A stretch of DNA of 64,000 bases from Hericium rajendrae (Eukaryota; Basidiomycota; Agaricomycetes; Russulales; Hericiaceae): positions 2,728,001 through 2,792,000 of the forward strand of contig CM065883.1 in assembly GCA_033439255.1 (NCBI GenBank), written 5' to 3'. Each line of letters begins with the position of its first letter. Positions within the stretch are counted from its first letter, which is position 1. Positions 1 through 64,000 of the stretch are shown piece by piece. A model generated the notes under the pieces. It was not told where the DNA came from. It saw nothing but the letters and a program-made list of their open reading frames with translations, and searched no databases. The position numbers were made by a program, and so were the translations under genes.

Positions 1-1
1 C

Positions 2-857
2 GACTTCTTCTACCTGAACCTTTTATACCATCCATTTGGACCGCGGGAGCCTGGTCAACCAGGACTCTGGTTCAATGCACAGCCGTTCGAAGGACAGTGG
101 GGAGAGGAATGGCGTGTTTTTGTGCGGCTGAGGCCTGCGCAGTGGCTCTATGTGGGTCAATACCGCCTGAGTACAGTGGCGCCGCTCTCCAAGGAAGAGT
201 GGCTGATGCAGAGCAACCAGGTGAGATGCATCCACCTTACCCTGCGCACGTCGCTGAATCCGCGTCAGGTTCAAAAGACCTGGGCACGAGAGGTGCTGAA
301 GCAGGGATGGGGCCGCGCTGTGCGGTACCGAGTCATTTTTCGGCGAGACCATGGCAGAGAGCCTACTGCTGATGAACAGAACGATGCCTACGAAATGGAT
401 TCGAGGCAACACCCATTCCAAAATCTCACACCGGACGAGATCATCAACGCGTACAACAGCGGTAGAGAGGTATGCCTTGACTCGGCGAGCGAGGTGTCTG
501 TGTTTTTGCTCATGTGTGTTATAGAGAATAGGCGTCAACGCTATGAAGTGTGTTGGATACGACGAGCGCTGGCAACGCGAGATTGCTGCAAAGTTCCCAA
601 CCTGGGTCCCTCCGCCGAAGGTTCCCAAAGCAGGGAAAAATAAGTCATCTGCGAAGACGACTGGGAGATCGAGGAAAACAGGCGTAGGCAACTCAGCCAG
701 AGCAGACGATGGTGGATCCGACATCGAGATCGTTGAAGAGGATGAAGACGGTGGGTTTAACGAGGACGACGAGGAAGAAGACGAGGATGATGAAGTCCAG
801 GAGATTGCACCGATATACATTCCTCGTGGGACCAGAAGTCGACCGCGTGCAACTTGA
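2..857 (+). CDS. DUF6697-type protein, 3' part (5' end outside window)
   Basis: The frame is open from the window edge, so the N-terminus is missing. Three exons fit: about 2-220, 269-469 and 525-857, with introns GTGAGA..CAG (48 nt) and GTATGC..TAG. The spliced product contains WLYVGQYRLSTVAPLSKEEW, then KTWAREVLKQGWGRAVRYRV, GREPTADEQ, and MKCVGYDERWQREIAAKFPT followed by WVPPPK. These I associate with the DUF6697 domain of agaricomycete proteins. The last 80 residues are a basic stretch, then an acidic run of about 25 D/E residues, suggesting a nuclear or disordered tail. Function is unknown. A second member lies at 9.3-10.9 kb on the other strand and shares the WLYMGQYKL..EWLMQS and KCVGYDE blocks, which supports both exon models. 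Confidence 0.75.
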
Positions 858-1022
858 GGTTATCATCTAGTGATTATGCACGGGTCGACCTGTCTACTTC
901 AGACTCCCAGCATGATGTAGCACCCCATTGGCACAGCGCGAATACTGGTATACAATCATCATAGCATTTGCAACAAGAATTTTGACCTATCTCCGTACAA
1001 TGTTCCATCACTAAGATCCAAA

Positions 1023-2738
1023 TCACAATTCGTCACGATTATGTTCATTCGTCGTTGCATGCGTAGCCGAAGTCGCCGCCGTAGCAGCCACAGACGACGA
1101 TACTGGTGAAGACGCCGGCGCAGTGGTAAACACAGCCGACGCCGATGCAGCAGCAAGCTTATCCAGCCACTTGCGCATGAGCTGGTTGGCGTGTGCCGGG
1201 TGCTCGAGGTGGTGCCAGTGTGCACCAGGCATGACCTGTGCGCGAAAAGGATATTTAAGACGCTGCATCGCTTATGGACGGTGATGGCGAACGTACCTCG
1301 CTGGTCAGCTGCGGAAGGTAGTCTGCAGACCTGAGTAGCTTGGAAGCGAGAACCCAGTCGGCCACGGGGTCCTGGGATGCACGGTCAACTGGCGGTGTAT
1401 TTTGGCAAAGAGGTGAACTCACGCTCTCTGGCAAAATGTTGAGCACCGGTTGTGGGAGAGTGTGATTACCTTGCTTGGAGACAAAGTCGTAGGATGCCTT
1501 CCGATTCTGTAGACATATCAGTAAACCAGAAATACCATATAAGAAACGGTGTACCTCAGAAGTATAGAAATACAGGGCTGGAACAAACATTAGTCCTCCA
1601 AACTACGAAGAACCGACCAGAACTAGACGCACTATAGTTGAATTTCTGAATATCATACTGCTCGACCCAGTAGTCCTCCTCTTCCTGCGTAAAAAACGGA
1701 ATGGGCGGGATCTACAAAGCAAAGCCTCTAAGACACTGGCATCAGAAATCCGGCTGATAACTGACCTCCTGCACGTCCTTCCAACCCCCCAGGAACGAGT
1801 TAGTCTGCGTCAAGAACGCATCCGGCGGCGGGCTATCAACAGTCCGCAAGGTCGCGCGCAGCGTACGCCGGACATCCTTCGAGAGCTCCGCAACTGCGTC
1901 AGGCGTCTTCTCGTCGAAGAAGACCGTATAGGAAAGGCGAGGCAATTGCCGGGTAAGAGCTTTGATGGGCGTGTAGTGACCAGCGGAGGGCAGATACTGC
2001 GCATATAATCAGTGATACGAACGGACACAGTGATGTTCGACGTACTGGAATGGTCAGACCGATGATTGCATTGAAGACATCAGGTCTGGAGCGTCCAGCT
2101 TCGAAGCAGGTCTGGCAGCCCCAATCATGGCTTCATGATCGCAACAGACGCATTAGAATCGAGCACACCACGCATATATCGAAGGAGCATGTACCCAACG
2201 CATACAGTCTGCGCTACTTTCGCGTCTTCCAAGATACAGAGCAAGTCGCCCACCAAGTCGAACATGGTCCCGGAGGACTTGACGTCCCCAGGATGCGTAG
2301 ATGACCCGAAACCGCGCAGGTCGGGGATGATGAGGCGATAGTCATGCTATATGCGCGCCAGTTTTCATCACGATGACAGACACAGCACCGCATATATGCG
2401 CACCTGGAACTCTTGGATCTGGTACTTCCAGCTGCTCCAGAGACTCGGCCATCCATGGACCAGCAGAAGCGTCTGCTTCGCCTCCGGGTTGACATCGACG
2501 TAGTCTTCGCGACAACTCGTAAGTACCGCTCGTGGTCCACAAGGAAAGGACACGTACGAAGTTGGATATCAAACTCCTTTCCCTCCGCACGATTCAAGGC
2601 TTTGCACGTTGCGACTTTCTTCGTGTAGTCGCGCGGGTTGAATGCGCCCTTGCCTATGTGACTGTCCGGCACCGCTGCACGAACAGCGGGCAGGACAAGA
2701 CACGCTCCCAGAAAGCTAATACATGAACGCGCAAGCAT
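1023..2738 (-). CDS. Epoxide hydrolase (alpha/beta-hydrolase), secretory signal and C-terminal RDEL
   Basis: The gene has about nine exons on the minus strand. It begins with a hydrophobic leader (MLARSCISFLGACLVLPAVR) typical of a signal peptide. Next come YVDVNPEAKQTLLLVHGWPS, with the HGWPS oxyanion region, DLRGFGSSTHPGD, and GHDWG with the nucleophile Asp. PSAGHYTPIK and a lid region with LSYTVFFDEKTPDAVAEL follow. The C-terminal part has DPVADWVLASK and MPGAHWHHLEHP, where the catalytic His is expected. This order and length match fungal soluble epoxide hydrolases, which hydrolyse epoxides to vicinal diols. The protein ends NEHNRDEL; RDEL resembles the KDEL/HDEL ER-retrieval signal, so an ER-lumen location is inferred. 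Exon junctions were checked by reading frame: the GHDWG junction joins a GTACAT donor and an AAG acceptor in phase. One N-terminal junction near 2545 is less certain. Confidence 0.85.
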
Positions 2739-3416
2739 GATGGTGAAATCTGAGAGTGGGCTGCCTCAATAGGACGGCAGCGCTAGTTTATATGTGGCCT
2801 TCCGGCTCGATATGAATTCCATTTGGACATGAAGCCATGAAGCCCGACAGAATTCGTTCCATCAGTGGCTGAGCAGCGATCAACGAGCGCTCGGGTGCGC
2901 TGACCGATGGTCGCTGTTATTTACCAACGACTGCACTCTTCTTGGAGATCCACGTCGCTTTGATGAAGTCGGTTGATGTAGTGTCAGATGAGTCCCAGAC
3001 TAATGTAATACAACAGCTGGTGGACGACAGGGAGAAGTCATGCATCATGCCCACTGTTCATGACACAACTCTATAGACAACACCATGACTTGGATCATGA
3101 AAACATGTGAGGGTCATTACACTAACGCGAGACGCGACGTGGGAGGGTATGTAAGGTATGCGGGGAGAATGCACATGAAAAGTGATAAAAAAACATAAAC
3201 AGCGTACAGAGCGTGGAGAAGAAGGGAACAAGTTTGATTGAAGGTATCAATAATGTAAGACGTCTTGGGATCATGGTATTGCGAGTGTTGCAGTGTTGTT
3301 CACAGTCGGTTGAATTCTGAAAGTCTGAAAAGACCGAGGAAATGAGATCGTCATCATAAATGAAGAGGAATAAAGCGCATACAGCCAGGCAATGAGGTGT
3401 TTTCATGACCCCAAGC
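2739..3416. other. Intergenic, no gene seen
   Basis: This 680-bp stretch separates two minus-strand genes. It holds the promoter side of the epoxide hydrolase gene and the 3' side of the membrane-protein gene. Short open frames on either strand lack codon bias or recognisable motifs. I see no repeat or RNA gene. Confidence 0.6.
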
Positions 3417-5360
3417 TCATATCCCGAGAGGAGAGACCGACCCGCTCGCCCGCCCCTTCTCATATTCGCCCGACCCCTCCTCCACCTTCTCCACATCGAC
3501 CGTAACACCCGCCTCCGCCTTCCCATTCCCAGCCGCATCCCCATTCTGCCCCATCGGAGACTTTGCCGGCGCCCCAGTTCCACTCAGTCCAAGGCCAAGC
3601 ACGGACTTTCCTCTCCGTCTCTCCCTGCGTCGCCCTCGAGTCTCTTCGCCCTCTCTTCGCACATGGCCCTCACCTTGAACAGGGCCTTCCCCGCTCTCCA
3701 CATCCTCATCTCCCCTCCTCGTCGCCCGCCGCGACCACCGCCCGGACCCATAGCTGCGGAACGTCATCACAATCATTGCAAAGTACACAAGCCCCAGCGC
3801 GAGCACGGCCGTGATCGCGACACGCGGACCGAGCGCCTGGCGCTGCGAGAGGATCCGCGGATTCTCGCTAGGATCGTCGGACGATGGATCGCTTGTCGAA
3901 CCGGTGCGCCAGACGAACGACAGGATCGACACGACGAACGCGACCATAGACCACGCGAGCCACACTGCGGGCGCGGCGAGGAGCACCCAGACGTTCCATA
4001 GGATGGACGTCTTCGTCTTCTGCGCCTCTTCCGCCCAGCGCGATGCGCGAATCATGCTGCGCATGGTGCCGAAGCGGACGATATAGATGCAGCCGTAGGA
4101 GAGACTCATCAGCGCACATACAAGGGAGAGAAGCGCAGCCGTGCGGGTCAGCGGGTCGTTGGCCGCGTCGGGGATCTGGAACATGGTCAGGATGGCACTG
4201 TACAAGGCACGTCAGCGGTGACAAAGAGGAAATAAAAGAGCGCCTTACGAAAGGAGGAGCGCGGAGACGACGTTCAGCGTCTTCCACTCCCGTATCAGCG
4301 AGTCGACGAAGGCCTCCCAGGAGTGCCGGAACCTGACCAAAGCTGGGGACACCGTCGGAGGGTTCCACTCTTCCGGGAAAGGCAAAGCGTGTCCATGTCC
4401 ATGTCCCCTCGTTGCGCCCGCATCTCGAGGAAAGCACGCATCGATCATACGCTGCACCTCAGGTCGACTCACTTCCGCATCCTCGAAGATACGTGCGACA
4501 CGCGTAAAGTAGAGAGACGGCAGCCGCATGAGCATGTGCAGGTACATCTGGCGCGGAAGGGTGTCTGTGACGAACATGCGCGCGGGGCGCATGTGCACAG
4601 GGAAGCAGCAGGCGTCGTCACACTCAACGTCCACATCCGTGAATATGGAGACGGATCCCGCCGTGGACGGATTGGACGAGGACGGTGGGATGCGGTGGAA
4701 GCAGCGGGTCAACGAAAAGGTGTACCGAGCGCGGAACGGGTCCACGGCGACGAAAGGTTCTTCGCGTGAGTGGGCGCGGTGTAGGGCAGGCCAGCGGTCG
4801 AGAATCGCACGGAGCGGCGATGTCGCACGGGATTGCGGCGGTGATTCGGCGCTGTCTTGGCGAGAGCGGGAGCGGGTGTGCGTATGGGACGCGTCTCGTG
4901 CGTGTCGGGCGTTGAATAGCGAAGGAAAGGATGTATGCGTCGTGTGCATGGGCAAAGCTGGGTCGGATGCAGGGGGTATGCGCTGGCGTGGGTGCGCGTT
5001 GGGGGAGCCACGGTCGCTGTCGAAGGACACGCGCTGCTTGGATGGTGTGTCCCTGCTCAGAGAGCTATCGGACTCGCGCTGAGCTTGGCGAAGGGACGCT
5101 TGATGGCTATGAGAAATGGGAAGGAAGGGCGGGCTATGGGGCGGAGACGCAGGCGCGCGGACATCCGTGGATGACATGAATCCCGAATGCGTTCCCGCTA
5201 AGGTATTGTCAAGGCTGCGGTGGTAAGGACGGGATGGACCGTTTAAATTACGCGCTGCACTCGGCGGGGTGGCCAAAAGCTGAAGGGGGAGCTCCGAGAG
5301 TTTGTCCGAACTCGTCTTATCCGAACCCGACGAGTCGTTGGATTGCGTCCCTAGATCCAA
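3417..5360 (-). CDS. Hypothetical membrane protein, disordered N-terminus
   Basis: There are two exons, 5360-4249 and 4197-3417, separated by a 51-nt intron with a GTAAGG donor and CAG acceptor; the joined frame reads ALLLS-AILT. The product is about 630 residues. Residues 1-200 are Ser/Pro/Arg-rich and low complexity. A middle part (about 200-370) is folded-looking, with VAVDPFRARYTFSL, MYLHMLMRLPSLYFTRVARI and SWEAFVDSLIREWKTLNVVS. Four hydrophobic segments follow: around the splice junction, TRTAALLSLVCALMSLSYGC, WVLLAAPAVWLAWSMVAFVV and VAITAVLALGLVYFAMIVM. The tail is a charged cytosol-like region rich in E, R and G. I do not recognise a named family. The start ATG is the first of the long frame; a 5' non-coding exon may lie upstream to about 5.6 kb. 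Confidence 0.75.
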
Positions 5361-6085
5361 TGAACACGCTGTCGAGATATGGTTGAAACAACTTTACCTG
5401 GCGTCTGAGGCGCAAGAAGTTGCCCTGACTCTGCACTCGGGAAAGGAACACCGAGCGCTGGCTCGCTCAGTGGTTCGTCCGTGAGCTGCCGAGCAAACGA
5501 TGGTCTGCCTTGGTTTGAAGTTTCGCCGCTGCCCGCCATGGATCTACGGATCGAAATGAAAACGCGAAGGTAACAAGATTGAGTACGACTCACTCAGATG
5601 TTGAACTTGCAGATGATAGCGGTGAGAGCCAAGGTTGATCCTGAACTTGCGACAGCTCGACAGTATGTATAGGAATCCCATTAGGATGTCTGTGAGAATG
5701 ATGCTATACAACTGCCAAATCTGTCGACTTCAGATGCTAGGAGCTGACTCCAGCCGTTGTTGTACCCAGCATATTTACCAGTGCTTGTAATTTTATTTGG
5801 TTAGAAGAGGATTCTACGAGAGAAACGTACAGAGGATGTCCAGGAAAGCTGAAGCACGCCTGCTAAGCAACGAAGCTGCATTTGTACATTACAATCGGAC
5901 CAAAACCATGCATGCGTTATTTATGTAAGCAATTGCTATATTCGGGATGAATCGCCCCACGTTACACTTGGTCCGCGGAGTGCACGTGGCGAGCGCTAAT
6001 TTGCGCGCTCTTTGCCTCCCGCGATTCCGAACTCGTCTCGACACCGTCGTCGCCATCGTCGTCGTCGCCGCCGCCGTCCTCATCG
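5361..6085. other. Divergent intergenic region
   Basis: This 725-bp space lies between divergently transcribed genes (minus at left, plus at right), so it should hold both promoters. A short minus-strand frame near 5351-5593 may be 5' untranslated sequence of the membrane-protein gene. Nothing else was recognised. Confidence 0.5.
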
Positions 6086-7668
6086 ATGGCGAGCATAATG
6101 GCAGGCCTCAAGCCCACAATGCCCTGCTTTGCATATCCTAATCCAACTTCTGCTTCGCCCATTCCTTTCTCCTACGAGCGCCGTCACTTCACTGTCAAGA
6201 CAGTTCCCGATGACTTCCCTTACGAACTTGTGCGCGATAACGGCTTGCAGATCCATTACTTTGAGTTTCGTGGCCAGGGACCACCACCTAACGATCTTGG
6301 CCACCCGGGCGATGTTTGGCTGAATGTGAAGCCAGACGAGTACAACCTGTACGCTCGCATGCAATCCCACTGGGAGCTATGGCCGGGCCCGCGGAAGGCC
6401 AAGAAACACATGTTCGCACATCCTCTTGTTCCAGGGAGATACCTCTGGTGCACCCGAAAGCATGTGCTCTGGTACACATGCGACGGCATACGCAAGAGCG
6501 CCTCGCTTCAGACCCGCGGCGAAGAGGAAGACTTCGGTCGCACGCGCTACCGCACCGTGGGCCCAATGGAGCGTGGAGGAGCAAGAAATGCCACTACCAC
6601 GAACGATAATGTCAGCCGATTGCCCTTGCGCACGGCCGAAGAAGCGGTTGCCAAGATTCTTGAAACTGAAGAGGAAGAGCGCCGCCAGGGCCGTGAGCCT
6701 CCAGACGCGAGGCGCAGACGCCCACGTGAAGGCGAGGGAGAAGGAGAGGCCAGCAGCAGCTCACGGAAGCGCACACGCACAGATGAGGACGACCTGCTCT
6801 CTGGAGATGAGTCACAGACCCCGGCGCCACCCACCGTTCAACAACCTGCTGAAGCGCATAACCTCCAGCACTTTATATCCCACCCTTTCCCCATCCAACC
6901 TGCGGCCTCTACATCCTCTTCATCACTCAGTCAAGCACTTGGGCCTCAGCCTCAGCCTCAGCCTGCGATTCCATCGCCTCAGGCGAACTACCCGCCTGCA
7001 GGACCTGTACATCGACCACCACAGCATCAGGCATATCCACATCCTCAGCCGGCGCCGCAAGCGAATGCCGTCCCACCGACCACTCCGTTCACCCCTTCCA
7101 ATCAGCTTGCATCGCCCAACATTACCCCAGACAGAGCGCGTTTAATCGAACATGAACTTCTGCGCATGCGAGACGAAGGCCGCCGCCTCACAGAAGAGAA
7201 CCGACGGCTCAATCAGGAGAACGCACGCCTTGGGCAGGAGAACTCGCGTCTTACGGAAGAGAATGCACGATTCAGAGTGCAGGCAATGGCCACCTCGAAC
7301 TGCCCGCCAGAGCTGGCGGCAGCCGTCAGAGACTCAATGAACTCTACTTTGGGCATGCGAGTAAATCACAGTAAGTTGCAGTGAGCCGAGGGCACTGGAA
7401 GCAGTGACCTGACAGCTTTCCATGACAGTTCTCGCCGATGCTCAGGAACAGCGTGCAGCGCGTCTTGAAGCAGAGCGCAAGTTAGCCGAGCTTCACGAGC
7501 AGCTGAAGAAGGTCAGTAGAATATTTCAACGGTCGTTCCGAGTCTAATTACATCGCCCATATGCAGATGACGCAGGCATTTCAATTGCCCCCGTCTCTTG
7601 GTGTTGCAGATCACAGCTCTCTTCACACACCAGGACCCAGCCCACGCATGTCGGTCTCCGATGCATGA
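6086..7668 (+). CDS. Hypothetical proline-rich protein with C-terminal coiled coil
   Basis: Exons 6086-7370, 7429-7511 and 7567-7668 join in phase (introns GTAAGT..CAG, GTCAGT..CAG) and end at TGA, giving about 490 residues. The first 160 residues form a compact domain (FPYELVRDNGLQIHYFEFRG, GDVWLNVKPDEYNLYARMQS, PGRYLWCTRKHVLWYTCDG). A basic region with a candidate nuclear signal (DARRRRPREG, SSRKRTRTDE) comes next. A Pro/Gln-rich linker (GPQPQPQPAIPSP) follows. Then repeated heptad-like units of the form EENRRLNQENARLGQENSRL occur, and the coiled coil continues into exon 2 (EAERKLAELHEQLKK). I do not know the family. The layout, with a folded N-terminus, nuclear-type basic patch and dimerising helix, suggests a nuclear regulatory or scaffold protein; that is inference. 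Confidence 0.75.
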
Positions 7669-8589
7669 GGCCACGTTCAAGATTTTCACGTTCGCCCTGT
7701 ATATGCCACCACTATGCCTCGGGGGTCTCGCAAGCCGTTCATTCCCGTCGACCTATATCACCCCCAGCCCCGTCTTGTCTCTATATTCATATTGCCCGAC
7801 GCATCGCATCGCCCATCGCATCGCACCGAATCGCATGCTTTTTTGTATTTCCCGTCTCGTTTCTTGTCTGGTCGTCTCTGACCTCCGGAGTTCATACCCC
7901 TCGCCGCTACTACTCGTTATATTAACAGCTTGCATCCGCTGTACTCCTAGTCTATGATATATTATTCATTCTTCTTTAGCTTCACGTCGTCGACCTCGCT
8001 CACTATCGTCAGCCTGCATCGCCAACTTCGCTGTCTGCAATCCACCGCGTCGTGTCCACTATATTTGGGCCATTCAACTGGTGACGACGGTACTGAACTA
8101 TCAAGCTGCGTTGCCGAGCACATGGTTTGCGGCTCTGCTACCCATGTCTGTCCACATATCATTGGCGTTACGCAGACAGCGTCCCAGCGTCCCATGTCGG
8201 CAAAGTACACGAACCGGCCTTCTCTTCCCTGCACCTACACTGCCTGGTGCGGACAAGTACTCCCAGACCACGCTGTTATCCGACGGTGCGTAGTTTCTTG
8301 CCTTTTCCATAACAATCTGCACACTGTAAATTGATGAGGTCTACGGAAGCAAAGCGGCGCAATGCGGACCGCTGAGGTGTCCAACTCATCTCCGCTTCTC
8401 GTGCGAACACGGACGCCGGCCTGGTCGCCTTGCGTGGAGCCAAGTGGCGGCAGACTCGTGGTCTCGGGGCCGCATCCGAGTGCTGACTTTCCGCTGACCC
8501 CAAACGTTCTCTCTTCAGCGTGCGATCGCAACCTTCAGTTACCGGTCGGTTCGAAGGCAGGGACACACCCTTTGACTTGGTTAACATAA
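7669..8589. other. Intergenic, nothing identified
   Basis: This 920-bp stretch is the 3' side of the coiled-coil gene. It includes short runs such as repeated GCATCGC near 7800-7835. Open frames are short, present on both strands and without motifs. No RNA gene or mobile element was recognised. Confidence 0.5.
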
Positions 8590-9273
8590 ATGGCTCAGGA
8601 ATTCCGCAGGTTCCGTCACCCGAGCCAAACTTCAACGCGCTACCCCGACATCGCAGTCAAAGAAGCCGCATTCACACTAGACGATTTCGTTGAACCTCCC
8701 ATCATGAACCCACCCGATGGTCAAGCGGCTCCGACTCCGAATGACAGCCGGCGATTCTCGTCAATAACGCGGCGGGCATCCTTAAAATTCAAGGCCAGGC
8801 TTGACCGAATGGTCGACGAGCATCGAAGACGGGTCCTTTTTGTCGCCTGGTATCTCATTTGTAGCCTCTACGGGATGTGGCATTTCATATCACCAGCGCA
8901 AAACTTCGAGTTCCCATCCCAAGTTGAGGGACGGCTGTGGTTCATATGATCCATTGCATCCGCTTGCTCTGGCCCTTTATTCCTTTCGCTCTGGTACCTT
9001 AATCAGAATTTTCTGAAACTGAGCAACAGGGTGCTAAAGGCTGTCTTAGTTCTGACGTTCTTCCTTTTCTACGTCGCGTGTCGTGGATTCATCGTGGTTG
9101 AGATGTTCGTAAGGCTTCGTCGTTTACCGGAAGACGTTTATCTCAGGCAGGCGCTCAATAATTGTATACTTTGTAACATGCCATGTGAGCAGATTGCAAC
9201 CTCTTTGAATTTCATGCTGAGCTCGGTCGACAAGTCCTGGTCGGATGTGTCGGATGTCATACCAGATACGTAG
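8590..9273 (+). pseudogene. Fragment of multispan membrane-protein family (relatives at 37.9 and 41.4 kb)
   Basis: The first 120 codons from ATG 8590 end in VLFVAWYLICSLYGMWHFIS and PSQVEGRLWFI. After one in-frame TGA at about 8947 the same frame continues through SACSGPLFLSLWYLNQ to FFLFYVACRGFIVVEMFVRL and RRLPEDVY. These two blocks align with the C-terminal third of the proteins at 37.9-39.4 kb (LVCLLYGGWHCLAWNFVFPS, SRGFIFVEMFIGLRCLPAGV) and 41.4-42.6 kb. The N-terminal two thirds of the family are absent. The stop could be avoided only by a weak, non-consensus intron, so I call it a 5'-truncated pseudogene. It suggests this family has been copied locally. Confidence 0.6.
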
Positions 9274-9347
9274 TCTGGATCTCCAGCATATCAAGTGAAA
9301 GTTCACTCACACATTACTGAATCCCTTTCAAAAGACGCTGCCCCTCG

Positions 9348-10865
9348 CTACTTTCGCCTCGAATTCTTCACAATATCTCGCTGAAAATTTTCGTCATAGC
9401 CAACGCATTTCATAGTCCATATTCCCATTGTCTTTCAACAAAACAACTGATTAGCAACAAACTGAAATTCCAATCGGACATACGCGCCTGTTGGCCTTTA
9501 TCATATGCGGTGCGAACCTCCTTCCACGTCACCTCCGACTTGTACATCTTCTTGGAACGGCACGCAGCCCTGAACTCAGCTGCGGTTGGTTCTCTGCGTT
9601 TCTTCCGTCGAAGGACAATCGCGGCGCGAACAGGTTTTCCCCAATCGTCGATTGCAATCGCTTTTGCCCAAGAGTTTCGTACCTATGTGTCGCTGTTCAA
9701 CTCGAGGCAAAAGAGCAAGATACAAGATACATACGATGTCGGACTGCATGAGCCATTCGGTACGCGACAAAGACTCCGCTGGCTCTAATTTGTACTGTCC
9801 CATGTACAGCCACTTGCTCGTCGCTAGGCGTACCAGTACTCGATAAACCTCTGGGTATCGTCCCTGAACGGCAGGCCATGGCTGGAGGAATAGTGCCGTT
9901 TCTCCGGGAGTGCGCGGGGAGGTCCGGTTCATCTCAAAGGTCGGGTACATAAAGTGCTTCATCCTGTGCTTTGCGAGATTTTCGGGTCCAATACTTGGAA
10001 AGGTGCCTCGACGACGACCGCCGTATTTTGCGCTCATCCATTCGCGACTCACTGGGACCATCCTGATCTTTGGGTCGAGTGAGACGGGGAACGGGTCACG
10101 TCCGACCGAATCGATGCGGCTCTGCATCGTGGCCGCGTCGAACGAAACAACTTTCTTGCCTTCCTCAATCTTAATATCCTGCTTATCCGATTCACTGGCA
10201 TGTTAAGGCAGCTTACGACCATTCACTTTACCGTAATGGATGCGGCAGCAGCTGCAAGAATTTGCGCTTCTTCATCTTCCTTTTTAATGGTGAGACGAGC
10301 TACATTGGAGTCGCTGGTGGTGTTGTAGCCTTCATTGTGCCAAGTTTCAGGGAGCGCATTACAAAGTGACCTACGCGTTCAGCAGATCCCTCACCCGACA
10401 ATTCTGAGATCGTTTACGAGGCTCTAGGACAACTTCGACTTGCAGCCGGCGCTTTTTGTTGAGTTGTTTCGGAAAGGATGCCGCTGCTAGTTCCACAACA
10501 CTGCTTGCCCTTTGTTCCGGAGGAGGAGATGGAGAGATGGAAGAAAGGGGTGAAGAGGACATCCTCAACATCTCATAATCATAGAAGGTATTTTCCTCCG
10601 CTGCCTGAACACTGGTATTGTCTTGGTCGGCAACCCTTCCAGGTTCTGTTTCGTCCTAGATGCATCATCGATAAACTGAAATCGTGGAGCAGTGAAAGTC
10701 AGAAGAAACCACCTCGATTTGCCTCAGTGAGGCAGTTTCAGCTTCTAGCCGCGCGATATGATCGCTCAGGTCAGCTACTACTCGTCTTAGCTCACTGTTT
10801 TCTGCCTCTTTGGCTGAGATTGTGATCAGCAGAAGGCGAGTGCTGTCAGCGTCTCGGAGGTTCAT
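9348..10865 (-). CDS. DUF6697-type protein with N-terminal coiled coil
   Basis: This is a minus-strand gene of about six or seven exons. Exon 1 (from ATG 10865) encodes a short coiled coil (ENSELRRVVADLSDHIARLE). After an intron ending CTAG, an acidic/Ser/Pro linker follows (MLRMSSSPLSSISPSPPPEQ). The domain starts around 10.13 kb with SREWMSAKYGGRRRGTFPSI and continues through NLAKHRMKHFMYP, SKWLYMGQYKLEPAESLSRT and EWLMQSDI. After an intron come WAKAIAIDDWGKPVRAAIVL and RREPTAAEF. The last exon has TMKCVGYDENFQRDIVKNSR and stops at 9348-9350. The order equals that in the gene at 2-857. The C-terminus lacks the FPTWVPPP block seen there, so this copy is slightly shorter or uses another last exon. 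Function is unknown. Confidence 0.7.
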
Positions 10866-12521
10866 TCTCGTATCGTAGAAGGATCTAGCAGGATCTCGAC
10901 AAGGATTTACAACGAGGATGCTTCAAGCAGTTATAAGGTTGACCTTGCCCGAAACCTGGGTGTCTGGTATAAAATGAGCTGCGACACGCTACTTTGGCCT
11001 CCTCCTGCACCGTGACACGGGCGGCTGAGCGACGCGTGACATAACATTCACGTGAGAGCAAAACACAGGCGCGTCTGGGGCGCGTCTTGCAAGTTGTGTG
11101 CATCGCAGCAAAAGCATTTGCGTGTCCTACGAGTAAGCTTTCATCCAATACTGATTCTCGGCCAGAAATATAAACTGATTGTCGGTTGAAAATAAAGAAT
11201 GCATCAAAGGCGTCGGAAGTACTTGAACAGACTTGAACGTCCCTGAGGTCATTCGAAATCCGTCAACGCTGTACATATGGAGATCTAGCCGCCATCCAGT
11301 ATAGTGAGTTTGACCTGTGCACTTCGTGAACGCGAAGTTAGTCATCTTTGTGAAGATCCCTTCCTGTTGACGGCAGGTTGTATAAGTGACGATTTGGTCC
11401 CGACTGCGTGGACAGTGATCGTCGGCACGTTGCGTCGCACGAGTTTTTGCTTCCGTTCCAAGAACGAACATCCTCCTATCCACCTTTTGAATAGACAGAA
11501 TTCCATCGCAATGCGGCTTTTACCTTCATTCTCAGCTAACAGATAACTCACCAAGATTACCCATTTCAAGTCTCCCACACAGATTGGCCGGATCTATCTT
11601 CAACCCATGACATCGTGGCGAGAAATGACATCCTCTAGGCCGCGATCCAGGAGATGGTTATCTCCGCGATATCCATGTTCGAGCATGTCGGGACGCAGTC
11701 CCGTGCCGTCTGCACATGCAAACATGCAGAAGACATTTATCTGATGACGGTGCCTTCATCATCCTTAAAATTAAGTATTCATGATACTAAGTACCCGACA
11801 TACCTTTATCATACCCGCAGATGGTGGCCGCACCTCACCACATGCAAGCCTTCGAGGTCGCTCGGGCGTACGCGGTGCAATCCTCGACACTGGAGCTTAA
11901 TAGGCTTTCATCTAGCTAGACAGCGCGTCAACATCGATAAGAACAAAAGCATAAATGGATAATGATCAGCCAGCGTTGAACAGGAACAAGACCGTCGCAA
12001 CGACGGCAGGGTCGACTTCCTTGCGAAAAGCCTGTTGAACTTGCTTCCTTTGCTTCGTGTCTGTTGGGCGCCTCCTATATCTGCTGACAAATTATCTTTT
12101 TGTCCACACGCGTGAACTTGGACACGGTTCGCTTGTACTCCTTATTCTCGCTTCACCATCACGACCACGCATATTGTTCCTTTTGTTCAACAAGGGCCTG
12201 TAGACGAAATGAAGCGTCCGAGCGCATGCTGCGCATCTAATTATCGCGCAAATATCCGGACCGAAGGCGCTCTGCGATGCGCCGTGCGGTGATCTGCCTC
12301 GAGGCAAATTTCCATATTCGTGGTCGTACACCTCGTTGCCTACCGTTCCTTTTGCCGTCGTTGTCTGGCCGAAGCCACGTTGGAAACGCGAGTTTGTTGT
12401 CTCCGCGTTACTTGAGCCTCTTCGGATTCCACGACCTGATCGTATCTCTTTCTCTTTCCCCACTTCTTTCCCTCGTCCTGCGTTTGCTCTTGTCATAACC
12501 TTCCTGCCCCAGATTGCTTCA
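10866..12521. other. Gene-poor region with weak coding-like traces
   Basis: No gene model holds together over 1.65 kb. A minus-strand open frame at about 11127-11578 has some protein-like stretches (GWRLDLHMYSVDGFRMTSG) and plausible splice signals, but no start, family or conserved neighbour. It may be a decayed gene. The last part, up to 12521, should contain the promoter and 5' leader of the next gene, including a pyrimidine-rich stretch near 12440-12500. Confidence 0.4.
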
Positions 12522-15500
12522 ATGTCTACACAATCGCCTCCTTTGATCAGAAAGGCAACGGGCCATTCAGGCTCCCAAGGTGCGTCGACTTCCTTTCTTC
12601 GTGTTGGATATGGGTAGTTGGAGGTTCTGGCCGCGGGGATCGCGCTTTGCTCCGGACCCAGGATTTGGTAGGAGGGTCATAGCGAAACCCATCACATGCG
12701 TTCCTTCCTGCAGGCCCAAATATCGCGCTTTATTCTTTGTCTCAGCACTGGCCTACGCGGCGATGATTTCAGTCACTATGCGCGTTTGTGATCAGATATT
12801 AAATATTTCTTTGTTCAGGCCCGAATATGTCTCCTCGTGAAGGTTCTCCTTCTCCCTCCTTCCGTGATAGACAAAGAACCTCGCGTGGCCAGTCCATATC
12901 TTATCAGAGCCAACACGGACAACAGCCGAGCCCCACAGCCTCGAATACCTCTTTTAACACCAAGCGCTCACCTCCTCCAGGTTCTCAAGCTCCGCCACCA
13001 GCAACGCGTAAGCTTCCTTCCCCAACCTACGCAAACAACAGTCCTAGGAATCAAAGCCCCGAGCGGATGACGCCGCCGCCGCCACCCGTCCAGATGATGA
13101 GCCAGCCCAACCTGAGCCAGTCCAGCATGCATCAGCAAATGGCACAGCCGGTGCCTCCTCAGCACCAGCATTCGCTCAGCCAGTCGAACATCCACCAGCA
13201 GGTGCCACTGCCGCCCCCTCCTCAGCACTCTCTCAGCCAACCCAACGTCCACCAGTTCGTGAACCCACAGATGGCCTACCACCGTCCTATTCCTCGCGTA
13301 CCCCCGCCGCAATTTCTGTCCATGGAGAGTTTCCAGATGACGCCGCAACTCCTGGCGGAGATTGACCAGGCACACCAGCTCGGTACGCAAGGCTTAGCAT
13401 ATGCCGGGGCCATGTCGACTCAAGCTCCTCCGAACCTGTCCGGCCTGGCAGGTGTGGCCTACGCTGGCGGCGCCTCCTCAGGCGCGATACCGAAAACGCA
13501 CTTCGAGGCCGGATCGCCGCCGAAGGACCATCCCATTATGGAGCGCCTGAAGGCCGGCGAGAGGGTGAGCCCCAAGGAGCCAGAAAATGCCCAGCGTTCT
13601 GGTGCGACGCTCGTTCGGCGGGATACCCGCGAGAAGGAGAAGGAGCGCGACATCGGGCGTCGCGGCAGCCTCAAGCGAGACCCTCCGTCGCAGCTTCCTC
13701 CGGCACCTCTGTCGTCCCACAGCCAGGCACCGCCACGTGAAGGGTCGCCCCAATATCACACGCCGCTCACCACGCCTAATGAGCACACCGCGGCCTACAC
13801 GCAGTATGAACGAGAGTCCTATATTCACCCGGGACATGCGGAGGCGTCGTCGCCGCCTAGCGTACGCAAAGTTACCGCCTCTTCATCTACGTCGGTTCCT
13901 GCTCAGGGCGATTCGCCTGCTCTTCGCGGGACGCCACCTACCGCGCCTAAAGTCGCGAGCCAGACCCCTCCCGCTCAGACAACCAAGACGCGGACGCCCG
14001 ACAAGTCTCTTCCTGTGCAGGAAGAGCCAGAGGAAGAGTTGGTGGAAGGAAATGCGAAGCCGGTGCAAGATGCCGAGAGGGATCGATGGGGTCCACCAGC
14101 GAGTAATGAGTATATGCGCTATGACCATGACATGCAATATGAAAAGCAGCTTCGTGGCATGGCCTCTCAGTCGTCGCCCACACCGTCTTCAGACCTCCAT
14201 CCTGAGGGCCGCCCATCTCGATATGACGATCGGCATGACCATGGTGTTACGGGAGGTCGGGATGATGATGACGATGTTGAAGCCGCCGAGGATGGTCGGA
14301 TTGGACAGAACGGGCATGGGGATGATGAAGATGTGAGGGAGCAAGACGAGGAAAGTTATACTCCTCGGTCTCCCGTCGCAGCTTTACCGGACCATCAAGC
14401 ATATTCTGCGGCTAGGGCATCATCCCCTATCCGTCAACAGCTTCCTCGCATTAAGAACCGGAACGGCTCCACGGACCAGCTGGGTCTGCGTTCATTCGAT
14501 CCCACCGTGTTTGACAATGCCGTCGAGAAGCTACAACAGCAACCTGCAGCTCCTATCGCCTCGCCGCATCAGGCGTATATGCACCGGGCGTACTCGCAGG
14601 CATCAGATCGCTTCCCCTCTCGCGGATCCTATCGCGATGATCATGAGCACTTCCTGGACGATCCGGCCGCTGCGTATTACCAGCATTATATGCACTCTCC
14701 AAGTTCGACGCATTCGAATCAGCGACCGGGCGCGCCCATACCGTCCACACCTCACAGTCAGACAGCACTTCCTTCACCATCTCCGCTGATTTCTGGCATG
14801 CAGAGCGAACACCATAAGCCGATCCTGCCACCCTACAGCCCTGCCCCGCCTGGCGGTTCTCCTTATCCTTATCCGTATGGTCACATCCGACGTGGGCAAA
14901 GTTACGCCGGCTCGCAGAATGGCACGCTAGATCTTTCACAGTACGACCCGAACGTGGTGCGCGAGCAGCTCGCGCTGCAGATGCAGATTTACGCGCTGAA
15001 CAACGGCGGAATGGTATCTGACTCTACGCTGTCGCCCTCTTCGACGCCGTTTCCGGGCCCGAACTACAACCCGTGGGCGTTCCTGCAGACAACGCGTGTT
15101 TTCGGCGGGCACCCTCGTGAGCTCGATTCTACTGCGAGCATGCGCTCGAGCCCGAGCCATGAGCCGGTGTCGTTGCCGCCGCTCAATGGCCGCGCGCGGA
15201 GCTTGCGCCGGCGTGAGCGTTCCGTCAATCTGCGTGGCGGAGGCAAGGGAGTTGCGCGGCAGAAGATCAAGCCACCGCCGCGCGTGGAGAGCACACAGCC
15301 GCGGGAGACGAGTCCGGAGCTGTCGTCGGGCGAGGAGACGGCAGGGGAATCTAAGGACGAGCCATATGTGTCTGAGACCGCCCATTGGGCTACTGGTGAA
15401 TCGAGTGAGGATACCGCCGAGTGGATCGACGAGGAGGACGTCGACGGGGAAGAGGACGACCTGCTCCAGCTTGAGTACCACACGAGCTACGTCAGCAATC

Positions 15501-16101
15501 CTGAGAAGAGACGGCGCAGATGGAAGACGCGTTGGGAAGCGTTGGTCCAAGCAGTAAGTCGTGCCCACCCCTATCCCGCTCGTCTCTTTTTTGCTTTAGG
15601 CAAGTCTGACCCCGTCGGCTGGTGTAGTTCCAGGCATTGGACCGCGAGACCGACGCGACGCTTGTCCTCCTTGCGGCGCCTTCGCACTCGAGCAAGCTTC
15701 ACAGCTTATCCTCGCGGGCGCTGCGACGCGATACGGCAACAATGGACTCTATCGAGATGGAAAACATGCGCGTCTCGTTCAGCAAGCTCGCAAACAAGCG
15801 TCGCCAGTCCCGCTCTCAGATGACCTCCCTTATCGATCGCATCAGTCTCGCGTCTTCATCGTCGGGCGATGGCTCTCCGTCCAGCAATGGGTCGAAGGAG
15901 GAGGACCTCCGACGGGCGCTGGAGACGGCGCTTGGCAGCCTCTCGGCGCTCGGCAACATCTATGAACAACGCGAAGTACGGTGGGTGGAGGAGATGCGGC
16001 GGTTGGATAACGATCGGGAGAAGGTGCAGCTGCTTCTTCGACAGGTATTGGGAGGTGCCCTTTTGCCCGAAGAAGCCCAGATGGCCGTTACGACATCGTG
16101 A
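12522..16101 (+). CDS. Large Ser/Pro/Gln-rich hypothetical protein, conserved C-terminus
   Basis: Exons 12522-12579, 12819-15553 and 15628-16101 join in phase (GTGCGT..CAG, GTAAGT..TAG) and encode 1,088 residues. The first intron is long (239 nt). A decoy acceptor-like copy (CAGGCCC) occurs about 110 nt before the one used. Residues 1-900 are low complexity: Pro-rich runs, Gln/Ser-rich repeats of SLSQ/SNIHQQ type, charged KEKERD stretches and a run of Asp. The C-terminal 170 residues look folded and helical: SKLANKRRQSRSQMTSLIDR, EEDLRRALETALGSLSALGN, REVRWVEEMRRLDNDREKVQ. I recognise no named domain. Such proteins in fungi are often scaffolds of polarity, septation or signalling complexes, but nothing here proves that. 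Confidence 0.8.
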
Positions 16102-16402
16102 TTGAGCCCATGCCTTGATATCACTCTGTACCATCCAAATTTCTACATGGTCTGTGTATGTACACTACGACTGCAGTCTATGCCCGTTTGTATGTTTCCC
16201 ATGCGTGTGCCCATCCATGTATCACTCTTCTTGGTCTCCATCACACCTACTACTTTGGAATGCATTCACCTCTGATTTTCAGAATTTCTATGTCTCTGAC
16301 GCGTCGAAAGGCACAACGAAACTCATTATGAACCACGAGCCTGATATTGTACAATATTATACGTACAATCTGGTCTATACTCTGTCATCGTTATCTTATC
16401 GC

Positions 16403-17896
16403 TCACGCCCATCCACGCCGCATAAAATCAATCATGATATCCCGGACTGTCTCCTGCAGCGAGCGGAACTTGATGCCGAGAATGCGATTACATTTCGCTG
16501 TATCATAATCGATCGCATATGCTTTGCCTTTCGTCGCGCCGGGCTTGCCCTTGGCAATATATGTGATGCGCGGGGGGTTGACCGTGTTCGCCACGTCGAC
16601 TACGGTCCGAAGATAAATCAGTAAGTCCTTTCACTCTAGAGGTATGGAAGCTCACCGATCTCCTGCCAGTAGTATGGCCCTACAGTCATATGATGAGTAA
16701 AACGTAGGCTCCTGAATCAGAGGGACATACCTGCACTCACGATGATTCTCTCCCCACCAGCCTCAGCTTTCTGTGCAGCTGCGACAAGCGCTTTCGCAAC
16801 GTCCCGGACGTCAACCCATGCGCTGCCAGTGGAGGCTAGCTCGGCGTTATTCCGCGTGCCTTTGATCACAGTGTTGAAGAAGTCAAGCATCGATGCATTC
16901 AGTTTGTCCACGCGAGCAACTTCGTGGATTGGAGGCTGGAAATGGGTGTTAGTTCAAAACCAGAAGTCTAATCGGACAGTTCACAGACTCACGCCCCAGA
17001 CCTACAGCAGGTAAGAAGAATTTATTATTTAATTAGTACGATTGGATAACAAAACGTACGAACGAAGGATTGATCGTTGTCAGATCCCAACTGAGGCTTT
17101 CTTTGTGTTCCTCGACGAAATCCCATGCCGCTGTGAGTTGATGAGCCCCGAAAGATTCTCAGTTTGATCTTGTAGGTCTGCTGACCTTTCTCAGCCAGAG
17201 TTTTCGATGCGCGGTAGGCATCCAGCGGGGACGCTTGAACTCCCTTCTCTTTCACCGCCTGGATGGATAATTCATTCCACGATGTCTCGTCCCACTTTCC
17301 CGACTCCCCGGGCTGAAGGATACATGCAGTGGATGCGAGTACAATCACGCGTTTCACGGAAGAGCTATGGCAAACCCATCATTATGAGCGCTTGTACACT
17401 ACCACCACCACATGTTTACTTGATCGATTGATCACTCACCCGTTGTTCAAGATGGAGTTGAGAATGCTCGTGGTGCCCTTCACGGCGGGCATGATCAAAT
17501 CTGCAACACATTGTCAAGATGCTGCAGGCCACCCGGCAATATGACGCACCATTCGGATCTTTCACGTTGAAATGGAACGGCGACGCAGTATGTGCAACAA
17601 GATCAATTCCCTCGATAGCTTCATCGAACGCTCCATCCTATCGTCATTCTAACACGTGAACTCCCCGCTGACGATAAACAAGCTTGACGGACCTTCGTGA
17701 TATCGTCCACAATCGCAAGTTCGAACCTGTCGCCATACTGCGCGAACAGGATCTTCAAGTGCTCGCCCTTCGCCAGCGATCGTACCGTTCCTCTAACGGA
17801 GTATCCATGCTCCAAGAGTGCACGGATAATCCAGGCTGCGATGTAACCGTTCGCGCCAGTAACAAGAGCCTTTGCAGGGGGGAGGACAGGAGCCAT
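16403..17896 (-). CDS. NAD(P)-dependent extended SDR reductase (Gre2/dihydroflavonol-reductase type), copy 1
   Basis: This minus-strand gene has about eight short exons, from ATG at 17896 to TGA at 16403. The N-terminus MAPVLPPAKALVTGANGYIA carries the Rossmann motif TGxxGYIA. Downstream are VRGTVRSLAKGEH, the HTASPFHF block, the active-site strand VKRVIVLASTACI and the catalytic YRASK (YxxxK). SAWVDVRDVAKALVAAAQKA and a C-terminal RILGIKFRSLQETVRDIMID follow. This is the arrangement of fungal NADPH-dependent aldehyde/ketone reductases of the Gre2 and cinnamoyl-CoA/dihydroflavonol reductase class. The exact substrate cannot be read from the sequence. Copy 2 lies immediately upstream in the same orientation with the same exon layout, so this is a tandem duplicate. 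Two decayed copies lie at 37.1 and 40.7 kb. Confidence 0.85.
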
Positions 17897-18649
17897 GGAA
17901 AGGGGTCGCTGGGTGCTTGTCTGGATGCTACGAAATCTGCGTCTCTGAAGGACGGAAGAAAGGAAGTAAGTATAAGTACTGACGTCTTCGATAAACGCGC
18001 TGCACTTTAAATGTGCCTGCAAAAACCCTATAGTGGGCGCTTGTGGCCGCCTGACGGCAACTGGAGTGATCGGGTCTGGACGACGCAAGCGATCACCGCT
18101 ATCAGCTCCATCCTTCTCCTATTGCTCAAGTATGACGTAGACCGTCGATTTGCTATCGGGAGCATTTGCAAAAATAATTAGTCTCTTGCTCGACTGTTCC
18201 ACACCCTTCGCGTCGCTTGCCAGTGAGTTGTAGTCTTGTCGACATCCGACTCGAGCCAGGAAGATTCACTGAAACGCTCTTGACTAGTCAACACAAATAT
18301 ACCCAGAAGGATCGTCTTGTGCGTGAGGTCATGAGGTCAACAACAGATCGTTAATTGACATCTGGAATCCGCGAGCCTGCACCAGAACGCCCACATCTCG
18401 ACAATGCGCCCCGCGGACTCGGACATGTATGGGCGCTACAGCTGTCGATGACGTTCTGATTTACAGAGGTGTATCTGTCATGCTTCCGACCCGCGCGCCT
18501 TCTGACTATCAGGACTTCCGTATCTCCGAAATAGAGGACACTCACCTATGCAGGTGTTGAATAACGCAAACTACTGTGTGAATCGCGAATTCGACGGTTT
18601 TCAACATATACGTTCAATTCTATCTGTGGATATACATTTATCTCACCGC
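17897..18649. other. Spacer between tandem SDR genes
   Basis: About 750 bp separate the start of copy 1 from the stop of copy 2. The stretch holds a TATAAG-like sequence near 17970 that could serve copy 1 transcription. Nothing else was recognised. Confidence 0.4.
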
Positions 18650-20126
18650 TCACTGCGCCCATCCCTGCTCCTTGAAATCAACGAGGATATCCTTGACCGT
18701 ATCCTGCAGCGAGTGGAACCGGATGCCGAGGATGCGATCGCACTTCTTGGTTTCGTAGTCGATCACGTACTGCTTGCCTTTGGTTGCACCCGGCTGGCCC
18801 TTAGCAATAGTCGTGATGGGCGGGGGCTGGATCGAGTTGGCCACGTCGACTGTTATCCCAAACGAACTCAGATCTTACTTCATGTGAAAAGCATGCCAGC
18901 TTACCGATTTCCTGCCAGTAATAGGGCCCTACAGTACAATAATTAGATCGTCGTGAAGGATGGATCGTCGGAAGCAAAGGACGTACCTGCGCTGGTGATG
19001 ATTCTCTCCCCGCCAGCCTCAGCCTTCTGCGCGGCCAGGACATGCGCTTGCGCGAGATCGCGCACGTCAACCCACGCGCTGCCGGTGGAAGCCAGCTCGG
19101 CGTCGCTCTTCGTGCCCTTTATCACGGTATTGAAGAATTCAAGCATTGACGTGTTGAGCGTGTCCATGCTCTTCACCTCGTGGATCGGAGGCTGAAAGGA
19201 AGTGTCAATCTGGAGTGAGGGATTACAAGGTGCTTTGCAGGTCACTTACGCCGAAGACCTGAGAACAGCAGTGAGGTCAATTTTATGAAAGACAAAGAAT
19301 GATACGTACGAAAGGCGGGTTGAGCACTGCTAGATCCCACCCGACGCTTGCCTTATGTTGTTCGAAAAACTTCCAAGCCGCTGCGAATCGATCAGCTTCG
19401 AAAACTGAACTTTCACAACATGCCCACCTTTCTCGGCCAGGGTCTTTGACGCGCGGTAGACACCCGGCGCGGACGCTTTATCGCCCTTCTCCTCGACCTC
19501 CTTGATGGATATCTCATTCCATACGGATTCATCCCACTTTCCGGTCACACCTGGCTGAACAACGCACGCACAGGAGGCGAGAACAATCACCCGCTTCACC
19601 GAAGAGCTATCGGAAAGGATCGTGATGAGCGCCACGACCATCATAAGCGCGCCACTTACCCATATTTCAAGACGGAGTCCAGGATGCTCGTGGTTCCCTT
19701 TACGGCGGGAATGATCAAATCTGAAAGCCAGCAAATTTAGCGACTGCAATGTGCCGCAATACCACGACGCACCGTTAGGCTCCTTTACGTTGAAATGAAA
19801 AGGCGAGGCGGTGTGTTCAACAAGATCGACACCCTTGACGGCCTCATCGAACGCTCCGTCCTATAACCATCCATCTTACCATAAATATTGCCTCACAATG
19901 ATAGAAATAAATCCTAACGGACCTTCGTGATATCCTCCACGATCGTAACCTCGAACTTGTCACCATAGGATGCGAATAGCTTCTTCAAGTGCTCGCCCTT
20001 CGCCTCGGATCGCACGGTTCCTCGAACAGAGTATCCCGCCTCCAAGAGCGAACGGACGACCCAGGCTGCGATGTAACCGTTCGCGCCGGTGACGAGGGCC
20101 TTTGCAGGGGGAGTGACGGGTGCCAT
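18650..20126 (-). CDS. NAD(P)-dependent extended SDR reductase, copy 2
   Basis: This gene has the same exon pattern as its neighbour at 16403-17896. The start MAPVTPPAKALVTGANGYIA (ATG at 20124-20126) gives the TGxxGYIA dinucleotide-binding loop. EHTASPFHFNVKEPN, VKRVIVLASCACVVQPGVTG and catalytic YRASK follow. Next are STGSAWVDVRDLAQAHVLAA and an end at LQDTVKDILVDFKEQGWAQ with TGA at 18650. All exon junctions keep frame and no disabling change was seen, so both tandem copies look functional. The two proteins are clearly paralogous with scattered substitutions, implying an old rather than recent duplication. The relics at 37.1 and 40.7 kb (SDAELA, VRDLAQAHV) resemble this copy more than copy 1. 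Confidence 0.85.
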
Positions 20127-20452
20127 AATGAAAACGAGCTTCTAGATGCTATCGAGCGTGAGGGGTATCTGGCGTCTAGTTAGATGAGACCGCCGTGGTT
20201 TTATACGTTCGGAAGACATGCAATCCCGTGGACTCTGGCATCCACTATCACGGCCCGCCGATAACCACTGATTGCCCTCGGATTGCTCAGATCTTATTGG
20301 CCATGACAAAGACGCTACCATGACAAAAGCTGCTGTATAATAGCGTATCAGTGTCTTCGAGCTGTAGGGGGGTTGGGGGCTGGTCGTTGTAACAGTCACT
20401 GCGTTCCGCATACTGATGGTAAGAGTCGGAGCTCGTCTGAGTTGGTGCATGT
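20127..20452. other. Upstream region of SDR copy 2 up to the transposon insertion
   Basis: This 326-bp stretch contains the promoter side of SDR copy 2. A Mutator-like element inserted immediately beyond it, so any upstream regulatory sequence is now displaced by 4.2 kb. No other feature was seen. Confidence 0.4.
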
Positions 20453-20462
20453 TCTCACGTAT
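20453..20462. repeat. Target-site duplication, left (10 bp, tctcacgtat)
   Basis: The 10 bases tctcacgtat directly precede the left terminal inverted repeat and recur at 24629-24638 after the right one. A 9-11-bp duplication is the norm for Mutator-like elements. Confidence 0.85.
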
Positions 20463-20626
20463 ACTGAATGCAATCCTCCCACCACGTTATGCGCCGCATC
20501 GTCACGTGACGCTTTCCCGCGCGTCGTCCCAACTGCCTATTTCGGACGCGCGGCTTACCTCTGCCTTCGAAATACTTGCTGACCCTGTTTCTGGCCCGAA
20601 TAAAATCATATAAAATCGGGTAAAAT
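20463..20626 (+). repeat. MULE terminal inverted repeat, left
   Basis: It begins ACTGAATGCAATCCTCCC and matches the reverse complement of 24465-24628 over the full 164 bp with about five differences. All of these are at CpG sites: CpG on this side, TpG or CpA on the other. Confidence 0.9.
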
Positions 20627-20744
20627 CGAATAAAATCGAGTAAAATCAGATAAAATCGGATATATATATATACAATTAAAATATATAAAAGGCTCTTGTT
20701 AAGTATTGTTTCAAGTGAAAAATAATTTAAATTGAGCACATGCT

Positions 20745-23700
20745 CTACAAATCAGATGTTATTTGATATCCCATCACATTCCTTGCTCTTTCATTATCTC
20801 TTCCACCTGTTCCCCAGGTGGTTTTCCTTTTCTGCCCAGTTTCTTCAACCTTCTTGATGTCATCTCTAAAATTCTTCAAGTCCTTGGCAAATCCTGGCCT
20901 TGTAACATTCTTCAAGAAAAGCTTATTTTTGAATGGAAGCTGAGATTCTATTATATTTGCTGCTTCTCTTGCCATGCTAATTTTCTCCTTTGCTTCTTCA
21001 ATAAGCTAAGAGTAAAATGATCAGAGAAGAAAAAGTTGTCAGAAATACTTTGATGATTTTACCTCATCTATATCATCTTCTCCTTCAGCTTCAGCTTCAG
21101 AAGGTGCCCTGCTTGTGGTCTCCAAGTCATACTCCTCCAACATATCATCAACCTCATTGACAGATGCTGCCACAGAGCTGCATCTGCTTCGTTCTTCCAA
21201 CATATTAGGAATATTCTCAGGGATGAGATTCTCCCAGTATTCTCTACTCTCAAGCATCTGTTGATCACCTAGCCAAACATGGTCATCACCATCTGTAATA
21301 GATCCATCCAAAATGTCATCTTGCTCCTGACCAATCTGCTGAATAGTGCCATTCTGAAACAAATCATGTCGATAAAGGGGAATGGTCCGGCGCCGAGTAA
21401 TTTGTTTCCAAAAGGCTGTTGGAATAGGTCCAACAGCATCAACCAAATGTTTGCAGAGGTGAAAGGCATGATACTTTTGAGCACCACAGTTACACAACCA
21501 GGTCTTCACATCAACAATGTAAGAATGTTCAGAAAGAGAGATGTTGGACAATTTGAGCCAGGCTTTTTTGAAGTAGTTTTGTGCACTTGTGGCAGCTCGA
21601 GATCGACCTGCACAAAATGAATCTTCAAGAGCACCTGCACGCTGCATATATGCAGGTGTAACTTTGGTGCATAAGATATAGACAAGTTGATCAAGACGAG
21701 GTCGAAGAAGATGATGAAGTTGATCATGTTTGAGCTGCTTCCAGAAATTCTCCACATTCATGGTAGTACGAAGTCGAGAAAGAAGACGAGAGGTTGAGCG
21801 AGCCCAAAGTGGCCACTGCTTGGATGAGTACCACTGAGTCCACATATAGCCCCAAACTTCTCGAAGACCACGAGTCTTGCAGAAGTGATACATCTCATAA
21901 ACAGCATTTCGATGAATCTGCAAAGCAAGATTCTTGTAATCTGCTAGACGATCTGGCCCAGTGATTTCAAGGCGTTCAGGAAAGATAGGATGCTGACAGA
22001 AATGTTTGGTGAAAAGATGAAGAAGCTGCCGACGATGGGGTGCTGGACAAAATGTGTAGTCACGATCTTTAGAGACTACCTCGCCTGGGTCAAACATCCA
22101 GTCAGGAGCATCTTCCTCATCAGAAGATTTGTCTGCATCACAAAGGTGATCCAACTCTGTTAAGAGATCACCAACCTCATCTTGTTTGTCAGAGGAATCA
22201 GCAGGAATTGAGGTATCCTCCATATCTTCAACAGTAGGACCAAAAGAAGTTTCTTCCAACTGCACTTCAGTATTACTAGGATTGGATGATTCTTGGATAG
22301 CCTGTGAGGAAGTAGAAGCAGGTCGAGCTGGAATATGAATAACAAGTCGAGAAGCAGAGGGAGGAGGAGCATTTTGAAGAACACCATTTAAGCGAATAGT
22401 GAGACGAGGAATTGCTTGTGTTGCAATATATAAGGGATCAGAAGCCTAATAATAATATTAATCACTGAGCTCAATATATCAAAAATTGAGAGACTTACTC
22501 CAACTTCATCTTGCTGACCGATAGGTACAAACTTTTTATCAATGAAAGAGAACTCTGAATGAGCATCTGTAGCATTGTAGAATGCTGGAGTACGACGTAG
22601 AATGGAAAGCCTAGTCTTGACTGCACGAAGAGCATGCCAAAAGCATAACTGATGCTTAGCATCAGGAAAGACTGAACGCATGGCATTGATTTCTGATCTA
22701 TCTTTGTCTGAAAGTGTTATAATGGCTTTGACTTTGCACTCTTCACGAAAGTAGACAAGAAATTGCTTTAGAAGTCGCTCCTTGGCACCTGTATCTACAG
22801 AGGTTGATGATTGAATCATGATATAACCAAGTGGGAGACCAGATCCATATGCCTCTCCAAGAAGTGCATAAAGCTCAAAGCGTGAACCATTGGTATTCCC
22901 TAAAGATGTTAAGTACTTTTAAAGATAGAAGACATTTCACAAGACTTACAGGCTGAATCAATTGAGATTTCTCTAATCTGTCCACCCCATTGAAGAAGAA
23001 TATCAGGAAGACAAAAGGCCAAAGCTTTACAGCCACCTTCTTCTTCAATTGGAATTGGCAAAACTGAATATGTTCCAAGTTGGCCTTTCCTTTGACCTTC
23101 TTGAAGAAGAATTTGAGCAGATTGAAACTCATCTTCATGCCGCTTCCATTGAGTACTATTATGGGTAGACCAGATATGATAAACAGATTTTCGAGTAAAA
23201 GCTGGATGAGGATGATCCTTTAGGATAGCCTCCCATAACTGAAATGATCACTCTTGTTAGTAAAATCATAGTTTTTTTAAAAAAAATAAGGTAAATACCT
23301 GAGCAGGAGTCAAATTCAGATTGTCTTTGATGAAGTCTTTAACAGAATCAGGAATTGTAATCGAGCAATATGGAACATGGCTCATATGATGCTGTAGTCG
23401 AACTTCCACATTTGATGAGCCTGAATGAAAAACAATATCAAGCCATCCAGAGCAGTAAAACCCTAGCATTCCAGTTTTGTCACGTTGCTTTGCAGGATCA
23501 ACAGCTGTCTTCTTAGATTTTTTGAGACGTTGAGTCAACTGAGCACAGTGAAAGCGAAAGCGTATGCCAGGATTGCGCTTAAGTGGGAAAGTACGATGAT
23601 ATCTAAATATAATATATTAGTCAATACTAAAAATGAATAAATGTGAGAAACATACAGCCAACGATAATTTGTTAGCTCCCAGATTGACTGAGCTAGTTGC

Positions 23701-24177
23701 TTGGCAACTTGATCTTGTTGACCTTTCTCATCTAGAGCTTCACCATCAAAGAATGCTTGCATGAGGCTTGAAACATCCACAATGCATTGAAAATTGAGCT
23801 GATCATCCTGAGCAGAAAGTGTTGTCATAAACTGATCAAGTGAAAGAACAGATAGATTTTCGAGATCCTATGATACTTTTTAGTAATGTGTAGCATTAAA
23901 AGGATATACATACTTCATCATCCTCATCCTCATCCTTATCTTCATCATCTTCAGTATCATTATGTGATCTCTTCTGCCTAGCAACACGCTCCTTTTGAAT
24001 TGCAGACTGTCGTTCACTACACTGTGAGCATGCAGTTTTGACTTGTCCTTTGGTCTTGCCCTTGATAGCAATACTAAAAGCAGAAAGAGGTAAGATTTTA
24101 TGACATTTCTGGCATTTCTGAGTGTTTCCATTATCAACAGAAGCCTGGCTTATGTCAGAAGAAGCAGTAGACATCAT
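20745..24177 (-). CDS. MULE transposase with SWIM zinc finger
   Basis: The gene has about eight exons on the minus strand. The N-terminus (ATG near 24177) has a CxxC..CxxC zinc-binding pair (CQKCHKILPLSAF, CSQC). The catalytic region shows REISIDSA joined to WNTNGSRFELYALLGEAYGS (first Asp block). SDKDRSEINAMRSVFPDAKH and QLCFWHALRAVKTRLSILRR follow, the standard MULE second-Asp block. Next is NVENFWKQLKHDQLHHLLRP, carrying the expected Glu, and then a SWIM finger WLCNCGAQKYHAFHLCKHLV (CxC..CxH). An acidic stretch and a short basic C-terminus end the protein near 20745. All exon joins that I followed (for example near 21000, 22450 and 22920) keep frame and no disabling change was found, so the enzyme may be active. 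Exon edges are read by eye. Confidence 0.8.
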
Positions 24178-24464
24178 GATATAAAGTTTCTTGAAGATAA
24201 AGACAAAAAGTTATCCAAAAGACAACAAAGGGAGCAGAATTGTCCAAAAGACAGAAACACTCAGGAAACTAGACAGGACTGGCCAGAAGACACTGAAGAT
24301 AAGCAGAGTGATGATGTGGCAGGAAGCAAAGTTTTCAATGTGGCAGTGCTGATCATTCAGTCATTATATCATAACTTATTATTGATTTTTGCAGTATTTT
24401 ACCTTTCTAACTTTGCTTATATACATCAGAACAAATATCTATACTTCAGATAAAACAATATACA

Positions 24465-24628
24465 ATTTTACCCGATTTTATATGATTTTATTCGGGCCAG
24501 AAACAGGGTCAGCAAGTATTTCGAAGGCAGAGGTAAGCCGCACGTCCGAAATAGGCAGTTGGGACGACACGCGGGAAAGCATCACGTGATGATGCGGCAC
24601 ATAACGTGGTGGGAGGATTGCATTCAGT
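24465..24628 (-). repeat. MULE terminal inverted repeat, right
   Basis: This is the reverse complement of the left repeat, ending GGGAGGATTGCATTCAGT. At each difference it carries the deaminated form (CpG to TpG/CpA), so this end seems to have been methylated or otherwise mutated more than the left end. Confidence 0.9.
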
Positions 24629-24638
24629 TCTCACGTAT
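24629..24638. repeat. Target-site duplication, right (10 bp)
   Basis: tctcacgtat directly follows the right inverted repeat and equals 20453-20462. Confidence 0.85.
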
Positions 24639-24997
24639 ATGAGCCGGCCCACGCAAACTCGGAAGGTATCAGCACAGCGCCCAAAAACGAGGCAATAATA
24701 GCTAGGCAGCTCCGGTGGTAGAGTAAATAAGAGAATCAATGTACTTATGCTTGGAGTAGCTTGGATTAACTCGGAGTAGCTCGGGCTAGGTAAGCCTTTC
24801 ACCCACCTGTTCACGCACGTCCGTGCTGCCGCTTTTGGCGATGGTCGTACCCATTATGGAACACCAATCAAAGCTCGAATTGACAGTGAATAAACTAGAA
24901 GAGTATATACGACCTGACAATAAGGTGAGATAACGAGCATGAGGGCAACAGGGCTCCTTGAACCCCTCCCCATATCATCTAATCTTCATTTCAAGCC
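24639..24997. other. Intergenic between MULE and small gene
   Basis: This 359-bp stretch contains repeated GGAGTAGCT-type words near 24740-24790. It is otherwise unremarkable and probably includes the promoter of the next frame. Confidence 0.4.
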
Positions 24998-25447
24998 ATG
25001 TCCGACTCCGACTATGAATATCTGCCCAGTGATGCTGAGGAGACGGTGCGCGAAATGTGGGCTACGCTGGACTTAGCGCACTGTAAGTGGTATATCGCGA
25101 AGAAGCTTCGCAGCACGTACGGAGATGGGGTGCCTGCAGGGGATCCTTATCCACGTAAGAAAGGGAGGGACAAGGGCAGGGGCAGAGGCAGAGGCAGGGC
25201 TGGTAGAGCTGGTAGCCGCTGTGGTCGCAAGGCGCGGTCACCTTCGGACGGCTCGTGTGAGAGGCCACGAAAGCGCATGCATACAGACGCACCTGAGGAT
25301 CCACGCATCGCGGTCACGATCGCACGCGATCGCGCTATCATGCATCACAATCCCCCAGTCGTTCGGCGTCGCATTCGGGTCGAGAGCGCGCAAGTCGCAT
25401 ATATCGACGCAGCAACAAATCCCACATCCATACAGATCTTCATGTAG
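24998..25447 (+). CDS. Small hypothetical Arg/Gly-rich protein
   Basis: This is an uninterrupted 149-codon frame with a favourable start context (CAAGCCATGTCC). The product has an acidic head (MSDSDYEYLPSDAEETVREM). A central basic run of GRGRGRGRAG type resembles RNA- or chromatin-binding RG repeats, and KARSPSDGSCERPRKRM could be a nuclear signal. I recognise no family. The RG run rests on a GGCAGAGGC simple repeat, so the frame could be fortuitous. A canonical donor at 25084 (GTAAGTGG) hints that the true gene, if real, may be spliced differently. Confidence 0.4.
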   Translation: MSDSDYEYLPSDAEETVREMWATLDLAHCKWYIAKKLRSTYGDGVPAGDPYPRKKGRDKGRGRGRGRAGRAGSRCGRKARSPSDGSCERPRKRMHTDAPEDPRIAVTIARDRAIMHHNPPVVRRRIRVESAQVAYIDAATNPTSIQIFM

Positions 25448-26129
25448 GCGAGCGCTGCCGTTCTATCTCGAGCGGTCGAGGCGACCGCAGGGGACGTGAA
25501 AGACGAGATGGCGAGAGGCGGGGGTGAGGGCGAGGGCGAGGGCGAGAGTGCGAGCGTGGTGGCGACGTTTCTGGACAAGAGGGGGGTGGTATGCGCAGGA
25601 CCGACAATGCGCGCGAGCGCGATGCGGAAGAGCAGCACTCGAGAGCACGAGCGCAGCGTGATGCCCGCTGAGACAGCACCATGCCGACATTAGTCTTACC
25701 GCGCTGGTACATAGGCATAGTGCGAAGTTCACCTCGAGGCAGTGCTTATCGAGCTCCCATGTAGCAGCCCTCGTTGCCAGAAAGAGCGCCCACCTTGCAT
25801 TTCGAGCACTTGCATAACTCGACCGATGACAATGTTGCATCCTCGGTGCTTGCTGGACTTGTCTTCAAAGAGTAACGGGCGTACCGTGTCAGAAGGACAT
25901 GGAGGGAGTAAGCAGACATGGCAGGTGGGCGAAGGTGGGAGGGGGGAAAGACGATGGCTGGGAAGAAAATCGTCGAAGTCGACGATTTTTTGACAAGCCC
26001 TTGACCCAGCTCCCACCCACCTTCACCTCGACTAGCGCATCTGGTCGAAATCCTATACAGGTCAGTGTATTACAAGGCAGAGTGGCTTTGAGTGGCCAGC
26101 TACTCCAAGTTCTCGAATGGCTGATCTGC
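25448..26129. other. Intergenic before palindromic element
   Basis: This 680-bp stretch includes a GAGGGCGAGGGC purine-rich simple repeat near 25526-25548. Overlapping short frames exist on both strands without motifs. No gene was called. Confidence 0.4.
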
Positions 26130-26132
26130 TCA

Positions 26133-27190
26133 CACTGGGTGCAGATTTTAATAACTGGTGACGAGATACTGAGAAATTATCAAATACAAAGTATTACATT
26201 TCTTTTGATAACTGGCACCACAATATCAAAAAAACAACAGAAACTTCTTTTCAATAGTTAGAGCTTAACTATGAAATGAAAAGTTTGACTTTGATTCTCA
26301 TAGTATCACAATATCAACACAATATTGAGCTCAATATATTGCACTGGCCTATGAAAGAGCTTTTTTAAATATTTTTTACAATTGCTTTACAACTTCAACA
26401 TCATTTTTTTCTTAATAACAAATACAATGCTATACTAATACTAGGGCTAGATTATGATTAACAATATTACATATATCATTTTGATACATATCATATAACT
26501 GGACATGAAAATTTAAAATAATCTTCAGCTATCATATTCGTACCTTTTCAATGTTTTCTCAATATCTGAATATCAAGTATAACAAAAATCTTGAAAAATT
26601 CTTTTAAACAAGCTATAAGAAGAATGTTGAAGATATTATAGTATAAATAAGACAATATTAAAATCAAAGTTGAAACATCATTTTAATACTGGTGACCAGT
26701 TACGAAGATAAAATTTTGAATTTTATACAAATTTCTAAGACAAAGTATCAGCATGAAATTGAAAACATATTATGATGTTATTAAAAACAAAAAAACTATA
26801 TAAAGAGGAAATAAAAAGACATTCTAAGTATTATTAAAAATAAATTGAAAGATTAACAGAAGAATATTGAGATTTAAAAGTAAAACATTATTATAAACTA
26901 AAATTGAAAGTACATTAAATCTCATTTACTGTTTAGACTCTATTATTTGCAACTTTACAGTATTACGTTCTGCAATTCTGTAGTGCTAAACTATATAATT
27001 TGATTACATTATATTTTACAATGCTATATTATATTGCAGTGCTACAAGATACACTATAGCAGTGCTATATTATGTAGTGCAAAAATGCTGTATCATACAG
27101 TGCTACAGTTGTACAGTAATTTAATGTGCAATAATACATAATTATTATCTTACAATACTGCATCATACAGTCCTGCAATGTTAAATTGTA
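26133..27190 (+). repeat. 1.06-kb terminal inverted repeat, left
   Basis: This is a very AT-rich arm that matches the reverse complement of 31161-32221 with only about five small differences that I could find by reading (for example GGTGACG against GATGACG near the tip). That is above 99 percent identity, implying a recent or homogenised insertion. Confidence 0.9.
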
Positions 27191-28595
27191 CAGTCTTATA
27201 GTGCTGCTTTGTGCAGTGCTGCTGTGCCACTTTGTACAGTCCTGTAGTACAGCTTTGTGCAGTCCTGCACTACTACTTTGTGTAGTCCTGCACTGCCACT
27301 TTGCGCAGTCCTGCACTGCAGCTTTGTGCAGTCCTGCACTGCTGCTTTGTGCAGTCCTGCACTGCTGCTTTGTGCAGTCTTGCAGTCCTGCACTGCAGCT
27401 TTGCACAGTCCTGCACTGCCACTTTGCACAGTCTCGCAGTCCTGCACTGCAGCTTTGCGCAGTCTCGCAGTCCTGCACTGCAGCTTTGCGCAGTCTTGCA
27501 GTCCTGCACTGCTGCTTTGCACAGTCTTGCAGTCCTGCACTACCACTTTGTGTAATCCTGCACTGCAGCTTTGTGCAGTCCTGCACTGCAGCTTTGTACA
27601 GTCCTGCAGTGCAGCTTTGTGCAGTCCTACAGTGCAACCTTGTACAGTTCTGCACTGTAGCTTTGCCCAGTCTTGTACTGCAGCTTTGTGCAGTCTTGCA
27701 GTCCTGCACTGCAGCTTTGTGCAAAACTGCAGTGCCACTTTGCGCAGTCTTGCACTGTCACTTTGTGCAGTCCTGCAGTCTTGCAGTGCAGCTTTGCACA
27801 GTCTTGCAGTGCAGCTTTGCGTAATTCTGCACTGCAGCTTTGCGCAGTGCTGCATTGCAGTTTTGCACAGTCCTGCAGTGCTGCTTTGTACAGTCTTGCA
27901 GTGCTGCTTTTTGCTTTGCGCAGTCCTGCAGTGCAGCTTTGTGCAGTCCTACACTGCCACTTTGTACAGTCCCATACTGCCACTTTGTGCAGTTCTGCAC
28001 TGCCACTTTGCATAGTCCTACAGTCCTGCAGTACAGCTTTGTACAGTCTTGCAGTGTAGCTTTGTGTAGTCCTGCACTGCAGCTTTGTGCAGTCCTGCAC
28101 TGCTGCTTTGTGCAGTCCTACACTGTCACTTTGCACAGTCTCACAGTCCTGCAGTGCAGCTTTGTACAGTCCTACACTGCAGCTTTGTGCAGTTCTACAC
28201 TGTGGCTTTGTGCAGTCCTGTAGTATTGCTTTGCACAGTTCTACACTGTGGCTTTGTGCAATCCTACAGTGCAGCTTTGCGTAGTCCTGCAGTGCTGCTT
28301 TGTGTAGTCCTGCAGTGCTGCTTTGCGTAGTTCTGCAGTGCTGCTTTGCATAGTCCTGCAGTGCAGCTTTGCACAGTCTAGCAGTCCTGCAGTGCAGCTT
28401 TGTGCAGTCTTGCAGTGTAGCTTTGCGCAGTCCTGCACTGTCACTTTGTGTGGTCCTACAGTCCTGCACTGCAGCTTTGCACAATCTTGCAGTTCTGCAC
28501 TGCAGCTTTGTGCAGTCCTGCACTGCTACTTTGTGCAGTTCTGCACTGTCACTTTGCACAGTCTCACAGTCCTGCAGTGCAGCTTTGTATAGATT
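27191..28595 (+). repeat. 23-bp minisatellite, left arm part 1
   Basis: The period is 23 bp with consensus CTTTGTGCAGTCCTGCACTG plus CAG or CTG. Some units carry an extra TCTTGCAGTC or TCTCGCAGTC insert of about 10 bp. The unit contains CTGCAG palindromes. Because 23 is not a multiple of three, consecutive units run through all frames, which produces several overlapping long Cys/Gln/Leu-rich open frames that are not genes. Confidence 0.9.
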
Positions 28596-28811
28596 CAATG
28601 GTGGGTAGAGCTCGACACCTCTGTCAGGTCTGGTGCGTTCTTGACAGTCCTTGAAAATCCAAGGGAATGAATAATTTTCACACCTGGTCATACTCATAAC
28701 TGCAACAGGTCTCCAAGGTGAACAGCCTCTAGTTGATAGAACAATGTAGATAAGGGAAGTCGGCAAAATAGATCCATAACTTCAGGATAAGGATTGGCTC
28801 TAAGGGTTGGG
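28596..28811 (+). rRNA. Captured fragment of the large-subunit (25S/28S) rRNA gene, decayed
   Basis: This non-repetitive island splits the left minisatellite arm. From memory of eukaryotic LSU rRNA it matches a highly conserved block: AGGTCTCCAAGGTGAACAGC, CTCTAGTTGATAGAA, GATAAGGGAAGTCGGCAAAA and ATAAGGATTGGCTCTAAGGG occur in the right order and spacing, sense on the plus strand. It is about 216 bp of a gene of more than 3 kb, so it is not a functional rRNA. Several CpGs expected in the rRNA are TpG or CpA here (for example CCATAACTTCAGG where CCGTAACTTCGGG is usual). Confidence 0.85.
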
Positions 28812-29597
28812 TGTATCTTGCAGCTTTGCACAGTCCTGCAGTGCAGCTTTGTGCAGTCCTGCATTGCTACTTTTTGCAGTTCTGCAGTGCAGCTTTGCAT
28901 AGTCCTGCATTATAGCTGCCACTTTGCACAGTCCCACAGTGCCACTTTGTGCAGTCTTGCAGTGCTGCTTTTGGCTTTGTGCAGTCCTGCAGTGCAGCTT
29001 TGCACAGTCCCGTAATGTTGCTTTGCATAGTTCTGCATTGCTGCTTTTTGCAGTCCTGCAGTGCAGCTTTGTGCAGTCCTGCACTGCAGCTTTGCACAGT
29101 CCTGCACTGGAACTTTGCACAGTCTCACAGTCCTGCACTGCAGCGTTGCACAGCCTTGCAGTGCAGCTTTGCACAGTCGTACACTGTCACTTTGCACAAT
29201 CTTGCAGTCCTGCAGTGCAGCTTTGTGCAGTCCTGCACTGCAACTTTGCGCAGTCCTACATTATAGCTTTGCACAGTCCCACAATGCTACTTTGTGCAGT
29301 CTCACAGTGCTGTCTTTGGCTTTGTGCAGTCCTGCAGTGCTGCTTTGCACAGTTCTACACTATGGCTTTGTGCAGTCCTGCACTGTAGCTTTGCACAGTT
29401 CTGCACTGTGGCTTTGTGCAGTTCTACATTGCAGCTTTGTGCAGTTCCACATTGCAGCTTTGCACAGTCCTGCAGTGCTGCTTTGTGCAGTTCTGCAGTG
29501 CAGCTTTGCACAGTTCTGCACTGTGGCTTTGTGCAGTCCTGCAGTGCTGCTTTTTGCAGTTCTGCAGTGCAGCTTTGTGCAGTCCTGCATTGCAGTG
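28812..29597 (+). repeat. 23-bp minisatellite, left arm part 2
   Basis: The 23-bp unit continues beyond the rDNA island in the same orientation, with more variation (TTTTTGCAG and TTTTGGCTTTG units) than in part 1. Confidence 0.9.
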
Positions 29598-29825
29598 AGC
29601 GGCATGGAAACTTGAGAGCCTCCTTTGAGTTCCATCACCAAAGCTGAAGGTCAGAGGCATAGATGGAGTAGGACACATCACACAGCTTGTATCTGTTTGT
29701 GACCATGAGCATACGTCCATTTTCTTAAGGGATGATATCAAAGCTTGCAAAGCGAGTGAGAAGTTGAAGCTTGTTAAGAGAATAGAGAGACTGAGGTTTG
29801 AGGAAACGAGAAATGAATAGCATGT
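29598..29825 (+). repeat. Inner inverted repeat, left
   Basis: Pairs with 30132-30365. Examples of matching blocks are ACCAAAGCTGAAGGTC, GCATAGATGGAGTAGGACA and AGAGAATAGAGAGACTGAG. The arms are more diverged than the outer inverted repeat, with several small gaps. Confidence 0.8.
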
Positions 29826-30131
29826 AGATAGATGTCCCATCGCTCTTTGCCAGAGCGATGAGTTAAGTACAAAAAGATATTTAAAGGTCCATTACTGTAC
29901 AGTACCAAGCCCAGTCCTGCTTGACTACTTGTATTCCAGATCCTGGCACTCTGGGCCAATAAGGCGTATCATTGCAAGGCATGCCTTGACTCATTCGGGG
30001 TCCTCTGGGGTCCTGCATCACATGCTCCCTTTGTCTCTTTTCCCTCCTTCAAAAACCCTGCTTCCCACAATGCCTCTCTTGCCATCTGCCTAATGACCCT
30101 TCACCTCTCCCCACCCAATGACCCTATCTAC
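29826..30131. other. Unique core of the palindromic element
   Basis: About 300 bp of single-copy-looking sequence lie at the centre of the inner inverted repeat. I see no gene, tRNA or known motif. It is CT-rich on the plus strand in its right half. Confidence 0.5.
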
Positions 30132-30357
30132 ACGTTATTCATTTCTCGTTCTCTCAAATCTCAGTCTCTCTATTCTCTTAATGAGCTTCGACTTCTCACT
30201 CACTTCATGAGCTTTGATATTGCCCCTTAAGGAAATGGAGGTACCCCCATGGTCACAAATAGATACAAGCTGTATGACATGTCCTACTCCATCTATGCCT
30301 CCGACCTTCAGCTTTGGTGATAGAACTTGAGGAAGGCTCTTGAGTTTTCGTACTGCT
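30132..30357 (-). repeat. Inner inverted repeat, right
   Basis: Inverse of 29598-29825. The minisatellite begins immediately beyond it on the right, mirroring the left arm. Confidence 0.8.
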
Positions 30358-31160
30358 CACTACAATGTAGGACTGCACAAAGCTACACTGCAGAACTGCA
30401 CAAAGCAGCACTGCAAGACTGTGTAAAGCTGCACTGCAGAACTGCAAAAAGCAGCACTGCAGGACTGCGCAAAGCCAAAAGCAGCACTGCAAGACTGCAC
30501 AAAGTGGCACTGCAAGACTGTGCAAAGCCATAATGCATGACTGTGCAAAGCTGCAGTGCAAGACTGTGCAAAGCTGCACTGCAAGACTGTACAAAGCCAA
30601 AAGCTGCAGTGCAAGACTGCACAAAGCAGCACTGCAGGACTGTGCAAAGCAGTACTGTGGGACTGTGCAAAGCCGCACTGCAGAACTGCACAAAGCAGCA
30701 CTGCAGGACTGCACAAAGCAGTAGTGCAGGACTGTGCAAAGCAGCACTGTGGGGCTGTGCAAAGCTGCACTGCAGGACTGCAGAAAGCAGCAATGCAGAA
30801 CTGCACAAAGCTGCACTACAAGACTGTGCAAAGCTGCACTGTAGGACTACGCAAAGCCAAAAGCAGCACTGTGAGACTGTACAAAGCAGCACTGCGGGAC
30901 TGTACAAAGCAGCACTGCGGGACTGTGCAAAACTGCAATGCAGCACTGCACAAAGCTGTAGTGCAGGACTATGCAAAGCTGCACTGCAGGACTGCAAGAC
31001 TGCACTGCAGGACTGCGAGACTATGCAAAGTGGCAGTGCAGGACTGCGCAAAGCAGCAGTGCAGGACTGTGCAAAGCAGCACTGCAGGACTGTGCAAAGC
31101 AGCACTGCAGCACTGCGCAAAGCAGCACTGCAGCACTGCGCAAAGCAGCACTGCCAGACT
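30358..31160 (-). repeat. 23-bp minisatellite, right arm (inverted)
   Basis: The same unit as the left arm in opposite orientation (CTGCAGGACTGCACAAAG). This arm is about 0.8 kb against 2.4 kb on the left and lacks the rDNA island, so copy number has changed independently on the two sides. Confidence 0.9.
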
Positions 31161-32221
31161 ATACAATTTAACATTGCAGGACTGTATGATGCAGTATTGT
31201 AAGATAATAATTATGTATTATTGCACATTGAATTACTGTACAACTGTAGCACTGTATGATACAGCATTTTTGCACTACATAATATAGCACTGCTATAGTG
31301 TATCTTGTAGCACTGCAATATAATATAGCATTGTAAAATATAATGTAATCAAATTATATAGTTTAGCACTACAGAATTGCAGAACGTAATACTGTAAAGT
31401 TGCAAATAATAGAGTCTAAACAGTAAATGAGATTTAATGTACTTTCAATTTTAGTTTATAATAATGTTTTACTTTTAAATCTCAATATTCTTCTGTTAAT
31501 CTTTCAATTTATTTTTAATAATACTTAGAATGTCTTTTTATTTCCTCTTTATATAGTTTTCATTTGTTTTTAATAACATCATAATATGTTTTCAATTTCA
31601 TGCTGATACTTTGTCTTAGAAATTTGTATAAAATTCAAAATTTTATCTTCGTAACTGGTCACCAGTATTAAAATGATGTTTCAACTTTGATTTTAATATT
31701 GTCTTATTTATACTATAATATCTTCAACATTCTTCTTATAACTTGTTTAAAAGAATTTTTCAAGATTTTTGTTATACTTGATATTCAGATATTGAGAAAA
31801 CATTGAAAAGGTACGAATATGATAGCTGAAGATTATTTTAAATTTTCATGTCCAGTTATATGATATGTATCAAAATGATATATGTAATATTGTTAATCAT
31901 AATCTAGCCCTAGTATTAGTATAGCATTGTATTTGTTATTAAGAAAAAAATGATGTTGAAGTTGTAAAGCAATTGTAAAAAATATTTAAAAAAGCTCTTT
32001 CATAGGCCAGTGCAATATATTGAGCTCAATATTGTGTTGATATTGTGATACTATGAGAATCAAAGTCAAACTTTTCATTTCATAGTTAAGCTCTAACTAT
32101 TGAAAAGAAGTTTCTGTTGTTTTTTTGATATTGTGGTGCCAGTTATCAAAAGAAATGTAATACTTTGTATTTGATAATTTCTCAGTATCTCGTCATCAGT
32201 TATTAAAATCTGCACCCAGTG
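31161..32221 (-). repeat. 1.06-kb terminal inverted repeat, right
   Basis: This is the inverse of 26133-27190. It ends CTGCACCCAGTG, followed by the TCA duplication. Confidence 0.9.
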
Positions 32222-32224
32222 TCA

Positions 32225-32752
32225 CCTTTCGAGTGAATCGTCTCTCCTTAGTTGGTTCGATGACGCGTAGTTTGTATACTTGAATTTGGCGACTAGCTTA
32301 TCTAATCCAAGCTCCTCGACAAAATACTAGCAGTACCCGGAACGCAGTGAGTATGGTGCTTGACACCGAGTTCTCTCTCTCTGTGATGTGGCAAGAGAGT
32401 GGCAAGAGGTCGTGTGCATGGAGGAAAGTAAATTATAATAAACAAAATAATAGTCTATTGAATAGGGTTCCTAGAAGGACGGAAGGGCCTCGGACACTAC
32501 AATCTACAAATATCAGAAGTATTTGCAATATCATAGGGCCATTTCCCCGCAAGTTTCATCTCAAAGTTTGCTTTCGACTTCCCGTCTTCTGTTTCTCTGC
32601 GATCGTTCCGTCTTGTGAGTACTTAGAGTCAGGTATCATCATACGAGTTTAACGATGCAGTAGCCATTCCGTTTCCTCGTCTATTAACTGCATCAAAAGC
32701 TCCCTACCGTCGTACGCCGCGCAGCAATCGATTTGGAGGATCGCACACTGCT
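32225..32752. other. Intergenic with a relic of a membrane-gene promoter at about 32440-32560
   Basis: The stretch 32440-32560 is the near reverse complement of 39345-39485, the upstream region of the membrane-family gene at 37.9-39.4 kb. Shared blocks include ACAAAATAATAGTCTATTGA, GAAGGGCCTCGGACAC and CCGCAAGTTTCAT. The matching start codon and coding sequence are not present here. The remainder is promoter space for methylthioadenosine phosphorylase. Confidence 0.6.
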
Positions 32753-33910
32753 ATGCCTGGACCCAATGCCTCGCAGGAAAAGCCGAATGGTATGAAAGTC
32801 AAGCTCTGTATGTTAGGCATGCTGATAGTCAAGCAACGCAGTCCTCGTGGGCGTCATCGGCGGGAGTGGGCTCTACCATCTCGACAATCTAACTGTGGTG
32901 TAGGTCTGCCCACCTTTGTATCCCGATCCCCCGAACTAACATGCCGATCTAGGAAGCAAGTCACTGTAAACACCGTACGCCCATCGCTTTTGCTCTGCAG
33001 CCACGTCCGTAACCGCCCGCTCTCCACAGCCCTGGGGCGCACCTTCTTCCCCCATCACGATCTGTTCCCTGCCCTCCTCCCCCGACATCCTCGTCGCCTT
33101 CCTCGCGCGGCACGGACCCGGACACACCCTCTCGCCGAGCGCGATCCCCGCACGCGCGAACATCGCCGCGCTCAAGTCGCTCGGCGTGCGCGCCATCCTC
33201 GCCTTCAGCGCAGTCGGCTCGCTGCGCGAGGACATCCCGCCGGGCACGTTCGCGCTCCCCGCGCAGATCATCGACCGCACGAAGGGCGTGCGCCCCGCAT
33301 CCTTCTTCGAGGGCACGTCCGTCGTCGCGCACGCCGGCTTCGGCGACCCCTTCGGCCTCAAGCTCACGCGCTGGCTTGAGGGCCGCGTGCGCCGCGCGCT
33401 CGACGAGGAGGGCCGCGGCGTGCAGCTCGTCACGGACAAGTGCATCGTGTGCATGGAGGGCCCGCAGTTCTCGACGCGTGCGGAGAGCCTCATGTACCGC
33501 CAGTGGGGCGGCGACCTCATCAACATGAGCGTCCTCCCCGAGGCGAAGCTCGCGCGCGAGGCCGAGATCAGGTGCGTCGCCGTGCTGCTGCTGCTGTGTT
33601 GTCCGGCGCGTGACGCGGTGTCCCCAGCTATGCGCTCGTCGCGACGGCGACGGACTATGACGCGTGGCGCCCGCACGAGGGGACTGTGACGGCGGCGGAG
33701 GTGTTCAAAACGCTGCAGCTGAACGCGGACACCGCGCGCCACGTCGCGGCGACGATCCTCGCGGACTTACACGAGGCCGCGCTCCAGGGCGACATCCTCA
33801 CTGAAGAGCGCGGTGCGATGCGCTTCGCCATCATGCCGCGCTCGGGGAAGCAGAAAGACGAGGATCGCAAGAAGCTCGCGTTCGTGCTTCCCGAGTACTT
33901 CTCCGACTAA
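32753..33910 (+). CDS. MEU1: S-methyl-5'-thioadenosine phosphorylase
   Basis: Five exons join exactly in phase: 32753-32789, 32842-32899, 32953-32974, 33030-33571 and 33628-33910, giving 313 residues. The protein has [19 protein letters not shown] at the N-terminus, [32 protein letters not shown] with NIAALK, and [17 protein letters not shown]. It continues with FVLPEYFSD-terminated sequence preceded by [29 protein letters not shown] and [10 protein letters not shown]. These are the phosphate, ribose and base pockets of the family. The enzyme cleaves 5'-methylthioadenosine, the by-product of polyamine synthesis, to adenine and methylthioribose-1-phosphate in the methionine salvage pathway, in cytosol and nucleus. 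Length is normal for the family. GC-rich third positions contrast with the AT-rich element next door. Confidence 0.93.
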
Positions 33911-34247
33911 GTGCTTGGATCCATAATGGGAAGAGGGATACCGTGTTAGACGTTAGACGGCTGTACTTGCTTACCGCTTATTTGTAGATCTGGCGTGTAT
34001 AGCAGAGCAGTCGATTTTGGGTATGAATAGATACCAAGGCCAGGATGGTGTACAGAACGCTCTCTACATTGATGACAGGATGTACACGAACGCACGGTGG
34101 AAGACAGCACAATGATGAGATGTATATACGTGGCTTGCGAGAAGAAAACAGAAGAATCACAACAGATCCCAGGCCGGGGGACGACAGCAAGAATATCAAG
34201 AGAAAGCAAACATGTCCATGGCACGGCTGCTGTGCGAGACCACCCAC
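33911..34247. other. Convergent 3' intergenic region
   Basis: This 337-bp stretch separates convergent genes and should carry both polyadenylation regions. No feature was recognised. Confidence 0.4.
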
Positions 34248-35345
34248 TCACTCTTCGCTCTGCGCATCGCCATCTAGCTGATAGGGTTCAAGGTACCCCT
34301 CGGGAACCAGAGCGTGCCCGCCGCCCTCCCCCCTCTCCACGATCGCCCATCCAACACCACCCCCGCGCCCGACAACTCTGACGATCTGGTCCTCTTCCAA
34401 CTGCATCTCGGCAGTGCCCTCCGGCTCGAACCCAAAGAGCGCGCGATAGAGCCCAGGCAACAGCGGCCCGTCCGGCTGCGCGTCCTCTGCGGCCTCATCA
34501 TCGTCCCACTCCTCGCTCTCGCTCTCGCCCTCCGGCGGCCACTGCGCATAAGGGTCCTCACGCTCGTGGTCCGGCGTCGCCACAAAATTGCGCTCAAAGT
34601 CGCCCTGGCTGGGCCCCGCGTCCGCGCCGCCCCAGCCCTTCTCGCCGGCGCCACCACCGCCACCACCAAACCAGCCCGCCAAACCGCCCCACCGGAAGCC
34701 GCCCCACCCGCTCCTGCGCCGCCCGTCATCATCATCGTCCGATACGCCGGACGACGCAGTCGACCACGTCGAGAGCGGGCGCTGCAGGCGGCGGTTCGGA
34801 CGCGGCGCGTCGGGACCGAGGCCCGCATGGCGGTCATCGGTCGGCGCGAACGCAAAGTCGCGGATCTTGACAAGCAGCGCGCGGCGCTTCGGCTTCGTGG
34901 GCGTTGTCGGCTCCGGCGTGGCCCGATCTACGGACGCGAAGGAGGGCGTCTTGGAGACGCGGCGCGGCTGCAGCTGCGTGGAGGCGGGGCGCGAGCGCGT
35001 GGACGAGTGGCGGGAGAGCGCGGCGGACGTGCGGCGGGACTGGGCGGGCGAGGGCGGGGCGGGGCGCGAGGAGGTGAGGGAGGCGGAGTTGCGTGCGTGT
35101 TGCAGGGCGGAGGCGGGGGAGGGATCGGGCGCCGGGGGCGAGGAGGTCAGTTGGGACTGCGGATCTGCCGGGGCTTGTGGCTGCCCTTTGGAGAGCATCG
35201 TGGCATTCGGTCGTGGGGTTATGGGTGAGGTAGCGGCGAGGTTTATCGTCGTATCTGCGTCGACACCCAGTTCGGATGGAGAGGGGATGGAGACACTGGG
35301 TGCGTCGTTTGCGAGGCCGAGGGCCGTGTCGGCTGTTGAGGGCAT
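34248..35345 (-). CDS. SH3-domain protein with disordered N-terminus
   Basis: A single long exon encodes at least 365 residues. The C-terminal 60 residues form an SH3 domain: LYRALFGFEPEGTAEMQLEE (ALYDFEPE-like start), then DQIVRVVGRG, GWAIVERGEGGGHALVPEGY and LEPYQL (the ALVPxxY end of SH3). Upstream lies a Ser/Pro/Arg-rich region, a conserved-looking KRRALLVKIRDFAFAPTDDR, a Trp/Gly-rich patch (GWGGFRWGGLAGWFGGGG) and an acidic segment. The frame stays open upstream of the listed ATG to about 35528 with protein-like sequence (PPPVPGAHEFALVQPPKRTK), so the true start is probably in a small upstream exon. SH3 domains bind proline-rich peptides; partner and role are unknown. The opposite strand shows long GC-driven frames that I reject. 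Confidence 0.8.
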   Translation of the reverse strand: MPSTADTALGLANDAPSVSIPSPSELGVDADTTINLAATSPITPRPNATMLSKGQPQAPADPQSQLTSSPPAPDPSPASALQHARNSASLTSSRPAPPSPAQSRRTSAALSRHSSTRSRPASTQLQPRRVSKTPSFASVDRATPEPTTPTKPKRRALLVKIRDFAFAPTDDRHAGLGPDAPRPNRRLQRPLSTWSTASSGVSDDDDDGRRRSGWGGFRWGGLAGWFGGGGGGAGEKGWGGADAGPSQGDFERNFVATPDHEREDPYAQWPPEGESESEEWDDDEAAEDAQPDGPLLPGLYRALFGFEPEGTAEMQLEEDQIVRVVGRGGGVGWAIVERGEGGGHALVPEGYLEPYQLDGDAQSEE

Positions 35346-35954
35346 CAGTGGCGTGTTCTCTGCGAGCGGGCTCGTCTTGGACTTGGTCCGTTTCGGTGGC
35401 TGAACGAGAGCAAATTCGTGCGCTCCTGGAACAGGGGGTGGTATGAACGACGATGAAGGAGATGGAAATGGAGACGAGGAAGGCAGACGGTCGACAGAGA
35501 GCGAGAGAGTCGGGTGATCTAGGCTGCGTCAGAGACGAACGACGCGTTAAATATGGAATCGGAGACGCCACCTTTTGTTTCAGAAGCAGAGGACATGAAT
35601 GAACTCGACTTCGCACAATCGATATTCGTTCTTTCACGTCTGCAACGGCGCGTTGCCAAGGGCTTCGGCGTCAAGTTGTAACCAGTTCGGCAGAATCTGG
35701 TGCGTCTGTTGCGCCCTATGTCATTCGCTCTTATTTTGAAGGACGATACTCACGGCAAGTCAGTAATCACAGTCCGCGGAGACTTGGAGTCTCGCGATAC
35801 GGAGCAGCTGTCGTCGTCGTCGTGGCCAGCGAGCTCTGAGGTCGTCGCTCTGAGTAGGAATTGTTCAGACAATTTCAAACATGGGACTTATCTAACCTAT
35901 TTCCGGGTCTGGTTGATTTTCGGAGATTCAATATAAGTTTTTGATAAGTCCTCC
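35346..35954. other. 5' region of SH3 gene and intergenic
   Basis: The part up to about 35528 is probably coding or leader of the SH3 gene (open minus-strand frame). From there to 35954 I see no gene. Confidence 0.4.
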
Positions 35955-37084
35955 AACAGAGCAATTATCGACCTGGTATCTTTCTTCCACTCAGACCGTC
36001 ATGCAGCAGCGGATCAGGCTGTCTCGACAATATACTGCTGGATACCGCCAAAGGCTATACGCTTCCCCATGTGTCTCGTACGTGTCCATCTCAGTCGCTA
36101 TGCATTAAGTATCATACTTCTCGGTGCGCACGCGGCCGCCAGCAACTGCCAATGAACTAAACCTCGTGAGCGTCGGTCATATGCATGATGTATCTTAACT
36201 TTCGAGACCAGATCTTCGTAGCTGTGTCTCCAATGAAGAAATTCTGATCCCTCCTTTTTCAGCCCGTTCAATAGGGCATCGGCCATCTTCATTCTTTTTG
36301 ATGCACACGAGATTTCTGCTGGTTTCGTTTTCGATGGTATCACTCACTTACTAATGAAGAGCTGGATTTCATTTGCGAGCAGACGTGTCTCAGGAAGCGC
36401 ATACCCGCGAAGAAGAGGCAAGGCAAGCCTAGCGGTCTTCCCGTCTCTGCTATAGGTTTACACTCGACTTGTGTAGCTGATGCTTGTCTCTCTCCTCGAT
36501 GCCGAACTCTTCTTGATAACTCGCTCCATGCGCGGGCCTATACCAATCAATGCGGTTGACGCGATGACTTCAAAGGTAAGCCATATGCACAAGTTATAGA
36601 CTGTCGCTGACCCTGTTCTGTATGGTTTTCAGAACTAGCGCCGTATCAAGCCGTTTGTTACCGGAGAGAAAGATACAAGGAATGATTCGCTCTACGAGAC
36701 TCACCCGAAGTACTCTTTGACAACTCGGATCACTCCGCTTTCGGGCTGCGTACTCATGCCGCCAATGAAATTGTGAGCATGTTCAGCCTTCCCACCTCCG
36801 TCGACCAGGTGATATACATCACATCCTTCTGAGACATGGTAGGCATTCTTCAATTGTGGATCGCAGCCGCTCTGTTCATACCATGCATATAAGTACGCCT
36901 GCGCTATTAACGGTGTAATATATCCGATTTACGAGCTTCGCATGAGGACAACTTAACTTCGCTGGCGAAGGTGGGTAGATCAACAACTACATATATACAT
37001 TTAGAGTACTTGAAACGACTGCGATGCTCAGATCCACCAAGGCACGCAGATTTCAGGTCAACTAGTCACCATTGCGGACGGCAG

Positions 37085-37632
37085 GCTATCATGGGTATCG
37101 GTACACTGCTTCGCCGTTCCACTTCAATGTGGAGTCGACGATTGAATCCTTCAACGTGGTCAAAGGCACGAAGAGCGACGCCGAGCTGGCCTTTATCGGC
37201 GTCGTGTAGGTCGACATGCACGACGTAGTGTATCGCAAGCGGACGTTCCGGCAGCTCAGAAGGCTGAGGCTAGCAGGGAGAGAATCATCGTCAGCGCATG
37301 TATGCTCTCGCCTGATTTAGCGAGGATCTGAGCCTTTTATTACAGGGATGCATGTACTACTGGGAGGAGATCAGTAAGCTTTCGTACCTCTCAGCGAACA
37401 ATATCTAATATGGCTCAGAGTCGCTAGCCGCAGTCGATGTCGCCAACTCGTTGCAGTACCCACTCATCACAACACCATGGACCAGCCGGACGCAACGAAG
37501 GAAATGAAAGGAGGATATGATCGACTATGCCACCAACAAGTGTGACCACGTTCTTGGCATTCAATTCCGCTCGCTGCCGGATTCAGCCAGATATTTCCTA
37601 ATCGATTTCAAGGCGCACGGATTGGCGCAGTG
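37085..37632 (+). pseudogene. SDR reductase pseudogene A
   Basis: Fragments of the SDR family seen at 16.4-20.1 kb are present on the plus strand: TASPFHFN, then directly FNVVKGTKSDAELAFIG, and a C-terminal DYATNKCDHVLGIQFRSLPD with FLIDFKAHGLAQ. The central exons with the active-site YxxxK are missing, and frameshifts and stops interrupt the rest (for example a stop just after AFIGVV). It cannot encode an enzyme. The same internal deletion is shared with pseudogene B. Confidence 0.75.
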
Positions 37633-37931
37633 TGCGGTGAGATAATGATATTACCTAGACACAATTGTATGTACAGTACGTATAATATCGCAGCCCATGG
37701 AGTTTGTGAGGCCAGCACCCTCAACATGCCGGAGATATGGAGATCCCGAAAGCAAAAAATGTGTTGGGCAGATTGAGGTCATCTGGTAGTACTGTATTCC
37801 GATGAGGCCAATAGTACCTATCCATACAACCATTGTATTTGAACGTCAAGAAATCACTAATCATATCCACAGAAGGACTTTAAGGAACAGATACTCGAGA
37901 GCTCGCAAATCGTCAGCAAACATGAACGAGA

Positions 37932-39372
37932 CTACACGTGAGGCAGGAACGTCGTCCACCGAACTGTATCAAAGACGCCTGCAGGTAAGCAACGAAGTCC
38001 GATGAACATCTCGACGAATATGAAACCACGAGACACGATGTACAAGACTGAAACAAGTATCCACACGATACGGTCTATACGGTCTTCGATCTGGGTCGGA
38101 AGGCTGGCAACAAGGTCCGAGCCTGACAACATCATAACAACACCAGGGAGAGAAGTCAGGATTGATGCTATGCGCCATAACCATTTCTCGGCGATGGAAG
38201 GAAAGACGAAGTTCCATGCCAGGCAATGCCACCCGCCATATAACAGACAAACCAATGTCACCGTCACCGTTTCACGAAAATCATCATCTGTTACCCGGTC
38301 AAGCCAAACTTGCTTCAGTGGCTTCTTAACAACTTCGAGTAATCTTTCCCGTTCCTCAATTGCTACATCCCTGGCCGGCGTGTCAACATGCGCATCCAAT
38401 TCCTCGCCATCGCGAGATATGCCGCGAGTCTCCCAAGAAAGAACTTCCAAAGGCATCAGAACATCCTTCGGTTTGTACCAGAAGAGGCCATTAAAAGCGA
38501 TGGCGATGAAGACATAGCCGATGGTGCCGATCTCGAGCGTCGACATGGGGAGATGTTGGATGGCGCGTGCAAGGCATTGGATAGCCAGCCAGAGGGCCTG
38601 CGCGCAGGTGAGGGTTTTACCGAGAGCATCCGATTTGCTCTTGTCGCGTATCTCTGTGGCGCGGGAGGGTTGTGGCGGTATCGTCTTGTCTTTAATTAGC
38701 TCCACGATTTTGCGGGCGTGAACCGGCTCCCCATTGTGAGTGAATCCTCCCATTTCTGAGAAAAAACCGTCATCCATGGTCCACACGTCTGTTCCGGAAA
38801 GCTCTCCCTCTTGATTGACGTGTCTCATGGCCTGATAAGCTCGGGACCATCCTTCGACAACGTACATCAAGAGACATTCTGGAACGAGAAGCGTTATAAG
38901 CATCCAGAAAAATTTCCAGGAAATCCTCTTTTCCCGTTCACAGGCGAAGGGGTGATTGTAAAAATATGTGAATTCTTTTTTTGTTGGTAGATCAAGATGA
39001 AGTGACGTCCACGCGCAGAGACCCAGCGTGGTGAGGCAGGACCAAAGGATGCCAAACGTCCCGCGCCCCGCAGGATCGGGTACGAATCCAAGCATGGTCA
39101 TATTTGCAGTCTGCCATGCTGTCAGAAAAAGGAATGGATAAAATATACGATCAACAGCGCACCATTGTGAAGGTTCAGCAATCAAAAACGGACGTTGGTG
39201 AACGTGAATGTGGATGGCGATGACTGTCAGGTCAACGGATCTCCCTGTTTTCAAAGAATGAGAACGGTTTCCAAAGGAAAGAACAGGCGTGCATAACGAC
39301 AGTACCTTGAAGTTCAGATTGTGGATGCGGCGGCGACGGCTGGAGTGGTTGCAATAGGTGCTGCCACGGCAT
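37932..39372 (-). CDS. Multispan membrane protein of an uncharacterised agaricomycete family, copy A
   Basis: Exon 1 is 39372-39306 (MPWQHLLQPLQPSPPHPQSE) and exon 2 is 39244-37932; the 61-nt intron (GTACTG..CAG) keeps frame. The product has 459 residues. Hydrophobic segments include FYPFLFLTAW, FGILWSCLTTLGLCAWTSLH, FFWMLITLLVPECLLMYVV, GTIGYVFIAIAFNGLFWYK, TVTLVCLLYGGWHCLAW and IVWILVSVLYIVSRGFIFVE. Between segments are conserved TMDDGFFSEMGGFTHNGEPV and DALGKTLTCAQALWLAIQCL. I know this pattern (RGTFGILWSC..CAWTSLH) as a large fungal family without a known function. No disabling change was seen. Relatives: copy B at 41.4 kb and a fragment at 8.6 kb. Confidence 0.8.
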
Positions 39373-40695
39373 GAAACTTGCGGAGAAATGGCCGTACATA
39401 TAATATTGCAATTATTTCTGATATTCCTAGATTATGGTGTCCGAGGCCCTTCCATCCTCTCAGGAACCCTGTTCAATAGACTATTATTTTGTTTAAGTCA
39501 GTGTTCATTCATTCGATAGAGCAATCGTCGACCTGGTATCTTTCTTCCACTCAGACTAAGCAGCAGCTACAGTCTAGTAAACGGAACTCAAATTTCGCGC
39601 CTTAGAATCGCTGAGCAGTAACGAGAACCAGGTCGTCGTGTACTGCGACAGAATTACTGCTGGATATCGTCAAAGGCTATGTGCTGCACCACGCATCTCG
39701 TACGTGTCCGTCTCAGTCGCTATGCAATATTACTTATAGTTCCCGATACGCACGCGCCCGCCAGCAACTGCCACTGAACTGAACCCTCGTCGGCTTCGGT
39801 CATACGTATCACTAACGTCCGAGACTGCAGATCTTTGCAAGTAGCTGTGTCTCCAATGAAGGAATTCTGAACCCGTCCTCTGCAATGCATTCAACAGATT
39901 ATCTGTCATCCTCATCCTTTCGAGGCGTACGAGATTTTTACTGGTTTCATTTTTGATGATGTCACTTATGTAGTGAAGAGCTGGACTTCATTTGTGACTC
40001 GTGAGGCGAAGTTTCTGCCATAGGTTTATAGCCTTCCTCATGTCGGGATTTCGTCTCCCTCGATTCCGTTCTCTTCTTGACCGCGTCCCTGCTATCCATG
40101 GCAAGCTCACACCAGTCAACACTATCGGCGCGAGGACTTCAAAAGTAAGCCATGCACACAAATCACAGACTGTCGCTGACTCTGTTCTGTAAGGTTGCCA
40201 TTGCGAACTAGCGCCGTATCAAACTTTTGCTACCGGGAAGGTTAAGTACAAGATATGACTCGCCTTACAGACTACCCGAAGTGTTCTTTGACGACTCGGG
40301 CCACTCAGCTATCGGGCGACGTACTCGTGCCGCCAATCAAATCGTGAGCATGCTCGGCCTTTCCACCTCCGTCGACCCAGTGTTTTGTGTCACATTTTTC
40401 TTTGGGCATGACGAGGATCCGATCGCGGATCGGAGCCGCTCCGTTGATAAACCATGCAGCTGAGCACACCTGCGCTATGAACGCTAACGTCTCGAGGAAA
40501 TATTGGGAAATCATGAATTATAGAGGCTCATGATCCTACGGCGGCCGGGCAGCGCCTAAGGACTATGCATTAACCTCCGTTGGTTAAGATGGGTGGGCCC
40601 ACAATCACATATCCAGAATACCGGCTGCGACGCTCAGACCTACCCGAAGCCCACAGATTCCAGATCAATTAGCCTCCGTTGCCGATGACAGGCTG

Positions 40696-41230
40696 TCAAG
40701 GGTGTCGATCGCGTGGACTACATAGCTTCACCGTTCCACTTTAATGCGAAGTACACGCTTGAATTCTTCAACGTGGTCAAAGGCACGAAGAGCGACGCCG
40801 AGTTGGCTTCCATTGGCGAAGCATGGGTTGACGTGCGCGACCTAGCGCAAGCACATGTTGTAGCAGCTCAGAAGGCTGAGGCTGGCGGGGAGAGAATCGT
40901 CGTTAGCGCAGGTATGGCCTCGCCTTTTAATGTTGCGATTGAAGGGATCCTGAGTCTCGTAATGCAGTGCCCTATCACTGGCATGAGGTCGGTAAGTTTC
41001 TGTATCTCTTGCAGCATGTCTTCTAGTGAACAAAATTCTGATTTAAGGTCGCCGGCCGCAGTCGACTTGGCCGACTCGCTCCAGCTGCTGCCCGTTACGG
41101 ACGTTGTCAATGGCCAGCCTAACGCGGCACGCGAAATGGGGAATGTGATCGCATTCACAGCATCCGGTCCCACTCGCTGCAGGATACGATCCAGGATATC
41201 CTGGTTGATTGCAAAAGAGGGTATAGTTTA
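40696..41230 (+). pseudogene. SDR reductase pseudogene B
   Basis: From the plus strand: IASPFHFNAKYTLEFFNVVK, GTKSDAELASIGEAWVDVRD and LAQAHVVAAQKAEAGGERIV with VSAG. This part is open and close to SDR copy 2 (18.65-20.13 kb). The Rossmann start and the central catalytic exons are absent, and the downstream part (near 41.05-41.22 kb) is only recognisable in pieces. It is better preserved than pseudogene A but still lacks both cofactor loop and YxxxK. Confidence 0.75.
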
Positions 41231-41406
41231 GAGATATGGACATCCGGAAAGCCGGACGGAAATGCTTTTGGAAGCATGACATCGTCCTGCTCATATTTAA
41301 TTCCAATGACGCCAAGAAGGCCACAAATCATAACATAATTATTTACATAGGACTGTGAGGAACAAAGACTCGAGAGCCGCCACATCATAGGTAAATATGA
41401 ACGAAA

Positions 41407-42615
41407 TTACACGTGAGGTATGAAGGCCATCCACTGAACTGTATCGAAGACACCTGCAGGTAAGCGACGAAGTCCGATGAACATCTCGACCATAATGAAT
41501 ATACGAGAGAAGCAGTACATAACGAGAGAGATGACAAAGATGACAAGTAAGACAACATATACCAGCTGAGCGATAAAATCCGGTACCAGGTCGTCAAGGA
41601 ACCTCGGAGTCCTAGAAAAAACAGCGGTTCCCACGACAAGCATGAAATACCCAAGAGCAGTCACGATGGATCCTATACGCCATAACCATTGCTCGGCGAC
41701 AGATGGAAATGCAAAGTTCCATGCCAAGCAGTGCCACCCGCCATATAATGCACAAACCGATATTGGTACTATGACCATCACAAGATCTTCAACTGCATCT
41801 TTTGTTAAATGGTCGAACCAAGCTTCCCATCGAGTTGGTGACTTCCTGCCAGAAAATAAGGAGTTCTCTTCCTCATTATCTGCGACGTCTCTCGCTGATA
41901 TATCAACAGATGCATCCGGCTCCTCTCCATCGGGAGACGTCCCGCGAGTGCCCCACGGACACACTTCCAGGGGTATAAGGACGTCCTTTGGTTTATGCCA
42001 ATAGAGGCAATTGATAGTGATGGTAATAAAAACGTAGGCGACGGTGCTGAGCTCGAGCGTCGATAGGGGAAGATGTTGGATGGTGCGAGCAAGACATTGG
42101 ATAGCGAGCCAGAGGGCCTGCGCACAGGTCAAGGTTTTCCCGAGGGCATCAGACTTGCTCTTGTCACGGATCTCTTGGGCACGGGAGGGCTGTGGGGGTA
42201 TCGTCTTGTCTTGAATTAGTTTTACAATGTCGTTGGCGTCGACAGGCTTCCCATTGTGAGCAAATCCCCCCATGACCGAAAAAAAGCCATCATCCATGGT
42301 CCACATATCCGTGCCACAAAGCTTTCCCTCCCGATTGATGTGTCTCATGTCCTTGTAAGCTTTGCACCACTCGTCAGCGGCTTCCATCAAACCGAATTCT
42401 GGCAAAAAAAGCATTGTAAACATCCAGGTTGTTTTGAAGAAAACCCTGTCGTTTCGATGATAGCCGCCGTGAAGACTATCATCATAGTCGATTTCCTCTT
42501 CCAATGGTAGACCAATATGAAGCGAGGTCCATGCACAAAGGAATAGCGTAGTGAGACAGGACCAGAGGATGCCAAACGTTCCACGTTCCGCAGGATCGGG
42601 TACGAATCCACGCAT
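41407..42615 (-). CDS. Multispan membrane protein family, copy B (N-terminus degenerate)
   Basis: A 402-codon frame from ATG 42615 is parallel to copy A from its residue MTMLGF onward: RGTFGILWSCLTTLFLCAWT, TMDDGFFSVMGGFAHNGKPV, DALGKTLTCAQALWLAIQCL, LYGGWHCLAWNFAFPSVAEQ and FIMVEMFIGLRRLPAGVF. Membrane segments are conserved. Upstream, sequence homologous to the start of copy A is still readable (the CAG acceptor followed by GGAGGCACATTGCC, and WCAADHVF). But the region equivalent to its first exon has no matching ATG and reads into a stop in the needed phase. Either the protein starts at 42615 without the first hydrophobic segment, or the copy is decaying. Confidence 0.65.
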   Translation of the reverse strand: MRGFVPDPAERGTFGILWSCLTTLFLCAWTSLHIGLPLEEEIDYDDSLHGGYHRNDRVFFKTTWMFTMLFLPEFGLMEAADEWCKAYKDMRHINREGKLCGTDMWTMDDGFFSVMGGFAHNGKPVDANDIVKLIQDKTIPPQPSRAQEIRDKSKSDALGKTLTCAQALWLAIQCLARTIQHLPLSTLELSTVAYVFITITINCLYWHKPKDVLIPLEVCPWGTRGTSPDGEEPDASVDISARDVADNEEENSLFSGRKSPTRWEAWFDHLTKDAVEDLVMVIVPISVCALYGGWHCLAWNFAFPSVAEQWLWRIGSIVTALGYFMLVVGTAVFSRTPRFLDDLVPDFIAQLVYVVLLVIFVISLVMYCFSRIFIMVEMFIGLRRLPAGVFDTVQWMAFIPHV

Positions 42616-42900
42616 GATTGTGGCTGTAGTCTGCGGTGCTGTCAGAAATAGGACTGGACAAAAGACATGATCAGCAGCGCACCATTGTGGAGGAGCAATG
42701 GGAACCAGAGATAGACGTTCGCAGATGCGGGTGAGAATGGTTCTCGGGGCAATGTGCCTCCCTGTTTTCAGAGAATGAGAAAGGTTTCCGAGAGAACGAG
42801 CATAACGACAGTACCTTAGAATCAGTGTCGTGGACGCGACGGCAGCGGCTGGAGAACTTGGAAGGCGGCGGCGATAGGTATATAAGTATCACCAAAGATA

Positions 42901-43957
42901 GCAACGAGACATGTGCATGGAGTTCTCCAGCGCCTCGCCCAGATAAGTATATCAACAGGAGAAGTGCACGTTTGTCTTTCGGAATATGGCTCAAATGAAA
43001 TGCGGTGGGCATGCGGCGGTGTTAGGTTATCCCAGAAAGACATCTGGCATGTGTTGCTTGACTGTTTCGAGACTTGGAAGATGAACGGATTCGAATGGAA
43101 CATTGGAAATCACACAGACGCCCACATTCGACACATTGTAAGCCTTCCATTGCGATCGGGCAGGGCGATAGTCGACCATGCTGGATCGTCGGCCAGAATT
43201 CATGCTTTATGAGCTGTCGTGCGGCTAACGTTCCTGCGCGAGGATGTTGTTTGAATTTATTGACTTTCAGATATTAAGAGGAGCTCCGGACGGGAGCAGT
43301 TGTGAAGGGAAGGGGTCGGACGTTCTGAGATGCGTGGTGCTAGGTGAGGCCCAAGAGGGCCCAAGGCATTGGAGTCAACATACTACTCACATCGACCCGG
43401 CAACATCAGCAAAAGCGTGAAAAAAATGTAAAGGCTTACAAGGGTATGTAAGGGTATGTAAGGGTTCCAATCCTTGCCGTCAGGTAAGGAAGCTGCATTT
43501 CGTCACCAAGCAATATACGCACGCCTTATGGATTTGCCAACCTCCCCATCCTGCCCAAAGCTCATCAGTCCGGCCAAGCCTTACCCGCAGACGAAACTTG
43601 TCCGTCAACATGGCATGCGTGCATTTCCATATGGGCTTTGGCCGGCATTGCAAATGACGCAAGGGAGCTCTAGGAGATTTTACTATTCTTATTTATTTAT
43701 TATCCCAGTTGACAGAAATGAAGAATTAAAATCAAGTATATTTCTCGTAGCAACGAACTAATCTAAAATAAGTACATAGTAGCTATCTACGACATGCATC
43801 TAAGTATAAATGCAAAGCGACCATCGCTATGTACGACGACATACCGTCGCACACTGCGTCAGCCGAGAACTAGACCGTCTTGAGACCGTCCCGAGACCGT
43901 CCCGAGGATTTCAGGCAGCCGCAGGCAAGCGCCGCCGCCGTTGCAGGATGGCCAGCA
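42901..43957. other. Intergenic
   Basis: This 1.06-kb stretch has no supported gene. It includes GTATGTAAGG repeated three times near 43440-43465 and a triple GAGACCGTC word near 43880-43905 at the left edge of the next repeat region. Confidence 0.4.
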
Positions 43958-44019
43958 CAAGGGGGTCTCGGGATTTTGTAGGAGGACCGGGGGTCGATTT
44001 ACTCCAGAACGCTTAGGCT

Positions 44020-45620
44020 CGGTCAGCCCCTCCTCTAAGCGCCGGAGGGGCTTGTAACAAAGTCCTTATCTTGTAGGGGGTAGGGTAGGTAGCCTTATCT
44101 CGCAGTAGATAACGCCCGATTAGGGAAATCTAAGTGAGATTGGATTACATAAACCCCGGAAGCGAGCTCGGAGATGAGATAGCGAGGAACTTGATCGAGT
44201 GCGAGTCGACGCCGTGTGCAGTGCCGTCGCTCTCCCTCGAACGTCGGCCACCAGCAGCACCATCAACAAGTACTACGCGTGCGCCATCCATAGTACACAG
44301 ACGCGTTCCACGTCACGCACCACCGCGCGACAGCCCTCCCTTCTCCGCGTCTTGTGCGCGGCCCCAACAGCCCGTACGCACCCTCACCGCACTGACGTGT
44401 GCTCGCTACAGCAATCGCGCAGCGCCGACAGACGATCCGCTAGCGTCAGCGACGCCGCACACGCGCCGTCAGCGGCGCGCGTATGCGTGTGCTGCGTCAC
44501 GCCTGGCCCAATTCGTGTGCGCACGCAACCGTGCCCGACCTGGCATACGGTCTCCATTCTCCACAACACCCCGCGTCCATTTATGTCCCCCGTGCGCCCT
44601 TTCTTCGCCGCCGCCTCGTGCTCAGCAGGCCAGCGCACCGACCGCACCACGCGCGAGCACACCTTTGTTCTGCACGCCATCGACGAACATCCGCGCTCAG
44701 CGCCCCAGCGCGCCCGCACGCAATACCCTGCCCGTGCGTACAACGCCCCGTGCCAATGCGTTGGCACCCAGAATGGCCATGCATGTCAGCGACTGCATGC
44801 ACATGCCCGCGCGCAACCCCGCCAGCGCACAAGCACCAGCACACGCACGGCACGCACACTGATACGGCACGCACACTGGTGACTGCACGCGGCTACCCAT
44901 GGCCCCGCCGACACGCAGGCTACCGCTCACGACCTCGCCAATGCGCGTACGATGCACCGTGCTCGCTCAAATGGCCCACAACCTGCACCCCATTCCCCGC
45001 CCTCGCGCCCCGCGCCACACGCCTCGCGCTCGATGCACAACGTCCCATGCCAGCGAACGACACCCTATATACGTGCGTAATTCCCCCTCTCCTTCAACGC
45101 ACGAAGCGTGCCGCCTTCGCGTGCGCCCTCTGCGCTGCCCGGGCCGCCTCCGCGCGTCCTGCGCCCCGCCCCCCACGTCTCATCGCCGCCGCCGTGCGAG
45201 CCCAGCGCCGTCCACGCGCCTTGTCCATCTTCTGCGCCCTGCTGCACTACCCTACCGAGCGCTTTCGCGTCGTCGACAGCACGAATGCACCCGCTGTGTC
45301 CTTGACATGCGCGCGCGTGCTCTCTGTGGCCCCGCAAGTTTAACGTCGCGCGTGGCTGTACTTGACAGCTTGAAATCATTACTTACATTGTAATTATATG
45401 TATACAGTAGCACTGTTCTGAATGGCAAACTCGACCTGAAAGCAATAGATGCTAGATCTCATCTTATCGGCAGACAGGATCCGTCTCATCTCCGAGCAGA
45501 ATTACATAATCTGTAGTGAGTCTACAAAAGTTTTTGTAGTGCGACTACAAGATAAGCCGGCACCTTCCCGACCCCCCGGGCGCTAACGACTTTGATACAA
45601 GACCCTCACGCGTGGGGTCT
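44020..45620. repeat. Degenerate inverted-repeat element with GC-rich core
   Basis: The left arm (about 44035-44190) and the inverted right arm (about 45460-45610) share GCTCGGAGATGAGA, GATTACATAA-like and TTGTAACAAAGTC-like blocks in mirrored order, with much divergence. A wider inverted pair, CAAGGGGGTCTCGGGAT at 43958-43974 and its inverse at 46959-46975, encloses a larger 3-kb interval. Family not recognised; no transposase. Confidence 0.4.
44199..45393 (+). other. GC-rich, C-biased low-complexity block (not a gene)
   Basis: The plus strand is strongly C- and A-rich (CGCACGC words). As a result several long frames (164 to 286 codons) overlap in different phases on the same strand, all Arg/Ala/Pro/Thr/His-rich, without introns or motifs. 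That is what composition alone would give. It lies between the arms of the inverted repeat. Confidence 0.55.
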
Positions 45621-45893
45621 TGGCATGAGACTACCAGAACGCTGTGGGTAGGGGGACTAACTACCTACGTAATCAGGCACATGTCCGTTTATGGTAACAC
45701 GATTAGGTAAGTGACTATCCACTTTGCCTGCCACAACTGACGGCCCTTTGTGCTAACTGTTCTCATACCCACTCGTGTGGGCCAAGTCGCGCCCGCACCG
45801 TGAGAAGACCAAGGCCGAATGGGCGATGCGCAGCGCAGACGAGAAGAACATCGCCAAGCGAGTTATAAACAACACGCGGCGCTCGTCCATGCT

Positions 45894-46724
45894 CTATGTA
45901 CTGCACGGATCTCGTGGAGTGGTTGATTCGCTGCAAGACCTTCGGCTTCTGCGAGGTGCGGACGGAGGTGACGCGGAGGAGCCAAGGTCGGGCGACACGC
46001 AGAGCTGCATGACGGCAGGCGCGGCGAAGTCGAGCTCGTCCTGGTAGACGACTTCGTCGACAGATGGCACCTTCGCGCCCTTCTTGCCCGTCTTCTTTAC
46101 CTGACCCTTCTTCGCAGGCGCAGGCTTGTCCTCGATGGGCTCGATGTTGATCTTGACTTTTTTTTCACGGGCTCCTCAGACTCGTCGCGCTCCTCTGTCG
46201 CCTGCTGCTTGCGGTCCTCCAGGGGCTCAGCTACTGACATCGTGACTGTGTTTGTGTCCTCATCCTCCGACTCGACCTTCTCCTCTGCAACTCCCACCTC
46301 GACCTTCTTCCGCTTCTTCACCAGCTCCCACTTCATCCACCTCCATGTCCTCCTCGCCCTCACCATTATCCACCCTCACGGCCTTCGCCTCCTCGCGCAC
46401 GCGCTTATTCTGCTTCCTGAACGACAGCCCCTTCAGCGAGTGTACCTCGAACGCCTGGGGCTGCACCTGCCACGGCACAGGGCCCGACTCGCGCCACCAG
46501 CCCTTCTGCTCGTCCACGAGCCGGCGCACGTGCGCTGCGACGAGCTGCTCAAGCACGTCCTTCTCGAGCACCTGCTGCAGCTCGCGCGTTATGATCGCGT
46601 TCGCCCGCTCGACGAGCTCCGTATCGTCCCACGTCGTCTTCGCAGGCGCCACGCCGGCGGCGGGTACACGGTCACGCTGACCGGCCGTGTGGTACCCGAA
46701 CGTGCGCCCGCTGAGGTTGAGCAC
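45894..46724 (-). pseudogene. Fragment resembling the N-SET region of SET1 histone H3-K4 methyltransferase
   Basis: Reading the minus strand across frames gives TELVERANAIITRELQQVLE, KDVLEQLVAAHVRRLVDEQK and SLKGLSFRKQNKRVREEAKA. An acidic/basic stretch (ELVKKRKKVEVGVAEEKVES) comes next, then VPSVDEVVYQDELDFAAPAV and SPDLGSSASPPSAPR. This order matches, from memory, the region before the SET domain in basidiomycete Set1 of the COMPASS complex. At least two frameshifts (near 46320 and in the A-run near 46160) and a stop near 45894 show it is dead. The SET domain itself is absent. It lies within a repeat-rich interval, so it is probably a captured host gene fragment. The family call is from recall only. 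Confidence 0.45.
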
Positions 46725-46975
46725 TCTCGCCGCGCCGGTGTATCAGCCATGCTTGGCCATCCGTCTCAGCAAGCACTGCAAAATATGCAGTCTGAGATTG
46801 CAGAGTAGCTCAGATAACTCCCAGTAGTACTCACCATGTACAAAACACGTTCTCTAGTCGAAATTTGAGCCTGAAGTGGTCATTCAAAAATAGGTCAAAA
46901 TTTTTCGAGACCGGCCTACCGGCCGGACTAACTACCTAACCTCCGGTCACGGATCAACATCCCGAGACCCCCTTG

Positions 46976-47189
46976 GGCCAGCAGCTAGAGCTCGAGACCG
47001 TCTTCGAGGACTCCCAGACAGTGAAGCTTGACGGAAATCACACGGCTAAGACGAGAGCCTGGCTAGTATCATAGAACCGAGGCAAGAGACAACCAGCAGC
47101 CAGCTACAAACCGAGATGGCGAGTTGAAGAGAGGAGAGAGGAATGGGAGGACAGACCCTGTGCGCCGACACCATTAAATAGACGAGCAG
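46976..47189. other. Intergenic
   Basis: Nothing recognised; repeats bound it on both sides. Confidence 0.3.
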
Positions 47190-48045
47190 GCAGTTTAGGG
47201 CCGGCAGTGATACATCTTCGAGAAATGTAGCGATGCGTTGCTACGTGGTATCGAGGCGGCGAGGGTATCGAGTGCTTCCGGACGTGGTACGGCGGGCAGG
47301 CGATCACTGCAAAGATGTCAGAAGGTCGTTACCGCGATTAAAAGCTATTAGAACCCAAGCCAGAGAATTTGAAAACTCACCAACTATAGATCACATTTCC
47401 AAGACTTAGGCAGCCTTTGATGATCTTCACATAGGTATGTATTGCCCCTGGCATACCCTTGTAAGAGGTTACATTCTGGCGCAACCACGGTGACGCGTGA
47501 CAGTGCTCGCCGGGGAATAACCGACTGAAACGTTTTTGCTGATGAACGTGCTGCCTGACTGCATCGGAACTTTCGTGGAAATCACAGAGAATCGAAAACG
47601 GTTCCTAATCATTCTATCCTTAGCACCGGTCAATGAACTGTGTGCCATCGTGAAGACAGCAGTTGCGTACTTATCTGAAGTAGAGTAACGCTGCTACTTA
47701 GCAAGAGCACTAGCATCAGCAAAAACGTTTCAGTCGGCTATTCCCCGGTGAGGACTGTCACGCGTCACCGTGGTTGCACCAGACTGTAATCTCTTACAAA
47801 GGTATGCAAAGGATAATACATACCTATGTCAAGATCATTCAAGGCTGCCGGAGCCTTGGGAAGCTGACATCTTGATGGTGAGTTTTTGAAATCTCTGGTC
47901 CGATAGCTAATAGCTTTCAATTCAGATAACGGCCTTCTGCTGCCTTTGCAGCAGTCGCCTGCCCGCCGTACTGCACTCGGCATTCCCGGCGTCCTCTAGC
48001 AACGCAGCACTACATTTTTTTCAAGGTGCGTCGTCGCCGGCCCTA
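47190..48045. repeat. Inverted pair of intron-containing gene fragments
   Basis: The left arm, 47190-47545 (read on the minus strand), and the right arm, 47711-48045 (plus strand), are diverged copies of one sequence facing outward from a 165-bp spacer. Both encode a similar peptide (KRFSRLFPGE, CHASPWL, SYKGM, IHTYVKII). Both then show GTGAGTTTT..donor-like sequence about 50 nt before a shared ACGGCC/ACGACC block and CGCCTGCCCGCCGTAC. The shared splice-like layout argues for a former gene rather than a simple foldback repeat. Product not recognised. Confidence 0.5.
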
Positions 48046-48588
48046 AAGTCTGCTTTTTAAATATCTTTCGCATCCGTCTGCATTTCTCACACTTCTCTCC
48101 TCTTGACCATATCTCGAGCGGCACACTGGGTCATTGACGGCTTGTGTCTCGTCTTTTGCACGACGCTGGCGCTATCTCGCATGGACCTTGTGCCGGCCAA
48201 TATCTTGTCTGTCTGTGTTATCTCGCCGCGGTGGCTTTCTGCTCGAAGATACCCTCTGGCGCGCACGCGATATCTGGCGAAGACTCGTCGCTGGGCAGCG
48301 CTGGTTTACGGCAGTCTCGGGGACATCGACTTTCGAGCGGAGCGAGCGACCATCATGATGCGTCAGCGTAGATGGAGACGAGCATGACTACTTAGTTACA
48401 GACACGGGAAATATGATGTAGTATAGCTTGTTGTAATGAAATATTTTACTGTATTTTGATTATATTTCAACATTTCTTCTGACTATGAATAATAACAAGG
48501 AAATGTGAAAATAATTAAATGCCGTAGAGCTAACATTGATTTGCACACCAGCCAAAAGCCATATGGCATTACATATGCAGGCGTAGGT
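48046..48588. other. Intergenic
   Basis: A 94-codon frame at 48103-48387 lacks motifs and overlaps other frames, so it is not called. AT-rich beyond 48400. Confidence 0.35.
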
Positions 48589-49419
48589 GTAGCCATATAG
48601 CTAAATGCATTGGTAGGGGCCATCTGCCACAATGAAAAATGGTCGGCAACCTATCATTGGCAACTTGCCATGCATTTAGTTAAATGTACATATGTACATT
48701 TAGCTAAATGTCCAAAGTGCCATTTAGCTAAACACATTGCCAGTATGATAATGTTATGCTCTAAAGAATTCGTACACTCATTACACTACATTTGTATACT
48801 ATATGACATTTGTAGACTAGACAACATTACACTTAGAAACTACACTACTGAACTACTACGACCTCAGTATCCACCATTTGGCATAACATTTTCCCACGCC
48901 CTCAGATCACAGATGTGGTCTCAGCACACATCACCGTAGTGCATCGTATTCTCACCAGCACATAGTTTTGACTCACTGGCACATGGGGTTGGTGTCCCGA
49001 TGCTATCTACACCCGCGAGCTATACGGGTCGTGCTAGCGGTCTGTTCGTACAGATGGGGGGTGCTTGGGTGCTTGCAGGGGCACCGGAGATGTCGGAAAG
49101 CAGGGCGGGACATGCGAGCGTCACCTTGTATTCTCTGCGCCCCGATGCTATGCACGGTGAGGTCGACTGCATACATCCATCGCTGGGGAATGGGGGCACG
49201 CGACAGACTGTCGAGGCCATGCTACAGGCTGCTGGGGTCATGTTTGGAACGTCGCCGCTGCCTGCTGTTGATTGTGTGTGACATGGGCACTAGATATGCT
49301 TAGACTATGGTACTCACCGCTCAGCGTCCTCCAGTGCTGTCATGGCGCAACACGTTGGAACGCGAGGGTTCCATGCTGGCGCGCGAGCGTGGGGATGACC
49401 GGTGACCTGAAGAGGACAT

Positions 49420-50670
49420 GTAGTCAGCGAGAAAGAGCGGTGCTACGCACCTGGGTTACCGTTGCCATCGCCTCCAACTTCCCTGTTCCTGGTGCTCTGC
49501 TTTGATGTTGGCGTCGACACGGTATTGATGCGCTGGCACACGTGCTCCGAGGGGGTGGCAATGCAGTGGGAGGGACATGGTGCCCTGCAGCGCTTGTCAA
49601 GGTCGCGAGGGTAATTTGGTGTGTTTTTGTGGGCAGGGATGGTGGGCTATAGGGAATAGGTGGGACAGGACGATGAGGCAGACGCGACGGACCATGCGGC
49701 CTCGTGCTCATTTAGAAACGAAGTACGGTCAGTAAGAAACAAGGTTCCTGCTGTTGTATCCTACTCTACTTGTCTGTACGCTGCCCCGATGTTGGCATTG
49801 ACGGAGCGCCAATGCACTGGCACACACATGGTGCGAGGCGGCGACCAGCTGATGGGAGCAACGTGGCAGCCCCACAGGTGTCGTGGAGGTTGCGCGGGCA
49901 ATGGAAGGTGCACCAACACGCTCTAGAGGCCGAATGGGTGTTGTCAATGAAGCGAGGTCGCTGTGGAGAGAGGGAGGTGGGGGGAGCAGGAGGTGGGAAG
50001 GATCTGTAGCCGAGGGAAGAAGATCACGCATCAACGGGGCGCGAGTAGGCAAAAATGATTAGCGACGGTCGAAAATGGAGAGAACATGGAAAGGAACCCC
50101 CGTAGCCGCGTTCAGCCAGCTGCTGGGCCTTGGCGAGACCCAACTGGAAGGCATCCTGCAGCTGCGAGGGAGTGGGACGACGCAAAGACAGGAATACTCA
50201 CCGACTCTGATGTGCTGGCACGCAGCGTCGACACGCCGGAGCTGCTGAGCTGGCGGGCATGGTGGCTCGTGCAGCATGCTCGCGCGATGAGTTGGTGGTT
50301 GGGGGTGCTGAGGTCGGCTGGGGTAGCGTGTTGGTGGGGGCAGGTGGGAGATCGACAGCGACGGCAACGCGTCGTGCAGCGGGGGTATGAGGACGACCTA
50401 CAGTCAGTACGAGAAAATGGTGCGACGCACCTGCTTTACCGCTACAGTTCCCTCCCACTGCCCTCCTGTCGCCCTGTCCCACACTGCTCCGACATCGATG
50501 TTGAAGGGGTCGCTGATGCGCTGGCACGCGGTGCGAGGCAGCGACGAGCGTGACGTGGCGGCCCCGCATGCGTCGTGGAGATCGCACGGGCAATGGGACG
50601 TGCGCTAGCACGTTCTTGAGGCCGGGTGGGTGTTGTCGACAAAGCGAGGACATTGTCGAGAGGCAGGAGA
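49420..50670. repeat. Diverged tandem repeats, about three units
   Basis: Blocks near 49420, 49720 and 50400 share the order GTCAG(C/T)A.GA.AA, a T/C-rich stretch, CTGGCAC.C..GGTGCGAGGC, GTGGCGGCCCC-like, GGGCAATGG and GGCCG.(A/G)TGGGTGTTGTC. The second and third units are the most alike and lie about 690 bp apart. Coding potential is not apparent. Confidence 0.5.
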
Positions 50671-51479
50671 GGTGGGGAGGAGAGGGAGAGGGAGGGGTCT
50701 ATAGCCGAGGAAGGAGGAGGAAGGAAGAAAGAGAGAGAGTCGCGATCGAACCTTGTGGCACCGATCGGCAAATGCCGAATTCGGTGCCACAACGATTTTC
50801 GAACGTCAATTCTGGCGTCACAAAAATTGTTTAAATTATGAGAATAATGGGACAGATTAAGATATGCATATTGAACGTTCTGGGGAGGTTTCATGGAGAT
50901 CCGGGGAGATCATGCGTGAGTATGCGTGGAACAATATTAATTCTGCTCGTGTATTGTTAGTGCACGACGCACGAGCTCGAATGCTCGGCCTCGGGCATGC
51001 CGGGCACGAAATTTGAGGCTCATTTCCTCCATGCAGCGTCATCATTGCGGCTATCGCTTTCAACTATCGTTTTTATAGATGCTTATACATAGTCTGCAAA
51101 TTTACCATATTTTTCAGAGCTTTATATTATGCAGATCTTCGTGATCTTCGCGCTTTTTGATGTGCTTAGACACAATTTCCGAGATATTTGGGCCCTGGAG
51201 ATCCTGAATGGGTACAGAAAAAATTATAGCTTCGTGTAACGATGATACCTAGTACTAATTATTGGCTCGCCCAGTTTAGGCTTGACGTCCGGGGTATTGA
51301 AGGCTCCAGTATCCGAAAACCGAAGGAAATAGGCTATTTTGACTGTATCTTGGCTATGCTAGGTCGAATTGTGCACCAAATTTTTCATAACTTCGCAAGT
51401 GAGCTATAGAATACATTATCTACCCCTAAGACTCGAAAAACTATCCTAAACTACCCCCAAAACGTCGCCCGACAGTCCT

Positions 51480-52800
51480 CCTCGTCGAGCTTCGGGCTGC
51501 TCGGGCTGCAGCTCCGACCCTTCGGCCCCTCGGCATTGTCCGAATTTCCCTTTCGGGAATGTTCGGTTTGCCACGCAGTGTCGTCTTTCTTCTCCCCTCC
51601 CTCCTTGATATGCACGCCTTTGACGTCTGCATCCAACGCCGCGCTCGCGCCCCGCTCTCTATCGACTGTGCGTTTGCGTTCCCGCCCCGCTGTAGTCGCC
51701 CCGCCTGCCGACAATCCCGGGCGTCCATGCCCTCACGCGCCAGCATACCCAAGCCGTAACATGAACCGCACTCGCAAATGCGCTAATTCCCGCGCACGAC
51801 CGCGCCTCTGCCAGCACCATGCTGCATGCACGGTACTCGCCCGCTGCATGCCTCTCCCTAATACGCCGACATAGCCGCATGCTCCCGCGAGCCGCGAACC
51901 CCACGCATGCTCCCACATCGGGAGCCCGCCCCCACACGTGGCCAGCGAGTGGGGGGCAGCCACGGGCGCGCGTGCAGGCCGAGCGCGTAGGTGAGTGCGT
52001 GGTGGCGTGCACGTGGCCGGCGGCTGCGTGTGTGGTGGGCAACTGCGGGCGGTGGCGTGCGCGTGGTGCGGGTGGCGGCGAGCATGCGCGAAGGTAAGCG
52101 CATGGCGGTGGCCAGCGGCGAGCGTGCAGCCATGGGTGAGGGCGAGGAGCAAGCGGGGGATGAGCGTGAGTGTGGCGCAGGCAGGCAGCGGTGAGCACAC
52201 GGCAGCGGAGGGCGATAGCGGACGATGACGCGGCAGAGAGCGACGGCGGGGCTCGTGGCACGGCAGAGGGCGACAGCAGGCCGTGCGCATGGCAGCGGAG
52301 AGTGACGGCGGGCTCGCAGCACGGCGGTGAACGACGGCGGGGCGCGCCTGGTGCGGCGGGGAGCGACAGCGGGGCACGCGTGGCGCGGGGGGACAGCGGG
52401 GTGCACATCGCGGCGGGGAGGGACCACGCACGCGACGCGGCGGGGAGCGAGCACACAGTGCAACGGGGAGCGACGGTGGGCATATGGCATGATGAAGAGC
52501 GCCCGCGCGGCGCACGGGGAGCAATGGTGGGGATGCGGTGCGACAGGGTGCGAGCGCCAGGCACTGGGAGCGACGGCGGGCGCGTGGCACGGCAGAAGGC
52601 GGCGGGCGCGGCGGAAGGCAGCGGGCGCGGCGGAGAGCGGCGGGCGCGGAGAGCGGTGGCGGAGTACAACGGAGCGCGGCGGGGAGCAGCGGCGGGCGCG
52701 TGGCCCGACGGCAGGCGCACGTCGCGGAGTAGGGCAGCAGCAGGCGCGCAGCGCAACACCGAGCGCGCATCACAGCGGGGGGCGCACAGCAGGGAGCGGC
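51480..52800 (-). other. GC-rich block with strong G bias (not a gene)
   Basis: From about 51.9 to 52.8 kb the plus strand is G-rich with imperfect short repeats around GCGGGCGCGGCGGA and GCACGGCAGAGGGCGACAG. Long minus-strand frames (up to 366 codons) overlap in several phases and are Arg/Ala/Pro/Cys-rich with no intron or motif. This is the mirror image of the C-rich block at 44.2-45.4 kb. Confidence 0.5.
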
Positions 52801-52973
52801 TGATCAGACGATTAGATGGTAAGCAAAGTTGACTTAAAGATAAGATTATCTTTCATTGTACATTTAGCTAAATGCACATTTAGCTAAATCCGCGGTAAGT
52901 TGCCATTGGTAGATCACCGACGATTCTTCATTGTGGCAGGTGGCAGGTACCATATATTTAGTTAAATGGCTAC

Positions 52974-54500
52974 CCTTAGTGGTGGTACAGCGTTTGGTCG
53001 CTGCGCTCGGCATGAATTCGACACGCTCAAGTGCCGCGGCGTTGAATTCGGACTTGTATACGGCCTGTATTTCCTTCTTCACCATTTCCTTCCGGTCGCA
53101 TTCCTCTCCAATTCGCTGATACTAGATACTGGGGAAGCACCGACTGCGTCGGCAGAAACATTGCTTGCAGAATGGATTGGGTCTTATCAATAAATCTAGA
53201 GCCCTTATTAACACACGACAGTGGTGACCCGTAGTAATTGCAATGTACAGTAGTACTACATCATGGTATATGCTTCCGATGCCTATGGTAAAATTGACAT
53301 CTCGAGAGATTTGTTCTCTGCAAACAGGTGTGCCATGTGCCTTGGTTGCTTTCACTGACCCACATGATAGTTCATTGGAGGGCTTCAGTGGTGTGCACCT
53401 CAAGAGTCATGGTGCCGCAGTGGTCAGGCCGCTCCCCATCTGCATTGTTGTCAGGTTTTCTCCTGCAGTCATTGGGGCTGGCAGTGATGAACTGCTTCGG
53501 CATTGATCGAGCATGTGTGCAGGGAGCTGGGAGGAGCGATGGGGAACTGAAGAGCATGTGCACATTGTTGGGTCCGTGCGCGCTGATGTGCCCTTTAACG
53601 TGCCTTGCAATGGCATTGCCCACACCACGCTTCCTTGCCCGTCCCGCTCCACTTCACCTCAGCCACACCAAGTCCGCCCACCGTGACGTTGCTCCCCGCA
53701 CAGGACAAGTGCCCCCACGGGTTCAGGACCGACCGGGTCGGACTAAAGCCGGTGTCCCGTGGTCCGATGCACCGAACGGGCCGGAGATCAACCGGCTGGG
53801 CGAGTCAGCAGCACAGGAACAGAAGCGTGCCCAGAGAACCAGCCAGCTCAATCAATGCGCCCTCGAATGCCCACACGCCCCCGGATCATGAGCGGTGCCT
53901 GCGACAGTGCACTACTGACGTCATCCCAGCCATTCCAGCTCGACGCACCCGCTGTTCCCGACACATGCCCCGGGCGACGTTGTAAGGCGGTGCCTTTGAT
54001 TCGCTCATACCACGCGCACACCCTCTGCCCTGCACGGGCTGAGCCACAACAACTCCACTCGCCAAGGGACTCGGAGCAGGCAGGATCAGAAAGGAATTGG
54101 AGATTGGGTCAGTCAGCGGGAGGTTGTCATAGAAAGTCGCGCCGGGCTGCCTGAGGCAGCCTTGCCCATTTGTACCATAGCTACTGACTTGGAGAATCAG
54201 AACAGAGTCTGCCTTTTTCCCCTCAGAGCTCAGATCTCACAAAGCCCATCGTTTGATGTTCTCACAGCCAGCTTCTAAGCACGTCTCAGACGTAGCCTTT
54301 CTCACTTTCTCGTTTTGCTCATCGTATTTGTCGTACTCGTCGCCACGCCGTTATCTACAAGCCGTATCACCTAAGACCCATGAGTCTTGTCGTACCATCA
54401 TCGTCCCTAGCAGAACCGCATCGGAAGTCACCCGCACGCAGCAAGCTCGCCCTCCGCGGTCTTGCTCCCCTACCCGTAGTACGGTCACCCATCAGCTACA
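52974..54500. other. Region between the inverted-repeat element and the LTR-element interior
   Basis: Two plus-strand frames (about 53328-53891 and 53605-53985) are Pro/Ala/Arg-rich and without recognisable domains. The 5' long terminal repeat of the following element would be expected here or just after, but I found no sequence recurring downstream of it. Confidence 0.35.
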
Positions 54501-54518
54501 CGTCCCGGTGCTCCCCTC

Positions 54519-57500
54519 TTGAGATACTTGGTCCCCTTGCACCCCCCGGTACTCTGTTGGTTTTGGTTTTGGCTGCCGCCTCCATTCCCAGGGTCCACAC
54601 ATCATTTTGGAGCCCACTGCGAGGGTTCCATACTCAAAATAGAGCCACGTCATACTAGGAGTAGCGCACGGTCGAATCCAGATCGTACCCTCGAACAAGA
54701 AGTCCGTGTTGTGACTCAGGACCCTCAGCAAGCTTCCCCCGACCTACCGTCACCTTTCCCACCGGTTCCAACTCCCACTAGTCCCCTTACTCCCATCGAC
54801 GAAGAGTTCGAAATTTCTGAGCTTGAGCGTTCCTTCATCGTTCCTACTCCACCTGTATCACCAACCCCGGCGCTGCGACCCCTTGCCAGCCCCTCTGCTA
54901 CCGCAGGTCCTAGGACAACGCCACACCAGGCGACTTTGCCTGCTACCCCCCATCCCCCTTCTGCTACTCAACAACACAGCCCGCTAGCCCCTGCACATTT
55001 CCCCTTCCCCAGGCCACCAAGTATCCAACCAGTCATGCTGCCCCCCTCCATGCCTATGCGTGGCGAGAGTGGTGCTCCCAAGTTCGACACCAACTCCCCC
55101 CGTGAGCTGGGCCGTTACTTCCTCGATCTCGAATTTTGTTTTCAGCATTCCTCCATGGCAGATGACATGGAGAAAAAGAGTCATGCGGTCCGTCTCCTCT
55201 CAGACGTTGACGCACAAGAGCTGTGGCAGTCCGAGGCCAAGTACGCCGCTGGCACTTGGGACGAATTCAAGAAAGCTATCCACGAACTCTACCCAGGCTC
55301 GGCTAAGGAGAATACCTTTTCGCGTCAAGATTTGGAGTCACTCGTGCACCGAACCGCCGAGTCCACCCTCAGTTCTGTCGGCGAACTTGGTGCGTTCTCA
55401 TGCGAGTTCACGGTCATCACGCGCTACCTGAAAGGCAAGAACCGCATCTCCGATATCGAGGAACAACGCTGGTTTTTGGCGGCGCTCCCCGAACGTCTTC
55501 GCCTGTGGGTAGAGGACTGCCTTGCCCTTACCAAGCCTGATCACCATCCCAACGATCCACACCCAATCAACGACGTCTATAGGGCTGCAGAGTGGTGCAT
55601 GTATGGCACTGCCATCACCCCCGACCCGTACCTGCGTGGACCGTCTTCAACTCAAGCCACCGCGTCGTCATCAACCACCGATGCAGGCTCAGGAATGACT
55701 ATCCAGATTAAGAGTGAGCAGTTAGCGTCACTGGCCGATATCCTCTTGAGGAGCGCGCAGCAGCCATCGCGTCAACCGATGGTCTCCGGAGGTAATCAAG
55801 GCGTGCCAATGCGCGAGCAAATGGGGTCAGATCAGTGCAACTTCTGTGGGAACGTGGGGCATTTCATGCACAAATGCATGACAGCCCGGGAATACATGGC
55901 CACCGGCAAGTGCAAGAAGGACATCCAAGGCAAGATGGTCTTACCCTCTGGGGCTTGGCTCCTGCAAGGACCCCCAGGCACGACTATGGCCGAACGGATC
56001 GACGAATACCACCATATGAACCCCAATCAGCAAGCTATGGGTCAGCTTATGATGGGTGTAGCTGGTACCCACCAGGCAAGTTCACCGCAGGTGGGGCTCA
56101 CTCCCTACGGCTATCGTGTCACGCCGGCATACACTCAGACCACCGCATCTCCCTATACCCAGGTCCAGGCAGGGTTGTACCAGCTCACCACAGATGCACG
56201 GATCGAGAGCCTGGAGGGCGAGCTACGGCGGTTATACTAGTTGAAGGACGTCTCAGTTGTGCCCCCACCCAATGCCACGGCCAGCCGTGATAGAGCTAAC
56301 CAGGCGTTGGAACGAGCTCGCAGGATGGAAGAGCCTGCCTGCCAACCAGCCCCTCCACGATTGCCCTGTGCGCCACCGCGCCCGACCATCGAGGATGAAC
56401 CAGAGTCACCGCGGGCGTCCCTGCCCCCTCTGCAAGCTTCACTGGCCCCAGGCCCGGAACGAGACGTCCCCCCCCACCTTCTGTCTCAACCTGCAGTACG
56501 TGATGACCTCCGTGACCCTGATGGTCCCATCCACCCATTTGCCAGAGCCCGCGATGGTGCAAGGCCCATGCAAGTCCCAGTGATCGAAGTAGTCGAAGAG
56601 ACGGGCACAACCCGCCGTGCGCAAGACTCAGTCGGGCAAGACGTGCTGGACCGCGTGTTCGCGTGCGCCATGTCCCTCCCTATTGAGGTCACCCAGGGTG
56701 AGCTCTGGTCCCTGGTGCCTGCACTACGCACGAAATACAAGGAGGCAGTCTCACGGCATCACACACGTCTGGTGGTGGGACAGAACCTGTTGGAAGTCCT
56801 TAACGAGACTGACCTGCTCTCCGAGCTGCCAGGCGAAGATGCAGTCGAGGAGCTGGCCTTGCCAGCGCATCAAGTAGAGCTCACTGCAGGTATCCAGTTC
56901 GCGAGCGAGCCCGCCGAAGGTGACCGTGCACAGCACCCGGCCTCGCCCCCTCATCCACGGGTATCTATCCTTTCGCACCAGTGCGCTGAGCCGCCAGAAG
57001 GTGCTGTCGTCCTCCCGGATCCCTACGAGCAGTACCTCAAGCAACTCCGCCCGGATGAAAAGCCTAAACCCCTGATCGTCTCGTGCGAGTCTGCAGCACT
57101 GCGCTCTATTGCAGCACTCATAGATCATCAAGAACCGGTCGAGTGCATCTTGGACCCAGGTTCTCAGGTCATCTCCATGTCAGAGAGCGTTTGCTACACC
57201 TTAGGCCTGTCGTATGATCCCACGATTATCCTCACTATGCAATCCGCCAACGGCGAACTTGATGACTCACTGGGCCTGTGCCGAAATGTGCCTGCAGTCT
57301 TCGGCAACATTGTTCTCTACCTCCAAATACATGTCCTCCGGTCGCCCGCCTACGATATCCTACTCGGACGCCCCCTTCGATGTGCTTACCGAGTCTGTCG
57401 TGCGCAGCTACTGCAATGAAACACAGACCATCACCATCTTCGACCCAAACACCGGCGAAGCAGCCACGATCCCCACCCACCCACGCACTGACATTCAGTA

Positions 57501-60500
57501 TATGCTCACGGCAAAGGAGGATTTTTGCTCTTCGATGATTTGATCAAAGATCAAGGAGAGGTCGCCTTCATCGTTGATTTCGACTCGGAGATGCCGCAAA
57601 TCACGGCTTACGCCGCTATACCCCCAGAATGTTCCAAAAACCCAGAAAAATGCCAAGATCATCTTCAATCTCTTTATCTCTATGCCTGTGATGCCTCGCT
57701 TCTCGACTCTAGTCCAGGGGGTCCTTCGCTTTCGGACGCCCCTGATAAATCTAATTTGTTGTCTGCCTTTCTCTCCGCTACAGCCTGCAAGTCTGCTTCT
57801 GCTTCCAAACAAGGTTGCCCGAGTCTGCCACCTCCTGGTGCGACGGATACCGGTCCTCCTGTCACCTCTTATGCTGCAAAGAAATATAAGCCAGTTGCCC
57901 AAAAAGTCTGCCCAGTATTTACGGACCTCCCCGAGTGTTTTTGGGTTCTCCGTAACATCAAGGGCGACCCTCTCCAAGACCTGCCAGAGTTATCTCCCAA
58001 TCCGCCCCCATTTGCTCCCACCGCCCGCTATACCGAAGAAAGAAAAGTGGTTATCGATCACGCATCCAGAAGGTTTCCTCCTGAGCGTGACCTACTCCAC
58101 CATTTCATGTGCCTCCACGATACCGCCTTCGCCTGGAACGATTCAGAGTGGGGACATTTCTGCGAAGACTTCTTCCCCTCAGTGGTTATGCCGGTGATAC
58201 CGCACACCCCCTGGGTCTTGAAGAACCATCCAATCCCGCCAGGCATCCATGACAAGGTCTGCGAGATTATCCGTACCAAGATCGCCGCCGGCGTATATGA
58301 GCCTTCGTCATCGTCATATCGCTCACGCTGGTTCTGCGTCACCAAAAAGGATGGTACAAGCCTGCGCATTGTGCACAGTCTCAAACTGCTCAACAAGGTC
58401 ACCATCGCTCACTCGGGCATCCCGCCTTTTACTGACCAGCTTGCTGAGCAGTTTGCTGGGCATGCTTGTGGCGGCATCCTCGATCTCTACGTTGGTTACG
58501 ATGAGCGACTCTTGGCGGAGGAGTCCCATGACATGACCACGTTCCAAACCCCGTTCAGGCCCAAACGGCTCATTACGCTGCCCATGGGGTGGACGAACTC
58601 CGTCCCTATCTTCCACAACGACGTTACTGAAATCCTCCAGCCAGAAATCCCAGCTGTCACCATGCCCTATATCGATGATGTCCCCATTAAAGGCCCAGCT
58701 ACCCGTTACGAGTTGCCCAGCGGAAATTTTGAAACTATACCCTGGAACCCAGGTATTCGTCCCTTTGTCTGGGAACACTTCCAGGGCGCGAACCGTGTCA
58801 TCCAATGCATGAAATATTGCGGTGGTACCTTCTCAGGGAAAAAGACTGTCCTTTGCATGCCGGAGATCATCGTTGTCGGCCATAGATGCATGCCGGTGGG
58901 CTGTTTGCCAGAACTCAGCAACCTCACCAAGGTCAGCAACTGGCAACCTTGTACCGACCTCTCAGATGTTCGCGCTTTTCTCGGGACCATTGGCATGGCT
59001 CGCATCTTCATCAAGAACTTTGCAAAGCATGCTCATCATCTGGTACGGCTTACGCACAAGGACACCCCATTCGAGTTCGGCCCAGACCAGTTGGCTGCAC
59101 AGGAAGACCTTAAGCAAGTGCTACTCGCATCACCTGCCCTGCATGCAATAGATTACGAGTCTCCCGCCTCAGTGATCCTGGGCGTCGACACCTCCTATAT
59201 TGCCATCGGTTACCTACTCTGTCAACAAGATGTGGACGACCCCAAAGTTCACCGGTATGCCCGCTTCGGCTCTATCGCCCTGAATGACCGTGAGGCATGC
59301 TTCTCCCAACCAAAGCTGGAATTATATGGCCTATACCAGAGCCTTCGCACACTCAAACTCTGGCTCATTGGCGTTCGCAACCTGATTATCGAAGTCAACG
59401 CCCATTATATATCTGGCATGCTGAATAATCCCAATCTCGCCCCTAGTGCGTCCATGAACTGGTGGATCATCGGCATCCTCATGTTTCAATTTACCCTGGT
59501 TCACGTCCCTGGCGAGAAGCATGGGCCGGATGGCCTCTCCCGGCACCGCCCCCAGGACGATGATGCACCCGAACCCGACAACGACTTCGACGACTGGGTC
59601 GACCGTGCTTATGGCTTTGTACACATGATAAATGTGCCTCGGATCGGCCGCGACCGCCCTCAGCTGGCCCAACAGCTCATCTCGACCAATGTCGCCATCG
59701 GCGATTTTGTCACGCCTCCTCCGCAAGACCACTTGGTGTCCTATGCAGACGTTCCAAGGTCCGAAAAGGCCCTCCTCACAGATGCCCAACTGCGCGCCAT
59801 CACTGACTTCCTGCTCCATCTGATCCGCCCTGACGGATTGACAGACCAGGAGTACGCTCGCTTCCTGTGTTATTGCCGTGACTTCCTCATGAAAGGTGGC
59901 CAGCTCTGGAAGCGTGACAAGACAAATGCACACAAACTAGTGCTCCCACCGACCGGCCGCTGGGCTGCTCTCGTTGAGACTCACGAGTCCGCGGGACACC
60001 ATGGCATCGCCGCAACCACCCTCCTGCTCGCGGTCCGTTTCTGGTGGCCTTTTATGGGCTCAGATGTCGCTTGGTTCATCCATTCGTGCCATATTTGCCA
60101 AGCATTCCAGATCCGCAAAGTTCTTATCCTGCCGACAGTTGCAGTGCCCGCGCCTTTATTTGCGAAGATGTACATGGATACCATGCACCTGCCGAAATCC
60201 AACAATATGCAATACCTGGTCCAAGGGTGCTGCTCTGTGTCCCACTTTCCCGAATGGTGCATGCTGCGCAAAGAATGCAGTGAGCACATTGCTGATTGGA
60301 TTTACCAAGACATCTTGTGCCGCGTGGGGTATGCTCACTGAAATCATGCCCGACAACGGCGGCCCATTCATTGAAGCCTTGATGCAGCTGGAAAAGAAGT
60401 ACCACGTCCGGCATATCTGCACCTCGGGCTATAACTCGAGAGCCAATGGCATCGCTGAGCGTGCACACTTTGACGTACACCAAGCCCTGATCAAGGCCGC

Positions 60501-61155
60501 CGACGGCGTGGAGAAGAATTGGAGCTACTCAGCCCACTCCATGTTCTGGTCAGAACGTATCACCATCCGCCAGCACATGGGCTGTTCCCCATACTTCGCG
60601 GTAACCAGTACGCACCCCCTGATGCTGCTCGATATCGCTGAAGCCACCTACCTGCTGCTGCCACCTGAGGCAATCTTGTCCTCTACCGACCTGATCGCCT
60701 CCCGCGCTCTTGCCCTGCAGAAGCGTCAAAAGGACCTTCAGCGACTTCACAGCTGCGTCTACGAGGCCCGCCTCCAGGCAGCATGAAAATTCGAACTGGA
60801 ACATGAACGCACGATCTGCGACTTTGACTTTTGCTGCGGCAAACTGGTACTTGTCTGCAATTCTGCGTACAGCACCAGCCATTCCCGGAAGACCAAACCA
60901 TGCTATCTAGGCCCATACCTCGTCCTCGGCTGCAACAAGGGGTGTGCTTACCTCTTGTGTGAGCTCGACGGTACATTATTCGACCGTCCCACCGCAGCCT
61001 ACCGCATTGTCCCGTATTTCGCCCATACCATCCTCGATCACCTGCCATTGGAAGATTTCCTCGATGTCGGCATCAAGCAGTTTGAACGCTTACTCGCCTC
61101 CACCGTCACAGACCTGGATGACGAAACTGCCGGCAGCGACCTCGAGCCGATGTAA
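54519..61155 (+). mobile_element. Ty3/gypsy-type LTR retrotransposon, broken fossil
   Basis: About 6.6 kb of plus-strand sequence keeps the order expected of a Ty3/gypsy element. There is a Gag-like part (roughly 54.6-56.2 kb) with a C-terminal zinc knuckle, a retropepsin-like part (about 56.9-57.4 kb), reverse transcriptase then RNase H (about 58.0-59.6 kb), and an integrase with a zinc-binding N-terminal part and catalytic core (about 59.9-60.8 kb). A primer-binding-like stretch lies near 54.60 kb. The reading frame is broken about three or four times and no matching pair of LTRs was recognised, so I call it a fossil. Moderate age is likely, since most protein blocks are still easily readable. 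Confidence 0.8.
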
Positions 61156-61179
61156 TAGAATTTGCTTAAGATCCTTGAC

Positions 61180-61750
61180 TATCTAGTCACCATTAGCCTT
61201 AATCAGTCATATGACTGAATCTAGTCAGGCATGCAGTCATATTTTAAGTCAGATAATTTAGTCATTCAATCTAGGAGAATCCCAGGTAGTACAGCAGCAT
61301 ATTAATGTAATAGATAGTCAGTCAAGTAGTCAGTCACGGTAGTTGGTCAAGAAGTCGGTCAAGTAGTCCACTCATACAGTGAACACAAAGTGGCTAATGC
61401 TGCTTGCACACAGTCAGTTAGCTAGTCATCATCTCCAGTCACGAAACAAGTCACATCATATAGTCGGTTGACTTAGTTGCTGCTCAACAAGTATGTATGC
61501 AATGGTTCACCAGATACAGTCGCTCTGAATTAGTCAAGAATAGCGATGAGTACATGACGGAAATAGTCATACCAATAAGCCATCACCAACTAGTCATACG
61601 GATTAGTCGATGCTGGAAACAAGCAAGTCTCACTGAAACAGTCGCCTTTGTATAAGCTATCACCAAACAGTCCTACCAACAAGTCGTCAAGAATAGTAAA
61701 ATCTATGTAGTCATCTACGGTGAAGTAGTCATCAAGCTTTTCCGCACAGC
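61180..61750 (+). repeat. Cluster of AGTC motifs, strand-biased
   Basis: About 28 copies of AGTC occur in about 570 bp on the plus strand, mostly inside TAGTCA or CAGTCA, where about two would be expected by chance. The inverse GACT is rare. Spacing is irregular (from 4 to more than 40 bp). The stretch lies just after the retroelement's last coding remnant and ends before the stop of the next minus-strand gene. It may be element 3' sequence or an independent array. Confidence 0.6.
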
Positions 61751-61826
61751 AATACTAGACCTATAGCTGACCGGCAACACGATGAGCAACACAAAACACC
61801 ACGAAAAGATGAAAGATGACACTGAC

Positions 61827-63116
61827 CTAGTCAGAGTCCTCAATCTCGATCACATCCGACGCCAGTCGAAGGGCTGGTCTTGGTAATGCACGCCTTTTCC
61901 CTCTCATGCTCGAAGGTCCTTCCTCAAGGTCGTCTTCGCGATTGCGTTTAACGCGTCGTTGAGAGCTGCCGGCAACTGGTTGTCTGTCAAGTGCAGCCAG
62001 GACCTTGGATGTCTTTTGGCCTTTCCGAGGCACAGGACTTGAATGTTCTCGTTGAAGGTCATTCGGTCCCAGAACATCGCGAAGTCTGGCACGGTAGTCT
62101 TCAGCATGTGTATCCAGGTCTCTTCCTACAGAGATTCTATGAAAGCGCCAGATAAATGGAACATCAGGGACAATGGGTTCCCATCGGCAGTCTTTGATGA
62201 CGGATGAATCCCACGAGCATTGAACAGGGTCGAAAACATCAACGATGTCAGTGGGCTTGATGTCGAACAGCCTCGCTAAGACAGGAATGTGATAGAGAAT
62301 GTTGAACGTTTGGGATTTGGGCCACGATAACCGTTTCACTATCGGAGAGTGATTATCCTGCGGCACAAATGTCAGCTTCAACCCCATGCCACCTTGCAGG
62401 AGGTGACGAACCTGTGCGAAGAACACACTCAGAATGCTATGCTTTCCTCCATCACCCTCAGTCTGCCCCTCATGATCACCCATATACATCGTCGGAGATG
62501 ATCCAATCATCCACTGAGGGTCGAATATATTGCGGCGCAAAGGAGGCTCCGTGATGGCCTCCCGGCGAGCCCCTGGAGTAACCTTTTGATCCCTTGCACG
62601 CCGTGGAGGTGAAGAGTCCCAGCGATTACCAGCCTGTGGCAATGTTCGATGATCGCTTGCACGTCGTAGAGGCGAAGAGTCAGAGTGATTTCCAACCTGT
62701 AGCAATGCTCGGCGCTCATATCTCCCACGTCTTCCAGAATCATTAGGCCGACCCGAACGCTGATGCTTGACAACCACTGCAGCCTCCTTCGACAAATCAG
62801 CTTGCTCTGCTCGTGCGCGTCGGAAACGTGCAATGAGCGCCAACTTTTCTGGAGACAGCGGTTCAGTAATTGCTTTCCATCCTGTCGCACAAGTCTCTCT
62901 TTCACGGCACTAAAGGGTGGTCAGTATCAGATTTCGGTCCAATCTCCAGTGACGACATACAACGTAGTACCAACGCCCAACATTGTCATCCTCGGTCTGG
63001 TACTGAAGTCCTGAGGCCCGTAGACCATGGCGGCAGACTAGAGCGATAGGTCGAGGGCAAGGTCCTGCTAGCTTCTCGACGAATGCTTTGAGTTCGGGAT
63101 CCGCTTTGGGTGACAT
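61827..63116 (-). CDS. Protein with N-terminal GRF-like zinc finger and C-terminal acidic SUMO-interaction-like motif
   Basis: Exon 1 is 63116-62961 and exon 2 starts at 62909 (48-nt intron, GTATGT..TAG, in phase). A further 57-nt in-frame intron (GTTCGT..CAG) is likely near 62360-62415. The first exon gives MSPKADPELKAFVEKLAGPC, then VCRHGLRASGLQYQTED and GRWYYV, joining to CRERETCATGWKA. The CxH..GRWYYVC..C..GW pattern resembles a GRF zinc finger, a nucleic-acid-binding fold. A helical RRARAEQADL stretch, a low-complexity Arg/Ser region with imperfect repeats (SDSSPLRRASDHRTLPQAGN, and WDSSPPRRARDQ), and a folded-looking middle (VPFIWRFHRISVGRDLDTHA) follow. The end is basic, then VIEIEDSD, which looks like a SUMO-interacting motif. 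Nuclear, DNA/RNA-associated role is inferred. Confidence 0.65.
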
Positions 63117-63411
63117 GATAGCGGGTGCGCAGGAGGAAGGGTCGGGGGGGAAGAGTGCCCGCGGGTGGAAAGAAGTGATACTATATACCCCTAGACAACA
63201 GACGGTCAAAGCGTGGTCAACAAGGCCACAAAACCATTTACAACAATAGCGTGGCCCTGTCCGGCAGCCACACGCCAACTATCCACCAGTCATAACCACC
63301 CGGTGCACACGCATTGTTACTATTTACAATACAGTGAGACATACCCAAATTTATCATCTAGTGCAATATGCTCCACGTAGAATCTTGCTAAGATGGCCAC
63401 CGAATAGTAAT

Positions 63412-64000
63412 TTATCTCCGGGAACGCTTCACTCTGCCTGCTTTCTTGCCCTTGGGCTCCAGCTCATTTTCCTGGGCAGCACCCTTCGCCACTTTCACCG
63501 CCTTCGCCACTTTCGCCACTTTCGCCACTTTCGCCCCCTTCGACGCCTTCTCTGTGTTCGCTTTCTTAGCACGTTTGGACACCGGAGGCTGGTCCTCACT
63601 ATTGTCCGCCTTTCGCTTCCTGAAGTTTAAAGAAAAAGAAGAATAAGAACATGAATCTCAAATGTGAAGGAGATGTAGCTGACCTGAGTCGTGAAGCAGG
63701 AACATCCGTCGCTGGTTTGATATTCGTAGACTTACTATCAGCAGCCGGTCGCTTCCTAAAGTTGAAGTGAATATGAAAATGAAGATATCGAATGTCAAGG
63801 AGACCCAACTTACCTGAGTCGCGAAGAAGGTGGAGCATCCATGATCGGTTCGATATGCGCAGAATGTGCTTGGATGCGCCCCGACCGCCGCCGTTCACTG
63901 CTTGCGTTTGGCACAATTCTTGTTCCGGGTCGGCGTCCAGAACTGCGTGATGATCCTGTGCCCTCGATAGCGTCGTTCTGAGATGAGCGCAGCTGCTTGA
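63412..64000 (-). CDS. Lysine-rich, probably nuclear protein, 3' part (continues beyond window)
   Basis: Three exons are visible reading leftward from the window edge. The first (to about 63815) has SSQNDAIEGTGSSRSSGRRP and EPIMDAPPSSRLR. The second (about 63756-63684) has KRPAADSKSTNIKPATDVPA ending in SRLR. The third (about 63620-63412) starts KRKADNSEDQPPVSKRAKKA, has a KVAKVAKVAKAVKVAKGA repeat and ends KKAGRVKRSRR. Junctions keep frame (AG/G, giving Arg). Exons 1 and 2 end alike (SRLR) and exons 2 and 3 begin alike (KRP/KRK-AD), so an exon seems to have been duplicated in tandem. Several basic clusters are good nuclear localisation candidates. No folded domain is visible in the part present. 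Confidence 0.65.

Follow-up and report, generated by a model that had tools for sequence, protein, structure and literature searches.

A probable CACTA-type transposon family with mirrored minisatellite arms and a captured 28S rRNA fragment in the basidiomycete Hericium rajendrae

The palindrome at positions 26133-32221 of the analyzed window (64,000 nucleotides of contig CM065883.1) is a 6.1-kb copy, denoted W, of a transposon family with seven complete copies in the 46.8-Mb genome. The family is very probably a long-armed, non-autonomous cut-and-paste DNA transposon of the CACTA/EnSpm type, mobilized in trans by a tnp2 transposase. This reading is based on the CACTGGGTGCA ends, the 3-bp target site duplications (TSDs), the seven dispersed copies, and the empty sites found for three of them. 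A tnp2-type transposase made elsewhere would cut at the terminal ends. Elements of the CACTA kind are already known; what is unusual here is the long mirrored repeat arms and the captured piece of 28S rRNA.

The layout of W is given in Table 1. Its termini read CACTG and CAGTG and are flanked by TCA on both sides, as described in the first-pass annotation. The outer terminal inverted repeats (TIRs) are indeed more than 99% identical (99.5% over 1,039 aligned bp, with 3 substitutions in 1,034 compared positions), but the length of 1.06 kb ascribed to them was slightly too large. The arms of 23-bp units and the inner repeat are mirrored, as had also been noticed; a second count of the unit gave 89 versus 32 matches on the two strands, and the arms measure approximately 2.2 kb and 0.77 kb, a 2.8-fold difference where a threefold one had been estimated. 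Within W, 2,436 20-mers have an inverted partner, compared with at most one in 50 mononucleotide shuffles, which excludes chance as the source of the palindrome. No nested insertion was seen and no transposase was recognized in W.

Table 1. Features of the window copy (W) and its target site
Feature	Position	Strand	Remarks
Target site duplication TCA, left	26130..26132	.	TCA present once at L055, a paralogous empty site
Left TIR, ~1.04 kb, AT-rich, starting with CACTGGGTGCA	26133..27168	+	
Array segment A1, left, 23-bp unit, 61 motif matches	27184..28593	+	
28S (LSU) rRNA fragment, 200 bp, sense on +	28609..28808	+	RF02543; in 6/7 copies
Array segment A2, left, 23-bp unit, 34 motif matches	28824..29583	+	Equal length in three copies
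Core, containing the inner palindrome	29599..30356	.	Found in 7/7 copies
Inner inverted repeat, left arm	29608..29831	+	85% identity with right arm
Inner inverted repeat, right arm	30124..30347	-	
Array B, right, 23-bp unit, 33 motif matches	30372..31145	-	
Right TIR, ending with TGCACCCAGTG	31184..32221	-	
Target site duplication TCA, right	32222..32224	.	

A genome search with the TIR yielded 14 near-full-length matches, which form seven inverted pairs. One extra weak end (62 bp at 82%) lies at C1:521383-521444 (L019). Each of the seven copies has CACTG ends (14 of 14 full ends), inverted repeats of about 1 kb, mirrored 23-bp arrays, and identical 3-bp flanks, namely TCA in W, C12, and C9, TGG in C5, TAT in C2, CCA in C1, and TTA in C6. 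The subterminal repeats face inward in all seven, the plus-strand array adjoining one TIR and the minus-strand array the other. The six other copies are 8.3-85.8 kb long, and nested transposons account for part of their size. To the left of C5 the flanking DNA resembles the beginning of an enzyme gene, but a 25-aa frame there has no Pfam or PDB match, and no conclusion is drawn from it.

The joined flanks of all seven copies were used as queries, and for three of them junction-spanning empty sites were found, all of these being paralogous places in the same genome rather than alleles from another strain. W has five such nearly full-length places (best 99%), C2 has four (best 95%), and the 85.8-kb C6 copy has one (87% over 145 bp). 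Five places were read back, and each has a single triplet: for W this is TCA at one place and TTA at the other, for C2 it is TAT at both, and for C6 it is TTA. Among the remaining four copies, which gave no clear empty site, C12 matched by its left flank only, C1 was ambiguous, and C5 and C9 recovered only their own flanks. The absence of any second copy or empty site had been named beforehand as the outcome that would speak against a transposon; seven copies, seven TSDs, and three sets of paralogous empty sites were found instead, and the earlier CACTA-like call on W thus gains the support of 14 ends, seven TSDs, and single triplets at the empty sites of three copies.

These data also bear on the assembly. 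Long, nearly identical inverted repeats assemble with difficulty, and one arm could falsely mirror the other. However, the same architecture recurs at seven loci, each of which has flanks of its own, a matching TSD pair, and TIR substitutions specific to it, and three of the loci have empty-site paralogs. An assembly artefact is therefore very unlikely as the source of the palindrome, the least probable of the alternatives weighed here.

Short relatives with CACTGGGTGCA ends were found as well, and all three loci that could be read at both ends carry a 3-bp TSD (TAA at L044, TAA at L045, and TGA at L048). The terminal 11-mer has 56 matches in the genome, family ends included, versus 13 for the reversed control. 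PIF/Harbinger elements prefer TWA as the target. Assignment of the family to that type would agree with the 3-bp length of the TSD and with TAA at two of the three short relatives, but only one of the seven TSDs is TTA or TAA and the ends are CACTG, so that we hold this to be highly improbable.

The transposase is a separate matter. The C6 copy contains a tnp2 gene (Transposase_21, PF02992, 5.3e-15) interrupted by an in-frame stop, with a weak, sub-threshold DUF4218 match in a neighboring frame. An autonomous relative with a CACTA transposase, for which the first-pass annotation had proposed a search, is thus indicated by the tnp2 gene inside the longest copy, but is not demonstrated because of the stop. 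This gene is the sole tnp2 found inside a family member and could also be bystander DNA. Fourteen other strong tnp2 homologs (39-54%) are located elsewhere in the genome, and none of the seven copies links an intact transposase to CACTGGGTGCA ends. That the C6 tnp2 gene lies within a separate nested element with CACT[AG] ends found no support at up to 3 mismatches in 13: five pairs bracketing the gene have equal 3-bp flanks, all with exactly three mismatches, and 300 have unequal flanks, so that about five equal-flank pairs are expected by chance.

Another CMC-type transposase, for instance Plavaka, might move the family instead of tnp2. A genome search for Plavaka gave 132 matches, some being fragments of a single gene, and Plavaka transposases are recognizably similar to EnSpm (PMC12730594). 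The Plavaka ends given there, TGT..ACA with a 2-bp TSD or CATCA..TGATG with a 2-3-bp TSD, nevertheless differ from the CACTG..CAGTG of the family, which makes such a partner distinctly improbable. Two CACTGGGTGCA ends were found near Plavaka genes: L048 is a separate 390-bp element with the TSD TGA, and L047 is a match inside an ORF that has no partner end; Plavaka was rejected as a partner. The genome is rich in Plavaka and KDZ matches, as fits a basidiomycete.

In the TIR tree the two TIRs of one copy are sisters in all seven copies, and therefore the TIRs have been homogenized within each copy. The alignment comprised 1,036 bp per end; in C5 and C2, a common gap of about 75 bp reduced this to 965 bp at each end. 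By raw count the left TIR of C12 is 5 substitutions away from the left TIR of W and 6 from its own partner; the tree still pairs it with the partner. We suggest that the palindromic arms could be homogenized through conversion or template switching, either during insertion or later, and that the process would end where the arrays have diverged. The element is strongly CpG-depleted: the observed/expected ratio is 0.08-0.33 across its parts versus 0.92 and 1.11 in the flanks, and the element may thus have once been methylated and have decayed by deamination, that is, been silenced by the host.

Unlike the TIRs, the arrays show no homogenization inside a copy in a BLAST comparison of the A1 arms of four, the A2 arms of six, and the B arms of six of the seven copies, with one best alignment per pair. 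The minisatellite had been called dynamic, which is true only in part: the TIR-proximal arrays range from 807 to 1,764 bp as cut for comparison (some shortened by nested DNA), whereas A2 is 790 bp long in W, C12, and C5, three of the six copies measured; the A2 segments of W and C12 are 99.2% identical without gaps. The pattern of the unit has 346 matches in the genome, and those listed (the first ~100) fall inside family copies on C1, C2, C5, and C6.

The 28S fragment, which the first-pass annotation had missed, splits the left array of W into A1 and A2. Searched alone, positions 28595-28822 score 182.8 bits against RF02543. In the six copies that have it, the fragment resides inside one arm. 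A genome search with it matched these six copies only, and the host rDNA seems either to be missing from the contigs or to have been skipped by the search. Rfam matches of the arrays to microRNAs and snoRNAs were below the gathering scores and were discarded.

The core is complete or almost complete in W, C1, C9, and C2, split in C5, and partial in C12 and C6; four of the seven copies were aligned, and base-pair mismatches were counted in five. The core folds at -414 kcal/mol versus -201 for shuffled sequences (20 shuffles), as expected of any palindrome. Selection for an RNA hairpin is not supported, since the inner-palindrome mismatches show no clear strand bias towards RNA pairing (20 G.U versus 15 A.C in W, 12 versus 15 in C9). 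Hairpins, double-stranded RNA, and rearrangement, suggested in the first-pass annotation, would be possible effects of such a palindrome.

Between its palindromic, minisatellite-armed ends, the C6 copy carries retrotransposons that nested there, along with a SUN-domain gene and the tnp2 gene. It is conceivable, though rather doubtful, that this copy moved whole, as a loaded giant CACTA element; it would then be a giant transposon of a basidiomycete with no relation to Starships. The closure of its flanks on an empty site is consistent with this, as is the fact that its TIRs (a single substitution over 1,023 positions and one gap of 26 columns) diverge less than the LTR pairs of two nested retrotransposons (8 differences in 849; p 0.014 by Fisher's test, for which 1 in 1,020 was used). 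However, conversion of the TIRs after insertion may have lowered their divergence; the CpG-richer LTRs may have decayed faster, three of the eight differences being CpG-type, which leaves 5 in 849; or the retrotransposons may have nested into C6 later, after its insertion. Also consistent with movement as a whole is that at three of six SUN loci, C6 included, tnp2 genes lie no more than 26 kb away, although 12 of the 15 strong tnp2 loci lack a SUN gene nearby.

Among known systems, fungal EnSpm families have CAC..GTG ends and 3-bp TSDs, like the family described here; that report focuses on families carrying TET/JBP genes, and in the part available no family is described with kilobase-scale mirrored arrays or an rRNA fragment (PMC12730594). 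In Cryptococcus neoformans, also a basidiomycete, the mobile CACTA element CNIRT6 has TIRs starting with CACTG and variable 3-bp TSDs; it is about 7.5 kb long with 24-bp TIRs and a coding transposase, whereas W has ~1.04-kb TIRs, 23-bp arrays, and no recognized transposase (PMC12810828). The plant CACTA element Jozin has a 28-bp TIR in the complete C. quinoa copy and subTIRs of several hundred bp, and its accessible description contains no 1-kb near-perfect TIR, unlike the family here (PMC8978399). The Schistosoma element SmTRC1 is similar in having Transposase_21, a tandem-repeat region, and fungal and animal relatives, but has a 54-bp TIR starting with CCC and a 2-bp duplication (PMC1636069).

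There is a structural likeness to foldback-class elements, since the family has long TIRs, tandem repeats around a non-coding middle, and very few copies, and the CACTG ends might have arisen by convergence in a foldback-class member of some other superfamily (Mutator or P/Galileo-like). Tetris of Drosophila virilis has three-domain long TIRs (flank, tandem repeats, and inner part), a non-coding middle, few complete copies, and a short relative with common ends; it is assigned by its authors to Mutator and has ~220-bp units (PMC4079207). Galileo shares part of this design through its long, internally repetitive TIRs, whose repeats are proposed to be secondary transposase binding sites; it belongs to the P-element superfamily (PMC3573991). 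The TSD is 8-10 bp in Tetris (PMC4079207) and 7 bp in Galileo (PMC3573991), whereas it is 3 bp in all seven copies here, which already refutes superfamilies with 7-10-bp TSDs unless the 3-bp duplications are coincidental, and the CACTG ends are common to short elements with a 3-bp TSD. We consider an origin in another superfamily distinctly improbable and retain the CACTA-type assignment.

The family thus represents a fungal case in which the subterminal-repeat design of CACTA elements has grown to kilobase-scale mirrored minisatellite arms and 1-kb homogenized ends, a convergence with the foldback design that Mutator and P elements show in animals. If the C6 copy moved whole, basidiomycetes would also own giant cargo-bearing transposons. 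Because a single genome offers seven copies, empty sites, and short relatives, two questions become testable: what causes the within-copy homogenization of the long TIRs, and whether the tandem arrays are under selection as transposase landing sites.

The layout that the first-pass annotation had proposed for the window copy, W (CACTG ends, TCA flanks, inverted repeats, mirrored 23-bp arrays, and a mirrored inner core), was confirmed. The terminal inverted repeats (TIRs) of W are 1.04 kb long and 99.5% identical, the inner inverted repeat of its core has 224 bp per arm at 85% identity, and the spacer between the left (+) array segments, A1 and A2, is a 28S rRNA fragment; B is the right (-) array. 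The further copies that it suggested seeking by terminal sequence were also found: the first 268 bp of W, searched against the host genome (46.8 Mb, 19 contigs), gave 14 near-full matches, forming seven inverted pairs with W included, plus one weak end (62 bp, 82%).

Family copies and other features (plain positions, window; contig:position, host genome; L numbers, individual loci)
Feature	Location	Length	Remarks
W	26133-32221	6,089 bp	TIR - A1 - 200-bp spacer - A2 - core - B - TIR
Stretch containing the 28S fragment of W	28595-28822		Taken alone, matches RF02543 positions 1748-1976, 182.8 bits
C12		10,632 bp	
C5		16,879 bp	
C2		15,501 bp	
C9		9,429 bp	
C1		8,268 bp	
C6	C6:61896-147727	85,832 bp	
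tnp2 inside C6	C6:81380-82489		PF02992, 5.3e-15
SUN-domain gene near C6 tnp2	C6:76002		
tnp2 homologues, each with its nearby SUN locus	C5:2864376 with C5:2888516; C11:1365406 with C11:1391378		
PlavakaB-like elements	L013/L014 (C2); L011/L012 (C5); L015 (C9); L017/L020 and L024 (C6)	~2.8-3 kb	CATCTGAGAAAA-like or CATCAGAAAA-like ends
Short CACTGGGTGCA-ended group	C1:1228483-1228871; C2:1940206-1940594; C2:4204111-4204489; C10:456827-457215; C14:1859325-1859713	~380-390 bp	379-389 bp by end spacing
Short CACTGGGTGCA-ended group	C1:321029-321287; C1:3671175-3671433; C6:2981789-2982047	259 bp	
Second DNA-transposon-like element	20463-24628	~4.2 kb	170-bp inverted repeats, 96%; ends ACTGAATGCAATCC
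Tandem direct copies	35934-39354; 39494-42863	~3.5 kb	Diverged, 70-83% in listed blocks
Inverted-repeat structure	47287-47971	685 bp	266-bp arms, 81%; GTACGGCGGGC ends
Ty3-type retrotransposon remains	56241-60341		
Aspartyl protease-like frame in these	56241-57419		Sub-threshold
RNase H and integrase zinc-binding domains in these	57525-60341		

A tree of the 14 TIRs joins the ends of each copy as sisters in all seven cases (local support 0.77-1.00); substitutions number 1-6 within copies and 5-47 between them. By raw substitution count the nearest end is the own partner for 13 TIRs, the exception being the left end of C12, which is 5 substitutions from the left end of W and 6 from its partner. 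The same ~75-bp gap is found at both ends of C5 and of C2. The arrays are not paired in this way: opposite arrays within a copy are 75-79% alike in each of the 10 comparisons made and so resemble each other no more than arrays taken from different copies do (76-99% for the same array, 73-81% for different ones), and A2 of W and A2 of C12 are 99.2% alike, gap-free. Since TIRs are paired within copies and arrays are not, homogenisation ends near the TIR/array border. Such TIRs would arise if paired ends underwent conversion or template switching, either during transposition or later.

In all seven copies the 3-bp flanks are identical within the copy, and one TIR is adjoined by a + array and the other by a - array; C9 has an additional small + array further inside. 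W, C1, C9, and C2 have a whole or nearly whole core, C5 a split one, and C12 and C6 a partial one, and the 28S fragment is present in six copies, the search giving no match only in C6. W is the sole copy in which no extra DNA was recognised. Nested elements with CATC..GATG-like ends form part of the added length in C2, C5, C6, and C9, and Ty3 retrotransposons also add length in C5 and C6. PlavakaB-like elements, with an apparent 2-bp duplication, are nested three times in C2 and at least three times in C6; they also occur in C5 and C9, with none in W. By position, the 23-bp arrays contain four of them and the core contains two.

For CpG, the observed/expected ratio of the TIRs is 0.25; the arrays have 0.08-0.16 (one site being counted many times because the unit is repeated), the 28S piece 0.32, and the core 0.33, compared with 0.92 and 1.11 for the flanks (10 and 16 kb). 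The CTTTG(NN)CAGT site of the 23-bp unit in W reads TG 39, CA 28, CG 12, TA 9, and CC 1 times, a pattern that CpG deamination would be expected to leave. A survey of ten fungal genomes describes C-to-T decay of transposable elements with species-specific signatures, including CpG (PMC4352252).

Empty sites were sought for every copy by joining 90 bp of each flank with one triplet left out. Junction-spanning sites were found for W (five places nearly full-length, 80-99%, plus shorter ones), C2 (four places, 79-95%), and C6 (one place, 87% over 145 bp); the other four copies gave no clear empty site in this search (C12, left flank only; C1, ambiguous; C5 and C9, own flanks only). Five places were read back, and all carry single triplets: TCA, as anticipated, and TTA for W, TAT twice for C2, and TTA for C6. 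Thus dispersed repeats, also present as empty copies, were the targets of both W and C2, and the insertion of 85.8 kb at C6 likewise closes on a single triplet.

The TIRs of C6 differ at 1 of 1,023 positions, whereas the LTR pairs of two Ty3 elements nested in it differ at 4/425 and 4/424 (Fisher p 0.014; three of the eight LTR differences are CpG-type). Taken at face value, the contents of C6 are not younger than its ends, and transposition of C6 as a loaded giant element would fit. TIR conversion after insertion would also explain the low TIR divergence, as would a higher LTR mutation rate the gap between the two.

The host genome contains 31 Transposase_21 matches, 29 of them above the family cut-off. 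One of them, the tnp2 gene inside C6, has a single stop in its frame, at a point that the five best-scoring homologues read through; DUF4218 gives a sub-threshold match in a neighbouring frame. Alignment with six homologues reveals an invariant D, a C-x2-C motif, and a D-x-M-H motif; the third catalytic residue was not made out. C6 may be the decayed autonomous parent, or it may merely host a stray tnp2. At the similarity tested, and leaving aside the family's own ends, pairs of CACT[AG] ends bracket this gene no more often than chance would give. The distance from it to a SUN-domain gene is 5 kb, and each of the two best-scoring homologues (on contigs C5 and C11) has another SUN locus no more than 26 kb away; such proximity holds for three of the genome's six SUN loci but only three of its 15 strong tnp2 loci. 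SUN genes near tnp2 may be carried as cargo by large CACTA elements. About 1 kb from the C6 core there is a fragment of ribosomal protein eL8.

The terminal 11-mer CACTGGGTGCA occurs 56 times in the genome, including the 14 family ends, versus 13 for a reversed control. Two groups of short elements have the same ends; the 259-bp one is deduced solely from the spacing of opposite ends, and three loci read in the longer one have target duplications TAA, TAA, and TGA. In CACTG ends and 3-bp duplications the W family resembles fungal EnSpm/CACTA elements, whose published marks include both (PMC12730594), and the mobile Cryptococcus element CNIRT6 (PMC12810828). Because the duplication is 3 bp, the foldback-like outline is convergent and does not make the family part of the Mutator or P lineages.

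Elsewhere in the window, the second DNA-transposon-like element has a perfect direct repeat of 10 bp, TCTCACGTAT, on its two sides, a Mutator-like duplication length, and contains a 408-aa ORF with a sub-threshold Pfam match only. The tandem copies, whose 440-aa and 402-aa ORFs have no Pfam match, are possibly a tandem gene duplication. No clear target duplication flanks the 685-bp structure.

The literature covered, mostly outside subscription papers and partly in excerpt, mentions no CACTA element that combines homogenised TIRs of kb length with minisatellite arms, none that has captured a piece of 28S rRNA, and no 86-kb one in a basidiomycete. From what is known of the family, a tnp2-type transposase would act on the terminal CACTG ends and insert the element with a 3-bp stagger. 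Plant CACTA ends are marked by mirrored tandem repeats (PMC8978399), and Galileo tandem repeats are proposed secondary transposase sites (PMC3573991). Because of these parallels, the 23-bp arrays are, by analogy, best read as extended subterminal repeats.
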